Shown here: piece after piece, positions 1 through 64,000 of the stretch
How the letters are laid out: every line of letters starts with the position of its first letter
How positions within the stretch are numbered: position 1 is the first letter of the stretch
NCBI GenBank assembly: GCA_026419785.1
Contig: JAODTK010004298.1
Coordinates: forward strand, 124,001 to 188,000
Reading direction: 5' to 3'
DNA: 64,000 nucleotides
Origin: Sclerodactyla briareus
Taxonomy: Eukaryota; Echinodermata; Holothuroidea; Dendrochirotida; Sclerodactylidae
Program-made: the position numbers and the translations under genes
Notes under the pieces: generated by a model
What the model saw: only the letters and a program-made list of their open reading frames with translations
What the model was told of the DNA's origin: nothing
Databases searched by the model: none

Positions 1-960
1 CATTACTATAGTATTATGACAAGGAAATGTTTACAAGATGGCTAACAGCAGCAGAACATTATCCTGTAACGTACGTAGCTTCCATCGGTCGAGTATTAGT
101 CCCACACATTTCATGATCACTGTTAATGCACCTTCTGCTCAGAGTGGAGTACCTACCTACGTGAATATGAGAATGAAGCGGGGTTATGCACGCGTTCAAC
201 TACAGTAGTCACGAAACGGATCCTCTTAAGATTCACAGACTGTCTCTGCATGTCTCTGCATGTCTCATAACCTAGTTTTCCCAAGAAAACAGTTTGATTT
301 ATGATTTGTACTGCGTTTTATTGACCAACATGCACTGTCGTGCAATGGGCCAGAATGCGGCACTGTTGATATGCTGTTGAACTTGGTGAACTTTGTTTTG
401 TTCCAAAGGCCAGCTGGCGCGTGTTTCTCATATTCCACGCACTATCAAACATCGTGCCAAAATCATAGAGCATAATGACGAACTAGAGGGCGGACTGTTC
501 GGCACGCTCGCGTCAAGAAAGGCCTTACCAACCACACTACTCAAACACCTATAACAACTTCGAAGTTGACCTGTTTTACATTGCTTGCTGTATTTCGTTC
601 AATTATTCCATCAGAACTTTTTTTTAAAGGAAAAACCTATCCTGTATAATATTTCATTAGCTATACCTTGTTCAACTCCAATACCATAAACCGCCTATTA
701 CACTTTTAACATAACTTTTGAATGTCTTTGAGCGTATTTGATAATACGCTAGTGCTGATTTGATTGATATTATTTGGGTTTACAGTAGTATGTGGCATGA
801 GCTTATTGTGAACTTTCAATTGATCGCCTTCATGAACAACTTTATCCTTGTCATAGGTTACATTACAATTGAATAAACTGGATGTTGTCTATACTGAATA
901 GACTCAGGAAGAAGACTGAGACGACCTGTTTTGTTGTGTGTGGGTATTGGTGTACTTGAA
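1..960. other. No recognised feature
   Basis: AT-rich sequence with no open frame that looks coding and no repeat I can match elsewhere in the window. A short direct repeat of TGTCTCTGCA near 241-262 is the only visible structure. Confidence 0.5.
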
Positions 961-964
961 TGGT

Positions 965-1435
965 AATGTGTGTGCTTGCGGGCACTTTTTCGTAATAGGA
1001 TATCTACTGAACATGCATCAGGATGAGCACATGACCATTTTACTTTGGTTTGGTTTAATTAATCTGATTGTTAATAATCGCATGTTTCCTCCTTAGTGGC
1101 AAAACCCTTGTACGATTCTTAAAAAAACTGTGACATTTTTTTTTTTTTCCGTTGTGAAGTCGTACAGTGGTGTATGTGTGTGTGTGTGTATGTGTGTATG
1201 TATGTGTGTGCTTCTGTGACACGTTTTTCGTATAGGATTCTACTGAACATATGCATCAGGATGAATCATCATTCCCATTTACTTTTACTACTTTGGGTTT
1301 GGTGTATTAATCTGATTGGGGGTTAATCGCATGTTTCCTCCTCCTATATTGGCAACCTTGTAGCGATTCTTAAAACGTGACTTTTTTCCGTTGATGAGTT
1401 TACAGTGTGGTATGTGTGTTTGTTTGTATGTTGTG
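965..1435. repeat. Tandem duplication, period about 237 bp
   Basis: Two adjacent diverged copies. The first begins near 967 (GTGTGTGCTTGCGGGCAC) and the second near 1204 (GTGTGTGCTTCTGTGACAC). Both carry, in the same order, a block around TCTACTGAACATGCATCAGG, a block around TAATCTGATTG, ATCGCATGTTTCCTCC and a run ending in TTTTTTCCGTTG. A TG-rich microsatellite (about 1174-1210) separates them and a second TG-rich stretch follows at about 1405-1430. They differ by many one-base indels and some substitutions. Confidence 0.8.
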
Positions 1436-1605
1436 AACCTGCTTGTGACATGATAACTCGACTGCGAAACTGCGACCCGACCTGGATGGTCAAACTAATA
1501 CTTGGTGCGTGCATTTGGTTCCCAATAGTATTTTTGTGGGGGGGGTGGGTGGGGCAAAGGTCATTATTGAAGCCCGTCGCTAACACTACAACAAACCCGT
1601 GGCGT

Positions 1606-1690
1606 ACCAAGAGATTTGGTTTTGGGGAGAGGGGGGGTCGGGACCCACGGGAAGTGCTCCCTCATAAATGGCATCTCCCACTATATTGGC
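1606..1690. repeat. Dispersed repeat, matches 10785-10866
   Basis: A G-rich run is followed by GTCGGGACCCACGGGAAGTG and then CTCCCTCATAAATGGC. The same order occurs at 10785-10866 (G-run, GTCGGAACCCAAGGGAAAGT, CGTCCTCATAAATGGC). The G-run plus C-rich tail resembles the ends of the hAT-like elements elsewhere in the window, but I could not find a partner end. Confidence 0.55.
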
Positions 1691-1984
1691 ATATGAATTA
1701 TGGGGGAGGCGTTCTGCCCGAACTCTCCCCTTGCGTACTTCACTCTCGACTTAGCTCTGACTCACGACTGTGTGTTCCGATAGGGTATAATTGGTACTCA
1801 TACTCAAACCACAGGCCTAGCAGTCACAAGCAATGAAGTTTGCCGAAATGCTTGCTTTAGCCTGATCGAAAGGATCTTGACCAAACATTGGATGTTTTCG
1901 TTCAGTACTCTCACCTGGGCACTTGTTACACACTTGTTACACAGCATGTACCCAAGTATTGACATTTTCAAAGTACTTGTAACT

Positions 1985-2146
1985 CGGTACTCTTGAATTT
2001 GGACCAATACTCATTGTTGTGTACTCGTACTTGTACTTGGGCCATCACATAATTGTGTACTCTCTAACTCAATACTCCAACTCTGTACTCGTATTCATAC
2101 TCGTACTCTGGGCTGTGTACCTCGTACTCATACTCGTACTCGCACT
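1985..2146. repeat. TACTCG/TACTCA imperfect microsatellite
   Basis: Many copies of the six-base word TACTCG or TACTCA, broken by other sequence (for example around 2018-2040 and 2075-2145). Isolated words of the same kind reach back to about 1795. No coding sense. Confidence 0.7.
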
Positions 2147-2587
2147 CTCAATTTTTGCCTTTCCCGACAAGTCGGGCTGATTCATTACGGAAGCATAAAA
2201 CAATCGATTCGTCTGACCAGAACCAACTAGGTTGAAGTAATGCACCAGGGGGTGAACTAGATCTATTAATGGTAAGCTCGAATTAGAGGATGCTGTCAAC
2301 GGCTATTCTGATATCTGACCAAATGCGATTCATGTCGCCCAAATCACAATGTCACTATAACACTATCCTTCTTCCTTAATGTCCGAGGTTTGTGTTTGCG
2401 TTCCCTACCCGACCGCCCGAATTCCTATGCTGATAAATCAGTTGTTGTTTTTGCGTTGTTTTTTGTTTGTTTTTCGGGGAGGAACCTGAAGAATTGATTA
2501 TTTAGTTTGCCATTTGGCGATTGGGTTGCTGAACGCGAAAATACATTGCGCCGCGGAACGCTGGAAACTTTTAGCAGGTCACTTTTA

Positions 2588-2628
2588 GGCATACAGTATG
2601 ATTCATTCAAGTCAAATTACTGTATGCC
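2588..2628. repeat. Perfect 11-bp inverted repeat (hairpin)
   Basis: GGCATACAGTA at 2588-2598 is the exact reverse complement of TACTGTATGCC at 2618-2628, with a 19-base spacer. It could be a small MITE remnant or chance. Confidence 0.6.
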
Positions 2629-2699
2629 AATTTCCCACTTTGAACACTGCAATAGTATTATGTTTTGCAGGGGCGCTTACAATGTTTCTTGTATAAACC

Positions 2700-3690
2700 T
2701 AAAATTCATGCTACACGCACAAGTTCAGCTTACTATTCACTCTGCTAAAACAACATTTTCGAAGGGAAGGCCAGTCCTTAGCCTGCCCCCCGCAACGAGT
2801 TTTCAAACGCCGGACACTGAGCGCGCAGAGGGTCTCGCCAGGATAGAGGATATTACCTCCGGCCCCCGTATCGGTACGCCCTCAGTCCTTCACAGTTACG
2901 GTACTATTCCTACAAATTATAAGCGACGACCGAAAATGTGATTTTCCGACAGGTCCCAAAAACTCCCGGTGACGAAATTGTCCACGAAAAAAAAAATAGA
3001 TTGTGTCCTTGTTCTCCGCTCTGTTTTTTTTGCAATTCTCTTTCCTAGCCCCCCCCCACCCCCCCAACCTTGTTGCCTATTTCCACATTGACAACTTGCC
3101 AGTTTGATCACAAATTCCTTGACGAAAAAAGCACGGTTCTGAAAGTGTTAGGCCTACTCAGAGTTCATTATTGTAAGGAACTGAAGAAATTGATATACAA
3201 TGCAACTTTTGCAAAAAGCTGGTTAGTGACGTGGGCTGAGAATCTACCCTTGAGATTATGTTGTAATGATTCAGCCGTGGTCCGGAATCTATTGATCGAG
3301 TCATAATATAGGCAATAATATTGGCAGGAAATGCTACAGCGCCATCTATTACACCGAATGATCCTGTAAATGCAGCCTGCCTTTTGTAACAGCATATGGA
3401 CTTGGAGCAATGGAATCACTTGAACCGTGGTTACAGGTCTAAGACCAAGTGTCAGTATTACCAATGTCAGGACTGGGCATAAAAAAGATAAACATGTCTA
3501 GGACATGTGCCGATCACGCAAGTCAGTGCTAGTTTTCCAGCCACTACACGGCCCGGCAAAGGTTAAGTTCTACCAGCCATGCGAAATAATTCGCAATACC
3601 TCTGTGGCGTGATCAAAATTTGAAGGAGGGGTCAATGACACGTAGACATCAACATGGGGAATTATATACACCTCAAATGGGCAATTTACA
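2700..3690. other. No recognised gene
   Basis: A chance-looking open frame runs to 2941 without a recognisable motif. C-runs lie near 3048-3065 and A- or T-runs near 2985-3030. Nothing else stands out. Confidence 0.4.
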
Positions 3691-3905
3691 GAGTGGTTGG
3701 CACAACAATGGTCTATTCCACACGGGAAAAAAAAAAAAAAAACCGGGGTTCGATTCCCGGTTGGGATATACAAAGACTTTGAAAATCGCACCTGACGCCT
3801 TCTCGCTGGACGCTCATAAGAGATTGGAGCGGGGGCAAACGAGGGGTAGGCAATTTGCAAGTTGCCTCTGCGTGTGATGAACCCACCCCAACATAAGGTA
3901 CTGTT
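3690..3905 (+). mobile_element. SINE-like unit with tRNA B box
   Basis: GAGTGGTTGGCACAACAATGG (about 3692-3712) resembles a tRNA A-box region. After an A-run, GGGTTCGATTCCCGG at 3748-3760 is a near-perfect B box. The body that follows (about 3795-3905) is shared with 38210-38320: both contain CTTCTCGC, then GATTGGAGC, then ACGAGGGGTAGGCAATTTGC. The A-to-B spacing and the A-run rule out a functional tRNA gene, so a tRNA-derived SINE is the best reading. Confidence 0.55.
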
Positions 3906-4389
3906 AAAGAGGCATTCCTTATTCGTGTGATCTGGTGAGAGGACTCGCAGCGCAAGAGCTCACAATAGTTGCAGGTATCCAGTCAACCCTTCTGGGCCCT
4001 TATAAGGATCGTTCCTCTACTCGGCAAGTATACCATAAAAAAAAATAAAAAATAAAAAAAAACGAATAGGTAAGGGTAGCCTTTCATCGGTGCACTGCGT
4101 GGACAACCGGGCCAACTATCCTTATGGTCCATTTCAATACACAAACGAATCAACTGGTTCGGCGGAACCACGCTCATATTTGACCTAATTATATCCCCGC
4201 GACACTGGAAGTGTCTCGGGGATTTATGGTTTGGGTGTGTAGCCGATCTTCCGTCCCTGCTCCGCCTCCCCGGCCTGAACTTTTAGGCGTTTAGCGCACA
4301 ACTCTTTAACACTATATTCGATTGATCTGATAACTTGGTATCATATGTCCGCCTAGGTTGAAATCTCGGATGAGTTCGAAAAGTAGGGG

Positions 4390-4860
4390 CAATCGCTGGG
4401 GGCCGCTAATTTGCATGATTTACGCGAAATTTTCAAGTTAGTCCGGATTTGGAACAAAACTTGGTGGTAGGGGACTTTAGTTGATCCCGTAAATGTGGGG
4501 GTCATTTCAAGGTCATAGAAGGTCAAATTTGCGGAATTTTCACGATTTTCAAAATTGTGTGTCCAGATTTAACGAACCAGGTGGGTAGGGATTACAGTTG
4601 ATCCCGAAAATTTTGAATGTCATTCAAGGTCATCATAGTTCAAATTTGCCGAATTTATGGCGATTTCCAAACTGTCATATTTGAACGAAACTTGGTGGAT
4701 GGGGGCTACCATTCGTTCCTCACAAAGTCAGAAGTCATTCCAAAGCCCCATGGGGTCAATTTGCATAATTCATGTGCCTATAACTTCCATGAATCACACT
4801 AAACTTTGTGATGAAGTTCATCTTGGTTTCTGACCAAAAAGGGTGTGTTGAGGGGCGTTA
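4390..4860 (+). repeat. Tandem GGTCA-containing repeat, about 110-120 bp unit
   Basis: Three to four imperfect units, each with a block like AACTTGGTGG or AACCAGGTGGGTAGGG, then TTGATCCC or TCGTTCC, then TCATTTCAAGGTCAT and a GGTCAAATTTGC stretch ending in a GAATTT or CATAATT word. Related arrays lie at 8460-8746 with 9511-9800, and in opposite orientation at 36690-36960. Non-coding. Confidence 0.65.
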
Positions 4861-6420
4861 GATACTTCTTTCTAATTATTGCTCAGAGCGGGGTATACAC
4901 GTGGGCGGTTTACCCGCCTACACATGTCTCTTCGTTTTGTCTTTTTGGACGTATCGAGATCAGTTTTCAACTGAAATGGTCATCTCGATGACCTCTTCCT
5001 TCCGACCAGTTTGCGGCTCCATTTGACGAGATTGGTTTTTCGTTCGGCCTGGAATCGATTGAAATCGGGACTGCTATATGGAAAGATAATCCTCGCTATC
5101 ACGTACAACCGTGGGGTGACCTCCGTACTGACTGTAGTTTGTCCCTTGGCAGTGAACTCACATGTACACAGGCGCGCCTAGAAACACAGCTACGTACATC
5201 CCTGAGTACGGTACGGCCCGTATTTACGTGGCCGACCGGACTTTCAGAATTTCTAAATTTCCTGTAAGAATGACGGTTAGAGCGTCTGAAGATGGGTTAG
5301 GGTTTGTCCACTCAGATATCAAGTACGGTCTTTTTCGATATGAATTTGAAGGTGGTTGGCTTTGCAAGAGGGGTGTATCCATTTACAGAACTGTGATTGG
5401 TGTAGAAAGATGGGCAGTTTCCGCTTAGGAGAACCCAATTTCAAATTTGCTGTGTTATAATTCAATCAAGGATTCGCCCAGGTCGGGGATCATTGAATTT
5501 CAACGTTGTATCTGTCTGACGTCTTACCCTCTCATAACTCGCACTGATGTATCGAACCTATCGTAAGCCTCAGGATGGGACGTATGCAGAAAAGGCAGCT
5601 GGTAATAATATATCGTGGAGCCTACCTAATTGTGACACTTTATTATGCGAATCTACTTGTTAGAAGTGCTACAAAACCACCGACAAAGCACATGTAATAA
5701 ACTAACCAATCGAAATAATGAACTGTGGCAGGCATATACTAAGCACATGCCTGTATCACGACGTTCAACCTATTTGAACCGCTATTTGTATATTTTTTCG
5801 CGACATAGTTGTTCTCCAATTTACCGGGTTTCACCGCAACTGGTCTGCCAATATCTATTCGAGTAATGTTTCAACGCCAAACAACATAGGCCTACGTGTA
5901 GTATTCAGTCTCTCATGATAGTGGGAGAGTTGCCAGATCCGATCAGTGACATTTGCTCGCAGTTCGAGTTGTGCATTCACAGCCTTTTACCTAGGTTGAT
6001 TTACTAGAAATTGCGATGGGCAGGTCTTGGTCACTTCATGGTTCCGTTGGATACTTCTGAGGGTTTTACGTTGCCGGGACAATAGCAGATCGCATCAGTC
6101 GGCTATGAGCAGTCACGTTAGTCACGGATCTTCCTCTAGGTTCCGAGAAATTGGTCAGATCCTAGAGTTCATCGTTTCGGACGAGGACGGAAAATGTCGA
6201 TCCCGGGAGTAAGTATCATCTGATGAGAAGAGAACGCGAGTTATCGCCGACGATTATCTACGATCAACACGGCCAGCGTTCCTTGGTGACCTAAATTTGT
6301 CCCCCTGAACCAGTAGAAATCACCTCAATAGACTCTCTGTTCTTATTCAATGGATCCGACAAGGCACTCTAGGGAGTTTTTGTACAAACACTATCAATTC
6401 ATGTCGTTGAAAATTCAAGA
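4861..6420. other. No recognised gene
   Basis: An open frame at 5162-5428 (+) encodes 88 residues including FRYEFEGGW, but has no homology I recognise and no convincing splice context. The rest is unremarkable. Confidence 0.35.
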
Positions 6421-6600
6421 TGGCCACCGCCAGATTGAAGCGACGACGCCCACATTAGAACTCATCCGAGATTTCGTAAGGGCGAACATGGGTGCAAAGT
6501 TTCGTGTCAATCGGAAATTGCGTTAGAGATTTAGTGTGTAAACACGAAAATCTTCCGGCGGCGGCGGCGGAGACGACGATGTCAGAACCATAATATCCTC
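6420..6600 (+). repeat. Dispersed CGG-rich repeat, copy 1
   Basis: Ordered blocks CAAGATGGCC, GTGCAAAGTTTCGTGTCAATCGG, a GCGTTAGAGATT word, then CTTCCGGCGGCGGCGGCGG, GACGACGATG and AACCATAATATCC. Blocks in the same order occur at 36990-37250 (+) and, reversed, at 54770-54960 (-). The GGCGG stretch is part of the repeat, not a CpG island. Confidence 0.65.
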
Positions 6601-6771
6601 GAAGTGGGATATAATCAGAACTTATCTGTCATCCTCAATTCTATCCCATGCCATGGAGAAAGTCAAGGACTAAAACACCCAATGCCAAGATATTGTGGGT
6701 ATATCAAACCAGTCTGACATGGCGCAGATATCCAATTGACAAGCAATGAGCAAACAATCACTGTTTAATTA

Positions 6772-7059
6772 ATCAATGAACCGTGAACTATTGTCCCAGT
6801 CTATTTTCGATATCAAATCGTCTAAGGTGCGAAGTAGTTCAAACGTTCCCCTGGGATGTTTTAGAAAATTGTGATTAGTCCCGGTATCACGTACGGCAGT
6901 ACCATCGAGCCATTCAGTGAGTGGTAATTCGGGAAGTGAATACAAATTATTGAAGACGAACGCAACGTAGTTGGGCAGATTGGGTACATAAATATTGTGG
7001 ATATGATCTCTCTGGTCTGGCGAATATATACCCTTAGCATGAAATACACCTAAACACAC
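6772..7059 (-). CDS. Unidentified possible exon
   Basis: On the minus strand about 95 codons are open from around 7059 down to a stop at 6769-6771. The composition is protein-like: a hydrophobic, Leu/Pro-rich middle (around NNLYSLPELPLTEWLDG) and an acidic end (LDDLISKIDWDN). I recognise no family. Just upstream on that strand a CTACTTCAG acceptor-like site and CGTCAG followed by GTAGTG can be seen, but no joined reading frame could be built. A chance open frame in A+T-poor sequence remains possible. Confidence 0.25.
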
Positions 7060-8459
7060 TACCTGACGACAGGAACCCCCGTCATATGATCTGAAGTAGT
7101 AAATAGAGAGTAAAGAAGTAAATAGAAATACCGACCTGGGTGATGATCATGCGAAAACTGACGGAACTCTTAAAACTCTCTTGTCTCTTCACAAGAGAGG
7201 CAATCCGGATTCCTGAGGAGTTTTCCAACACTCTCACTGATATCACGGACCACACGTCTCAACTAATGAGTCAGATGCTGTACATTACGATGGGTCCAAC
7301 ATGTAGTAGTAATGAACTATTGCGTTCTGACTTCCAACACTGTTTCGAACCAAACCAGCTGAGCTCTCAGGGGTGAACCTGGAGATTCACTTCAACTTCA
7401 TATTGTTCTGGCCGTTATATAGCAAGTCGAACAATCCTTCAACTGTGGTGGATCTACTGGCTCCTTCGCCCGCGTTGTGTGTCCTCAGGGGCTAGATTTC
7501 GTGATGAATCCATCGAAGATGGTCTTCTATCTATGTTCGGCTTGTTTGCCTTGCCGACATAATGACCCAGCTTGCTAACCAGTTTTTGTTTGTTTGCACA
7601 ATCTCGCTCATGAACCACGGATGTGACTGCTCTCCCAACGCCGCCCAAACCAAACCGATACAAATGGTCAACTGGAAGTTTTTTTTTTAAGCCAAGACCC
7701 TCTGATTTTTGTTTCTCATGTGCCCGTATTTATAAAGCTCGATGGCTCGCCGCTCCACTACCAACGACACTCTAGAGTTATACATCCTGTGCTTGTGTCG
7801 ATCAACAACGTCTTGTTAACTCTTCTGACGAATATGCTCAATCTTTACGTATATGAGGCTATAACCATTGGGCACTATTAACCGAATCTGGTTCCCAGGT
7901 ACCTTAGCAAGTCATCACTTTCCTAGGGTGTTGCATCCATATTCTTGAGTCAGCGGTTTGGAGGAGTCCAACCCATGATTTGTCACGTTTGCCTGAATTA
8001 GGGGGCAAGTCGAGTCATTTCAGGCAAGTCCGCACAAATTAAATGGATAAATCACTCAATCATGCCATGGGCAAGTCACCATCATTTTGCCACCCTGGGG
8101 GGGGGGGGGGAGTCACGAATGAGACATGTCCCTATCTCTGTTGCAGTATAGCTCATACCAATGGTGTAGCCAGAATTCTTATTCTCGGAAAAGGAGGTTG
8201 TTCCGAGGAGGGTGAATCATAACCAGCTGATATTGTTTAGTTTTCCTCACTTAGTGATTGTGTTTAGAAAAAGGATTGAGTGGAGGCAAAGTGCATCTTT
8301 CCAAAGATTGGGATTTTTGCCTCGCCTGAACAAAGCTCTTTTCATAGCCTATTTTATTATTTGAGCTCCTTGGCAAGATTAAGACAACCGTATAGAGTTA
8401 TGCTGACAATAGGTAGAGGATTCAGGTAGATTGACTGGAATAGATTTTTTCAGCGTAAA
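7060..8459. other. No recognised gene
   Basis: No convincing frame or repeat, apart from a G-run at about 8097-8111 and a T-run near 7681. Confidence 0.4.
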
Positions 8460-9800
8460 TATGCCATGAAGCATAAGTTTGGCGAAATTTGTTGGATTTT
8501 TCAAACTTCGTGACTACAGTCTACCTTCATTCTCGATTTTTTTTAAAACAAAGTTTCGGAGTCACTGGAGGTCATCCATGTTTCTCATTTGCATACTGCA
8601 ATTATGGCGAAATTCCGAAGTTTGATGGATTCTCCTGAAACATGGTGGGTCGGCCCCTATGGTTTTTGATTCTCTTGAGGCTCAGTCCCGATTTTCAGCA
8701 TGATTCCGGGGTGACTGGAGGTCATTCAATGCATCTAATTTGCCATCAGTGGTGTGCGCAGGATTTCCCCGACGTGGGTCCGAGTTCCCCGAGGGGCGGG
8801 GGGGGGTGGGCAATTTCCCAGACAGGCCTCACCCTACCCCTACTAAGTCAAAACCTGCATTTTTGATTTTTTCACTTTTTGACATTTTTTCATTGAGAAA
8901 AAAAAAACGAAAAATGAAAGACACATTGGGAGAGCAATGGTTACTTTAAATAGCTTCCCACTCGGAATCAACGCCTTAATTAATAGAATGGGGTCTGGTA
9001 TTCCCAATAACTGCACAGGAATACCTGGGCACTGCGTCGTCAAAGCACACCACTCTACACAGAGGCAAAACAGTGATCGACCACGCAGAACTAGCATCCT
9101 CCCCAACCGAATTGTACCTTAATCTCTTGCAGGGACATTTCGAAGATATCCATAAGGTTTTGGGGTACCTTCTATATATTCCAGGGGGGGGGGCCACGAT
9201 GTATAGTCTGAGGAAGATGGATACGTACGCTGATCTTAAACCTCGAGCGAGAAATCTGGCATGTACTATAGAAAGATATATGACTCGCGAATCGCCCTGA
9301 AAACCTTCAATATAGGAATTTTTCACTATGAATAAGTTTTGGAAAATATACTGTCGGGGCAAAAAGGCCCGGGGTGTGTACAGTTAAGCGTACCCACTCG
9401 GGCTCCCCGAGAGGATGGGAAAAATTTCCCCGACGGGGGGGCCGGCTTCTTTCCCCGACGGGGGGGGGGGGCATGGTCCCCCCCTGCCCTCCCCGCTTGC
9501 GCCACCCCTGATTTGCATAATTCACGTGTAAGTTCAAAGTATGCCGAATTAACTCGGTGGATGTGGTCTACATTTCAGTCCCCCGAAAAGGTTAACGTAG
9601 ATCCTGGTCACATGTCACTGGAGGTCATTTAATTGTGGTTTAATACGCATAATTTAATGCAACTTATTAGGATTAGGTTCGTCAATTCAAGCACGTATTG
9701 AGTGTCGGTTCCACCGTTCGTCATGAGATATTTAAAACGAGAGAATGGTCATTGGAAGTCAAGTAATGTGTCCAATTCGCATCATTTAGGAAATTGTCTA
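8460..9800 (+). repeat. GGTCAT repeat array split by a hAT-like element
   Basis: The left part (8460-8746) has words such as GTCACTGGAGGTCATCCATG and GACTGGAGGTCATTCAATGC, each followed by an ATTTGCATA-like word. The right part (9511-9800) resumes with ATTTGCATAATTC and has GTCACTGGAGGTCATTTAAT and GGTCATTGGAAGTCA. The two halves belong to one array interrupted at 8747-9510. Confidence 0.65.
8747..9510 (+). mobile_element. Non-autonomous hAT-like element, family D copy 1
   Basis: The left end CAGTGGTGTGCGCAGG and the right end GCTTGCGCCACCCCTG are inverted repeats. Subterminal G/C runs with CCCCGACG words sit near both ends. Flanks are ATTTGCCAT (8738-8746) on the left and ATTTGCAT (9511-9518) on the right, an 8-bp target-site duplication with one extra base on the left. 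An 8-bp duplication and CA...TG ends fit the hAT superfamily. No transposase frame is present. At 764 bp it is nearly the same length as copy 2 (28377-29137), with shared internal blocks such as TATTCCCAATAACTGCACAG. Confidence 0.8.
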
Positions 9801-10784
9801 ATTAAGTCTCATCTCCAAAACTTAGTACTGGCCGTAGTAGATATGGTTAACAATAGTCCGATATGAAATTTGAAATTGGTTCCACTGATACTGCATTTGT
9901 ATAGTTACACACTTAGGTACAGCAAACAAATAAATAATGCTACCTATGGTTGAGTCCGAGGCCACTTTCCAATTTACATAGCGCCCGCTCCGAATTATTC
10001 TCTGACAATTTTCGAGCCGCATTATGTGAAGTTTCAAATGCATCTCCTCTCAGAAAACTAGTTATACTACCGTATAATAGTTAAACCACTGGTCCAAAAT
10101 GTACATTAACTAATTAGATGATCTCTGTATTGAAGCAGGAAGATGCATTCCCCTAAAGGTAATATTCGTAATCGTTTGTTGTTCGAAGCGCCATTGGTGC
10201 TCTAGTTCATAGATGTTTTTTTTATAGGTTACTGTCACAACCGCCAGTGGTTCCTAAACGAGCCGATTGATCATGTCCGAATGTCTATATTCGTATACCT
10301 GCATCTAGTTGTAACCTACTGATCTTCATCCAGTCCAGCAATGTTGTCCATCAGTACAGGCCAGGGGACTACCCTCTTCTTCTCTCGGACCTCGCCTCCC
10401 CATGCCTATAACTTTGAGGAATCATTCCTCATTATGATGTTCCAGGTACAAATGAAATATGGAGGCGATCTCGGGATCTCCGCGATAAGGCCTCTCACTT
10501 CGCCTCAAGCTGGTCGGCTCCGGGAGTTACACGAGCTCAAACATGCATCTGTACCGCGGATATCTGCAGTCATCGGTCAACGATCAGGGGTTCATTCGCT
10601 ACATTACTTTGACGTACCTGGCGATGGTGTAGGTGTCGCACTTATCGGGTCGATATAGGTTCCCCCATCAGGCTTGTATATTATGCTGCAAAGGAAGGGA
10701 ATCCAAACCATGATTGAGACAGAAATGTCAGAGAAACTTGGTCCCACTACTTTCGACTGTTTCACTCGTCAGCGCGCACCGAGA
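9801..10784. other. No recognised gene
   Basis: An open frame of 105 codons at 10341-10658 (+) has no recognisable motif or splice context. No repeats were matched. Confidence 0.35.
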
Positions 10785-10905
10785 GAATTGTCCTTGGGGG
10801 GGGGGGGGGTTGAGGTCGGAACCCAAGGGAAAGTGCGTCCTCATAAATGGCCTCACCCTCCCTTAACAGCTGCAAAACCTCTACTGAACTGCAAAAAAAA
10901 AAAGT
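10785..10905 (+). repeat. Dispersed repeat blocks shared with 1.6 kb and 25.5 kb
   Basis: 10785-10866 matches 1606-1690. It is followed directly by AACAGCTGCAAAACCTCTAC and TGAACTGCAAAAAA (10864-10900), which recur at 25501-25535. One fused unit, perhaps a SINE or MITE tail, may therefore be shared by three sites. Confidence 0.6.
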
Positions 10906-10999
10906 TTGGGGGGTTAAAACTTTATTGGTCAATTGGGTAATGGGGTGGGGGGGGGGGGGGGGGGGTTCTGACCCCAACCCCCCAAAAAGTGGAGCAGTC

Positions 11000-13900
11000 A
11001 CAATATAGCGATAGAAACGGTTGCTATTGGTAACATAGTGGTGGTTAAGACATCCATGGAGGGGTACCCTATGGTGGAGTGCATATGGGTGTCGGGTGGT
11101 CCAGCAATGAGGTGCACTCGCAAAGTTGTCCGTTTGTGTGTGTGCGTGTGTGTGTTGTGCGTTTGCGTGTCCGTCAGATTTTTGATGGTTTTTCGCAAAT
11201 ATCTCCATTTTCAGGGGCCGAACATGGTCAAATTTTGCATACTCCTAAAAAGTCACAAAACACACGTTTAATCCCCAAATTGGACACTTTTCTTCAGAAA
11301 CATGGAATCAGGGAGTCAAAATGGCCATTTGGGGTAAAAAAAAGTCATTTTGCCATTATCATGTTGTTGACGAGTTCGGTGATTACCAGATGATACCCGA
11401 ACAATTTGAGATCTCCTAACAAGCGGCAGAGCAGAAAGTAACAAAATATGACCGTTTACTCGCATTCAAGCAAAAATTGCAAAATAAATTCGAATTTGGA
11501 GAGAAACACCACTATTTTTCCGCCAAATTGTGAAGTTTTTCTTTGAAAAAAAAATTTGGTTGATGAATGATGGAATGGTTATAAGTGAATTGTGATACAC
11601 TGGTAAGACCAGAAATCCCAAATGACAGACTTCAATTCACTTATAGTGAATTTTATTATGATATTGGAACTTGGGAGAGGAAAACTTCATTAGATACCCT
11701 CACTGGACTAGACCAGGCATGATTGAGTAAGGGAGGGGGGGGGGGGGGGGGGGGGTTTGCGGTAAGTGGGAGGCCCGGGTAGAGGCCGGGAATCCCAAGT
11801 GTTCCCATTGATCGTTATCACGTCATTCAAATCAGAGCCAGGGACAACCTGGAGTGGAGATTCCTAGGAGGGTGTGTACATCGGCTATCAGGCCACGCCT
11901 GGCTACAATGGCGAATTTAGAGGTACCGGATGGTACAGTATATAGTTATATACCCATGTGTAACTGGATGTATGAGATACTGTAGATGTAAATTGACTGG
12001 TAGGGATTAGGAGGTAGGGTTGAGTGAGGCTCATCAAGGTTAGGTTCAGGTGTTGGTAACGCAAAAATTGGGGATTACACATCTGGAATATGGCCCTAAC
12101 CATTCCAACCTGAATTGAACAATTATCATTCACCCACTGTTGGCTCACTTGAAAGCCATTGATCCACACTAAAAAGGCCTGATTAAGGTCTTGTTGTTTG
12201 GGACCTAACTGCCCCATTTTCGAACCTTATATCATATTTTGAGCAGGAAAATGGAACCAAACATTGAAATTCAAAAGGACAACGTCATAATTACATCACT
12301 TTATACAAAATATATCCAATGTCAGCCTTGCATGGCCACATTTTTATCTCATCGGTCCCGAAGGGCCAGATGAGAAATTGAAGTCACTTGCCATTCAAAT
12401 CACCTATATTTAACTGTTGCCGTGGGTTGCCATAGCAACGTTGCTATGGTAACCATATTTTTAGTTAGGTACTATCCCTGAGGGGTACCCTATTGTGGGG
12501 GTGGCCCAGGGTGTCGGGTGGTCGCAGCATGATGTGCACTCTCACAGATGTCCGTATGTGTGTGTGCGTGTGTGTGTAGTGTGCGTTTGCGGTTCCGTCA
12601 GATTTTTGATGGTTTTTTTTTCGCAAATATCTCCATTTTCAGGTTGCCGAACATGGTCAAATTTTGCATACTCCTAAATAGTCACACACACACGGTTGCC
12701 CCTACCCTGCAAATTGGACACAATTTCTCAGAACATTGGATTCAGGGGATCAAAATGGCAATTTTGGGTGAAAAGTCCATTTTTTGCCCATTTCGCACTG
12801 CTGTTACAGATGTTCGGGTGATTACAGAATGATACCTGAACAATTTGAGATCTCCTAGCATTAGGCAGGAGGTAATCAAAATATAACCGTTTCCTTTCCA
12901 CCGTTCCTTGGGCATTCAAGGCTGAAAATGCAAAATAAATTCGAATTTGGAGAGAAACCACTATTTTTGCGGTCGGCAAATTTGTGAAGTTTTCTTTTTT
13001 CTTTGAAACATTTGGTGACTGGAATGACTGAAGTTCTAAGTGAATTGTGATCAAGTAAACAAAGAAAATCCCCAAATACAGACTTCAACTTCATTCTAGT
13101 GAATTTAGATTATGATCTTGGAACTTGGGAGAGAAAACTTCATTAGATAACCCTGGAAACTATAATACCAGGCATGAATTGAGTCCGGGGGGGGGGGGAT
13201 TTGCGGTTCAGTGGTATGGGTAGAGGCCAAGAATACCAGTGATTCTCCCGTTGATTATTACCCACGTCAGAGCAAGACAACCCTGGAGCTGGAGATTCCA
13301 AGGCGGGTGTGTACATCGGCTATCAGGCCACGCTGGCTACCATGGCTAATTTAGCGTATACGATTGTCATATATAGTATACCCATGTTGTAACTGGATGT
13401 ATGTATTTAACTGTTAGACTTAACTTACTGGTAGGGATTAGGGGTAGGGTTCGTGAGGATCAGGGTTTGGTTCAGGTGTTGGTAACGATAAAATTGGGGG
13501 ATTATACATCTGGAATCTGGCCCTAACCATTCCAACCTGAATAGAATAATTATCATTCAACCACCCACGTGGTTGGCGTCACTTGAAGCCATTGATCCAC
13601 ACTCAAGAAAAGGCCTGACAATAGGTCATTTGGGACCTAACGCCCCATTTTCAACCTTATTTCATATTTGGAGCAGGAAATTGGAACCAGACAGTGAAAT
13701 TCAATTGAAAGCTCATAATTACATCATTTCATAACAATATAATCCAATGCCAAAAGCCTTGCAATGGCCACATTTTTCAATCTCATCGTCCCGAAGGCCA
13801 TATAGATATTGTAGTCAGTTTACCAATTTCACCTATATATACTGTTGATGGTTTGCCATAGCCAACGGGTTGATATGGTAACGATAGTTGGTGGTTAAGA

Positions 13901-14110
13901 ACTATCCACTGAGGGGTACCCACTGGTGGGGTGCCCATGGGTGTCGGGTGGTCAACCAATGAGGTGCACTCGCAAGGTGTTAGTGAGGGATCAGGTTAGG
14001 TGTGGTACCGAAAAAATTTGGGATTCTGGAATTTGGGAATCTAAAACCCTAACCCCCACCCCTAATTCCTAACATTAATCTCATACATCCAGGCAAACAT
14101 GGCCCTATTT
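11000..14110 (+). repeat. Tandem satellite, about 1.42 kb unit, two copies plus a deleted third
   Basis: GTCAGATTTTTGATGG lies at 11173 and again at 12597, a period of 1424 bp. The units share GAGGGGTACC, GTGTCGGGTGGTC, a TGTGTGCG microsatellite, CATGGTCAAATTTTGCATAC, GAACTTGGGAGAG and CGGCTATCAGGCCACG. A third copy starts near 13855 but jumps near 13980 from the left part of the unit to the right part, a loss of roughly 1 kb. Each unit contains a long G-run (for example 11726-11755 and 13185-13198). A lone partial copy is at 53735-54080. Non-coding. Confidence 0.9.
12426..12453. promoter_or_regulatory. Two abutting RFX X-box-like palindromes in the satellite
   Basis: GTTGCCATAGCAAC (12426-12439) is followed without a gap by GTTGCTATGGTAAC (12440-12453). 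Both fit the RFX X-box pattern GTNRCC-N2-RGYAAC, the second on the opposite strand. Degenerate versions occur in the first unit (about 11019-11033) and the third (about 13861-13890), and a perfect one at 53753-53766. Whether any factor binds is unknown. Confidence 0.45.
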
Positions 14111-16989
14111 TAAAAAACAATTTTTTTTTTTTTATAACGATCATGCCAATTGAGCCTAGCCTTGGCCTTGGGTTACAGCTAACATAACAATTGGGAAATT
14201 GACTTTACCTCTTCAAGCAGCATACATACTAGCCCAGGCCTAGGCTATCACGAGTATCCTATAGGCAGGCCTAGGTTAGTTGAACTCCACATTGAGTGTT
14301 TCCCCCTCAAAATATGATTAGCAAATGGCACCGAAACTACACTTCACACCTTTTCCTGAGCCCAGAGCAAGTTATACTAGGTATAACTACACCTAAAATT
14401 CTTGAGTCCGAACGGTGAAGTTTCACGCTGATGACTGCTTGAAGAAGTTGCGAATGTTTTAGACATGCTGTCACAGGATGAAAATCTCACATCATAATAG
14501 AAGAATATTTTGGAGAGAAAATACATCAAACTGCCAGCAGATTATGTAAATGTATAAAAATGCACAGACGAATGTGTTCTTCCGAATAAGGGCAGAATTG
14601 ATCCAGCTGAGGAGGCTGAACCCCCAATTTGGCCAGAGAGCGAAAACAATATGGTTCTATTTTTTGACGGGGAACACCTGGCGGATGTACATCAGGTGTA
14701 AAGGTGTACGTGTGCTGCTTTATCAGTGCTTTCCTAGGAGAGAAGATTTGAAAAGTTGACAGCACAGTCCGGAGGTCGAATGAAAGGCTCAAGAACGGAA
14801 ATGAAAGAAGGGAAAGTAAGAACATATAGTGGAACTTGCCGCAAAAATCAGTAGAGTTGGGAATAAATGAATAATTGAATGATGGGCCCAAAATGGCATT
14901 GAGGGTAAATGAGGTATAGTGAGGTACGGGGGAGCCTGCCTTTATAATGCTTTCATAAAGCTAGAGGTCACCTTACCCCACTTTTCCCCCCCACCCCCCC
15001 CCCCACTCCCTCACCCTCCCCCATCCCCTCCCCCACTCATCGTGGGCCACGAAACCCTGGGAATAATGTAGCCTAGTGATATAAAATTTGCAAAATATAT
15101 GGAGAGGACTGCTAAAATTTCGCCATCACTATCCCGGAATGAAATATTCTCCCAGCCGATCTGGAAGGTCTGACAACCTCAAAGATTTCAATTTTTCCTA
15201 ACTAAGTCCTGGAAGACTCGGACAAGAAAGCTTCAAACTAGAATCTAGATCAGGTTCCAACCTTTTTCTCCCCATTTCCCTACTGTTGCATTTCGCTTGA
15301 AGCAGTTCCCCTTATGAATACATTATTGAAGGTTGATAGGTGGGGGGGAGAGGAGGAAAAGGGTTTAAACTTGCCTATGTAATGTGCTTGTGAAAAGAGA
15401 ATCACAAATTTTTCTTCCCTGAAATCTTAAATTTCCCCCCCCTGTGGGGAAATTTCTACTGGTTGGGAAACACTGATCTAGACCCTTGCTTCCCACTGCT
15501 CACTTATATACACCAACGATTTTTTTAAATTTAGACAGCTATCCACCCCCCCACAGGCAATTCCATCAGGATAATTTCTGAAGGAGGTTCTTAACTTCTG
15601 AAGATTGAATTTTCATGGATGCCGATGAGATCTGCCAACTCCGGGGATGGTTTTTTTACCCTCTTGTGTATGTTGTTACGTCAGTGTGACTAGGCTTTGA
15701 ACACAGTTTCTCATAGTGAAACGTCACTGCGACACCTCAATCGAACAGAGTAGATGAGTTGGTGATGAGGACGGCGCGGTAGTGTAGTCAGGATGTTAAT
15801 GACGTATGGGGGTATCAAGCGTATGCAGTTATTGGAGGCATCTTTATCCATCCCTTATCGGCCATTTGTGAGAAGGGGGAGTAATGCGCAAAAAAGCTCC
15901 CCCCCCCCTAATGAACGATGTGATAGACAGATGGCCTTCTGGTACCAGAGACGGACAATTCTAAACTCCCATGTACGACTTCGAGGAGCGAATTTTTTTT
16001 ATTTTTTTTTATTTTTTAATAATGCACCCATTCTCGCTGTCGTAAACTGACATATGTGTGTAAGGGATCGACCACTTCCCATATTACCCATATATGTTCC
16101 GGGCCGGCCGATCGTCAATTTGTCATACGTGCCAGTTTACCCCACTGGGTGCTCGATTGTCATTATGGATGATAGTGTATTGACGACGGGGCGTGTCCAT
16201 ACAGTGAATTATTCTTCATGGTTGTCGGATGGTTCCTAGAAAATAAACAACTAAATATTCACTTAATATCGCAAAATAAACTGCCAATAACCAGAATAAA
16301 CTGATTAAGGTATGCAAGGATTTTTAAACCTTGACTCTCTGACTTGATCGGGGGGACCAAGTGTTCGGATGATGTATTCGTGTCCACAAGTTATCAGAGA
16401 TCTCTACTGACCTCACATCTCTTGAAACCGCACAGATATGGCGCACACCGGGGTCGCACAGGACCCGGCACTGATATTTCACTCTAATTTGGCAGCTCAA
16501 AACTTTTGATTCGTGTATTTTGTGTGAGATTGGCTGTCGTTGCCCAGTTCGCAGCCAGTAGGGGGTCATGGGGTAGCTTGACATAGGGTTTCCCAAGTTA
16601 GGATGGACTAAGAATTTTTCTTCTCACTGTACATCGTTGATAGTGAAGGGTGAAGATCAATGAAACTACCAGGTTTTTCTGGGTAATACGACACAATTTC
16701 CCCTCAAATCGCTATTGCGATTATTCCACATAATCCACCGTCATCGGAATTTCGAACATTAATGTAGGATCTTTTATCCAATACAATAGTTTCACTTGCG
16801 TATAAAATTGCGTAACACTAACCACCCACCTTTAGGCTGAGCCACAAGCGGACTTCCTAAGCCTTCAATTACTTCCGCCTGGGCTCCCATTGTAAGGAAA
16901 AATAATAATAATGAACTTGCTCTTTATATATGCGTAATCCACAAGCGGGCCTTCCCCTCCGATACTTGTTTAGGTTGGGTCTTGTCACC
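14111..16989. other. No recognised gene
   Basis: C-rich tracts lie near 14988-15040 and 15898-15908, and GGCCTA-type words near 14250-14275. Open frames up to about 120 codons (for example 14526-14891, minus strand) show no motif and are probably chance. Confidence 0.4.
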
Positions 16990-17610
16990 TAATTTATCAC
17001 AAACAAAAATCGCCTATAATTTGAGTGCTATAATGGGGTGGCCTGTACAGGATGTTGTTTATTGAAAGTTATTGAGTTATCGTCGGGATGGCGTCTATAA
17101 AGCAAACTCCCCAAGGCTGTTTTCCCGGAAACGTAGATAACCAATTCTTGTCCGCTTGATCGGCGCATGGCCACGGCAAGGAACGAGAACAGACATTGGC
17201 CACAATAGCCGTGAAACGCCATGGTAGTCAGATCTGCGTTTGGTGTTAACATTTTCTATCACTATAGTAAGATAATATGGCTCTTGCAATATAGTCGGGC
17301 TTACACTTGACATGGACCCTTCTTGGAATTGGTGACGCTATATCGCCTAGGCCCACATCGCTCTTTTGTGCCTTCCTTGGACTGAATTATTGGCTCAGTC
17401 TGCTCGAGTCTGAATAGACTGTTTTACTAAGCGTATAACGTACGGGGAAGAAATTAGTTTTAATTTGCATTTTATTTTATTATTGACTTATTAAAGTTTT
17501 CTAGCGTAACTATGTTTGTTCGTTTTTTATACGACACTTTTATATCGACAGACGTATTTGCCATTCCATTGTGATCGATCAATTCTACTCATTGCTGGGG
17601 ATCATAAATA
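16990..17610 (+). repeat. Segment duplicated at 61330-61930
   Basis: Ordered matches to 61330-61930 in the same orientation: AAAGCAA-CTCC-AAGGCTGTTTT, GGAAACGTA, a GGCAAGGA-ATTGGCC block, a GTGTT-AC stretch, GGCTTACAC-TTGACA, TCGAGTCTG, TTTGCATTT-ATTTTAT-ATTGA, then TATATCGAC-GACGT and ATCAATTCTACTCATTG. The copies are about 44 kb apart and diverged. No coding frame is kept in both, so an unclassified dispersed element is likelier than a gene. Confidence 0.65.
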
Positions 17611-17764
17611 TTTGATAAAGGATTATATTAGATTTGCCTTGTGTTTTACATTATTGAACTGATAACATCTACCAGTAGGCCTAGTACCCACGAGAACAAC
17701 AAAGACATACATTATTCAAGTAAAGTGCTGGTTCATGTTTATATTTGCTGGTGTATGGTTACGA

Positions 17765-17850
17765 ATCATTTTGTTTTTTGAAAAATGGGGAATTGAACCC
17801 TCGGAATTTGGTTGATGCGCTTGAATCATTGGACCATACACACTATGCAG
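17765..17850 (-). repeat. tRNA-like B box, SINE head or decayed tRNA
   Basis: On the minus strand GGGTTCAATTCCCC (17790-17803) is a clean B box. About 35 bases upstream on that strand TGGTCCAATGATTCAAGCGC resembles an A box. I could not fold an acceptor stem, so it is not called a tRNA gene. Confidence 0.4.
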
Positions 17851-19426
17851 CATTACCCAGCCAATACAAGTACGTCGTTCATTGAACGGCTATTGAGAAT
17901 GGCGGTGAGAAGTTGAAACTGTTGTTACGTTAATTAAAAACGTCATAAATTGCTTTAATAACGCCACATTTAACCTGTGGAAACATTTTCGAAGCTATTT
18001 TTTAATAGGCCTAGGCCTATGTTATGATAACGTTTCATGTTGGTGGCTTAAAATTTGTTGTAGTGCAGATTGCCCAAAATTATCAAACGTTACACAACAA
18101 GCGAGCGGCGGTCGAAGTTTTAATCACTCTGATGTCATTACCCTCACAGGCCTAATTGAACCCAGCTGGTTTCAAATATCAACGTTACGCAACCTACCTA
18201 GTACGCATTTGCAGTTCTGCTATTCCTTGAACCTTCTTCACGGAAATTAAATTCCCATGGTTTTAACGTACACAGACATTTGTCTTCAGAAGGCACGTGC
18301 ACGTGGTTAGCTTGTCCCGTGGACTACGTCACTGGTCTATTTCCTCCTAATGGGAACCCCTAGCCAAAATTATGACGGAATGTGGACTGGAAGTACCAGT
18401 GGTATGCAGCTGGATGTCACCGTCGTGTACGTAGATTCCTATCCTTAGTCATCACAAAGTACCACGCATAAAGCCTCCGCGTCTAATCCATCGGCCTTGT
18501 GGTACTCTAAGTTAAGACAGCGCAGTAACAACATGTAATGTCCTTTTCTCACAGTGTCTCAAATTGATCTCATTCTACTGATCAAGTGCTTGACTCAAAG
18601 TGTGGTCTTCTCCCCAGAACATACTGATATGCCTATAGCTGACCTAATCACATACCGAAGTGGATCAGTGTCACTGCTGTGAAACAGTGATAGAGTATGG
18701 CAAAGGACCGTAATAGTAAACTTTTTCATGAAAAATGAAATGTCTAATCGAAACGATCGATAACGACAGCTACAGACCAATGAAAACAATAAGCCTAGTC
18801 CATATATCCGCTACACGGGCTTCATATCGCAGGGTACGGGTGTCTCCTCTCTGTTGATCATTTTATATTCCTTTATATTCACACCTAAAACACTTCTGAA
18901 GATGGGCGTTTCCTGCATGCGATATATAATAGCGCAAAAGCAGTATTGCTTCGGTTGAAGGCCACGTTCCGCCTTCCTTAAGAAATAATGACAAGGCTGG
19001 TTAACAGGTTACAATGGGGTTTACGCGTCAACGTAATATTATCATCTAATCTCAATGGAAGTGTCAAACTTGACTTTGAAGATTACGCTTCCTTCTGATT
19101 GTCGATATTGAGAAAAGCTAAACCCCAAACTGACTTTTAGGGAGACAGACCTACTATTATGATTTTTTTTTGTGATGTTGAAAGGGGATCGACAAAATGC
19201 AAGATCAATGAATATGAATGCTTTTGTGATTGTCATATGATAACATTGCCATAATCCAACACCTCAAGCCTCTTTATTTCATCGCACTATAGACGCTATA
19301 ACTCAAGGGAACGTGTGACTCATGGATATTCATTGTATTCAATAAACGAGATTACATTGCCATATCGCATGTTATTGACCCAATGCGATTGCGATTGCAT
19401 GCGATACATACCTACACACTTACACA
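17851..19426. other. No recognised gene
   Basis: Ordinary non-coding sequence. GGCCTAGGCC-type words occur near 18005-18015. No repeat or exon was matched. Confidence 0.4.
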
Positions 19427-19541
19427 CATACATACATACATACATACATACATACATACATACATACATACATACATACATACATACATACATACATACA
19501 TACATACATACATACATACATACTACATACATACATACATT
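19427..19541. repeat. (CATA)n tetranucleotide microsatellite
   Basis: About 28 near-perfect CATA units with one slip at about 19521-19526. The long Tyr/Ile/His and Cys/Met/Tyr/Val open frames across it are repeat artefacts. Confidence 0.97.
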
Positions 19542-19607
19542 ACGCTATATTTTTATTTCCGGTCACTTCTGCCTCAATCATCTAGTTTTCGAGATACCAG
19601 TACGACC

Positions 19608-19781
19608 ATGACTGCTATTGAAGACCTCACATCGAAAATCGAGGAGAACGAATCTCCGATTACGAAATGTGGAAAGAATATTGAAGGCGATCGTCAATAC
19701 GACTAGGGAGGACGAAGATGCCCAGTTACACAAGTTTTACTACGCCATCAAAGATCCTGGACTGGAGAGCATAGAGAAATC
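19608..19781 (+). CDS. Candidate first coding exon of the Death-TIR gene
   Basis: ATG at 19608 opens a charged, helical stretch ([20 protein letters not shown]). One base after the following Cys codon shifts the frame, and it continues as [14 protein letters not shown] and then [14 protein letters not shown] to about 19781. With that one base discounted the exon ends in phase 2, which fits the exon at 22895. The proposed donor (GTAGTA) is weak, and immediate TAG/TAA triplets in frame could instead be a real stop. No family is recognised. It may belong to another gene or a mobile element; a LINE fragment follows at 20.2 kb. Confidence 0.4.
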
Positions 19782-22700
19782 GTAGTAAACCTTCCATGCC
19801 CATTGTTCGGAGAATATCTGTAAGAAATGAACCCTTCGGCCGAATTTGAAGAAATTTAACGGCGATTTTAGCCTGGATTATTGCAGAAAAATAACCTATT
19901 GTGCTTGTCCCGGGAAGAGGAGGAGCTACTCTCTCCAGATTTCAGAAGCCAAAACCCCGCTTGACAAATTTTCGCACATAGACGCCAGAAAAGAAGGGCC
20001 TCTGTATTGACGAACTTTGCAGGTTTAGTGGATAACCTCTAACTGCGTTAAGAGGCAACAGCCCTGTCAGTAAATTCACTGAATTACTTCCTAGTCAGTC
20101 GCGACGTGCACTGGGAATATCAAATGTAACCTCTCTTTTCCAAATTGGTACATATAAAATTACGTTGACTGATGTCATATACTATAGTATATATAATTCT
20201 GTTATTTATTTTAATTTTGTGATAGGACGCCAATGGGTAATTCCTTCGGGTGTGATATGTTTTCTGATGTCCTCATTCATCTTGATTATAACCATTCGCC
20301 TGTGTACATTCGTAGTTTGGACGCTGAAAATGTTTCGATGTCTTCCACCAATCACTGTTAACTTAACTCCGCAAAGTATTCCCTCACGATCATTGGGTAC
20401 TCTGCTACAGGTGGATACTGTAACCATAACGCGAATTTTAAGTGGGAAAGCTCTTTTAGTGCACCTTTGAATGTCACAAAGGGTACTCGAAAAGGAAGTA
20501 TTCTATCACCGTTTTTTCTTTAACATTTTTATTTATGACCTTGATGAACTGGATCAAGCAAGTTGTGGCATTGTCCATTGGTGATATCCATTTAAATTCG
20601 TTTGCCCATGCGGACAATATTAACACGTTTTCCCTCACAGCCTCTGGTCTTCAATCGCTTTTTAGCATTCGTCAGATTATAGTGAGGTCAGTTTGGTATT
20701 AAAAGTGTATGATCTCCCTGGAAAAAATCTTTTGGCAAATCAACATACCTGGCGGCTGGGTACTGATTTATTTCTGTTGAAGAGTATTCAAATGTTCGTT
20801 GTGTTTCCTATGCTAATGATATCAGCTCTACTTTACATGTGGATAATAGAATTATTAAGTGTCGGCAGTCTTTTCATGGCCTCAGTCATTCTGGTATGTC
20901 CTTTTCTAGTGCAACTATAGTGATGTGAAACTTTACCTTTGGAATGCTGTTTGCATGCCTGTATTAACATGTGACATGCTTGTTTGAACCTTGATTCCAC
21001 TAATATCTTAAACTTTAGACTCTGCAGGGTAATTTGGTCAAACAATCTTTGGGTTTAAATAGGCGGTCGCATAGTTACCGGAACTCCTTAGCATTTCTTA
21101 ATATTCATCCTATGATGAATGTAATCAATGGGAATGTTATTTAACTTTTCAGGCGTCTTATTGCCGTCGATTCCACTGCAAGGGATATTTCGAGCCACCT
21201 TTTCATGTGTACTTGTTCTATCATATTAAAATTATTCCTAGCACTTTGGTCAGCAGGATAATCTCTCGAAAGAAATCGGTAATTGACTGTCTCTCCAACT
21301 CTTAAGGTACTTGACTACTCTGATTTACCATCCAGTGGGGTCACGGATTCTGTCAGATCTCTAAAAAAATTTTCACGCAGAATTCATGGAACCATATGAG
21401 TGAATGGTGGTGTACCTTTTTAGTTCTTCTATATGCTCACATAATATACTGTATCATATTTTATGTGTATTTTACTCCCTGGTTTGGAGGCTGAATAAAT
21501 GAATAGAAATGATATACTAGGTTGCTATTTATAGTTTGGCACCGTGGTTAATTGTGCAAGCTTTTAGCTTTAATGGAGGTGTTATTTGCAATGGGCCCAT
21601 TCCTGGCCTACGCAACATTTCAGGAATGGTTACACGTCTATATAGTGTCATGTGGACGGAGAGAATCATTCATATGGGGCAGTTATAGCGCCTCATATTT
21701 TCTCGGAACCTAGTTGAGCAAGACTGCTCACAGCCGTCCAACAAGGCTTATTGCAAATATATCGTAACAAACCTCAGTACCCCAGAAAGTTCACTGAATT
21801 ACAACGACACCATGAAGTGAAACCTCGCCTATCGCAACTGCAAGTACAACCACCTGAAAAAAATCTCTACCTAGCAACGTCTCCGAGGTTTCCCTACAAT
21901 TTGAAGTTTGAGTAATAAGAATTGTATGTTGCCGGAGAATGCTTGCGTTGATACTACATGCACACATACTGGCACTTTCCCCATTCATGTTGCTCTACCT
22001 AGAATTTGTCTCAGAGGTTTCCCTACAATTTAAAGTTTGAGTAACAAAACTGTATGTTGCTGATTATTATCACAAATGCAATTGCTTGTCCTTCAGTGTA
22101 GCTCGCACGAGGACACTTCTTCTCTACGAGTCGTTCGTTACATACATTTTGCCTGCCATCGCTTCTCCCGTAATAGCTCCATGCATTTACTGTACTACGC
22201 GGGGTTCACATTCTGCGCATTATGGCGTGTGCTCCGTACGTACGTGCTTTGTAGGAAAACCGTGAGCATAGTTTGATTCCCATAAATCGCACGGCTTCTA
22301 CTGAACGATTTCCGGTACTTTCAACGGCGTTTTGAACGTACTCATAAATTCATCAAATTATCGGCGTATCTCGCAGAGTGACAACTTTTCAACCTTTTTC
22401 TTTCACTAAAATTGAACAGCCAGATTTTTGCGATTAAGCCCGACAAGTGCCGTTTCCGACGATCTAGAAAGTATAATAAGCAGAATGAGTAGAATAGGCA
22501 GAATAATAAACATAATTTTTCATCCTGTGCTATGCGACGACCGATGGTGGTGCCCGCCTTTTTATTTTATTTTATTTTATTGTATACTTGCCAAACAGAG
22601 GATCGAACCTATTCAAGGCCCAGCAAGGATACAGACCTGGATAATGCACCTATTGTTAGCCGCGAATCCCTCACCAGGTACACGAGATGAGGCAATGTCT

Positions 22701-25700
22701 CTTTGCGGCGGTACGCTCCACCATGCCGACGCTCTACCAACTGTGCCAACCACTCGGTGCCAACCACTCGGCCTACATAGTAAATAGCAGTCCAATCCGC
22801 TCCAGCTGAGGTAGAAAATATCGATCAATTGGAATGTCGTCTTCTTTTTTTTAATACATGGTTCATTCTTTTCTGCTATTCTCCTCATGTACAGGAAGGG
22901 CAAACATGCTGACATCTTGATAAAGATTTGCACGGAATGCATCAGGAAGCAACGGATCGACTATTACAGCCTCGCCCAGGATCTGTTTGAATCTAAAAAT
23001 TACATCAACTGGAAAGTGAGTGCATTTTGGTGGTAGGACAATGAATTATCCTGCGTGATTCTGAACACTGACTGTAGTTAGGTGGGATGGGAACCACGTT
23101 GCTTCCGATTGACACGTTTATGGCGAGCTCAGTATTGCGAGAAACCCAGTGTATTAGTATGAAAACTTGGTTTATCGGTCGAAGATCCCGGTTTACCGAT
23201 CAATAAACCAGGTGGTTTTTCGGCCGAGAAGCTTAGGTTTTCTAACAAACTCGGTTTCCATCATCCATGCTGATAAACCAGGCTTATCGACCAGTAAACC
23301 GGGTTTTCCGAGTAATAATCTCGCATAATCGATCGATGAACCCGGTTTATCAGTCGATAAACCTGGTTTTTCGAAATATTAGTCATTTGACTTGCCATAC
23401 ACGTTACCGTTTGTGTGTTAATGAACCATGTTTTCCCGTTGTAGTCTCGACACAGAGGTATCGTCATGCTTCGAGTCCTGTCGGAAGATCGCGGCTGACG
23501 AAAGTCTCTTCCCCCCTCCCCCCCCCCCCCCCCCACCCTAAGACGGCGTTGCATAGGCTCATCACCCAATTTTTCCTTATGAATTGTGGATTGTAAAATC
23601 AACAATAGCACAGATCCGTCTAATGGCTAATTTGTCATGAAACAATATTTGATCATTAAGAAATCAATATTCTAGTGTTTAACTATAGAAATACTGGTCC
23701 ATGGAATTGAAATTCAAACATCAGCCTTTTTAGACGGCATACAGAAACCAGTGATATTATTAACTTCGGACACGCTAGACTATCAGTTAGCTTATCGTAC
23801 TATACGGGTAGAATTTTCCACAAGGCGGAAAATCTAGTCTAATGAATTCTGCGAACAGAAGAAAACGTAAACCGGGGTAACAGAATAGGCTGGCATGAAT
23901 TATCATCCCGTACCATTATATGAGCATGATACACTAGATAACAGCTGTGAACATAGATATACCAATCATGCAAATGCGTTTTGTGTATTTCCATTGCGCA
24001 CATTGAGGAGAAATTCCGAAAAGTCACATCTTTGTGCACGGATTTACGGAACGCGTAATAGGTGCACTATGTGTCCAGTCTTTACAGTTCACACCCTCTT
24101 TACACCAGACGTGTCAACAAATGTGAATTCTGAAGCGGCGTCAATAGGGATCCGGAGGGGTGGGGCACGGGAAGCAAGCAATAACACCATTTTGGTACTG
24201 ATGAGTTTCAAACAATGAAAACCCACTGGTCTCGCTTACTGCAGTAGTGGGGGCCGCCCCAGGGTCTGTATTAGGCCGGAGGAACCGAGGTGAAATCGCT
24301 GTTCGGTTCATTTCGAAGAGCTGGTACCACCATGTGGTGCTTCGTATGCGCTGGAACGGAGAGAACAATAAAGTGCTTACTATAGTGACCGATTGTAAGT
24401 CGATCACGATCTTGAGTCGTTCAGAGCGTCTTTTTTGTAGTGCAGAACGTGCGCTATGTACTGCGTGTGAATATCGCCTGATTAAAAACATCTGCGCGAT
24501 AGTACGATTCTAATTTAGACGCATCAAAACAATTAACCATTCCATTGTTCCATTTCGGGAGAACAAAATTATACCATTATAGGATTTTGGTGCTTTTATA
24601 AGTGGCTGAATTACCCTGCCATGAATTTGCCAGAAAAGAATAAAACAATTGTTTTTCCATGTTCATTTCCATGGATAGTTTGCCAAGAATGTTTGTTAGT
24701 GTTGAATTGCAGGTAGCAGAGTTCGAAATGTTTTGCCGTGCAGTGCCGTGCAGCTTGGTTTTGCTGCATGCTGAACTACTTTTTAGAACACTACTGTCAA
24801 GGGATGTTCTCTTTGAATATAACAAACCCACTTAGAAAGGAGGAGCACACACTGATTAATGATTCTGTTAATTTCATCAATTTTATTTCTTGATTCATAC
24901 AGTTCCTAATTCAAACATTCGCTGAATGATTGACTCACGATGACCCGAGTATACTACTAAACGAACAAGAGGCCGTTCAACAAGATTGGTAAAACTTGAG
25001 GCGTTAAACGGTGTCTACCACAAACATGATCACATGATTGAAACGTCATTGATCATATTAACAACGCTTTCACTTCTTCCTAATAAAACTATTATAGGGA
25101 AGGAAGACAATTTAGCTCAACTGGACAGAGACATAATCGTCCGTTGGTTGTAGAAGCAGTTTGACCGACACTGGATAATCACAGCTATGGCCCTTCTTCT
25201 TCTAGAGCAAGGTGGAAGATGCGGAAACTATCCTCGACATCCTCATGAAACCGATGACCTTGGTCCGAACCAAGGATGACGATTGGTGGTCAAAGGATCG
25301 ACCGGTCGCCAGTACTGAGCAGGGTGGAGCCCTGAAGAACTGCATCGTGAAAATGATAGAAGCGTTAGCGTACGTTTATTTGGAAAAGAAAGGAAAACAA
25401 ACAAACGAAACAGTGTCAATGCATAGACCTCACCTTCCTATTGGCAATTAAGTTCAATTTATGGGCTCCCAGACACATGCTGCTGCAATATTTGCTAAAT
25501 AACAGCTGCAAAACCTCTACTGAACTGCAAAAAAACAGTTTTACGGTTATATATAATTCTAGCCCGATTAACAATATAGCGGATGGGCTATTGCTGATTG
25601 ACAGGCGCATGTGCACTCCATGCACACAAACACATTACGTGTTGGACTCACTAAAGTCATTGCCATTTACTGTTAACATTCAAGTTGTTGTGACGAACAC

Positions 25701-28700
25701 CACACAACTGCAACTCAATACGGCTCCTTCACGCCACCAAGCCACGAAAAGTGGTTTTTGCCCAAGGTACCAGACCCCAAATCCGTTGACTCGGATTCCA
25801 GGATCTTGGGTAGCCTCCATAACAATCAAGTCCTGTTCGCCGGCCAGCTCAACACCAGATGGTGACTCAGCGCGAACCCCTCCCCACTCAAACCACTGAA
25901 GTCTAGAGCACAGGGACGTTAGATGGCGTTTCTGAGAGCAGGAATATCGGTAGCACACCTGTCCCATCCAGCTTTGGACATTATTCGAGAAGAAGGGAGG
26001 CAGATTATTCCGGTGTTCGTCCAATCCCGGTCATATGGCACGCGAGTGCAGCGCCTCTGCAGAGGCCAGATGATTATGAACTGGGATTCAAAGTCGACCT
26101 AAATATAAATCTACCTCATGCGTCAATAGTTTGTTGCAGTTAGAGATTATATCACTCTGGCCATGTTCATATTCTCCCTATAATACGATAGGTTGGATCG
26201 ACGCATTAGTAATAAAAATATATATCGCGGTCTCCATGAAATTCAATTGTCTCTTTATACAGACGAGATAAGATTATAAAGAAAGTAAACAAGAAGCTGG
26301 TGGAGATGCTCATCGCATCTTACTCAGGACTGACGAAATGGCTCACGTATTGGGATGTGGTATTGCTGACTGCAGCGAAATGAGCTATGAAGTAAGTTGA
26401 CATTGACATTAGAAAAACTGAGGAATTATACGAGATATTGATTCCTATATTATCAACTGACGATAACAGAGCGTGTGCTAATCCCGTGACCTGATGATCT
26501 GTACTGGGGCTCATTCTGGTTATTTACCAATTAGAAATTACACTGTTAACCCGGCAGCGCCCTCTCACTTACAGAAGAGTTGTAGAATGATCGTCCTATG
26601 TTTATTTTAAAAGAGGCAGGGAAATGGACAAACTCAACTTTCTAATTCGTTACAATAGTATATAAGGAAGACACCCCACCATTATTTTTTTCCCTAAGTC
26701 CCCGCTTGTCCTGAAAAGGCACTTTAAAATTTGCCCTTAACGGCATCCGTAGCATATCTCGCCGAAACAGCATGAGATAACACAGGCACGAAAAACGGGA
26801 AGTATTCACGATTAGGACATAATTTCGAAGAATCTGTGGCGTTTCGGGCCGAAATTAGCGAGTTTTATCCGTCGAGCTGCTGGATAGACAGGGTAACACT
26901 TCTGGGGGATGTCGAAAGTGTTGGTAGCCTAACAGTAACGTAACTTATATTACAAGACACATCTAACGTATGTGTAGGTACTAGGTGGTCACTCTAGTTC
27001 AAACTGCGTACGAATACAAATCATATCATCAACTAAAGTCCTAGTCAAGAAAAATGTCGAGCGATTCGGGAGGACCTGATTAACATTTTTCGCATGCTTC
27101 GTAAAGTTTTGACGAGGAAGACTTTATACGTGATGGATTCAACGACGATCAAGAAATTCGACCGATTGGTAATTTGCCATACCAATTCGAGCCTCTCGAA
27201 GAAGAGCCGAATGCTGCCGACGAACAGCCAGGCCAGGCAGCCGAGCCTGTCGCGGTAGAAGTTGCGGAGGCCATCGATCGGCTAAATGAGCTGCAATAGT
27301 TAAGCAAATACTTAGCCTAGCCTAGTGAAGTTAGCGATTAGGAATATGGTATGGTATAGTGAAAATGTTCTTGAAATGAGTAATAACTAGCCTATTGCTA
27401 CATAAAAATCTTTAGGGAATCCGAATGAATTCCATTTTCAACCAAAATAAATTGACTTCAAAAGACTGTGTTCGTTTATGAAACTGAAAAACTGACTAGT
27501 ATTGGACTATCAGTATTGGACTTTGACTTTGACAGTTTGAGTAGCCTAAAACTAAACAATGCCTTGATTTTGATAACAACTGTGTAAATTTAAATCATGG
27601 TCCAATTTAAAGAACAACATAACCTAGGCCCTAGGTGAATGCACCCAGACGGTGAAGGGGAGGATAGACTGGAACTGGATGAATCCGAGTTAGGCACTAA
27701 ACTGCATACGTCCACAATTTAGCGAAATATCACACTACAACGTCAAAGGTGAGAAGAAGAGCTAAACTCTGTACAAGTCAATGGGATGTCCTTCTTAACA
27801 AACCTTCCTCGATAGTTCCCTGAGTGCATGACGCAATGACCTGTACCATTTCCTTAATTCCTCCCAGTTCAGGCATAGTAACAGAAATAGTGAAATTGAC
27901 GGTTGCGTATTCTTATAACTACATATGTACTATGCTTTCCAGTTGGTAAAGTAAAGAAATATTGAAATTGCTTCCCTCGATATTTTTTGTACTTGAAAAT
28001 TTTTCAACACCCACGTACAAAGGGGGAATGGGATTTTAGATCTGACTACTGGAAAGATACAAAACATCTATTCGTTTTTTTAGTCGTGGTCTGAGACTGG
28101 ATCTCAGTAATAATAATCATTATAATTCATCATAACTCACAGTAGCCTACCTGTACACACTTTTGAATCCATATCCTATTATTTCTCACATGTATCCAAA
28201 TAGGTGCTCTTGTGGGAGATGCACACTGATGATGAGGGTTCCAGAGAGGCATTGTTGCAGGGAAGTGGAACAGGTGAAAGATCGCAGGGAGATATGAAGA
28301 GACTGCACGACAAAAGTGCATCACGGACCATGATGGGTTCAAGCCGATCTGTCTAATGAGCACTTTCGAGTTGGCACGTGGTGGCGCCATGATTTTCCCG
28401 ACGAGGGTGTCCCGAGTTCCCGACGGGGGGGGGGGGCAAGTTCCCGCCCCACTAGGCCTCACCCTACCCCCTAAGTCAAAACCTGCATTTTTGATGTTTT
28501 CCTTGTGAAACATTTGTCTTGAGAAAAGAAAAAAGAAAAAATGGAATACACATTGTGGATAGCAATGTTTACTTTACTTTCAATAGCTTCCCACTCCAAT
28601 CAGACGCCCTTATTAGTATAATAGGGTATGGTATTCCCAATAACTGCACAGGAAATACCTGGGCACGGCTTCGTGAAAGCACCCACCACTCTACCAGAGG

Positions 28701-31700
28701 CAAAAACATTGATAGACGTCAGAAAACTAGCATCCTCCCAAACGAATTGGTAACCTAATCTCTTTGCAGGGGACATTCCGAAGATTCATAAGGCTTGTGT
28801 ATCCTATCCATATCTTCCACGATTGTAAGTCTGTAGGAAGATGATTACGCTGATCTTAAAACTCGAGCGAGGAACTTGGCATTACATAGAAGGATTGAGG
28901 CGCGCGAAGCGCGCCGAAAATTTCAGCTTCAATATAGGATTTTCACTATGAATAATTTGGAAATATATACTGGTCGGCAAAAAGCCGTCGTCGGGGTGGT
29001 TTAACCATTTTTAGCGTACCCACTTCGGGCCCCCGACGAGATGGGAAAAATTCCCCGACGGGGGGGGGGGGGGGGCCAGGACTTCCCCGACGAGGGGGGG
29101 CATTGGCCCCCCTGCCCTCCCGCTGGCGCCACCCCTGGGTGCATATTTCCAGTATGGGCCACGGCAGCGACACGAAGAGAATGAGTAAGTGTTCTATTGA
29201 ACTAATTACACATCCAGATTCACAAATCCCATCCCTCGACTATTCAGAGCACTCATGATAGAATCCATCAGCATTTAGTTATTAGGCAGTCTATGGCCCT
29301 GTTAAAAAAGTTCTTAGTGGATTTACCCATACTCAAATCACACAAATTAAAGTTCTGGAAATTCTAGGGCTGGGGTTTTAGAATATCATCTATGACCACA
29401 GTATTACATGGTACACCTGATAGGAAGGCCATGCACTTTATGGCCTGGGTCCCTACCGTATCTACTGACCACGCACATCACCTACGGAGTACGGACACAG
29501 ATTTTGCTGTGTCGAAGGCACTGCCCCAACTGATGGATGCTGTGATAAATTAGTGAGGGGGGATGTCCTTTGCCAGTAATCTCCTATTTTTGGGTCGCTG
29601 GGGTGAATGATTTTAATTTTTGAAGGAATTTCCACGAAAATTTGTGGATTGGTCTGGGCCTTCGGTGAGACTCATTCAATGCAAGTTCAAAGCCCTCCTT
29701 GTTTTTTATGAACCCACAAGTCCTGAAATGTTAGCAAGTTTTCACCAACCAGGAAAATCAATTTCCCTCGTTATCAATGCATCCTGACTGATGACCCAGA
29801 TACATCACTGCAGCAGCTATTATTTCATCAGGTACACATAGGTGTACAAGAAAGTGCTGAGAATTGTGGTTGAATGCCTATAACTTGTGCAAAAAGCTCT
29901 GGTGCACAGTGGGCTTACTGTTTCCTTCATACGCACCAATCCAGATTATCAAGGGAACATTCTCCATTTAGGATGCCACAAACTGGTAACAATAATAGTA
30001 TTTGACTGTTGTTTACTGAGTGATAAAAACTAGTTAGTTATTCATTGCTTGTTTGATGTTGACAAGACCTTAAATTTCTGTTTGATCAGGCCGAAATTGC
30101 TGAATCCGACCAACCCTTTTTTAACAACTAACAATGACTTAATTGCAAATTCCTGTATTATACCTTTACTACCAGGGATACAGATATACAGCCTACCGTC
30201 AGCTCGTGAGATGGTTCTGTGGATTCTTGGGGAGACATGTGAGAGTACCACTGCCTGCCTGTGTTGTCTGCCCCATCAGGAGAAGTGCCATCGGAATAGG
30301 TTGTGGGATTCAATACCCACTATTGGATTAGAAAAACAAAACCGTTAGATAGTATTTGTCATGTTAAACTTTTCTTACTTCACCAGGAAGAAATGCCAAT
30401 TTCCACAAGTATTTAGTGAAGTTTGTGTTGATGGAGGAGCGTTCATTGCCAACTTGAAAAATGCCCTGGTTGTGTCTACCGTACATATATTCTGAAGGAT
30501 ATATTTTGTGTCGAAAAGGGCTCCATAAATATGGTCATGTAAACTATTCCGGTATGGTACTGTGCTTTGGTTAAATCCCACTCACATCGAATTTAAGAGT
30601 TGTGGGACGAGCCACATTTGCTACTGAGACATACAGGGGGAACATAAGTAATACAATGGCAAAACAAGTCAGTGTAGGTACTAATAAATAAAAAAACGAA
30701 ATAGTAGTACATTAATTTTGGCTTGCTACCGCTACTTCACTTCCCGACCCTCTGTCCGGTTTCAATTATTGCATTTTCAGGACTGTGCATAAATACGGTA
30801 GGCCCGGCCAGTTATTAGACAATCTGTTGAATAACCATTGAAACAGCAAGTTGATGAATGTTGTTTATCTGTGAAAGACAGCATATAATACAGCACACCA
30901 TTGTACTGTAATTCCTCACAGGTCCCTATTAAAGCCCTGGAATAGAGAATGAGTGGTCCTTGGCCCAAGAACACGAGATTAACTCAGTTTCAGTAGAGCT
31001 CCAGACTGCAGATCGAAGGGTTTCTTAGGCAGGCACTCATCTCAAATGCCACACCCCACCCAGGAGATAATTGGGGACCTGTGGAGTACAATTTGTTTGC
31101 GCCTATAGTGGGCATCACTTTTTTTCTGGGATCGTTAGAGAACCAACCATTCCTCAATGATTGGGGTATCAATCTGTGGAGGCGCTTTGGAGAATACCAA
31201 GAATGCTGGAATGCTATAGGAGCACACCACATAAACCAGAACTGTCTATGGGAACGAACTCACAATCTTTCAGTCACTAGTTGGAGTTTCAATGACTGAG
31301 CTAATCTGATTTCATGTATTTGACAGGTCCAAAAATTGCAGGGCCATAGAACAGGATTGTACGGCCTATCCATGCCCTGTTGTTATAGGCGACTTATAAA
31401 GCTGAATGATACAAACTTCATGATTTTCCATTAAAAAATACCTTTAGCCCCCACATGGTACCTCAATTAATTGCTCCAGAATTGTTGCATCGTGAACTTT
31501 CCAATTGGGGAGCCCGCACCGCCCTCACACTGACCTTCGATCTATTCAGGTCAATTAGTCTAATTTGTAAATATCAAATGTCAATCTACCCATGTTCACA
31601 AATTATATAACAGGGCAGCATGTTAACCGCTGAAATCCCTGATTAACTCCGCCCTGGTATTGAGCCACCACCTCAAAACACTCTGACAAAAGTATCGCAA

Positions 31701-33375
31701 TAATTATCATATTTATTGTAATAGTTCGCTCATGTCATGATAACATCACACCTGCAACCATGAGCACCTCCCCCCCCCCCACCCCCCCATTTTTGAATTC
31801 ATTTCCTCATCACAGTGAATGTAGTGTTTTTTTATGTTGGAAGACAATGTGCATCAATCTGTGTCTTTTTCACCAACTGCAGTAAATGTGTGTTTTTTAT
31901 TCATTGCAATGCACTTACTTCTATTTAGAATAAAATGTGAAGAAAAGGAACTTTTGTATCACTAGTTTTTTTTTTCCGGCTGTGTATGCAACACCCAAAC
32001 TAAATATTCAAGCACTGTAGACGAATTTGCAACCCTTTGTGCATTTATGAGCAGTACCGGTACCTTTCTCTTGGCTCAAAACATTCGGGACAAGTGTGCT
32101 AACCGTTCTTCTGCACGACATGCCATTACATCTCCATCAAACAATGTTAGTCCGTGAAATCCATGATCCGACCACTTTTTCGGACTGGAGATATGTGCCC
32201 AATGTCACGTGACTGCCACTGCATGACGTGAAGCACGAAAGTCCTGCCAAGAACTTTGTCCATCGCAGTACAAGCCACCCGAATAAACTCCGCCAGGTGT
32301 GTGCTGACATTTGAACTCAGCATGCCAAACATCACTGCCACCACTTTGCCACTTCCGCATGCATATGAATCTATATAGCTATTAAAAGGATAATAGCAAT
32401 TAGCACCAGGAGATGTTCTTTCTCATAGAATGCCATCCATTTCGCATGAAGTTGTTGTGGACTCGCCGTGTATTGTCCAATTGGCTGATAATTCATCCCT
32501 TCATATGGGTATTAACCCTTTCCATGCTGTGGCATGCAATAGTCATGTCCTCAGGCTCCCGTGGTTAAACATCTAATCCTATACTTGCAGACGTTTGGAC
32601 CACTGCCACCATGCCAAGTTTCAGTCATCAGTAGGCTATTAGCGTACTAGTAGGTAAAATCCTGCTTAGTGCGGGGATAATATGTAGTTAGACCTACATG
32701 CCTCCCCACAACCAAACACAGATGGGGCTTTTCTGGTAATGCGAACACAGGGGGAAAATAAATTTATTTGACCAAAAAACTCAGTATATAAAACCAGAAA
32801 GCAGAGGCTCAATGCCTTCTTACCTTACCCCATCAATCAGAGGATTGTTAATAAGGTTTCCAGACACCTCACAGGCTCACACCCTGACCCCCAAAACTCC
32901 ATATGAGTCTCCTCATACAGTTTCGAATTTCGTGTTTAGAAGCAAAACATCCATCATCCCCAAACTTTTCATCAGACCCCTTTTAACTTCGAGTGAAACC
33001 CCGTCCTGAAACGATCCCAAAAACACATATCCTGAATAGACTCAAGTTCTAAACATAATTTACTATGAATTCGTGACATTTGTGGGGGGAATCCAGCGTC
33101 GAAGGGACTAATTTACAACTCAGCAGCGAGGAAGTTGTCACCGGGTATCGTGTACGCAATGGGATTTGTACTTACTATACCAGCCGCGCCTATCTGTGCC
33201 TATTTTACATCAAGCGAGTAACCTGCTGTCCCTATTAACGTGCGTGCGTTCATAGTGGCGACAGATTCAGTGGAACAAACACCACCACATTCGACCCAAC
33301 AACGTACATGTTACTCTACCTGTAATTGATGTCCCCAGGTTTCTCACAATTTTATTATGAGAATATCGTGTTCAA

Positions 33376-33450
<75 letters not shown>

Positions 33451-36400
33451 CCCCCCCCCCAATCCCCCATTTGGTGTTTTCGTTTCATTTATTGATTGGG
33501 GAAGCCTGAACCCGCAAGAAATGACTTCATAAACCTTTTTATTCAATGAGATTCCATGAGCATGTCAATTCTGATAACGAATTGAGTGACAAAAAACGGA
33601 GCAAACGGAGGTCAAATCTATAGTGCTTCCCTTTTGCCGCTGCTATAACACTAGCCCGCACGATACTACGTAGAAATGGGCTCGGGTTATGACGTCAAAG
33701 CAGTGTTTGAATTTCCAAGACGTAATATTGTGCACGGTATAGGTTAGGCCATCATGCTAGAATTCATTTTCCTCTATCTCAGCGATGGGATCACCGTTTG
33801 CGACGAATTTGGTACCGAACTATAGCTGGAAGTGTCCCTCTATATGCCCAAATAAATAAATAACTCCATTTCCCTGCCTCTTTAAAAAAAATATAAATTG
33901 TTTATATTATAAATCAATCAGCTTTTTCTTCGCTCCGTTATTGATGTATTTCAGCCTCGATCATGTTTTCTGTCACACGCAATCGAGTTGTATTGTCGTA
34001 TTATTATATTGTTTTTGCACCATATGTGATTCAGCTTGTTGTTACCCAAATACTTTTGTTACAATGGGACGTTATACATGATGAAGGTTTATTCGGTGTT
34101 GACCGAATATAGTGCAACACCCACACCCGTTTTATGTTCATTAACAATTCCTACAATTTACATAATGAATCACAGGTTTACAACCTCTCCTTTAAACGAG
34201 GATTGTCGTCGTTTGCATGACGTCAGTTAGTTAATGTGTACAGGGGCGGCGATCTGTGTTAAATATTGGGGGGGGGGGGGGCATATGGGGGTAGCACCAT
34301 CTAAGCGGAGCGGCAACCATTGGTTGGCGCGTAGTGTACAAGGAAACAAGTGAGCATCATCCCTAAAATTGTCAATAAATTCCGAATTTTGTATTTCAAG
34401 AACCATTTTTGAAGGAACTGATCTATACGTTTATTCATTACAGTTCGCGCCACCATCAGTGGACGCGTAGGGTAAAAGGAAAATTTTCGTTTCACAGACC
34501 CCTCAGATTGCAGGAAACGGCATTTCCGGGACCGTATGGCAGTAAGCAACGTCTCTAAAATTGGCAAAAAGTTCTAGAAACGTTCTTGAAGGAACTGATC
34601 TATACGTTTATTCATTACAGTTCGCGCCACCATCAGTGGACGCGTAGGGTAAAAGGAAAATTTTCGTTTCACAGACCCCTCAGATTGCAGGAAACGGCAA
34701 TTCCCGCACGGTATGGCAGTGAGCAACGTCTCTAAAATTGGCAATAATTTTCAGAAATTTGTATTCCAAGAAACGTTCTTGTAGGAAACTAATCAGATGT
34801 TCATTCCATACAATTTGGGCCAGCCTCAGTGGTCTCGTATAGGTACAAGGAAATTTGAGCCTTACGAATCCCCCAGATTGCCAGAAACGGTACTTCCCAT
34901 GTCTTATGGCAGTGAGCAACATCCCGAATTGAAATAATTCTGAAAATGGATATCTCAGAATCTGAAGAAACTGATCTATGCTAATTCATTACAATCAGCG
35001 CCACCATCAGTTGACGCGTACCGTACAGAAATAGTCTTACAGACCACCCCCTCCCCCAGATTGCAGGGAGCGGCACTTACCGCGACTTATAGCAGTATGC
35101 AATCACTGAAATTGACAGTAATTTCCGAAAACTGATTGAAGTTAATCCTCACATTTCTACATCGTGGTCGCCATTCCTCAAAACAAGAATTCCTACCATA
35201 GCCGTGTCTTGGAGATCTTCCATCGGGACCCTTCCATTGATAGGAGGCTGCCGCAGATTGAAATTTGCTTGAACATCACTGTCATGGAAAATGTGTTTCA
35301 TTTTTCGGGCAATCGATTGAACTGATTTGAGCCATTCACAGACAGTTGGGTCATTTTTTTCAGATTTGTTTCCGCTCAAATTTTTCGTCAAAATTTCTCA
35401 TGTCTCGGAATGTTTCGCTCCGCCCGCGCCTGTATAGTTCCATACGTCATCACGTAAACCTCCATACTAATGTGCACGATCCCCTGCCCTGTTGTTTTTC
35501 GTTACATATAGCTTTCATCTTCTATTAAAACAGCACGTCAGGCTGGCAAATCAATCTGAACAATAAGGACCAGAAGTAGACTAACGTGTGCAGTGTTAAG
35601 AAAATGGCAGTTGAAAACGGCATTGTTGTAGTGGGGAGGGTGGGGGTGCAACATAAAAAGTCCTAAACCAAATTCTCCTCGTGAACTACCTATATGTTCA
35701 CCACACTTAAAGATGACACGTATGGACAGAAATCATATTTGCCAGAATCTGAAGTTATTGTACACGTGGCCTACTGTATTATACAGGTAACGGAAAATAT
35801 AGGATACAGCGCGCAGCGCGATTGTTTTTTCTTCATTTCGGCCTTCTCACATAATATTTAAGCAATCTAATAAGAAATATGAGTTAGACTTTTGTGTTAT
35901 GGCTGTACTGTAGACATATGATTATAGGATTTCTTTCACCAGCCCGCAAAATACTGGGGGGGGTATGTGATATTATGTCCCCCACCAAAAATATTGGGGG
36001 GGGGGGGGGACATGTCCCTCTGTCCCCCCGTGACCTCCGCTCATGATTGTGTAACGTTATCTGTAGTTAAAAATGAACATGAATACTATTGTAAACTATA
36101 ATGCTGTTAGGTGAGAAATAATTATAATTCACAGTGAAGAGAGAATTGAAGCACTGTTTCCAGGAGAAAACTTGTGACGACATCGCCTTTTCAATATAAT
36201 AGCCTGGTAAATACTTTTCGACGCTCTCCAATGCGCTGCGGTCCCAGTGATAGCTATATAATTACTGTTATTCTGCAGGCGAATGGGGTTGCCAATGTGA
36301 GTGATATCATTAATACGAATCATTTGCTCACTCTTACACAGAATTTTCACAGTCACGAGTCCGGCTAGGGAACGTCGCTCCTATAACCTCACACACTATT

Positions 36401-39400
36401 TACTCCCTGGTCAGATAACTAGCGGATCACTCGAAGAAAGTGTTATTAGGTCGAATAGTGGCCTGTGAGATTGGTGTTTGGACCCCCTTGACGAATGGAT
36501 CATACATTACTCCTAATGGGCATGTTGATTCTGCTGAACAGTGAGAATTTTAATACGCCTCATTCAAACGAGCACGTGTTAGTTCACTTTCTTACAACCC
36601 CTTCTTGAACTAGACATGTGCAGGTCGGTAAACCTCCGACGTGTATATCCCCGCGGAAACAGCCTTTGTGGACCTCGTTTAGCGGAATCACATTTGACCT
36701 CCAGTGACTTTGAAATGCCCTACCTGTTGTTGAAGATCAACTGTAGTCCACATTCCCAAAGTTTTGTTTAAATAGGACAAAGTTAGAAAAGTTGCACGAA
36801 TTATGCAAACTTGACCTCTGTTACCTTGAAAAATGACCTTCATGTTGTTGGAAAGTTGGAAAATCGGCGAAAAACAACAAATTTGATCCTCTGTGCACTC
36901 TTGAAATCACTGTCATGATATTCGGGACCAACGTTCGTCCCCACCCACCAAGTTCCGTGTGAATTGTACTATTTTCGTGTAAAAACCCACAAAATAGAGG
37001 GCAGCAGTGATGCCCACTTCCGAATTCATTCGAAATTTCACTAGGGCTGACATGTGTACCAAGTTTCAGATCAATCGGATGAAGCGTTAAAGAGTTATTG
37101 CGCTAATGCCTAAAGTTTCCGGAGGCGGCGGCTCCCGCGGCGTCGGTGCGTGGCGGGGGGATGGCGGCTCACGCGCCGAAACCATAGATTCCGAACAACC
37201 TAAACGTTTGCTCGTTGGATATCATTATATTCCATGGACTATTTCATATAGATTTTTATTTAGTTTTCTGATTCGAACTGTTGTGATAGTTTATGCTGTT
37301 CAGATAATACTTATGCTGTTCAGATAACAAGGCCCCAGCTAAATCCTTCCTTTTTGCGATTACCCCTCCTCCCTCCTTCCTAGTGGTGCCCTGGCACGGA
37401 ATGTATTAAAATGAATCCTAACACACACTCTCTCTCTTAGCATCATTCGCATTCATTTTGCCTCGTTTTTCTAGGGGACAGAGGAGATGTTCCCCCCAGA
37501 CTTATTCAAGGCGATGCTGGCCTGGCTCAAGAGAGAAGAGAATGACATCACTGATCACGGCGAGAAGAGCAATTTAGAGTCAGCGACACCATCTCCAACA
37601 TTGGAATGAGAGGAGTGTAAGTAGGGACGGTCATAAACACCCTGACGATGTCATCGTGAAGACCGTAGTGACGAATCGAAGATACATGTATATACTTGGA
37701 AATGAATGCGTTACCTCAATCAGGTAATAACAAGCAGCACAATTTATCGACCACAATTTCTCTTCCATTTTTTCACAAATAATCAATACAGCTACAGAAC
37801 ACAATTCAGATACTTCGACTTGTCGAAAGAAGAGCAAGAAAAACGAACAGCATCAATGATGGAGTGGAGGGAGAACCAGAAGTGAGAAGAATTTTTCGAC
37901 TGAAAACCAATATATAATAACAAGTCAGAGACAGACAGGAAAGGAAGAAATAACAAAAAAGAGAATAGAGAAATACAAAGGAAGAAGAGATGGAATGCAA
38001 GGCACACATAGGGGCTTCAGAAGGAAAACGCCACAACACGTTTAGGACCCTTCTTGATATTCTCGGATTCTCTTCCTCCATATCCGAATGGGATTCCGTG
38101 CTGTGATGTTCACCCGAGAGAAGTGCATGGCTCTCTACGTTTGCACATGTAACTTGTCTACAGAATTTAGCGAATTTTGGTCTGGTCATATACTAAAGAC
38201 GTCAACATGGAACCTGTTGCCTTCTCGCCAGCGCTCGGATTGGAGCAGGGGAAAACGAGGGGTAGGCAATTTGCGAATCATCGTCTGTATGTAACTATCC
38301 CCCCCTCACATTAAGGTAGTACAAAAAAAATCCCAAATCCTTATTCCGTGTACTTGTTGATGGATTTTTTAGATGACAATACCGGGTCCCGAATAGCTTC
38401 GATTCTCAGCTCGGCAAGAAATAACGAAAACGAAAAAGATTCTTGTCCTCATATGCCTTTTTATATTGCCCCCATGCAAACTGTATTCAATACAGGATGT
38501 TCATCTCGTGGAGTTCCCATCAGGAATATTCCGTATTCACATTTTCAAGAGGACGACATCAGAGATCTTTGGGTTGGAAGCGCTTTTGGATTTAGTTTTA
38601 ATGCTCTGCCAACGTTTGGGTGTGTAGCTCATCGACCAACCAAGAACTAATATTATCCCTGGTAAGTGCCTGATTAGACACACCAACTTGCATAAAAGGT
38701 GACTAGAAAAAGAATTATGGGTTGTTTTTTATTTTAATTAGGACGCAATGTGACTCTCACAAAGCCAGTGATTTCCAAAACGGATCCCAGGGGGCAGTTT
38801 AAGAAAACGCCCTGTTTACGACGACATTTTTATATATATATTCTCTCCACTATCCATTACTACAGGAAAGCCTCAGCGGAGTTGTCAGAGGTATTTGATT
38901 ACATAGTAACGCAGGAGGTAGACGGGCACCGATGTCTGGATACGGTACAGTGGCTCTGCATATACTTAGCAACTCATCCATGCATGGTTGCAGTACGACC
39001 GCTTCGCAAACTGTCATACATTCATGCACCTTTCAGATCTGTTGCGAAATTAGTTTTATCCTTTGAAGGATTCCTCTCATTATGTCCTGTTTAGCTCAAC
39101 TGACATACTATTCAAGCTAACCGATATTAAGATTCAAGATTAAGATTCGGTTTTATAGTCTTGTATCAAGGCCGCGCCTCCTCACACACTAGCGACTTAA
39201 TCCCCTGGTCATTGGTAACCTGATGAAGACCTCGCCCGCACCACCCAGGGTGCACGTTCGCTCACAGTACCTACGACACCCCTGGCATCCAACGCAGCGG
39301 CGCCTACTTCCGTTACTTCGCAGGTACTTTTACACGTGGGTAGCGTGAGACATTCGAGGAGACATGCTTGTCTAACAGCACTGCGGAAAACCCTCGTGCT

Positions 39401-42400
39401 TCACTGGGATTCGAACTCACAAGCTGATTGTTCATACGTCCGGAGCTCTCGATATGTATGTTGAAACTTGCAACGGTAGTATGCTTCGTACAACAGATTC
39501 CCCAGAATGTTGGTTGTTTTTGCTCTCTCGCCTTCGGTATGAAGAATTGTGTAACATTACCTCTTGCGACAACCCATGAAATGTTGATTATTGACTAAAA
39601 TGTAAAATACCAATCGCGTCTGTCTATCGGGTGGGTAACTAACGACCCGGAGTGGATTTATCGTAGCTACCTCAATGAAAAAGTCGGTTTGTAAAGCCAG
39701 GTATGTAGTAGGAAAACTTAGCTTCCAAACTACATAGACAATGAAATAAAACAATGCAGTCATTACACTTTACAAAAATGTTTAGGAATTAAACACTTTT
39801 CCAAACACTATTTTGAACCAGCTTTTTAAAACGCGTGTCAAATTTATAAACAATGTTTAATTGTAAATGTTTAATTGTTAACACGTATAGAGACTAACCG
39901 GTCTTAAAAGCTAGTTAAAAATAATGTTCAGAAAGTGTTAATCCCTAAATACTGTTTTAGATGTACGTTTTACCTGATGAGTTCTTCCACATATTGAGTT
40001 GTTTTTTCCGGAAGAACGACTTTAACGTTTGTTAAAAATATTCACAAATGACACGAACATTTATCAACAGAGCTCTCAAATCAATCTTCTCCCGACCTCT
40101 GCTAACCTCAGAACACATCCAACCCTATGCGCTAAAACCCTTCATCCCTGGCACGGTCAAACTTATGAAGTGCGAATGTGAGCAGTTTGGAGGAATGGCA
40201 GCGAAACGCATCGATAGTATTTACCAACAGACCGAGTTACTTCTCCCGTGTGCTGATACTGTGGTAGAAGTCTAAATTTAGAAGGGAAAGGTATCGACCC
40301 GATGCTTGACTGATTCTACCTAAAGCAGTAGTATTGCTGGGAATGCCATCGATGTATATATTTACATCTGTAACTGAATACGTATCTAATTTGAATCACG
40401 TGAGACACCTACGTTTGCTCCAGGATGGAGGTCAGTCGCAAATGCGCCATCGAATCGTTTCATCGATATCTGGTAAACGATGTTCAATTTCGATCTACTT
40501 CATGCGAGCCCGAGTTCAGTAGAAGCCTCGACTGGCATATCGCGTCATAAAGTCCTGGATGTGGTGTGGTGGCGTCGCAATATCTGAGCAAAAACCAGCT
40601 TCCGGTTTTTTGGCTCTCATGTGCGTCCTCTTGCTATATTCCAGTGATACCGGGACGATCACTGTTGAGCGGATACGGTATTGAATTTCTTTTTGACTAC
40701 TTCACTTTTCGGCCACATCGTTGGCAGTCTCGTGATCCAAATCCCAATGTCGATGATTTTGAGGGGAAGCGGATCATGTGGTGCGCCTTGGACGGACGAT
40801 CCTCCCACCGTGTCCTGTTGAACCGGATCCAAGTGAGTTAAGGCCGACCGCCGAGAGCCCCCCGTTGCTCATGGTTGGCGCAGCTTCGTATGTAGTGGGT
40901 GGGGGGGTTAGGGGTGGTCCAGCCCAGCCTGGTCGCGATTGGAAGAGGGGCGCGGCTAGGTTTTCCTTCCGTATTGTTCCCATGAGTGATATGAGTGAGT
41001 GAGTGGTGGACGGGGGTTTTATTAACTTTTCAGCAACTACTGGGTCCTCAATATCATTACCGAATAGGGCATTTATCCTTAAAAATTGAGTTTATTTTGA
41101 CTTCAACTAACCGGATAATGTTTGAAAACTGTCAGAGAACACCTACACTTATAAATCTTCATATATCCAATTACTTCAGTGGGTCTAACAAGCCCCTGTA
41201 TAAAAGCGCCTGAGAAAGTGATGAAACATTTTTGCAACTATCCGAGAGGCAGGCCGCGACTGGACGTGCGGGGGATAGTCCATCTTCGACAGTTTCTGGC
41301 GATGTTGCAATAGAGCGGCCAAAGTAGGTCGAATAAATAGGTTCTTCACCATGAACGAAACGTCGAGTAGAATGCTACAGTTGGTGTTTAAATCGGTAGA
41401 AGCCCCCCAAAAAAGATTTGTTTGTTCGAAAAACCCGCCTACCAACCTCCGGTCATGGCAGACAACCGCACCAGTCCGTTCTTAGTTTTCAAGTTATGGC
41501 AAGTGACTTCCATGAGCTCTGCCGTCCGTATGACTTGTGTGTATATTTTATTTTAGTAGTGAAGGGCCGGTACGGACGAGTCCTCCTGAACGACTCGAAC
41601 CACAACAACACAAGAAAGGAACTACAAATTGAAAGAATTCGCCCACAATTCCCTGAAAAATAGTCACGACTGTCCTCGAAGGCATTAACAATCATCGACC
41701 AGTCAACATATGCAGGGAGATATTCGACTCATTAATCATTCTTTGCGAAAGGAAATGTCGATCTGCAATCTGCAAAACGTTTACACGTAGCTCGAGAACA
41801 ACGGCTCCTAATTTAGTGGTAACATCGGAGAATAATTTAAAGAAGTAGTCTAGCGAAAGTTCTCTAATCCAAACGATGCGCAACAGATTGTGGTATTGTA
41901 TTTTCACTAACGTCTCTTTTTGTAGTTTTGTGGTTTCGAATTATGATAGGTCTGCTGTAGTCCACAACAAAAACACATTCGATACATTGCTCATCGACCT
42001 AGCAGCCATGAAAAATGTTAAGATCCTGAATCAAATGACTCTAAATTTGACTTTGCCCCATTCAAGTCAGATATGTACTCTTAATCTTACTCATACGGAA
42101 ATTCTCGGAGACAGTGAATTATTCTCGTGACCCTCGTTCGAACCTCCCAATTAGCAGCTTATCTTTCGTGAAATAAAGGGATTCTACACTTGAACGGAAT
42201 CCGTCCAGGTGAGGTCTTACACCAACTGCTCCACAGCATGCCACCAATGTTAAAAGAAATAATTACTTTGATTAAGAATAAAATAACCTCTCATAGCAGC
42301 TTCCGCACACTGCCAGGTAGGTTCAATGTAGAATCAAGATTCATATAAAGATCCTTTTCATTTTTTCCGCATTTATTTCTTGACTATTTAAATAAAACGG

Positions 42401-45400
42401 ACGCGTTGGCGTTATCATAGCCGACATGCATCACTCTGTTTCTATCGTCGTTGGAAAAACCATTGGGATATTTGTCCCAAATCCCTTCGAACATAACAAC
42501 TCATCATTCCGAAGTCACCTCCCGAATACAACTGGTCGTCGTCCGCAAATCTTTCAACTCAGAATGCACAGAATCCTCGAGATCGTTAATATAAAAACCA
42601 AAAGAGGAAAAACCAAGACCGATTCACCACTGGACCTGTCCAGGTCAAATACGCCCAAAATGAACTGTTCGCTGCGCCTATGTGAAGCTACTCTTGAATC
42701 CACTTCGGAACCTCCCGTTGATACGAACTCTCCAGTTGAAGAGGAGACGTTTATGAGGCACTTCATCAAAACTTGCTGAAAGTGCAGCTCGCCAATTAAC
42801 TCTGGATCACGATGTCAATTTATCCACAATATATGCATTCATCTATCCTTCCACAGTTCCTTAATTTATTTCCTCATTCGAAACTTGGTCATAATGTTTC
42901 CCATGAGGGGCATCATGGTACTAAGTTTAGGTTGAAGCCTGAAGGTCCGTATGTCATGGATGCGGATTAGTCAACCGTTGGTCGGTATTATAGGAGACCA
43001 ATGCTACATACCTCATTTTAGGTATTTGAGTTCCAAGGTAATCTAGGAGTCATTATAGCCAAATTGTCGTTTTGAGTTCATGAACGAAATCCTGCGTCAT
43101 CACATTGGTAGTCACTTGATACCCATGCATTTGATGATACATATGAGACTTTCAGGTGGTTTAGATTGAAGGTCAAGGGGCCAAGTTCAGTAATTTTTCC
43201 GAACTGTCAAGCGGCTGTACTCTTACAGACTGGATAAGATTATCATCAATTGTAGTCGGTATTAACACTGGTTAATTGTCTTCGAGATGTTCAGAATCTC
43301 CGAGGTTAAATTAATAGATTATCATTTGAGTTGGTCAGTATCATTAATGGGGTATATAGGGCATTCGGGACTTTGAGGTCAAAGTCAGTCGGCGATCACC
43401 TAGAGCTCTTGATAGAGATCATGTGAATGCAATGGCGGGATCGGGATTTTCCACACTGAACTGTCACGAATAGATAGGTGAGCTACTGTGACTGAGATGA
43501 AAACAGAAATGAATTACCAGATTAGAACTTTACTGTTTGGCTTCTCACACAGCGATTGCTGCCATACCTGAAGAATGTAATCGATGATTTGAGCAATACA
43601 TCCTGTGCACACATGGCATACATGGCGAATAGCTGAGGTGGCCAGCAGCATATCCGAAAGAAGTCGAGAAGTACTCGGACAAGCTTATCGAGACGTGGGA
43701 GAGGAATCCGATGACAGTATCGTCTGCGTGTAAACCATGGCGAATATTGGCAGGATAGATGAGGTAAATCTTCCATCGACACCTAATGAAAATTTAGAAT
43801 AATTGAAATGAATAAAAGATGAGTGTAATGCATTATAGGACACATACCAGAGTTTTCGAATGCATTTCGGTAATTCCGTTGTTACGTTCATATGCCTTTT
43901 CGCTCCATCCTATTAAACCGGTAATAGTACTTCTAACTACAGAAACTTGCTGACAAGTTATAACGATCTTCGCAACGAAGCTGAAGACTGTCGACCGATG
44001 TGGAAAACTATCATTCTCATGGAGATGAAGCGCATCGGCCAAGCTTTCAAAGAGCCATTGAAGAAGCACAGAGCCCAGATAGAAGCGGAGAAAAAAAACG
44101 GGACTCAGCCGGGTCTACCTGATATGGCACAGAGTATCATCGACTTCTTGGAAGACAGAACGTATGTGATCCCAAGTTATTCCGCTATTCCGGTGCTTCT
44201 TAAATCTAAATCACAGAAAGTCCTCATTGTTTATCTTTTTGAATACCTGAATAATTGGGGTAATTGTATGCCATCATATGTTTCGGACAAGCAAAACCGA
44301 GACAGCCACACAACAAGTGTTTTGCAAAGCAGAAATCCTAGTAGAACTAAAGTTACTTATTGTCATTGAGTCACGACACACTGGATCCTCGCCTTTTGTT
44401 TTTGAAAGTCTTCATTAGTCTGATACATGTGACACAACTAGTGAACGGAACGGTGATGGAATTTTGAATTTGACAAACACCATTTGGAGATGATTGTAGT
44501 AGTCATTGTGAGGATCTTCTTCTTATATTTGCAGACTGGAGAATTTGAGCACAGAGGTCGCCGATCAAAGGGACGACATCGATGACCTGGATAACCGGGT
44601 GACTGGAACAGAGGATGACATCAATCGTCTGGACGACCAGGTCAACGAGCAAGGCGAAAAATTGGAGAACGTTGAAAATGAAGTGACGGAACAGGGAGAG
44701 AGACTGGGTCATATAGAGGAGGTCGTCGATGATTTGATTGTAAAAGTGGATGAAATTGACTCATAAAAAAAAAAAAAAAAGGTAAGAGCGTCGTCTCCGA
44801 TCACTTCCGTATTCACACCTTCTCTTCTGCGTGTCATGAATAAAAAAGGGGAGTGAGAAGTGAGCATGGCATGTTAATACTTACTCACTACTTTGCAAAT
44901 CATAACATGGTCATACATGATCAATTCAGGAAATGTATCCATAGGAACTAATCAGGTGTCGCATTATCAAGAAATGAATTCAATGAATATAATCAAAATA
45001 TGCTCGCACTGCTCGAAGGAGATAGAGGAAGGGAATCGATTCGAGGGTCTTTAACAAGTTCCTAAGATGAACCGCCTATCATGATCCTAGCGCGCATACT
45101 GACTGCCCGCAGGTTTTATTATTTCAGGCAAATCTCATACACTACTATTCAGACCTGAATGTTGGTCAAATATCAAGTTTGGGGCTGATTTCGTGCCTAT
45201 ATCTTCTACACAAGATCGTGTTGAATCGAGTTGATCGAATCAGATGTTCTGCATGTTCCGCAACAAATCATACTAGAGCCAGAGAGAGAGAATCAAAACT
45301 CAGGACAATCAACAGAATCATGACGTAACCAGCAACCAACTAGCAGCTTACAAAACTCTGGGCCCATAACCTTCTGTTACCATACCCGTCCATTCATTTT

Positions 45401-48400
45401 ATTCCCTAACGATATCACTTTTTATTCAAATTAGACCATAACCAATGCACCCAAGTGGTCACGGGATATCGCTAAGATTTTGAACGTCGAGGATGAGTTT
45501 ATTGGCGTATTGGGATACGTCTGGGATATTCCGGTGAAGATATTCGCAACTGGGCCTGTCTCCTGACCCTACCATGTCCATTCTAGCAGAGTGGTACACT
45601 ACACATAAGAGCAGCGACGCAACCTTCGCAATCCTAACAGCCCTTCAGGACATGGGGAGAACAGAGGTGGCGGAAATTGTGGAGAAGGCGCTCGAGGCCG
45701 CAGGTAATTCATTTTGTCGTATTGTAAACAAGAGCAGCAATGCTGCTGTATCGACTTGTTAATCCAAGTTGAAAATAACATGGTCCTTCCATGCCATGTA
45801 AAGCATACAATACATACAATTCTAATATGATGCATATTTATAATATATATATATATATTTCCCCTTCAAGTACGCTAAGAACATTAGTGTTATTCTATCC
45901 AATTTGGTAATTGATATAGGTTGCGTTGCTGAAACATCGTGTTGACATATGTGTCAGGTGGAGTTCGTCTTCTTGGGCCCTTCGATTGTTTCGACATGAC
46001 AAAAAACATGTCCGCTACATATATGCAACATAAAATATATGGAGCCTGAGTGGCCCAGCTGTCAAACCTTCGAGGTTTTTTTTTTCGTAATCCATTGGTT
46101 GTGGGTTCCCGTTCACGTAGTACCCCTGAGCAAGGTAATTAATCCAACTGCTCCTCTCCACCTAGGAGTATGAATGCAACATCTGAGAATCTTGAGTACA
46201 ACCGACGCTGATATAGCTGCTGCCACATACTCTCCGAGGTTAGCGGAGTGCGTACCTGGTTCAAATATGCAGAGTAATGTTATAAAGCGCCTTCAGCAGC
46301 TGTTAGCTGGATTTGTGCGCTTTGTAAGACTACGGCATTATCAGGACTATAGCGCGGTATTACCGAATTTGAACCTAATCCATGTCCACAGTTCCTTGAA
46401 CATCGTGCTGACCAGACTAACCTCACAACACAAACACAAAGGAAACGCACACCCATGCGTATTTGTTTAACCATATTCAAACAGAACTGCTGAAATCAGC
46501 TATAGATTACCCCCTAACACCCCTCCTCTCCAGACACGGGATATTCCTTGGATACATAGATATAGAGGACACCCTAGTCTTTAACGCTCTTTGACTCATC
46601 GGTCCGCATCGGTCCGCCGATGACTACCCTATTCTATTGGCTTCCCCAGAAAAAACAATCCCGAAACCAGCAGGTGAGGTAGAGGTAGAAGACAAACCCT
46701 GCCCAATCTTCATCAGTTATCAGTGGGATCACCAGCCGGAAGTTAAGGTCATCAAAGAACATCTGGAAATGCTGGGTATCGCTGTTGGATGGACATCGGT
46801 CAGATGGGAGGTGGTGATCAGCTCTTCGCTAAGATCAACGAGGGCATGAGAGGTGCAAAGATGGTATTAGTATGGTCACTCAGAAGTGAGCAAAGTCAGA
46901 AAACTGCAACAAGGAGGTAGGTCTGTTTGGTCATTGCGGGAGTTCAGCGTTCCCAGTTATATAAAGCCTACCTCACACTGTGCGGAGTTCAAAGCCGCAC
47001 TGCGTACGGTGACCGCTCGCGGTAACCGCATGCGTAGTTTTTGACCGCTTGCGAAAGCTAACGCTCGACTGCGCATTCAACCGTAAGCTTTCGCGAGCGG
47101 TGGCCGTATCGTTTTGTGACACATACCGAGAAAGTCGCCGAAGAGATATATCTCATTTCGAAGGTATTGTGTGAACGCCTTCCAAGAGCTACAGGAGAAA
47201 AAAGGTTTTGGTACAAATCAGTATAAACGGTACTTCTTCCAGTCGCCCAACTTTGAAATGAATTATAGCCCTTACAGAAGTACGTTGACCTTGCGGAATC
47301 CCTGCATTTTTAACTCGTTTAAAACATTGCAATCGAAGTTCGCAAGGCTTAGGGATTGCCGTACGGTCCCGCCCCACACTTGCAGTCACACGGAAACTAT
47401 TGGCATGACCGTAAACTGTCGCAAGCCTTACGGAGGACGAATTCCCTACAGTGTGAGGCAGGCTTAACACTACCGTAACGATAGAGTTAACAATGTAAAA
47501 GGACACGCAGACAATACTTCACCCAACATCCTCCTTTTCGTCAGGTAAATCTAGCGAATCTCCTGAACAAGCCAATCGTTCCCATCCTGATAGAGACACG
47601 CCCTGGCCTCCGGAGGGTTCGATGAGCATGCTCTTCGCGCAGCTGCTTTATATACAGTTTTTCCCGACTGGCGAATACGTCAGAGGAGAGAAGTTCTGGC
47701 CAGATGCCAAGTTCCACGAGTTACTAGGACAGATCGGCTACAGCGCAGCACCAGACCCAGAAATGATTACCACAGGTAATTACACCACACTATTTAGGGA
47801 TTGTGAAATGTATAATTATCTGAGCGCCACGACTACTGTTAGTATTAGCTCGAGCTTCATATTGAATTTTCCCAGATAAAGTGAATAGAAGGCATGTGTC
47901 GTTTTTCGGAATAAAGTACCTCCGTGACTTACACACGTTTTATCTTTTTGGCAGAAATAGAAACTGGGTACCGACGATTGAAGATAAACCAGAAGTGAAA
48001 GTTGTGAAGAAGTCTTCAGGGACAACTCCGTCCTCTCAGAAAGACCCCTCGGAAGAGGTATGCCAGGATGACCAAATTAGATTGTCAATGCTGACCGATC
48101 GATATCAAGTCAATATGCTATTGATGAATATCCGTTGCAAAGGGAAAGAAGAAACTCGACGACGACTTATCGGGACCACCATACGACTTATATGGGGCTG
48201 TGATTACACTATGTACGCTTGCTGAGAATTTTAAAGTATTCAAAGCAATATGCATGGCCCGCATCATCTCAAAGTTGGTTTGGAACTACATCGTGATTAG
48301 GTTAGCAGAAAAGGAGTAAACGAAACGGGGGCATTTCGGGGGACAACGGAGTGTACTCGGGTTGATCACCGAGAATGATTGGAAGATTCAATGGTACAAC

Positions 48401-48975
48401 AGAGTACTAGGACCTAGAATATGGGGCAAAATCTGTCTTTGCATACGGAAAGTGGGATTATCCCAAAGATTTTTTGAAATAGCTCATTCTAACTTTCGTG
48501 AAGGGTTTCTACTGACATTTTGTTGCATCCCATGAGTTATTTTAAACTCGAGGCATTGTGTCATTCACATAGTCTGATAGTCCAACCAACAGGTTGTGCT
48601 GAAATGGGTTAATGTACAGACAAAAATTCGACTATAACATGCGAATTGATTGCGGATGTATAGAGCTCTATAAATATCTATGCGGACTGTGGGATGACTC
48701 GATCCGGTAAACAGGCCCAAACTGAAACACGCGATCGAGCACCAACACAAGTAGAGTATAGATAAAATATAATTTATTACCATTTTCTTCCGCCCACAGC
48801 AGTGGAATACTCAGCCAACTGTCTTCAATCATACCAATGCGGGGAAATGCAGCCACAGATCAAGAAGGTTTTAACCAACTGACGAGGTTGGGATTCTCGT
48901 GTTGGTTAGACATATGCAGATGGGTGGTGGCGATCCTCTCTATCCAAGATTGACAAAGGAGTTCGAAACGCAGAG
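19608..48975 (+). CDS. Death-TIR-TIR adaptor-like gene (whole locus, about 14 exons)
   Basis: Parent entry for the exons listed separately. The product is inferred to be roughly 800 residues: a helical N-terminal half, an acidic coiled coil, a Death domain, a TIR domain over two exons, a Ser/Lys linker and the first half of another TIR domain. Death and TIR domains are homotypic interaction modules of innate immune and NAD-metabolism signalling in the cytosol; the Death-then-TIR order is that of MyD88. Phases agree at 22895/25206, 25206/26263, 43943/44535, 45435/46650, 46650/47545 and 47545/47955, which supports one transcript. Most exons carry one-base frameshifts despite good splice sites, suggesting read errors. 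The true 5' end and the last exon are uncertain; candidate later exons are at 50.6 and 51.4 kb. Confidence 0.7.
20200..21500 (+). mobile_element. LINE reverse-transcriptase fragment, 3' half
   Basis: With frame changes the translation shows a non-LTR reverse transcriptase. Around 20430-20560 are [26 protein letters not shown] and [11 protein letters not shown], equivalent to the family's GxRQGSxLSPxLFNxYxDDL. The active-site box reads FAHADN (near 20605-20622) in place of YADD. Further on come [11 protein letters not shown] (20930s) and a C-terminal stretch with [20 protein letters not shown] (about 21030-21090). A TGAATAAATGAATAG word at 21491-21505 may be its tail. There is no 5' half, many frameshifts and a damaged active site, so it is a dead copy within the intron of gene 1. 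Confidence 0.75.
21501..21879. other. No recognised feature
   Basis: Unremarkable intronic sequence after the LINE tail. Confidence 0.4.
21880..22065 (+). repeat. Tandem duplication, period about 125 bp
   Basis: GAGGTTTCCCTACAATTTGA plus AGTTTGAGTAATAAGAATTG at about 21882-21925 recurs as GAGGTTTCCCTACAATTTAA plus AGTTTGAGTAACAAAACTG at about 22012-22050. Both are followed by TATGTTGC. Confidence 0.75.
22590..22790 (-). mobile_element. SINE-like unit with A and B boxes (minus strand)
   Basis: On the minus strand CGAGTGGTTGGCACAGTTGG and TAGAGCGTCGGCATGG (about 22722-22762) form a strong A box, and AGGTTCGATCCTC (22600-22612) a B box. They are about 120-140 bases apart, too far for a plain tRNA, so this is a tRNA-derived repeat or one interrupted by an insertion. 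GCCAACCACTCGG is duplicated at 22746-22773. It lies just before the exon at 22895. Confidence 0.55.
22895..23015 (+). CDS. Death-TIR gene exon (helical region)
   Basis: A polypyrimidine-rich stretch and ACAG end at 22894, and GTGAGT starts at 23016. The 121-bp exon is open from phase 2 to phase 0. It encodes a basic, amphipathic stretch including [19 protein letters not shown] and [18 protein letters not shown], likely two helices. No frameshift is needed. The phase-0 end matches the phase-0 start at 25206. The fold is not recognised; an ARM/HEAT-like or other all-helical domain is possible. Confidence 0.65.
23155..23375. repeat. Self-complementary minisatellite
   Basis: At least five imperfect units of the kind CCCGGTTTATCGGTCGATAAACC alternate in orientation: GGTTTATCGGTCGAAGAT, GGTTTACCGATCAATAAACC, GATAAACCAGGCTTATCGAC, GGTTTATCAGTCGATAAACC. 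Each unit is near-palindromic, so the block could fold into hairpins. It lies 140 bp after an exon. Confidence 0.75.
23376..25205. other. Intron, no recognised feature
   Basis: A C-run at about 23513-23535 and several open frames around 100 codons on both strands (23.3-24.5 kb) without motifs or splice sites. Confidence 0.4.
25206..25369 (+). CDS. Death-TIR gene exon (helical region)
   Basis: The acceptor TTCTTCTTCTAG ends at 25205 and the donor GTACGT starts at 25370. The 164-bp exon is fully open: a helix ([18 protein letters not shown]), an Asp/Trp-rich turn ([13 protein letters not shown]) and another helix ([16 protein letters not shown]). It starts in phase 0, as the 22895 exon ends, and ends in phase 2, which fits the exon at 26263. 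This is one of the few exons without a frameshift. Confidence 0.7.
25370..26262. other. Intron with unassigned open frames and a shared 30-mer
   Basis: The AACAGCTGCAAAACCTCTAC-TGAACTGCAAAAAA block at 25501-25535 is shared with 10864-10900. Overlapping open frames on both strands (25441-25899 plus, 152 codons; 25680-26024 minus, 114 codons) have no motif I recognise. One of them may be an old mobile-element frame. Confidence 0.4.
26263..26391 (+). CDS. Death-TIR gene exon, one frameshift
   Basis: Acceptor CTCTTTATACAG ends at 26262, donor GTAAGT starts at 26392. One base completes the codon left by the previous exon. The frame reads [14 protein letters not shown], then after a one-base change reads [20 protein letters not shown] and DCSEMSYE to the donor in phase 0. 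The unshifted frame also stays open until a TGA just before the donor. The phase-0 end fits the exon at 37475. A basic-then-polar helical segment; no fold named. Confidence 0.6.
26392..27053. other. Intron and probable 5' flank of the P2X7-like gene
   Basis: No repeat or frame recognised. The last part should hold the promoter and leader of gene 2, but I can name no motif. Confidence 0.4.
27054..27300 (+). CDS. P2X7-like gene, N-terminal part
   Basis: ATG at 27054 follows AGAAAA and opens MSSDSGGPD. After frame changes around 27081-27110 a 62-codon acidic stretch runs from GACGAGGAAGAC (27111), with PYQFEP near 27177-27194 and an Ala/Glu-rich tail ([16 protein letters not shown]), to TAG. 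An AATAAA lies downstream at about 27446. Either the exon runs into an intron whose donor has been lost, or the ATG-to-TAG piece is a small separate reading frame. Confidence 0.6.
27054..30331 (+). CDS. P2X7 C-terminal-like zinc-domain gene, exon split by a hAT-like element
   Basis: Small protein resembling the cytosolic C-terminal domain of P2X7 receptors, which occurs alone in many invertebrates with unknown role. The first part (27054-27299) starts MSSDSGGPD; after two frame changes it reads [18 protein letters not shown] and then PYQFEP, a typical N-terminal motif of the class, ending at TAG 27298-27300. The central exon (28204-29184) has the zinc ligands CSCGRC and HCC, then [13 protein letters not shown] and FELA; a 0.76 kb element follows; then [14 protein letters not shown] and donor GTAAGT. 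The last exon (30176-30331, acceptor TACTACCAG) has [19 protein letters not shown] and [10 protein letters not shown], ending PLLD-TAG. The link between the first and second parts is missing, so an exon may be unseen. It is nested in gene 1, same strand, and is probably inactive unless the element is spliced out. Confidence 0.75.
27301..28203. other. Intron of the P2X7-like gene
   Basis: In the family, an Arg/Gly/Asn segment leading to a Trp should lie just before the CxCGxC motif. I could not find an exon for it here. Otherwise nothing stands out. Confidence 0.4.
28204..29184 (+). CDS. P2X7-like gene, central zinc-motif exon, interrupted
   Basis: Acceptor CCAAATAG ends at 28203, donor GTAAGT starts at 29185. 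28205-28290 reads [18 protein letters not shown] and a Glu/Arg-rich tail; after one frame change (between 28292 and 28315) it reads [20 protein letters not shown] and an Ala at 28374-28376. The element fills 28377-29137, and 29144-29184 continues in the expected frame as [14 protein letters not shown]. CxCGxC, the CC pair and CITxHxGFxxxCL are hallmarks of the class. Confidence 0.75.
28377..29137 (+). mobile_element. Non-autonomous hAT-like element, family D copy 2
   Basis: Left end GTGGTGGCGCCATGATTTTC, right end CCCGCTGGCGCCACCCCTG, inverted. It shares TATTCCCAATAACTGCACAG, ACCTGGGCAC, AACTAGCATCCTCC and TTTTCACTATGAATAA with the copy at 8747-9510. A palindrome GGCGCGCGAAGCGCGCC is at 28899-28915. 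The left flank AGTTGGCA (28369-28376) and the right flank GGTGCA (29138-29143) look like a degraded 8-bp target duplication. No transposase frame. At 761 bp it is nearly full length relative to copy 1. Confidence 0.8.
30176..30331 (+). CDS. P2X7-like gene, last exon
   Basis: The polypyrimidine-flanked acceptor TACTACCAG ends at 30175. The open frame reads [35 protein letters not shown] and, after a less conserved stretch, GIQYPLLD and TAG at 30329-30331. AYRQ..W..G.LGR...  ..P.CVV..IR is the core C-terminal signature of the class. One base must be added or lost at the junction with the previous exon. Confidence 0.75.
   Translation, partial: GYRYTAYRQLVRWFCGFLGRHVRVPLPACVVCPIRRSAIGIGCGIQYPLLD
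30332..33377. other. Intron of gene 1, no recognised gene
   Basis: About 3 kb of moderately AT-rich sequence. A minus-strand stretch at about 31960-32340 is open for long runs with two stops and reads protein-like in places, but matches nothing I know. A C-run lies at about 31768-31789. Confidence 0.4.
33378..33460. repeat. 71-base poly(C) tract
   Basis: Uninterrupted C from 33378 to 33448, then AA, ten Cs and AATCCCCC. It is the longest homopolymer in the window. The poly-Pro and poly-Gly open frames across it are artefacts. Confidence 0.97.
33461..34240. other. No recognised gene
   Basis: Ordinary AT-rich sequence up to the target site AATGTGTA (34233-34240) of the next element. Confidence 0.4.
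34241..36045 (+). mobile_element. Non-autonomous hAT-like element, family A copy 1 (1805 bp)
   Basis: Left end CAGGGGCGGCGATC (34241), right end GTGACCTCCGCTCATG (to 36045), imperfect inverted repeats. Subterminal AAATATTGGGGGG tracts occur at both ends, with GGGGACATGTCCC near the right. Flanks AATGTGTA (34233-34240) and ATTGTGTA (36046-36053) are an 8-bp target duplication with one mismatch. Inside is a tandem array (about 34301-35130), then a unique part with GCGCGCAGCGCG (35809-35820). No transposase; mobilised in trans if at all. Confidence 0.85.
34301..35130 (+). repeat. Internal tandem array of family A, about 175-bp unit
   Basis: About five units, each with GAAGGAACTGATCTAT, TTCATTACA-TTCGCGCCACC, ATCAGTGGACGCGTAG, AAGGAAAATTTTCG, CCCAGATTGCAGGAAACGG and TATGGCAGT-AGCAACGTC. 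The two units at about 34401 and 34580 are almost identical, which points to recent duplication; the outer ones are diverged. The same array makes up 55850-56530 of the other copy. Confidence 0.85.
36690..36960 (-). repeat. GGTCA-type repeat array, inverted
   Basis: Blocks such as TTGACCTCCAGTGACTTTGA, GTTGAAGATCAACTGTAGTC, GAATTATGCAAACTTGACC and AAAATGACCTTCATG are the reverse-strand form of the units at 4390-4860 and 8460-9800. Confidence 0.6.
36990..37250 (+). repeat. Dispersed CGG-rich repeat, copy 2
   Basis: ATGTGTACCAAGTTTCAGAT, ATCGGATGAAGCGTTAAAG, AGTTATTGCGCTAATG, TTTCCGGAGGCGGCGG, a GC-rich stretch, then GAAACCATAGATTCC, in the same order as 6420-6600. Confidence 0.65.
37475..37616 (+). 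CDS. Death-TIR gene exon, one frameshift
   Basis: A TTTTGCCTCGTTTTTCTAG acceptor ends at 37474; donor GTAAGT at 37617. In phase 0, as the exon at 26391 ends, it reads [20 protein letters not shown] and [10 protein letters not shown] one-base change near 37570 then gives [15 protein letters not shown] to the donor, while the unshifted frame meets a stop just before it. The shifted frame ends in phase 2, which does not fit the 43553 exon, so another exon may lie between. Confidence 0.6.
37617..38209. other. Intron, no recognised feature
   Basis: Purine-rich stretch at about 37800-38000; open frames on the minus strand there have no motif. Confidence 0.4.
38210..38320 (+). repeat. 3' body shared with the SINE-like unit at 3.7 kb
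   Basis: GCCTTCTCGCCAGCGCTCGG, ATTGGAGCAGGGGAAAACGA, GGGGTAGGCAATTTGC and a CATTAAGGTA word match about 3795-3905. No A or B box is seen upstream, so this is a 5'-truncated copy. Confidence 0.65.
39130..39440 (-). mobile_element. SINE-like element, inverted copy of 49430-49760
   Basis: The reverse complement starts with a B box, GAGTTCGAATCCCAG (39402-39420), and runs through GTGCTGTTAGACAAGCATGT, CTCCTCGAA, CACGCTACCCACGTG, GGAAGTAGGCGCCGCTG, GCCAGGGGTGTCGTAGGTAC, CTGGGTGGTGCGG and CAATGACCAGGGGATTAAGT. The same order is found at 49430-49760 on the plus strand. A clear A box is not visible. Confidence 0.75.
39441..40644. other. No recognised gene
   Basis: AT-rich sequence with short open frames (for example 40048-40275) lacking motifs. 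Confidence 0.4.
40645..40833 (+). CDS. Candidate exon, unidentified
   Basis: A TTGCTATATTCCAG acceptor ends at 40644, donor GTGAGT starts at 40834, and the frame between is open for 62 codons. It includes [32 protein letters not shown] and a C-terminal [11 protein letters not shown]. It could belong to gene 1, between the exons at 37475 and 43553 (the phase-0 end would fit the latter), or be chance. It does not look helical like its neighbours, and no family is recognised. Confidence 0.35.
40834..42124. other. No recognised gene
   Basis: Nothing matched. Several open frames around 80 codons on both strands at 41.2-42.1 kb carry no motif. Confidence 0.4.
42125..42245 (-). repeat. tRNA-like head (SINE remnant)
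   Basis: On the minus strand CATGCTGTGGAGCAGTTGG and TGTAAGACCTCACC (about 42205-42241) resemble an A box, and GGGAGGTTCGAACGAGGG (42132-42149) a B box. The two are about 70 bases apart, longer than in a tRNA gene. Confidence 0.4.
42420..42830 (-). mobile_element. LINE reverse-transcriptase fragment
   Basis: Read in shifting minus-strand frames: [11 protein letters not shown] (around 42770-42740), [29 protein letters not shown], then [14 protein letters not shown] and later ISQWFFQR. This is the order of a non-LTR reverse transcriptase of the jockey/CR1 kind ([36 protein letters not shown]). Several frameshifts; both ends missing. It lies in an intron of gene 1, antisense to it. Confidence 0.7.
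42831..43552. other. Intron, no recognised feature
   Basis: Scattered GAGGTCAAA-like words (for example 43160-43180 and 43370-43385) hint at another old GGTCA-type repeat, without a clear unit. Confidence 0.35.
43553..43763 (+). CDS. Death-TIR gene exon (helical), frameshifts
   Basis: CTTCTCACACAG ends at 43552; donor GTAAAT starts at 43764. It reads [20 protein letters not shown] and MAYMANS, then after a one-base change [20 protein letters not shown] and [12 protein letters not shown], followed by a stop in that frame with further open sequence in another. Long amphipathic helices. The end phase depends on a further indel, so the junction to 43943 is not proven. The minus-strand open frame over the same bases is a shadow. 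Confidence 0.5.
43943..44161 (+). CDS. Death-TIR gene exon (helical region), intact frame
   Basis: Acceptor TTCTAACTACAG ends at 43942 and donor GTATGT starts at 44162. Open throughout: [20 protein letters not shown], then [20 protein letters not shown], a Lys/Glu-rich bridge, and [15 protein letters not shown]. The exon ends in phase 2, completed by the first base of the 44535 exon. Predicted strongly helical; the function is not recognised. Confidence 0.7.
44162..44534. other. Intron
   Basis: No repeat or RNA gene seen. The upstream exon frame stays open for some 70 further codons past the donor, which does not look coding. Confidence 0.4.
44535..44781 (+). CDS. Death-TIR gene exon: acidic coiled coil
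   Basis: Acceptor CTTCTTATATTTGCAG ends at 44534, donor GTAAGA starts at 44782. In the phase set by the 43943 exon it reads [40 protein letters not shown] and on to [13 protein letters not shown], with Leu, Val or Ile at heptad a/d positions over about 70 residues, a long parallel-type coiled coil. It may drive self-association. A 17-A run before the donor puts a TAA in this frame; a one-base length error there would instead give an Ile-Lys-rich end, so the stop is doubtful. Confidence 0.75.
44782..45434. other. Intron
   Basis: No repeat or frame of note. Confidence 0.4.
45435..45703 (+). CDS. Death-TIR gene exon: Death domain
   Basis: Acceptor TTTATTCAAATTAG ends at 45434, donor GTAATT starts at 45704. 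With two one-base changes (near 45505-45525 and 45560-45570) the translation runs [20 protein letters not shown], then [10 protein letters not shown], then [20 protein letters not shown] and [20 protein letters not shown]. The W..IA..LNV start, the ILAEW segment and the [17 protein letters not shown] end are the classic helices 1, 4 and 5-6 of a Death domain. About 89 residues is the usual domain length. It probably recruits other Death-domain proteins. Ends in phase 1, as 46650 requires. Confidence 0.8.
45704..46034. other. Intron
   Basis: A short AT repeat at about 45841-45859; otherwise nothing. Confidence 0.5.
46035..46170 (+). mobile_element. tRNA-derived SINE head
   Basis: GAGCCTGAGTGGCCCAGCTG and TCAAACCTTCGAGG form an A-box region. 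GGTTGTGGGTTCCCGTTCAC (46100-46119) holds a B-box-like GGGTTCCCGTTC. Then CCCTGAGCAAGGTAATTAAT and CCAACTGCTCCTCTCCACC resemble a central domain (CTTGGGCAAGGCACTTAA) that I know from SINEs of many marine animals. Confidence 0.65.
46650..46916 (+). CDS. Death-TIR gene exon: first TIR domain, N-terminal part
   Basis: TTCTATTGGCTTCCCCAG ends at 46649, donor GTAGGT starts at 46917. Phase 1 as expected: [19 protein letters not shown], then box 1 [20 protein letters not shown]. After a one-base change it reads [20 protein letters not shown] and MRGAKMVLV (box 2/BB-loop region); after another, KSENCNKE at 46893-46916. The final Glu, in an S..C..E context, sits where enzymatic TIR domains such as SARM1 keep the catalytic Glu of NAD cleavage. 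NADase activity is an inference only. Splice phase 0 into 47545. Confidence 0.85.
46963..47467. mobile_element. MITE, about 505 bp, terminal inverted repeats
   Basis: AAAGCCTACCTCACACTGTG and CGGAGTTC at the left are the inverted match of GAATTCCC-TACAGTGTGAGG-CAGGCTT at the right, with a few mismatches. The interior has arms CGCTTGCGAAAGCT and AGCTTTCGCGAGCGG, so it can fold. The target duplication is unclear (TA or TTA at both ends). No transposase. It sits in the intron that divides the first TIR domain. Confidence 0.75.
47545..47775 (+). CDS. Death-TIR gene exon: first TIR domain, C-terminal part
   Basis: CTCCTTTTCGTCAG ends at 47544, donor GTAATT starts at 47776. It reads [17 protein letters not shown], then after a one-base change [37 protein letters not shown] and [29 protein letters not shown] is the beta-D strand region and EKFW the box 3 Phe-Trp of TIR domains. 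With the previous exon the domain is about 140 residues, normal for the fold. Ends in phase 1. Confidence 0.8.
47955..48057 (+). CDS. Death-TIR gene exon: linker between TIR domains
   Basis: TTTTGGCAG ends at 47954, donor GTATGC starts at 48058. Phase 1: EIET, then after a one-base change [18 protein letters not shown] and [13 protein letters not shown]. Charged, Ser/Lys/Pro-rich, probably disordered. Ends in phase 0, as needed by 48800. Confidence 0.65.
48058..48799. other. Intron
   Basis: No recognised repeat or frame. Confidence 0.4.
48800..48975 (+). CDS. Death-TIR gene exon: start of a second TIR domain
   Basis: CATTTTCTTCCGCCCACAG ends at 48799; GTAGGC starts at 48976. It begins QWNTQPTVF; after one-base changes it reads [17 protein letters not shown], then [17 protein letters not shown] and IDKGVRNAE. 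Piece by piece this parallels the first TIR exon (SYQ...[13 protein letters not shown]-like, [16 protein letters not shown]). The remainder of the domain should lie in a later exon, which I could not identify. Either a true TIR-TIR protein or the start of a neighbouring TIR paralogue fused by my reading. Confidence 0.65.
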
Positions 48976-49429
48976 GTAGGCTTGATAGGTTTTTGTCCCT
49001 AGGAATGGTCCAGACTCAGAATAAATAATTGTTTTTTCTGTTTTCTGTTGTCGTTGCTGTTGTTCGATTAGAATCTTGGATCTTGGATAGTACACTGTTC
49101 CAAGGCTTCTACCAAGGAGCCACGCGGGCAGGATATGGGTTGGCGCAGCGTAAAACAAACAAACAACTAATCAGTTCCGGGTGAGTTGAGCTGGGCCTAC
49201 CTGGTTGCCAACTGCGATCTTGAATATGTTATGTTCTTGGGTGACGAACAGGAAGGGTCGGGCATTCCGATGACGGATGGTTATAAGCACGAAAGAATAC
49301 TTGTAGCAGTAGTTTTTATTTGATAGGATGGCGTAGGAATCAGGATGCTTCATGTCGCGACAGACGCTGGTTCCATAGGCATGGAAATGCACCAAATATA
49401 ACCGTTTTAAAAACCGCAAGGCGTCTCAT
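48976..49429. other. No recognised feature
   Basis: No convincing plus-strand continuation of the TIR fold was found. A minus-strand open frame lies at 49171-49419. Confidence 0.35.
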
Positions 49430-49760
49430 ACCTTTATTCTTAGTTTCGAGGGTTCTGTTTTCGAGTTCGAATCAAGGTGAAGGCCCGAGGAGCTTTCTCC
49501 GTAGTGCTGTTAGACAAGGGCATGTCTCCTCGAAGTTCACGCTACCCACGTGGAAAAGTGGGTACCTGCGAGGGGGGAAACGGAAGTAGGCGCCGCTGGC
49601 GTTGGCTGCCAGGGGTGTAGTAGGTCGTGAGCGAAAGTGCACACTGGGTGGTGCGGCAAAGTCTCCATCAGGTAAACAATGACCAGGGACTAAGTCGCGA
49701 GTAGTGTGAAGAGGCGCTGCCTATACACGACTAAACCCGAATTTAATCGTAAGCGCGCCG
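49430..49760 (+). mobile_element. SINE-like element, partner of 39130-39440
   Basis: GAGTTCGAATCAAGG (49462-49476) is the B box. The body then matches the reverse complement of 39130-39440 block by block, including GTGCTGTTAGACAAGGGCAT, CACGCTACCCACGTGG, GGAAGTAGGCGCCGCTGG and CAATGACCAGGGACTAAGTC. I judge identity around four in five by eye. Confidence 0.75.
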
Positions 49761-50639
49761 CAAGTTTTTGCACTATTCGATCTGCTATATTTGGTTCTCT
49801 TATTCTCTTTCTTATACGGGTCCCCCACACAGCAGCAGATACTCAAAGTAGGGTTCACGAACATGATTAGGCTTCAAGCGGGGTCGACTGGTTACAACAA
49901 AATCAGGTTGCGTCTAACAAAGCTCAATGATCTGTTTGCTCCCCAAAAATCGGCTCTGACTGAATTCTACCTATTTCCAACTTAGATTCTGGAAATAGAA
50001 CACCCAGGTAAGAAAGGTCAGCAGAAGGAGAGGACATCACCAGAGTGTAAGGGAAAAACCTTAGGAAACCTAGCATGGATGATATCATGACATGACATTT
50101 TGAGGAGTTTGCCACAGATCATAATGTGGGTCTTTTTTTTTTAACAAGTCTGCATTTTCATCAGTCTTAATCTCCCGATGAATAATGCAGTCCGTCGGAA
50201 AATAGAGAAAACACACAGAAGTCAACTTTGAAAGCATGCAGAAAAAAACACGTTCCTTTTCCATCCAAGTTGGATTTTTTGAAAGACTTTCGAATTTGTT
50301 TGCTTCCTTCTATGAGATTTGGTCAGTTAACCATGGTTTGAATGTGTTCTCGTCAAACACAGAGCATGAAATGAAGGCAATTGAATGCTAATCGTGTACA
50401 AACCAGATAACTTGGCTTCCTTTACGACAGGGTGTTCTTTGTGTCACTTCGAATACTCTCTGTCTGCAACTGAAGGAGAGACGTCAGCCTATCAGATGTC
50501 TCGTAAAACAGTATACCCAGTCTTCTGGAGGACGGTTATGCCGTGCCTCCTTGCTGGACCAATGAGCATGAACATTTACACAGTTACTATACATGACTTC
50601 ACAAAAAATCCCAGTCAAAAGAATTTCAGGACGAAGAAA
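49761..50639. other. No recognised gene
   Basis: Short open frames only; none with a domain signature. Confidence 0.35.
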
Positions 50640-50960
50640 TTTTACGAGCAGTCCATTAAAATACAGGAATATGTCCAGCCAGAAGGATGAGGTCATCATC
50701 CAAGAAAAATCCACAACCTACCAACGAATTTGAGAAGTCGTCGACAACAGATGAGTCTTGAAGAGGGACCCGCGAATTCACCGACAGAGATGCGAGCTCA
50801 AGGGGACGCAAAAGATGAAAAGGCGCCCTCATCCGAGCAGTGCTAAATCCTGCCAGCACAACCCGCCAAGGGAGAGAACCAGACCCGAGAGAGCGATCAT
50901 CCTCGCCGAACCGAAACGAAAGGAAAAAGTCTCTGTATGCACTTGATTATGAGATATCAA
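50640..50960 (+). CDS. Possible disordered exon(s), unidentified
   Basis: In shifting frames the region reads polar and low-complexity, such as KKNPQPTNEFEKSSTTDES, EEGPANSPTEMRAQGDAKDE and KAPSSEQ, then a basic Arg/Ser/Pro stretch (REPDPRERSSSPNRNERKK). It resembles the linker at 47955 in character and may be a tail or linker of gene 1. Splice sites are not clear. It could be non-coding. Confidence 0.3.
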
Positions 50961-51442
50961 CTCTCCTGAAGGCACCACAAATTGGACAAAATTGTTGGAA
51001 ACGCTTACTGCCATTACCATAGATCTACACCCCACCTACCATCCCCCGTACAATGATGAGAGCAACCAACAATGGTGAATACGACAGTGTTGGAGTCCCG
51101 AATCCAACATGGGTGAGGGAGCGAGAGTACTCCCCTTCAGGTATGAGGGGGTGTTCCAACGAACTTTGTCCAAGATTGCAAGCCGATCCACCCGCCCTCC
51201 CAATGGCCCGGCCCCCTTAAGGGGCGAGCGACCCCGTACGGCGATATAATTCCAAATTGCTCCTTTTGGAGTTGTTTTCGTTATTCCACGACAACGTCAG
51301 ACCAAGTGATAAGAGTCGAGACATGGGACAGCATTGGTTAACGAGAACTGATTGATATTGAGATGAGCAACAGGGATGAGGAAAATTGAACAATGCTTTT
51401 TTTTGAACGGCTGTGAAACAGTACCTTCTGGAATATAATTAG

Positions 51443-51629
51443 ATTCGAGTGGAACCTCAGAAGCGGACCAAATTCACTCACAAGCATATCTCTATCACAG
51501 CTAAATACTTGGTGATTGCGGTATATGTATTTCACGCCAACGGTCATGCAGAAGTGATTGGAGTACCAGACACAGAGACAGTTTTAACTTCGCACTGGGA
51601 GAACATTACTGAACACATACAGCAGCAGA
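51443..51629 (+). CDS. Candidate exon, unidentified
   Basis: ATATAATTAG ends at 51442 and GTAAGG starts at 51630; the 187 bp between are open: IRVEPQKRTKFTHKHISITA, KYLVIAVYVFHANGHAEVIG and VPDTETVLTSHWENITEHIQ. It may be a later exon of gene 1. No domain is recognised; I do not claim it as the missing half of the second TIR domain. Confidence 0.4.
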
Positions 51630-53734
51630 GTAAGGAACATAATTGCGTCTCCTCAATTTGGCCCGTTGCCGGGGGCATTGACTAGACCATAAGTTGATGA
51701 TGAAACCCATCACCGGAGCCGCGAACTCACTCAAACGCGTGTTTCCTATTACAGTGTGAGTGTCGTCACTCTTCAGGTACCACAATATGAAATCTTGCTG
51801 GAATGAGCCTGCTGATGTAACGCCCCAGTCGTTTAATTTTCCACATGTACTTGTCAAGTTGTGTTTCGCGGAACGGCATCCTCGTGTCCCCTATAATCTA
51901 AAAGCACCACGAGTGCCATTGAAGTCCAATGTGGTGCAGATTTGTCAGTGTCTCAGAAGAAATTATAGTGAAGAATAATTTATTTTGAAATCATCGGATC
52001 TGATTGATATATCTTTTTGCATTCACGGGGAGAAATTATTGTTGGAAAGATCCGGATAGAATATTTTATCCGCGTTTTATCGAGGTATTCATGGAACTAT
52101 ATCTATCTCTGAATAGTATACATGCAATAATTTCATTCCAATAATTGCCCATCAATTTACTAAGCAGATTACTGGAATGAAAGTAATGTCTCCCAATCTG
52201 GGTATCGAGTTATTAGTTTTTTAGTGTGAAAGCCAGCTATGCCGGTTCAGTGTATGTGATCCGCGTGCCATTTCATTTTCTCTGTTCAGCTCTGCTACCG
52301 ATGTGGCACTTACAGGGCAAGGGGGGATGTCTATAAAGGGTCATAATGGGCCGTTATGTGGAAAATTACAAAATGTATCACTCACGAAATTAGGTAAGTT
52401 AATTTTTAATAATCAATAAAGGAGAAAAAATACATCTTTTTCTACTCTCTATGGACTATTATTCATTGTTATCATTGACCTGTGGTACCTATGGGTTTGC
52501 ATGACATCGCCAGGGGCAAAGGTCATTACGAGGGCTTAATAGTGAGACTATTTTGTGAGAAATGCGAAATTCATATCCTTCTCACAGATCCAGCTGGAAT
52601 ATATTGATACTTGGTCTATGAAACTATTATTCACTAGTAGTGCCTAAGAATGTTCAGGGATTCAAAGTCGAAGGTCACGATAACGTGGCACAATGAGTTT
52701 CACCTTGAGAGAAAAATGTACAATACATTCCCTTGTAGACCGAGTAGGGCTTCCATGATACTTGGTCAATGCGAATGCTAGGTCAACGATTATTTAATGT
52801 TCAGTCTGAGCCATTTATTTTATTTAAAATGTTACGTCAGCTATATTTTTATAGACCTCTTCTACACAAGACGTACATCAGACTGAGTATCACATGCCCA
52901 GCGAGGGTTGCGTAATTCTCTACGATTTGAGAGTCTTTCATGTGAAAATTGCAAAATAATTTTCTCTAACAAAACTAGTCAACTATGTGCACGAAGGACA
53001 CAATTGTGCGTGGATCTCTGCAGGTATCATTGAATTTGTGGAATTTCAGCCACCATTGGTAATTGGTTTTCACAAAAAAAAAAAATTCGGGCTGGTTTCG
53101 CTCGTTTGCTTAGAATGGTCTTATCCTTTGTCATCATAGTAGATGGCTTGGCAGGAGGTTTTTTTTTTTTTCTTCACAGCTGGGTGCTCTTTCATGCTGC
53201 CAACTTCCCCATTCATCCAGGCTCGGGACGAACAGCAGGCAGTATTGGCTTGTATCCCACTGCTGGCGCTCCGGCTATGCCGAGAAGTTGGAAGGAGAAT
53301 TAATATAGACGAAGAGGGGAAAGAGTTCATGGGACCATAGAGCACACCCCACTGTTTTTGTTGAAAGCATGTGATAGAAAGAACAATGGTCGACGACGCG
53401 CAACATTACACCTAGTTCCCTATATACTATATGGTTTGTTCTACCGATTACTGATTTAAAATGTAGTTTCGTTCTGTGTTTTGTTTTGTTTAAATGGGCA
53501 ATAGTGTCAGGTGTGGCGTTTCCGGTCAAGCAGCCGACAAGCTTTTACCTCCTTCAGTTCGACGCGGACCAATATAAAGTCTCCAGTTGTTGCAGCGATC
53601 TGATTCTGTTTGTGTGGTGGCGGCGCGCGCTTCGCAGCGCTTATATAAAGCGTTTCAGTTTATGCTCATCATCATCCGCATACATATTACAGTATCGGTA
53701 CAGAAAGCGGCTGAAATATTGTTGTCAGTTTCAC
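51630..53734. other. No recognised gene
   Basis: A few GGTCAAAG/AAGGTCAC words (about 52515-52530 and 52665-52680) suggest an old dispersed repeat. A T-run at 53159-53172 and a palindrome GCGCGCGCTTCGCAGCGC at 53623-53640. Confidence 0.4.
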
Positions 53735-54080
53735 CCCATTATATTCACCGTGGTTGCCATAGCAACGGTTGTTTAGTGGTAACCATATTGGGGGTTAGGA
53801 ACTATCCACTGATGGGGTTAACTCGTTGGTGGGGGGGTACCAGGGGTTCCAGGTTGGTCCAGCAATAGCAATCGGTACTAGCGAAAGTTGTCATGTTTGT
53901 GTATTTGCGAGGAGTGTGTTGTGTGTTGTGTTTGTGTGCGTTGGTGTTTGTCAGTCAGATTTGTTATGTGTTTTCGAAAATATCTACCTTTTGGAGTGGC
54001 TGAACATAGACAATTTTGCACACGCCTGGATAGTCACGAAATACAAATTTGTTATCAAATTGGCGCAAAAACCATCAAAA
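53735..54080 (+). repeat. Lone partial copy of the 1.42 kb satellite unit
   Basis: GTTGCCATAGCAAC (53753-53766), GTGGTAACCATATTGGGGGT, TAGGAACTATCCACTGATGG, a GTGTGTTG-rich stretch, GTCAGATTTG, TTTTCGAAAATATC and TAGTCACGAAATAC match the left third of the units at 11.0-14.1 kb in the same order. Confidence 0.8.
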
Positions 54081-54769
54081 TTATTGTTGAAAAAAAAAAA
54101 TTTTTTGGGTTAGTTTTTAGGTTGAGGGGGGAAAATTGATTGACAGATTTTTCGGGAATTTTTGAAAATCTGTTCTGTTTTCCGATATTTTCAAGATTGG
54201 AATTAACTGAATGATCCAAAATTTTTGAGAACAAGGTACAAAGTACAAAACAAGAGGGTTTCCCAGCATTTGTGCTGTGAATTTCCTGAAATTTCATGAA
54301 TTATGAATTTTGTGGGGGGGGAAACGGCTGTTTTCAGACTATTTTGATGAATTTTCTATTTGCAACTCGCGAATAGGGCAGGTAGAAAACGACTGGATAG
54401 TTCCACATTCGCCGATGAGATCCTCTCTCATTGCCTCTTGTTATATTAGCAATTGGTGATTTTTTTTATTAGGTTGTGGAATATTACTCCACCTACTGGT
54501 ACCTTTCATCTGTTGGGCTCATTCCAGTCGATATGGATACACAAAAAGGAAAAATGTGTCACCTTCTCCTGTGTTTGGAAGTGTCTCGCAAGCCGCCTGT
54601 AGCACGTGATTTAATATAGTTATACGTGTCAAAGCACGCATGGAAAAAGCTTAACTGGTTCTCGAAGCTATACGGACCAATAAACGTGGTTGTTGTTGAA
54701 CAGTTCGAACTTTTTTCACTCCACTCCTTATAGCACGTGTAAAGACTGGACTAATTATTATCCCTACAT

Positions 54770-54960
54770 GGGGATATTATGGTTTTGTCTTCGCCGTCGC
54801 CGCCGCCTCGTTCCGCCGCCGGAAAATGTTCGTGTTAACGCGATAACTCTCCAACCTATTGTCGGATTTAACTGTAACTGTACACATGTTTATCGGATCA
54901 AAATCTTGGATGAGCTCAAAAGTGGGCGTCGCCGCACCACCACGAGGGCAGCCATCTTGG
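54770..54960 (-). repeat. Dispersed CGG-rich repeat, copy 3 (minus strand)
   Basis: CGCCGTCGCCGCCGCC, CGCCGCCGGAAAATG, GTTAACGCGATAACTCTCC and ATCGGATCAAAATCTTGG are the reverse-strand form of the repeat at 6420-6600 and 36990-37250. Confidence 0.6.
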
Positions 54961-55165
54961 GTTTTCGAACGAAAATTCTTAATCGCAGGATTTGCGCAGT
55001 TCGGAACACGGCGATCGTTTGAGACCAACTTATGGTTTCGCCCCATGGACCCCACCGGCAGCCATTTTGGAGTTTTTTTTGTGAACTTTTTTTGTCGATT
55101 GATTTGCACGTTTCGGAACATGGCGATCGTTTTGGGACCAACTTCGTTTTGCTCCAGTCCTTGAT
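54945..55165 (+). repeat. Tandem duplication, period 110 bp
   Basis: GGCAGCCATCTTGGG (54947) and GGCAGCCATTTTGGAG (55057) start two units. Each continues to TTCGGAACACGGCGATCGTT or TTCGGAACATGGCGATCGTT and then GACCAACTT. Confidence 0.75.
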
Positions 55166-55795
55166 AGGACTGGCAACACTACCCCAACGTCAAAGACGTC
55201 TTCGAATTCCATTCTCAGTTTCATTAGTATTGCTCTTCCATTTTCGTCATTAGTTTTCTCTTGTGAGTGGTGTGTTCTGTGTTCGTATTTCTGTATTTGA
55301 GACTGTGAGTCTCTTCAGCGTGCGTTGTTCCTTTTGGGGCTATTTTCGCTCTAGGCCAATCGTTCCCCTCCCTAGCTATAAGCCTAGCTTTTCTGCCTCC
55401 GTACAGAGAGTAATCAGCTGCGGTTATTATGCGTTGCTTTGTTGGTGTTATTCTGGCTTGCGTCTTCGAGTGGCATTGTATGTTACGTAAGCCTATGTCC
55501 AGTTTTGTCTCTTTCTTCTGGTCTGCTCGGTGGGCCGCGTGCAGGTAGCCCCTGGTATTCTTTTAGTAACATTGTCATCCGTATTGATTTTTTTTTTTCG
55601 TTAGTGAGTTAGTCTGTTTGCTGCGTTGTAGTGCATTTTCTAAGTTCAGTGTTTATGGTGTAGGCCTATCTTCGTTTTCACTTATCGATTTGACCTATTA
55701 CTGTATTCTTGTTTGTAAGTGCGACCAAGGTCGGAGTAAAAAGTTAGCTAAACTGATACTTTGTGAGCATCGTGATATTCTCTCCCCCCTCCCCC
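55166..55795. other. No recognised gene; possible LINE leader
   Basis: T-rich. GTAGCCCCTGGTATTCTTTT (about 55544-55563) and AACATTGTCATCCG resemble GTAGCCTCTGGCATTCTTTT and AGCATTGTCAACAC at 57160-57195, just before the LINE endonuclease remnant, so this may be part of another copy of that LINE's leader. Confidence 0.35.
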
Positions 55796-57074
55796 CGGGG
55801 GCGGTGATCTGTGTCAAATATTGGGGGGGGGGGGAGACATATGAGGCTGGCACCATCTAAGCGAAGCGCCACCATTGAGATGGGCAGAGCGTACAAGCGA
55901 ATTTTTCGTTTACAGCGCCCCCAGATTGCAGGAAACGGCACTTCCGGGCCATATGGCAGTAAGTATCATCCCTAAAACTGGCAATAAGTTCACGATTTTT
56001 TTCCAAGAAACATTTTCGAAGAGACTGACCGATGTTCATTCGCGTACAATTCGGGCCATGCACTATCAGTTGACGCGTAGTGTACGAGGAAAATTTTCGT
56101 TTTCAGACTCCCAGATTGCAGAAAACGGCATTTCCCGATTCGTATGGAAGTAAGTAACGTCCCTAAAACTGGCAATAATCTTCAGACATTTATATATCAA
56201 GAAGCCTTCTTGATAGGGACCTGTTCGATGTTTATTCCTTACAATTCGGGCCACCATCAGCGGACGCGTAGCGTACAAGGAAAATTCTCGTTTCTATACC
56301 CCCAGATTGCAGGAAACGGCACTGCTGGGCCGTTATTGCAATTAGCAACGTCCAAAAATTGGCAATGAATTGCAAAGAATTATATCTCAAGAAACGCTCT
56401 TGAAGGAACTGATCTATGTTCATTCATTACAATTCGCGCCATCATCAGTGGACGCGTAGAGTACAAGGAAATTTTGAGCCTTACGAACCCCCAGATTGCC
56501 GGAAAAGGGACTTCCCGGGTCTCTATGGAAGTTAGAACATGCCAGCAAAGCCATGGATGCAGGTCTGAACAAAAAGGATCGGAAGTAGGCTAAACTCTAG
56601 CTTTTGGTTGTGTGCAGTGTTAAGAAAATGGCAGTTGATTTCCAGCATTATTGGAGTGGCGGAGGGGTTGCAACAGAACCACGTCCTGCAAGCCACTTCT
56701 CCTGTGGCCATACCCATATGGTCACCGCCACTTGAAGAAGGCACGTGGGGAGAAAATTCATATTTGAATTAGAATCAGAATTAGAATTAGAAGTTATTGT
56801 ACTACGGTATTATACATGTAACGGAAAAGATGGAATACAGCGCGCGCAGCGCGAAATTTCTTCTTGCATTTCGGCCTTCTCAACAATGAAATTTAAGCAA
56901 TCTGATAAGAAATATGAGTTAGACCCTTGCGTTATGGCAGTACTGTACATATGATTATAGGATTTTTTCACCAGTCCGAAAAATATTGGGGGGGAAATTT
57001 GATATTATGTCCCCTCCACCAAAATATTGGGGGGGGACATGTCCCCCAGTCCCCCCCCGTGATCGCCGCCCATG
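55796..57074 (+). mobile_element. Non-autonomous hAT-like element, family A copy 2 (1279 bp)
   Basis: Left end CGGGGGCGGTGATC, right end GTGATCGCCGCCCATG, inverted. Flanks CCTCCCCC (55788-55795) and CCTCCCCC (57075-57082) are an exact 8-bp target duplication, with the caveat that the site is low-complexity. Subterminal AAATATTGGGGGG tracts and a GGGGACATGTCCCCC palindrome are present. The interior has about four units of the same array as copy 1 (55850-56530), then CAGTGTTAAGAAAATGGCAG, TACAGCGCGCGCAGCGCG and TTCGGCCTTCTC as in copy 1. No transposase. Confidence 0.85.
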
Positions 57075-57086
57075 CCTCCCCCCCCC

Positions 57087-57104
57087 CTCTCTCTCTCTCT
57101 CTCT
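57087..57104. repeat. (CT)n microsatellite
   Basis: A C-run passes into nine CT units immediately after the element's right flank. Confidence 0.9.
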
Positions 57105-57169
57105 CCCCCACCTCTTTTCTGTTAGCTTGTTTGGTGTTGTGTTAGCTTGTTCGCGTGCTGGTAGCCTCT

Positions 57170-58230
57170 GGCATTCTTTTGATAGCATTGTCAACACTAT
57201 TGTTCATTCTCCTACCAGGAAGCATAATATTTTAGATTTAGTTCTAGTAGCGATCCAGGTTCTGTGGATAATGTAGAGAGTAGACGAGTTTTGGAAGCTT
57301 GGTGCAAGTGATCAAGATATTATCGTTTTCGATATGTCTTGTTCTGTCAATATTCCACAGAGCGTTGAGCTCGTCCTTGTTCCTCGAGGGCCGATCTGGA
57401 TGGCATTCCTGGGTTTTTGAGTAATGTAGATTGGTCTAATTTCTTAGGAAATTCGAATGTTGTTGACTCCTGGAAGGGTTCCATTGGCAAGTTAACGAAG
57501 TCAAGAAAGTTTATGTTCCTTGGAAAAAGCGTCGCACTAAGAACAGAAAGCCTTCTTGGATGAAACGGGAGGTGTTTTTTCTGCGTTAAACGTGAGAGAC
57601 ATCTTCGGCGACTTAATCGTTCTATTGGTTCTTTGTCTAATTTAGATCGTTTCAAAGTTCAGCAGAGGCTAGTCAAACGTTTATTTTCAGGTGCTAAGCC
57701 GATGTCAGTGTCAAATCGCCCTAATATAAAGGATAATTCTCCTGCGTTTTTCTATTATGTTAGGGGGAAGCGGAAAGTCAAGGACAGATTGGTCCACGGT
57801 AGGGTTCGACTCGGGTAGTACAATTAGTACAACCAGGAGATGGCTAGCGTTCCTTAAAAAAACTATTTTCGTCGGTATTCACTCAGGAAAATTTGGATAA
57901 TTTCAATGACCTTGTGGTTGATGTGCCTCATAATAGCTATTGGTAATATAGATGTTCGCCTGATGTGATAAAGGAGAAACTGCAGAAGCTCAAAAGTGGT
58001 AATGCTCCTGGTCCCAGGAGTTAACCCCTTCTTGTTGAAATCTTTGCAGACCAGTTGTCTGTTCCATTAGCATTTATTTTCAATAACACCTTGCAAGAAG
58101 GTGTTGATCTCGATGATTGGAAGAGAGCAATGTCTCTATCTGTAATTACAGGCCAGTGAGACTTACCAGTGTTGTCTGCAAGGTGTTAGAATCCATCAGT
58201 CGGGATCATATTGTCGATTTTTAGGTGAGT
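57170..58230 (+). mobile_element. LINE fragment: end of endonuclease and start of reverse transcriptase
   Basis: In shifting frames: IVNTIVHSPTRKHNILDLVL (57187-57247) and LGASDQDIIVFDMSC (57300s), the C-terminal end of an apurinic-type endonuclease (LDLVL..., SDH...). Then FLSNVDWSNFLGNS, VYVPWKKRRTKNRKPSWMKR and LNRSIGSLSNLDRFKVQQRL, the usual linker. Then SPDVIKEKLQKLKSGNAPGP and NYRPVRLTSVVCKVLES, the first reverse-transcriptase motifs. It stops near 58225, before the active site. Many frameshifts and stops; a dead fragment truncated at both ends. Confidence 0.85.
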
Positions 58231-61200
58231 ATAGTAGTATATTATAGGAAATATTGGCCCCCTATAATTTGTTCAGTGTGAAATTTTTGACACTCTTCGT
58301 ATTATTATTACATTTATAATCGCAGTCTAAAAAGTAGCAGCAAAAGAGATCGTCCTTTTAGAACAATTCAATACAATCGTGGCCATCATAGGCCACCGTA
58401 GCTCACAGGTGATAGAGCTACCTTCAGTGCAGTGGTTGCACAGAGCTACTATTACACATCAACTAGGTACATGGTAGTGATGGCTGCACACATGATCTCT
58501 GGCCTGGGTTAGGGAGACAGCTTCAAGACTTCAAGCCTGTGTAGTTGCCTAGTTGAAGACCATTATTTCTGTTTTCTCATTAATAACCTCTGTCTTTCAG
58601 CATGACATACTGTGGCTAGAGATAACATCAAAATTCAATATCCAGGCACCATGGGGCCAGAGTATTAATGGGTTGCTTCCAGGGGTCGGAAAAGGGCCGG
58701 CAAGCGACCAGGGGTAATTTCTTCTGGAAATTTCCCTCGGTCAATGTAGGCCCACATTTATTTCACATATCCGGGTAATTTCCCTGTGGGGTTCCCTGTC
58801 CCACTTGCTCTCATGGGTTGATCAGTTCCAGTCACTGCCCAGCACCATTCAACATCCCTTTGCTGTGCAACCGTTATATCCGAGCCAATTGGGCCTGATG
58901 ATTGGCCTGCAATATGGTCACCTGCCCACAGGGGACTACGCGGTGAAATTAATAATATGTATTGTGGATCCTGCAGCCAATGACCCGGGGTCAATTGTGG
59001 AGTCAAACCTATGCGTGAAATTAGGAAAGCTTAGTGGCACCATTTCAAGTTTGACTGAAGTTGTGGTCTTGCATACTGAATATAGCACAATTATGCCGCA
59101 CACATACCACGGGGGAAGTTTTGGGCTGCCTTGCGACTGCCGTAACCCATGGTTGTTTTTTTTAGTCCTTATACATGTGAGGTGATTTGATATGCCTCAA
59201 TTAGGTGTTTGATGGAGAGTACCTCTATTTCAGCTGTGCTTCCATTGTACTTTACGTAAACTAACTAATTATCCTAATTACGGGAACTGTTCAAGCAAAA
59301 AAAATCATTTAATCAGAAAGTTGATTTTCTCAGCAACTCACTCACCATTTATTACAAGATTTTACCCCCAAAATGTAATTTTCAAGTGGCACTGCAGAGG
59401 CTGGGAGTGCCATTATCCGACATCTGGGACATTCCAGGAGTAAAAAATTTCCGCGCTACGCTTCGCTCCAACCGATAGTGACGCTACGCTTAGATAGTCT
59501 TGTAACTACAGCCCCTGGCAATTTCACGCCCCCACGTGATCAGACCTCTAACTAATGCCTGGGTGAACAGCAATTACAAAAAAACAAAAACACACAACAT
59601 CAAAGTATTTGCTATCATCGTATCACTACTCGAATATACTTCTCATACGCCATGTACACGAATAGAACAATACACAATAGATACAACGCTACATGGACAC
59701 ACTTATCATGGAATAGTTATGGTTATGTAATGGAAGGTGAATAGAACATCGGGGTCGATCAAGTGATGCACACACAGCGATCGATGGTAAACCTACTGAA
59801 ATGCCCGTACGAAATTTTCGACGAAGACAAAATTGCATGGAAACCTGATCAATTGTCCATGACTATACCTCTACGTCATCAGTATGATTTCTCCACTGTG
59901 AGTCCATATCGGTATATGTCCTATTTTAGGCGTCATTTACCGTAGTAGATGCACATCAAGTGGGTATAAACTATGACTTTTCCTGCCACAATCAATTCAC
60001 TAAATCTCTTCCTGAAACCACCAGGTACTGCGCAACATGACACCATTGATTGTTCAGCTCAAAGCTTTGACTCCTGTAATAAGCCCTTTCGGAGTTACCG
60101 CCGGGCATTGCGCAATCTGGCCATTTGTGACACCTTTCTCACGTGCCGTCCCCCGTCTATATGTTTTACTGGGTGGCTCCTGAGCTCGCCGATTATTCAG
60201 TACGAACAACTGCAATAACTTTGTTAGAACCAGCTATTCCAATCAAATAAAACAGGAATCTAGCAATTATTCCCAGGAAACTATTAGGTCACTACAAACT
60301 ATGAGAACCTTCAGAATAAACAGTAAATATAACACCACCCCGAACTGCCAAATTCGGAGATGCCAGCCCATCAACACCCGCTCTTGCGCCCGTCGTTAGC
60401 ATTAAGAGGGTTAAATTCCATTCTACTCAGGTTACCAAATACTTGTATATCTCGAACGTGTGCGTATGACCATGACACGTGGATCAAATATCACATTTTC
60501 GGATTTCTCTTGTTTTCTTATTTAATACTTAGAATATCTGATGCTAGAACTAATCTACAACTTGTTTTCTTTACGTAGAGCCTGATTTTAAATTATATCG
60601 TTGAACACAAGGAGTAATAACGTGAAGTTTCTGAAAGATCTCAGTTACCCATTGTAATCTGTGGCGATTGTCCGAGCAGTACAGAAGTTGTCATAAATGG
60701 ACAGCACCGGGGGCCAAGATCGCATGCGCAGGAGCTATCTCGCCTGGCTATGTTTGAGACTTGCTTGTGATCGCCCGATCGTATGTCCAGAAAGGGGTAT
60801 AGAGTGTAGATTCCATGAGGGGTTTTTATAGTAACGATGAGCCGATCACTACTCCTGTATGGTAATGAATGAATAAATATCCTAAGATAATAGTCTGAGG
60901 AGACCTACCAAGTTGTATTTCGTGGGACACAACCACCACCCCCCCCGCCCCCTCCCCCACTCACCACACACACCATCACATAAATGACTTCATAACGCTT
61001 ATCCACATACGCCAGTGCTATTGAACATTAATGTATACTATCTTCTAATCAATGCGGTATTTCTAACCTGGTAATGATTTGAAAAGCACTACACAACCAC
61101 ACCGTTGGACTAGGCCGAAATCTGCTTCCCTTCCTTCCGAATGACTTTCCGCTTATGGCTCACCCATTTCAGAGAATTACGATAATGTACGTGATCATTT

Positions 61201-61329
61201 ATGCGTCCCACCAGCGTGAATTCGTGCTCGTCTTGGTTGTGTTTTCGCATCTTGGCTATTTGATTGACAAGTCACCGCACTGAGCTATTACTGGAGTGAC
61301 GGTCCTGCCCAGGAATAGTTGTGTATGGA
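58231..61329. other. No recognised gene
   Basis: A 126-codon open frame at 58805-59185 (+) and others near 59.5-60.6 kb have no motif. CGCTACGCTTCGCTCC near 59453 resembles GCGC-rich words in the hAT-like elements. C-rich tract at about 60934-60960. Confidence 0.4.
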
Positions 61330-61930
61330 CATACTCAGTTAATCTTCGAGGGTCGGCCAGCGTACTCTAGTAAAGCAACTCCAAAGGCTGTTTTGGTCTC
61401 CCCCAGGAAACGTAAGTAAACGATTTTGTTGTTCACGAGATCGTCGGCCTCGCAACGGCAAGGACTCGGGAGAGATATTGGCCACTAAGCTGTGAATCAC
61501 CATGAAGCCTTCTTTAGTGTTTACGTTTCAATCAACGTAGTCTTATTGCACGTGCTATAGGTGGCTTACACCTTACACTGGTAAAATTGGTGGCGGTGAA
61601 TTAGCCAAGGCTCCCATATTCTCATGTTGTGGCATCCCTGCCGGATTAATTAATGCCCTGCCTGCATGATTCGAGTCTGGAGAGATAAATTAACCGTTGA
61701 CAGATGAAGGTAAGTGGAAACATTGTTTTCATTTGCATTTCATTTCATCATTGAACTGATAACTTTCCAGCGGGCCTTATAGAAAGACAATTGAGACAAA
61801 CATATCCAGGTGATATGTTTTTCGGTGTTTATACGCAATTTTCATATCGACCGACGTGGTTGGCTATTTCTGTTGTAATCGAATCAATTCTACTCATTGT
61901 TAGGATCGGGGATGTGTGAAGCCCATGGTC
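61330..61930 (+). repeat. Segment duplicated at 16990-17610
   Basis: Same orientation and order of blocks as listed for the 17 kb copy, including AGGCTGTTTT, GGAAACGTAAGTAAACGATT, GGCAAGGA, ATTGGCC, CATATCGACCGACGTGG and ATCAATTCTACTCATTG. Confidence 0.65.
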
Positions 61931-62084
61931 TAATATGACGCGACGTGTCAGTACTTTCTATTCATTACATTAGGACTGCCAAAACTGCCAGACAAAATTT
62001 CAGTTAAATCTAGCGTACCGAAAAGACCCAATCATGTATTGCAAAATTTGCCCTTGACATCATCAGGAATCCTCTTTAGGGTAA

Positions 62085-62980
62085 ATACGAGGTGCCGAGT
62101 CGTTTATTGCATTTAAGACCGATGATGATGTCTCGTGAGGCCTCTTCGATGACGTCTTCAGTGGTCTACCCGATTTTCCCAGGGTTCGATTTTCCCAGGG
62201 TCTGATGTTCCCAAGGTTCAATTTTCCCAGGGTCTGATGTTCCCAAGGTTCGATGTTCTCAGGGTTCTATGTTCCCAGGTTTTTGTGTTTCCCAGGTTTC
62301 ATATTCATTGTTTTTGTTACATTTTAATGATCCATGAATTTACGTTTTCTCTCAGAAAGCTTTTTTTTTTTAGGGGAGTAACCCAGCACATTACCAGGTA
62401 ATCTTAATGATGTAAACATTCACCACCCCCCCCCCTCCTCCGCAAAGACTACTCTTACTAGTTCACGTTAACTCTCTGAAGACTGCAAAGAATACGCACA
62501 ATACGTGACCCGATACATGTGGCACCACTCCCGTGCCGTTCCACCAATGAACATGCAGTTGTAAATATATGGCCGTCTAAAAATTAATAATATCCGTTCT
62601 TATATGGCGCGTCACCTACCTTACGGCTGTTTTAAAGTGTTTTATAGTTATTACCCCAGATCACTAGCAACTAGTGCAACCGGCAGCATCAAACCCTGGA
62701 ACCATCAGAACCTGGGAACTCGACACCCCTGGGAAACTACATCGAACCCTGGACCTCGACCTCGGAACTCGAACCATGGGACATCGAAACCTGAGAACAT
62801 CGAACCTCGGAAACATCGCCCCCTGGGAACATCGAACCCTGGGAACATTGAACCTTGGGGACATCGAACCCTGGGAACATCGAACCCCGGGAACATCGAA
62901 CCCTGGGAACATTGACATAGCCCCGTCTTCAGAGGTCCTAAATGCAACAAAGAACCGAGGCACCCTCGTTTTTATCGCCA
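62085..62980. repeat. Large inverted repeat with minisatellite arms
   Basis: The left arm (about 62165-62305) is a 16-18 bp repeat of TTCCCAGGGTTCGATG type; the right arm (about 62690-62915) is its reverse complement, CATCGAACCCTGGGAA, in more units. Outside them the arms continue: GAGGTGCCGAGTCGTTTATT, GCATTTAAGACC on the left pairs with GGTCCTAAATGCAACAAAG, ACCGAGGCACCCTCG on the right. The spacer is about 380 bp. Open frames over the right arm are repeat artefacts. A fold-back element is likely. Confidence 0.85.
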
Positions 62981-64000
62981 TTCATAAATACAACTTGAAA
63001 AAGTATAAAAAGAACTCGAAAAAATGACTTTTACGTCGATTTTCGTTCTTCATGACATGTCCCTCTCTAAATAACGGGGTCAGTTGACATCATAATGGCG
63101 AATCACATAGTCAGAGTAACATAAAACGAATCAGAGGCTAGAGTGTCTTGGCATAGTTACACAATACAGCGTCATCCACTGATGCAGTTTCAACACTTTT
63201 TATGCTTGTGCTAAACTCAGACCTGACCTATATACTCGACTCAACTCCATGTGAGAAACTTGGAACCGACGTGCAGCTTGATCACAATTTAGAAGACACC
63301 GATCAATGTAACACCGGAATGCAGTTAGACAATTTCTCAGTTGGAGATCCAAGACATAACAGGTAACCTCGGCTGGATAAAGGTGATGTATTTTTTTTTT
63401 ATGATGTTCTGACGTTTCTTCATCTCGAAACAGACGAGTTGTGTAGCCTAACTTGTTGTAACGTTGAGATGTACGTGTACGTCTACGCAGGTCGGTGACG
63501 CGGCAAACATTAGTCGTATTTCGAAGGCTACATGATACAGTTTGAGAAATATTAGCCATGCCGCGAACTATTGTTTCATTATCCGTGTTGATCATTTGAG
63601 TTAGCTGCGTGGTATTCGTGTCTTAGACCTGAAATTTGGAGAGATGAGCGTCGCCTAGCCTTAGTGCTGTTGTTGTATTTTGTAAGCGTGACTAGCTGGC
63701 GCTGGGTCGTGTGCTGCAATTCAAGCAGCTTTATATGCAGGCACGTACATTGAGTGTTTAGTATAGTACTATGTAACAGTTGTTTTGTTCATAGTACAGT
63801 GTCAGTGTGCGCACTGGCTATGTAGACTGTAATGTATTATTGGAATGATTTTGTGACCACACGATGTGTCACCATAGCAACTATCCAAAACAAAGGCTAA
63901 AGAGTTCACTTTGTGAGCTGGCTGGACAGCCTGGAACATAATACAGTAGTAATTACAGTTACTATGGCTGCTCACCTGCTAAACAATCAGATTCCAGATA
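62981..64000. other. No recognised gene; one unassigned open frame
   Basis: A minus-strand open frame at 63200-63595 (131 codons, beginning MINTDNETIVRGM) is long for this window but shows no motif, signal or splice support. Nothing else recognised up to the window end. Confidence 0.35.

Follow-up and report, generated by a model that had tools for sequence, protein, structure and literature searches.

The 64,000-nucleotide stretch of Sclerodactyla briareus DNA analyzed here (the window; bases 124001 to 188000 of contig C2414, which is 284,909 bases long and belongs to a 319-Mb assembly of 3,171 contigs) contains a multi-exon gene that, in our best explanation (probability of about 0.52, judged from sequence), is a constrained gene for a double-TIR signaling protein assembled through a coiled coil and a Death domain and probably consuming NAD; we give the NAD-cleaving part of this explanation about even odds. 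The window gene (copy A) is one of four related copies, A to D, on the contig, of which D could be read only in part. Comparison among them supports a single predicted protein with a Death domain and then two TIR domains, placed behind a coiled coil. If this reading is right, it would be an unusual protein of innate immunity.

The gene spans approximately 19.6 to 50.7 kb of the window (~31 kb), since coding exons shared with copy B, C, or D reach upstream to an ATG near 19608. It reads as an animal-type gene on the basis of its introns and domain types. The first-pass annotation had placed the feature at 43553 to 48975. The first of these positions is not the start of the gene, given the shared coding exons that extend upstream to the ATG, and the second bisects the second TIR, whose remaining half lies at ~50431 to 50687 and is matched in copies B and C. 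All exons are on the forward strand. Exon 1, with the probable start codon (19608 to 19779), has a coding match to copy B at 195553 to 195727 of C2414; coding matches to copy B also mark front exons 2 (22890 to 23015), 3 (25206 to 25376), and 4 (26258 to 26394), and front exon 5 (37475 to 37617) has them to copies B and C. Front exon 6 (38810 to 39055) is tentative, with unsettled ends, and comes from a tblastx match to copy B, while front exon 7 (40087 to 40278) is matched in B, C, and D. Exons 1 to 4 are thus found in two of the four copies (A and B), exon 5 in three, and exon 7 in all four. Two more front exons, helical by eye and matched in B and C, lie at 43550 to 43757 (donor-like GT after it) and 43949 to 44162 (AG and GT edges). 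An (ATAC)n array of ~34 units (19404 to 19540) ends 68 bases 5' of the probable start codon. We omitted 42526 to 42803 as unsettled, as it resembles copy C but in shifting frames.

Behind the front come the coiled coil (44533 to 44763; also in B and C), the Death domain exon (45435 to 45705; B, C, and D), the two exons of the first TIR (TIR1a, 46651 to 46918, aligned part 46682 to 46919; TIR1b, 47546 to 47776, aligned part 47548 to 47765; both in B, C, and D), a linker exon (47955 to 48058; found in B, not found in C or D), and the two exons of the second TIR (TIR2a, 48800 to 48978, and TIR2b, ~50431 to 50687, the latter with an acceptor-like AG; both in B and C). AG and GT edges, placed by hand, flank the coiled-coil, Death, TIR1a, TIR1b, linker, and TIR2a exons. 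After the TIRs the protein appears, by eye, to end in a hydrophilic tail. The stretches 51406 to 51563 and 52095 to 52308 match copy B but in no consistent frame, and we took them as tail, untranslated region, or intron rather than as exons.

Nowhere can the protein be read as one open frame: frame changes occur within exons of the window gene, and we joined exon frames by hand before scoring them against the curated Pfam cutoffs (Death PF00531, 22.6 bits; TIR_2 PF13676, 28 bits; PF01582, 21.3 bits). In the three raw forward frames of 43100 to 52999, Death scored 19.5 bits and TIR_2 17.6 bits in one frame and 16.5 bits in another, all below threshold, and nothing was reported at 48800. With frames joined, the Death domain proposed at 45435 to 45703 is recovered (45435 to 45705; 26.7 bits, E = 6e-6), as is its counterpart in copy D (25.6 bits), both above the PF00531 cutoff; the nearest proteins reached by the Death profile are NRADD (E = 0.0025) and p75NTR (E = 0.0043). 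A complete TIR across two exons, as the annotation had it, is likewise borne out, with TIR1 scoring 71.2 bits (E = 1.4e-19) and copy D TIR1 59.6 bits against PF13676. Once frame-corrected, then, both the Death domain and TIR1 of the window pass the Pfam cutoffs. The further TIR suggested at 48800 fares less well: that exon scores as TIR only when joined with its second exon, but the window copy stays under the TIR_2 cutoff (21.8 bits, E = 2.7e-4) and only copy C TIR2 exceeds it (51.2 bits, E = 2.2e-13). For TIR1a, the reference score was 226 to 385 in the four copies versus ≤0 on 40 random forward-strand stretches from the first 120 kb of the contig.

The predicted coiled coil holds up well. 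The frame stays open and intact through all 77 residues (11 heptads); in the best of the seven registers, LIVMAFYN residues fill 18 of the 22 a/d positions, and every one of the 11 a positions holds L, V, or I. An in-frame TAA occurs at 44764 to 44781, before the long A run that ends this exon; donor-like GGTAAG follows. The copy B translation proceeds without this A run. The in-frame TAA and A run are likely an assembly error. For the remainder of the front, a helical appearance is a judgment by eye: the joined front has no family match in Pfam or PDB, including ARM/HEAT, and in one further search its matches were confined to the coiled coil. We considered an ARM/HEAT front because three exons (those beginning at 37475, 40087, and 43550) suggest helical repeats by eye, but did not adopt it, there being no such Pfam or PDB match. 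SAM had no match in the raw frames of 43100 to 52999 or in the joined pieces, where broken frames could conceal one.

We searched the rest of C2414 with eight pieces of the window and then compared it with the window by blastn and tblastx. Copies B (~195.5 to 223.8 kb of the contig) and C (~243.5 to 267.8 kb) lie head-to-tail with A, and copy D (~109 to 93 kb) is inverted. Both B and C repeat the order of two front exons, coiled coil, Death, TIR1a, TIR1b, TIR2a, and TIR2b; copy D has front exon 7, Death, TIR1a, and TIR1b, and its second TIR is a candidate fragment only. The combination of a Death domain and a duplicated TIR behind a coiled coil, first proposed from the window, therefore recurs: Death is followed by two TIRs in three of the four copies (A, B, and C), and by TIR1 in the fourth. 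Because this order recurs in paralogues, the architecture is not a random chain of exons. It might still represent two neighboring genes, one Death-TIR and the other a separate TIR gene, within a repeated cluster: the linker exon is present in just two of the copies, the order was read from genomic sequence, and an entire two-gene unit could likewise be duplicated. We regard this as very improbable, given that Death, TIR1, and TIR2a follow one another within ~3.5 kb in A, 5.3 kb in B, and 5.1 kb in C, that a contig-wide search placed TIR2 matches behind TIR1 in all three, and that an acceptor-like AG opens TIR2a.

Genome-wide Pfam model searches recovered one exon of the cluster, the TIR exon of copy D, and no raw window exons. 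PF13676 matched three exons, the best of which was this intact copy D exon (C2414, 98557 to 98784, minus strand); PF00531 gave eight Death matches and PF01582 three TIR exons (on C2888, C1553, and C2065), none on C2414. The raw exons of the cluster are too fragmented by frame breaks, or too divergent, for the Death and PF01582 models to pick up. A genome-wide search with the TIR1 protein gave 10 matches, a lower bound in a noisy assembly, and all were on C2414; the PF01582 exons on C2888, C1553, and C2065 therefore lie outside this close group.

Several repeats accompany the cluster. An inverted pair of ~290 bases at 82% identity occupies 39138 to 39418 and 49463 to 49748 of the window, and part of it recurs in copy C near 263.6 kb as a dispersed element within the cluster. 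Tandem arrays at 34395 to 34744 (~177 bases) and 55891 to 56505 (~191 bases) have units that share sequence by eye; perhaps they are one satellite-like or mobile repeat flanking the Death-TIR-TIR exons. A 16-base minisatellite forms mutually reverse-complementary arrays at 62171 to 62300 and 62687 to 62912, the second of which is read as repeated open frames at 62.6 to 63.0 kb.

The broken frames raise the question of whether the family is degenerate, its copies being pseudogenes disrupted by frameshifts. Aligning eight exons to reference proteins while allowing for frameshifts gave, over 605 codons, 21 frameshifts in A, 36 in B, and 37 in C, each of these copies also having one in-frame stop, and such counts favor decay; copy D had 3 frameshifts in 245 codons and no stop. 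The ratio of a single stop per copy to 21 to 37 frameshifts, however, points away from decay, as does the pattern of change between A and B. Mismatches number 283 in 2,900 columns of exon and 618 in 3,168 of intron, so that exon substitutions are at half the intron level, whereas gaps are equally dense (153 in exons, 108 of them single-base, and 187 in introns, 116 single-base); exon limits in this comparison were set by hand, and introns were counted only where blastn still aligned, so intron change is understated. Over all exons (218 to 545 codons), dN/dS is far below 1 in all six pairs (A-B, 0.37; A-C, 0.17; A-D, 0.12; B-C, 0.21; B-D, 0.14; C-D, 0.21), values to be read with high dS near saturation and with reference proteins guiding the frame, which biases toward similarity. 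Single domains are higher in places, for example 0.72 for the Death domain between A and B (85 codons). Exon substitutions are most frequent at the third codon position, and this includes exons 1 to 5, exon 7, and the linker, where A-B differences, for example, numbered 54, 41, and 72 at codon positions 1, 2, and 3 in 319 codons.

As a control we used HSP70 from the same genome. Of its 14 matches, 13 fall on contig C2424 (19056 to 123210), apparently from at least two genes; these HSP70 copies could themselves be decayed. Two exons are unbroken over ~80 codons and 8 of the 14 matches are free of stops, so that noise elsewhere looks milder than in A to C, in favor of pseudogenes. On the other side, HSP70 is broken too: 6 of the 14 matches have internal stops, and one exon of ~96 codons shifts frame three times. 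With some HSP70 exons broken and others intact, indel noise must be uneven across the assembly. Taken together, the halved substitution density in exons, equally dense gaps, low dN/dS, and partly broken HSP70 lead us to read the frameshifts as assembly noise, and on balance the copies appear to be constrained genes; pseudogenes are an unlikely account.

Other observations concern the assembly itself. A C homopolymer of 83 bases at 97% purity occupies 33378 to 33460 of the window and may mark an unreliable point in the assembly. COX1 had no match in the whole assembly; this result, the three matches each for PF01582 and PF13676, and the near restriction of HSP70 to a single contig could mean that the assembly is noisy, is incomplete, or lacks its mitochondrial contig.

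The TIR duplication that had been proposed is supported by comparison of the domains. The second TIRs of A, B, and C are 34 to 45% identical to window TIR1, and in a tree of the seven TIRs (no outgroup; long branches flagged) TIR1s and TIR2s fall on opposite sides of a branch with support of 100/100. Since the TIR1s part from the TIR2s with this support, duplication within the gene probably predates the gene copies. Intron positions differ between the two, falling after NCNKE in TIR1 and after RNAE in TIR2.

By sequence, both TIRs seem to resemble NAD-cleaving TIRs more closely than they do the classic MyD88 adaptor. The best PDB matches to window TIR1 are a chain named Molecular chaperone Tir (E = 3.7e-4), AbTIR over the same residues (E = 8e-4), and SARM1 (from E = 0.0012); MyD88 and TLR/Toll chains are absent among its 27 PDB matches to E = 1. 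A profile of all seven TIRs retained only Molecular chaperone Tir (E = 0.0031) and AbTIR (E = 0.0065) to E = 0.01, and SARM1 was lost. The Glu of NKEV in TIR1 aligns with the Glu of HKEI in the SARM1 chain, the catalytic residue of that enzyme. A Glu of this type is read in five of the seven TIRs (TIR1 of A, C, and D; TIR2 of B and C); window TIR2 has Asp, and copy B TIR1 has Lys in a stretch taken as out of frame. PF01582, the Toll/MyD88 type, gave no reported match for A and 12 bits for D, under its cutoff, and the place of Box 2 in the TIRs reads DIGQMGGGD. A 2026 atlas of eukaryotic TIRs (PMC13142454) cautions that TIR_2, a broad model with matches in almost all TIR clades, names no subtype and is not itself evidence of NADase, and that PF01582 marks largely the Toll/MyD88 clade. 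The MyD88 order that the first-pass annotation saw thus stands insofar as Death precedes TIR in A to D, but the TIRs themselves match TIR_2 rather than PF01582 and have AbTIR and SARM1 as nearest solved relatives. For these reasons NAD signaling is the better half of its guess of an immune or NAD-signaling scaffold.

The same architecture could, however, belong to a nonenzymatic adaptor, whose TIRs would dock on receptor TIRs while Death recruits a kinase or a caspase-like partner, as in MyD88; this carries substantial, if minority, weight. Death domains are usually recruiters, the order of Death then TIR is that of MyD88, and window TIR2 has an Asp at the catalytic-type position. Tandem TIRs occur also in Toll receptors of mollusks (PMC4929906). 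The adaptor is harder to reconcile with TIRs that are not of the PF01582 type, with DIGQMGGGD in place of the MyD88 Box 2 motif (as given in PMC7075850), and with AbTIR and SARM1 as the nearest solved TIRs.

SARM1 has a helical front and an oligomerizing middle before its C-terminal TIR. The protein predicted here resembles it in having a helical-looking front, a middle predicted to oligomerize before TIR, and the aligned Glu; it differs in its Death domain and coiled coil, the lack of a SAM match, its two TIRs, and a front without an ARM/HEAT match, and the sequence similarity of SARM1 to window TIR1 is weak. With MyD88 it shares Death before TIR, but its TIRs are of the TIR_2 type with another Box 2, there are two of them (in A, B, and C), and they follow a long coiled-coil front.

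Reportedly, Gerdol et al. cataloged families of TIR-domain-containing proteins in bivalves and other animals in 2017, and that catalog may already list Death-TIR-TIR. No open-license paper was found under phrases such as Death-TIR-TIR and DD-TIR-TIR. Precedents for two or tandem TIRs include mollusk Tolls (PMC4929906) and TirE of an amoeba. The mollusk tandem-TIR Tolls (PMC4929906; HcToll-2, cited in PMC10869415) are like the protein here in having two TIRs and a place in invertebrate innate immunity; they are Toll receptors, whereas here Death precedes the TIRs. In the atlas (PMC13142454), Toll/MyD88 form clade 1 and SARM1 clade 8, and animal clades 10 to 13 are uncharacterized; the latter are animal TIRs distant from Toll/MyD88 and SARM1, as here, a likeness by description.

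Coiled coils and Death domains oligomerize or recruit, and the TIRs of SARM1 and MyD88 act when brought together. In the explanation we favor, a double-TIR protein that probably consumes NAD, the protein would be cytosolic, with a front that senses or serves to be held and a coiled coil and Death domain that oligomerize it. Oligomerization would gather both TIRs of each chain, and those of neighboring chains, into a TIR assembly of the NAD-cleaving type; in innate immunity or cell death, that assembly may degrade NAD or turn it into a signal. In principle this would be closer to SARM1 than to MyD88, that is, a hydrolase or signal maker switched by oligomerization.

The active site of SARM1 is a two-molecule site, built between chains. 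Two TIRs per chain would be able to pair in cis, so a site of the SARM1 type could be formed partly within one chain. We therefore raise, tentatively, a more specific proposal: a clustered animal family of Death-gated, coiled-coil-assembled double-TIR NAD hydrolases whose TIRs pair in cis. At the writing of PMC7075850, SARM1 was the sole animal TIR with known NADase activity. Since most of its TIRs carry the catalytic-type Glu and several clustered copies are kept under selection, the Death-TIR-TIR family is a concrete candidate for a second kind of animal TIR enzyme, and it would make it possible to ask if the destruction of NAD can be switched by a death-fold. If true, a family of Death-gated double-TIR hydrolases would couple recruitment through a death-fold directly to the loss of NAD in the immunity of invertebrates.
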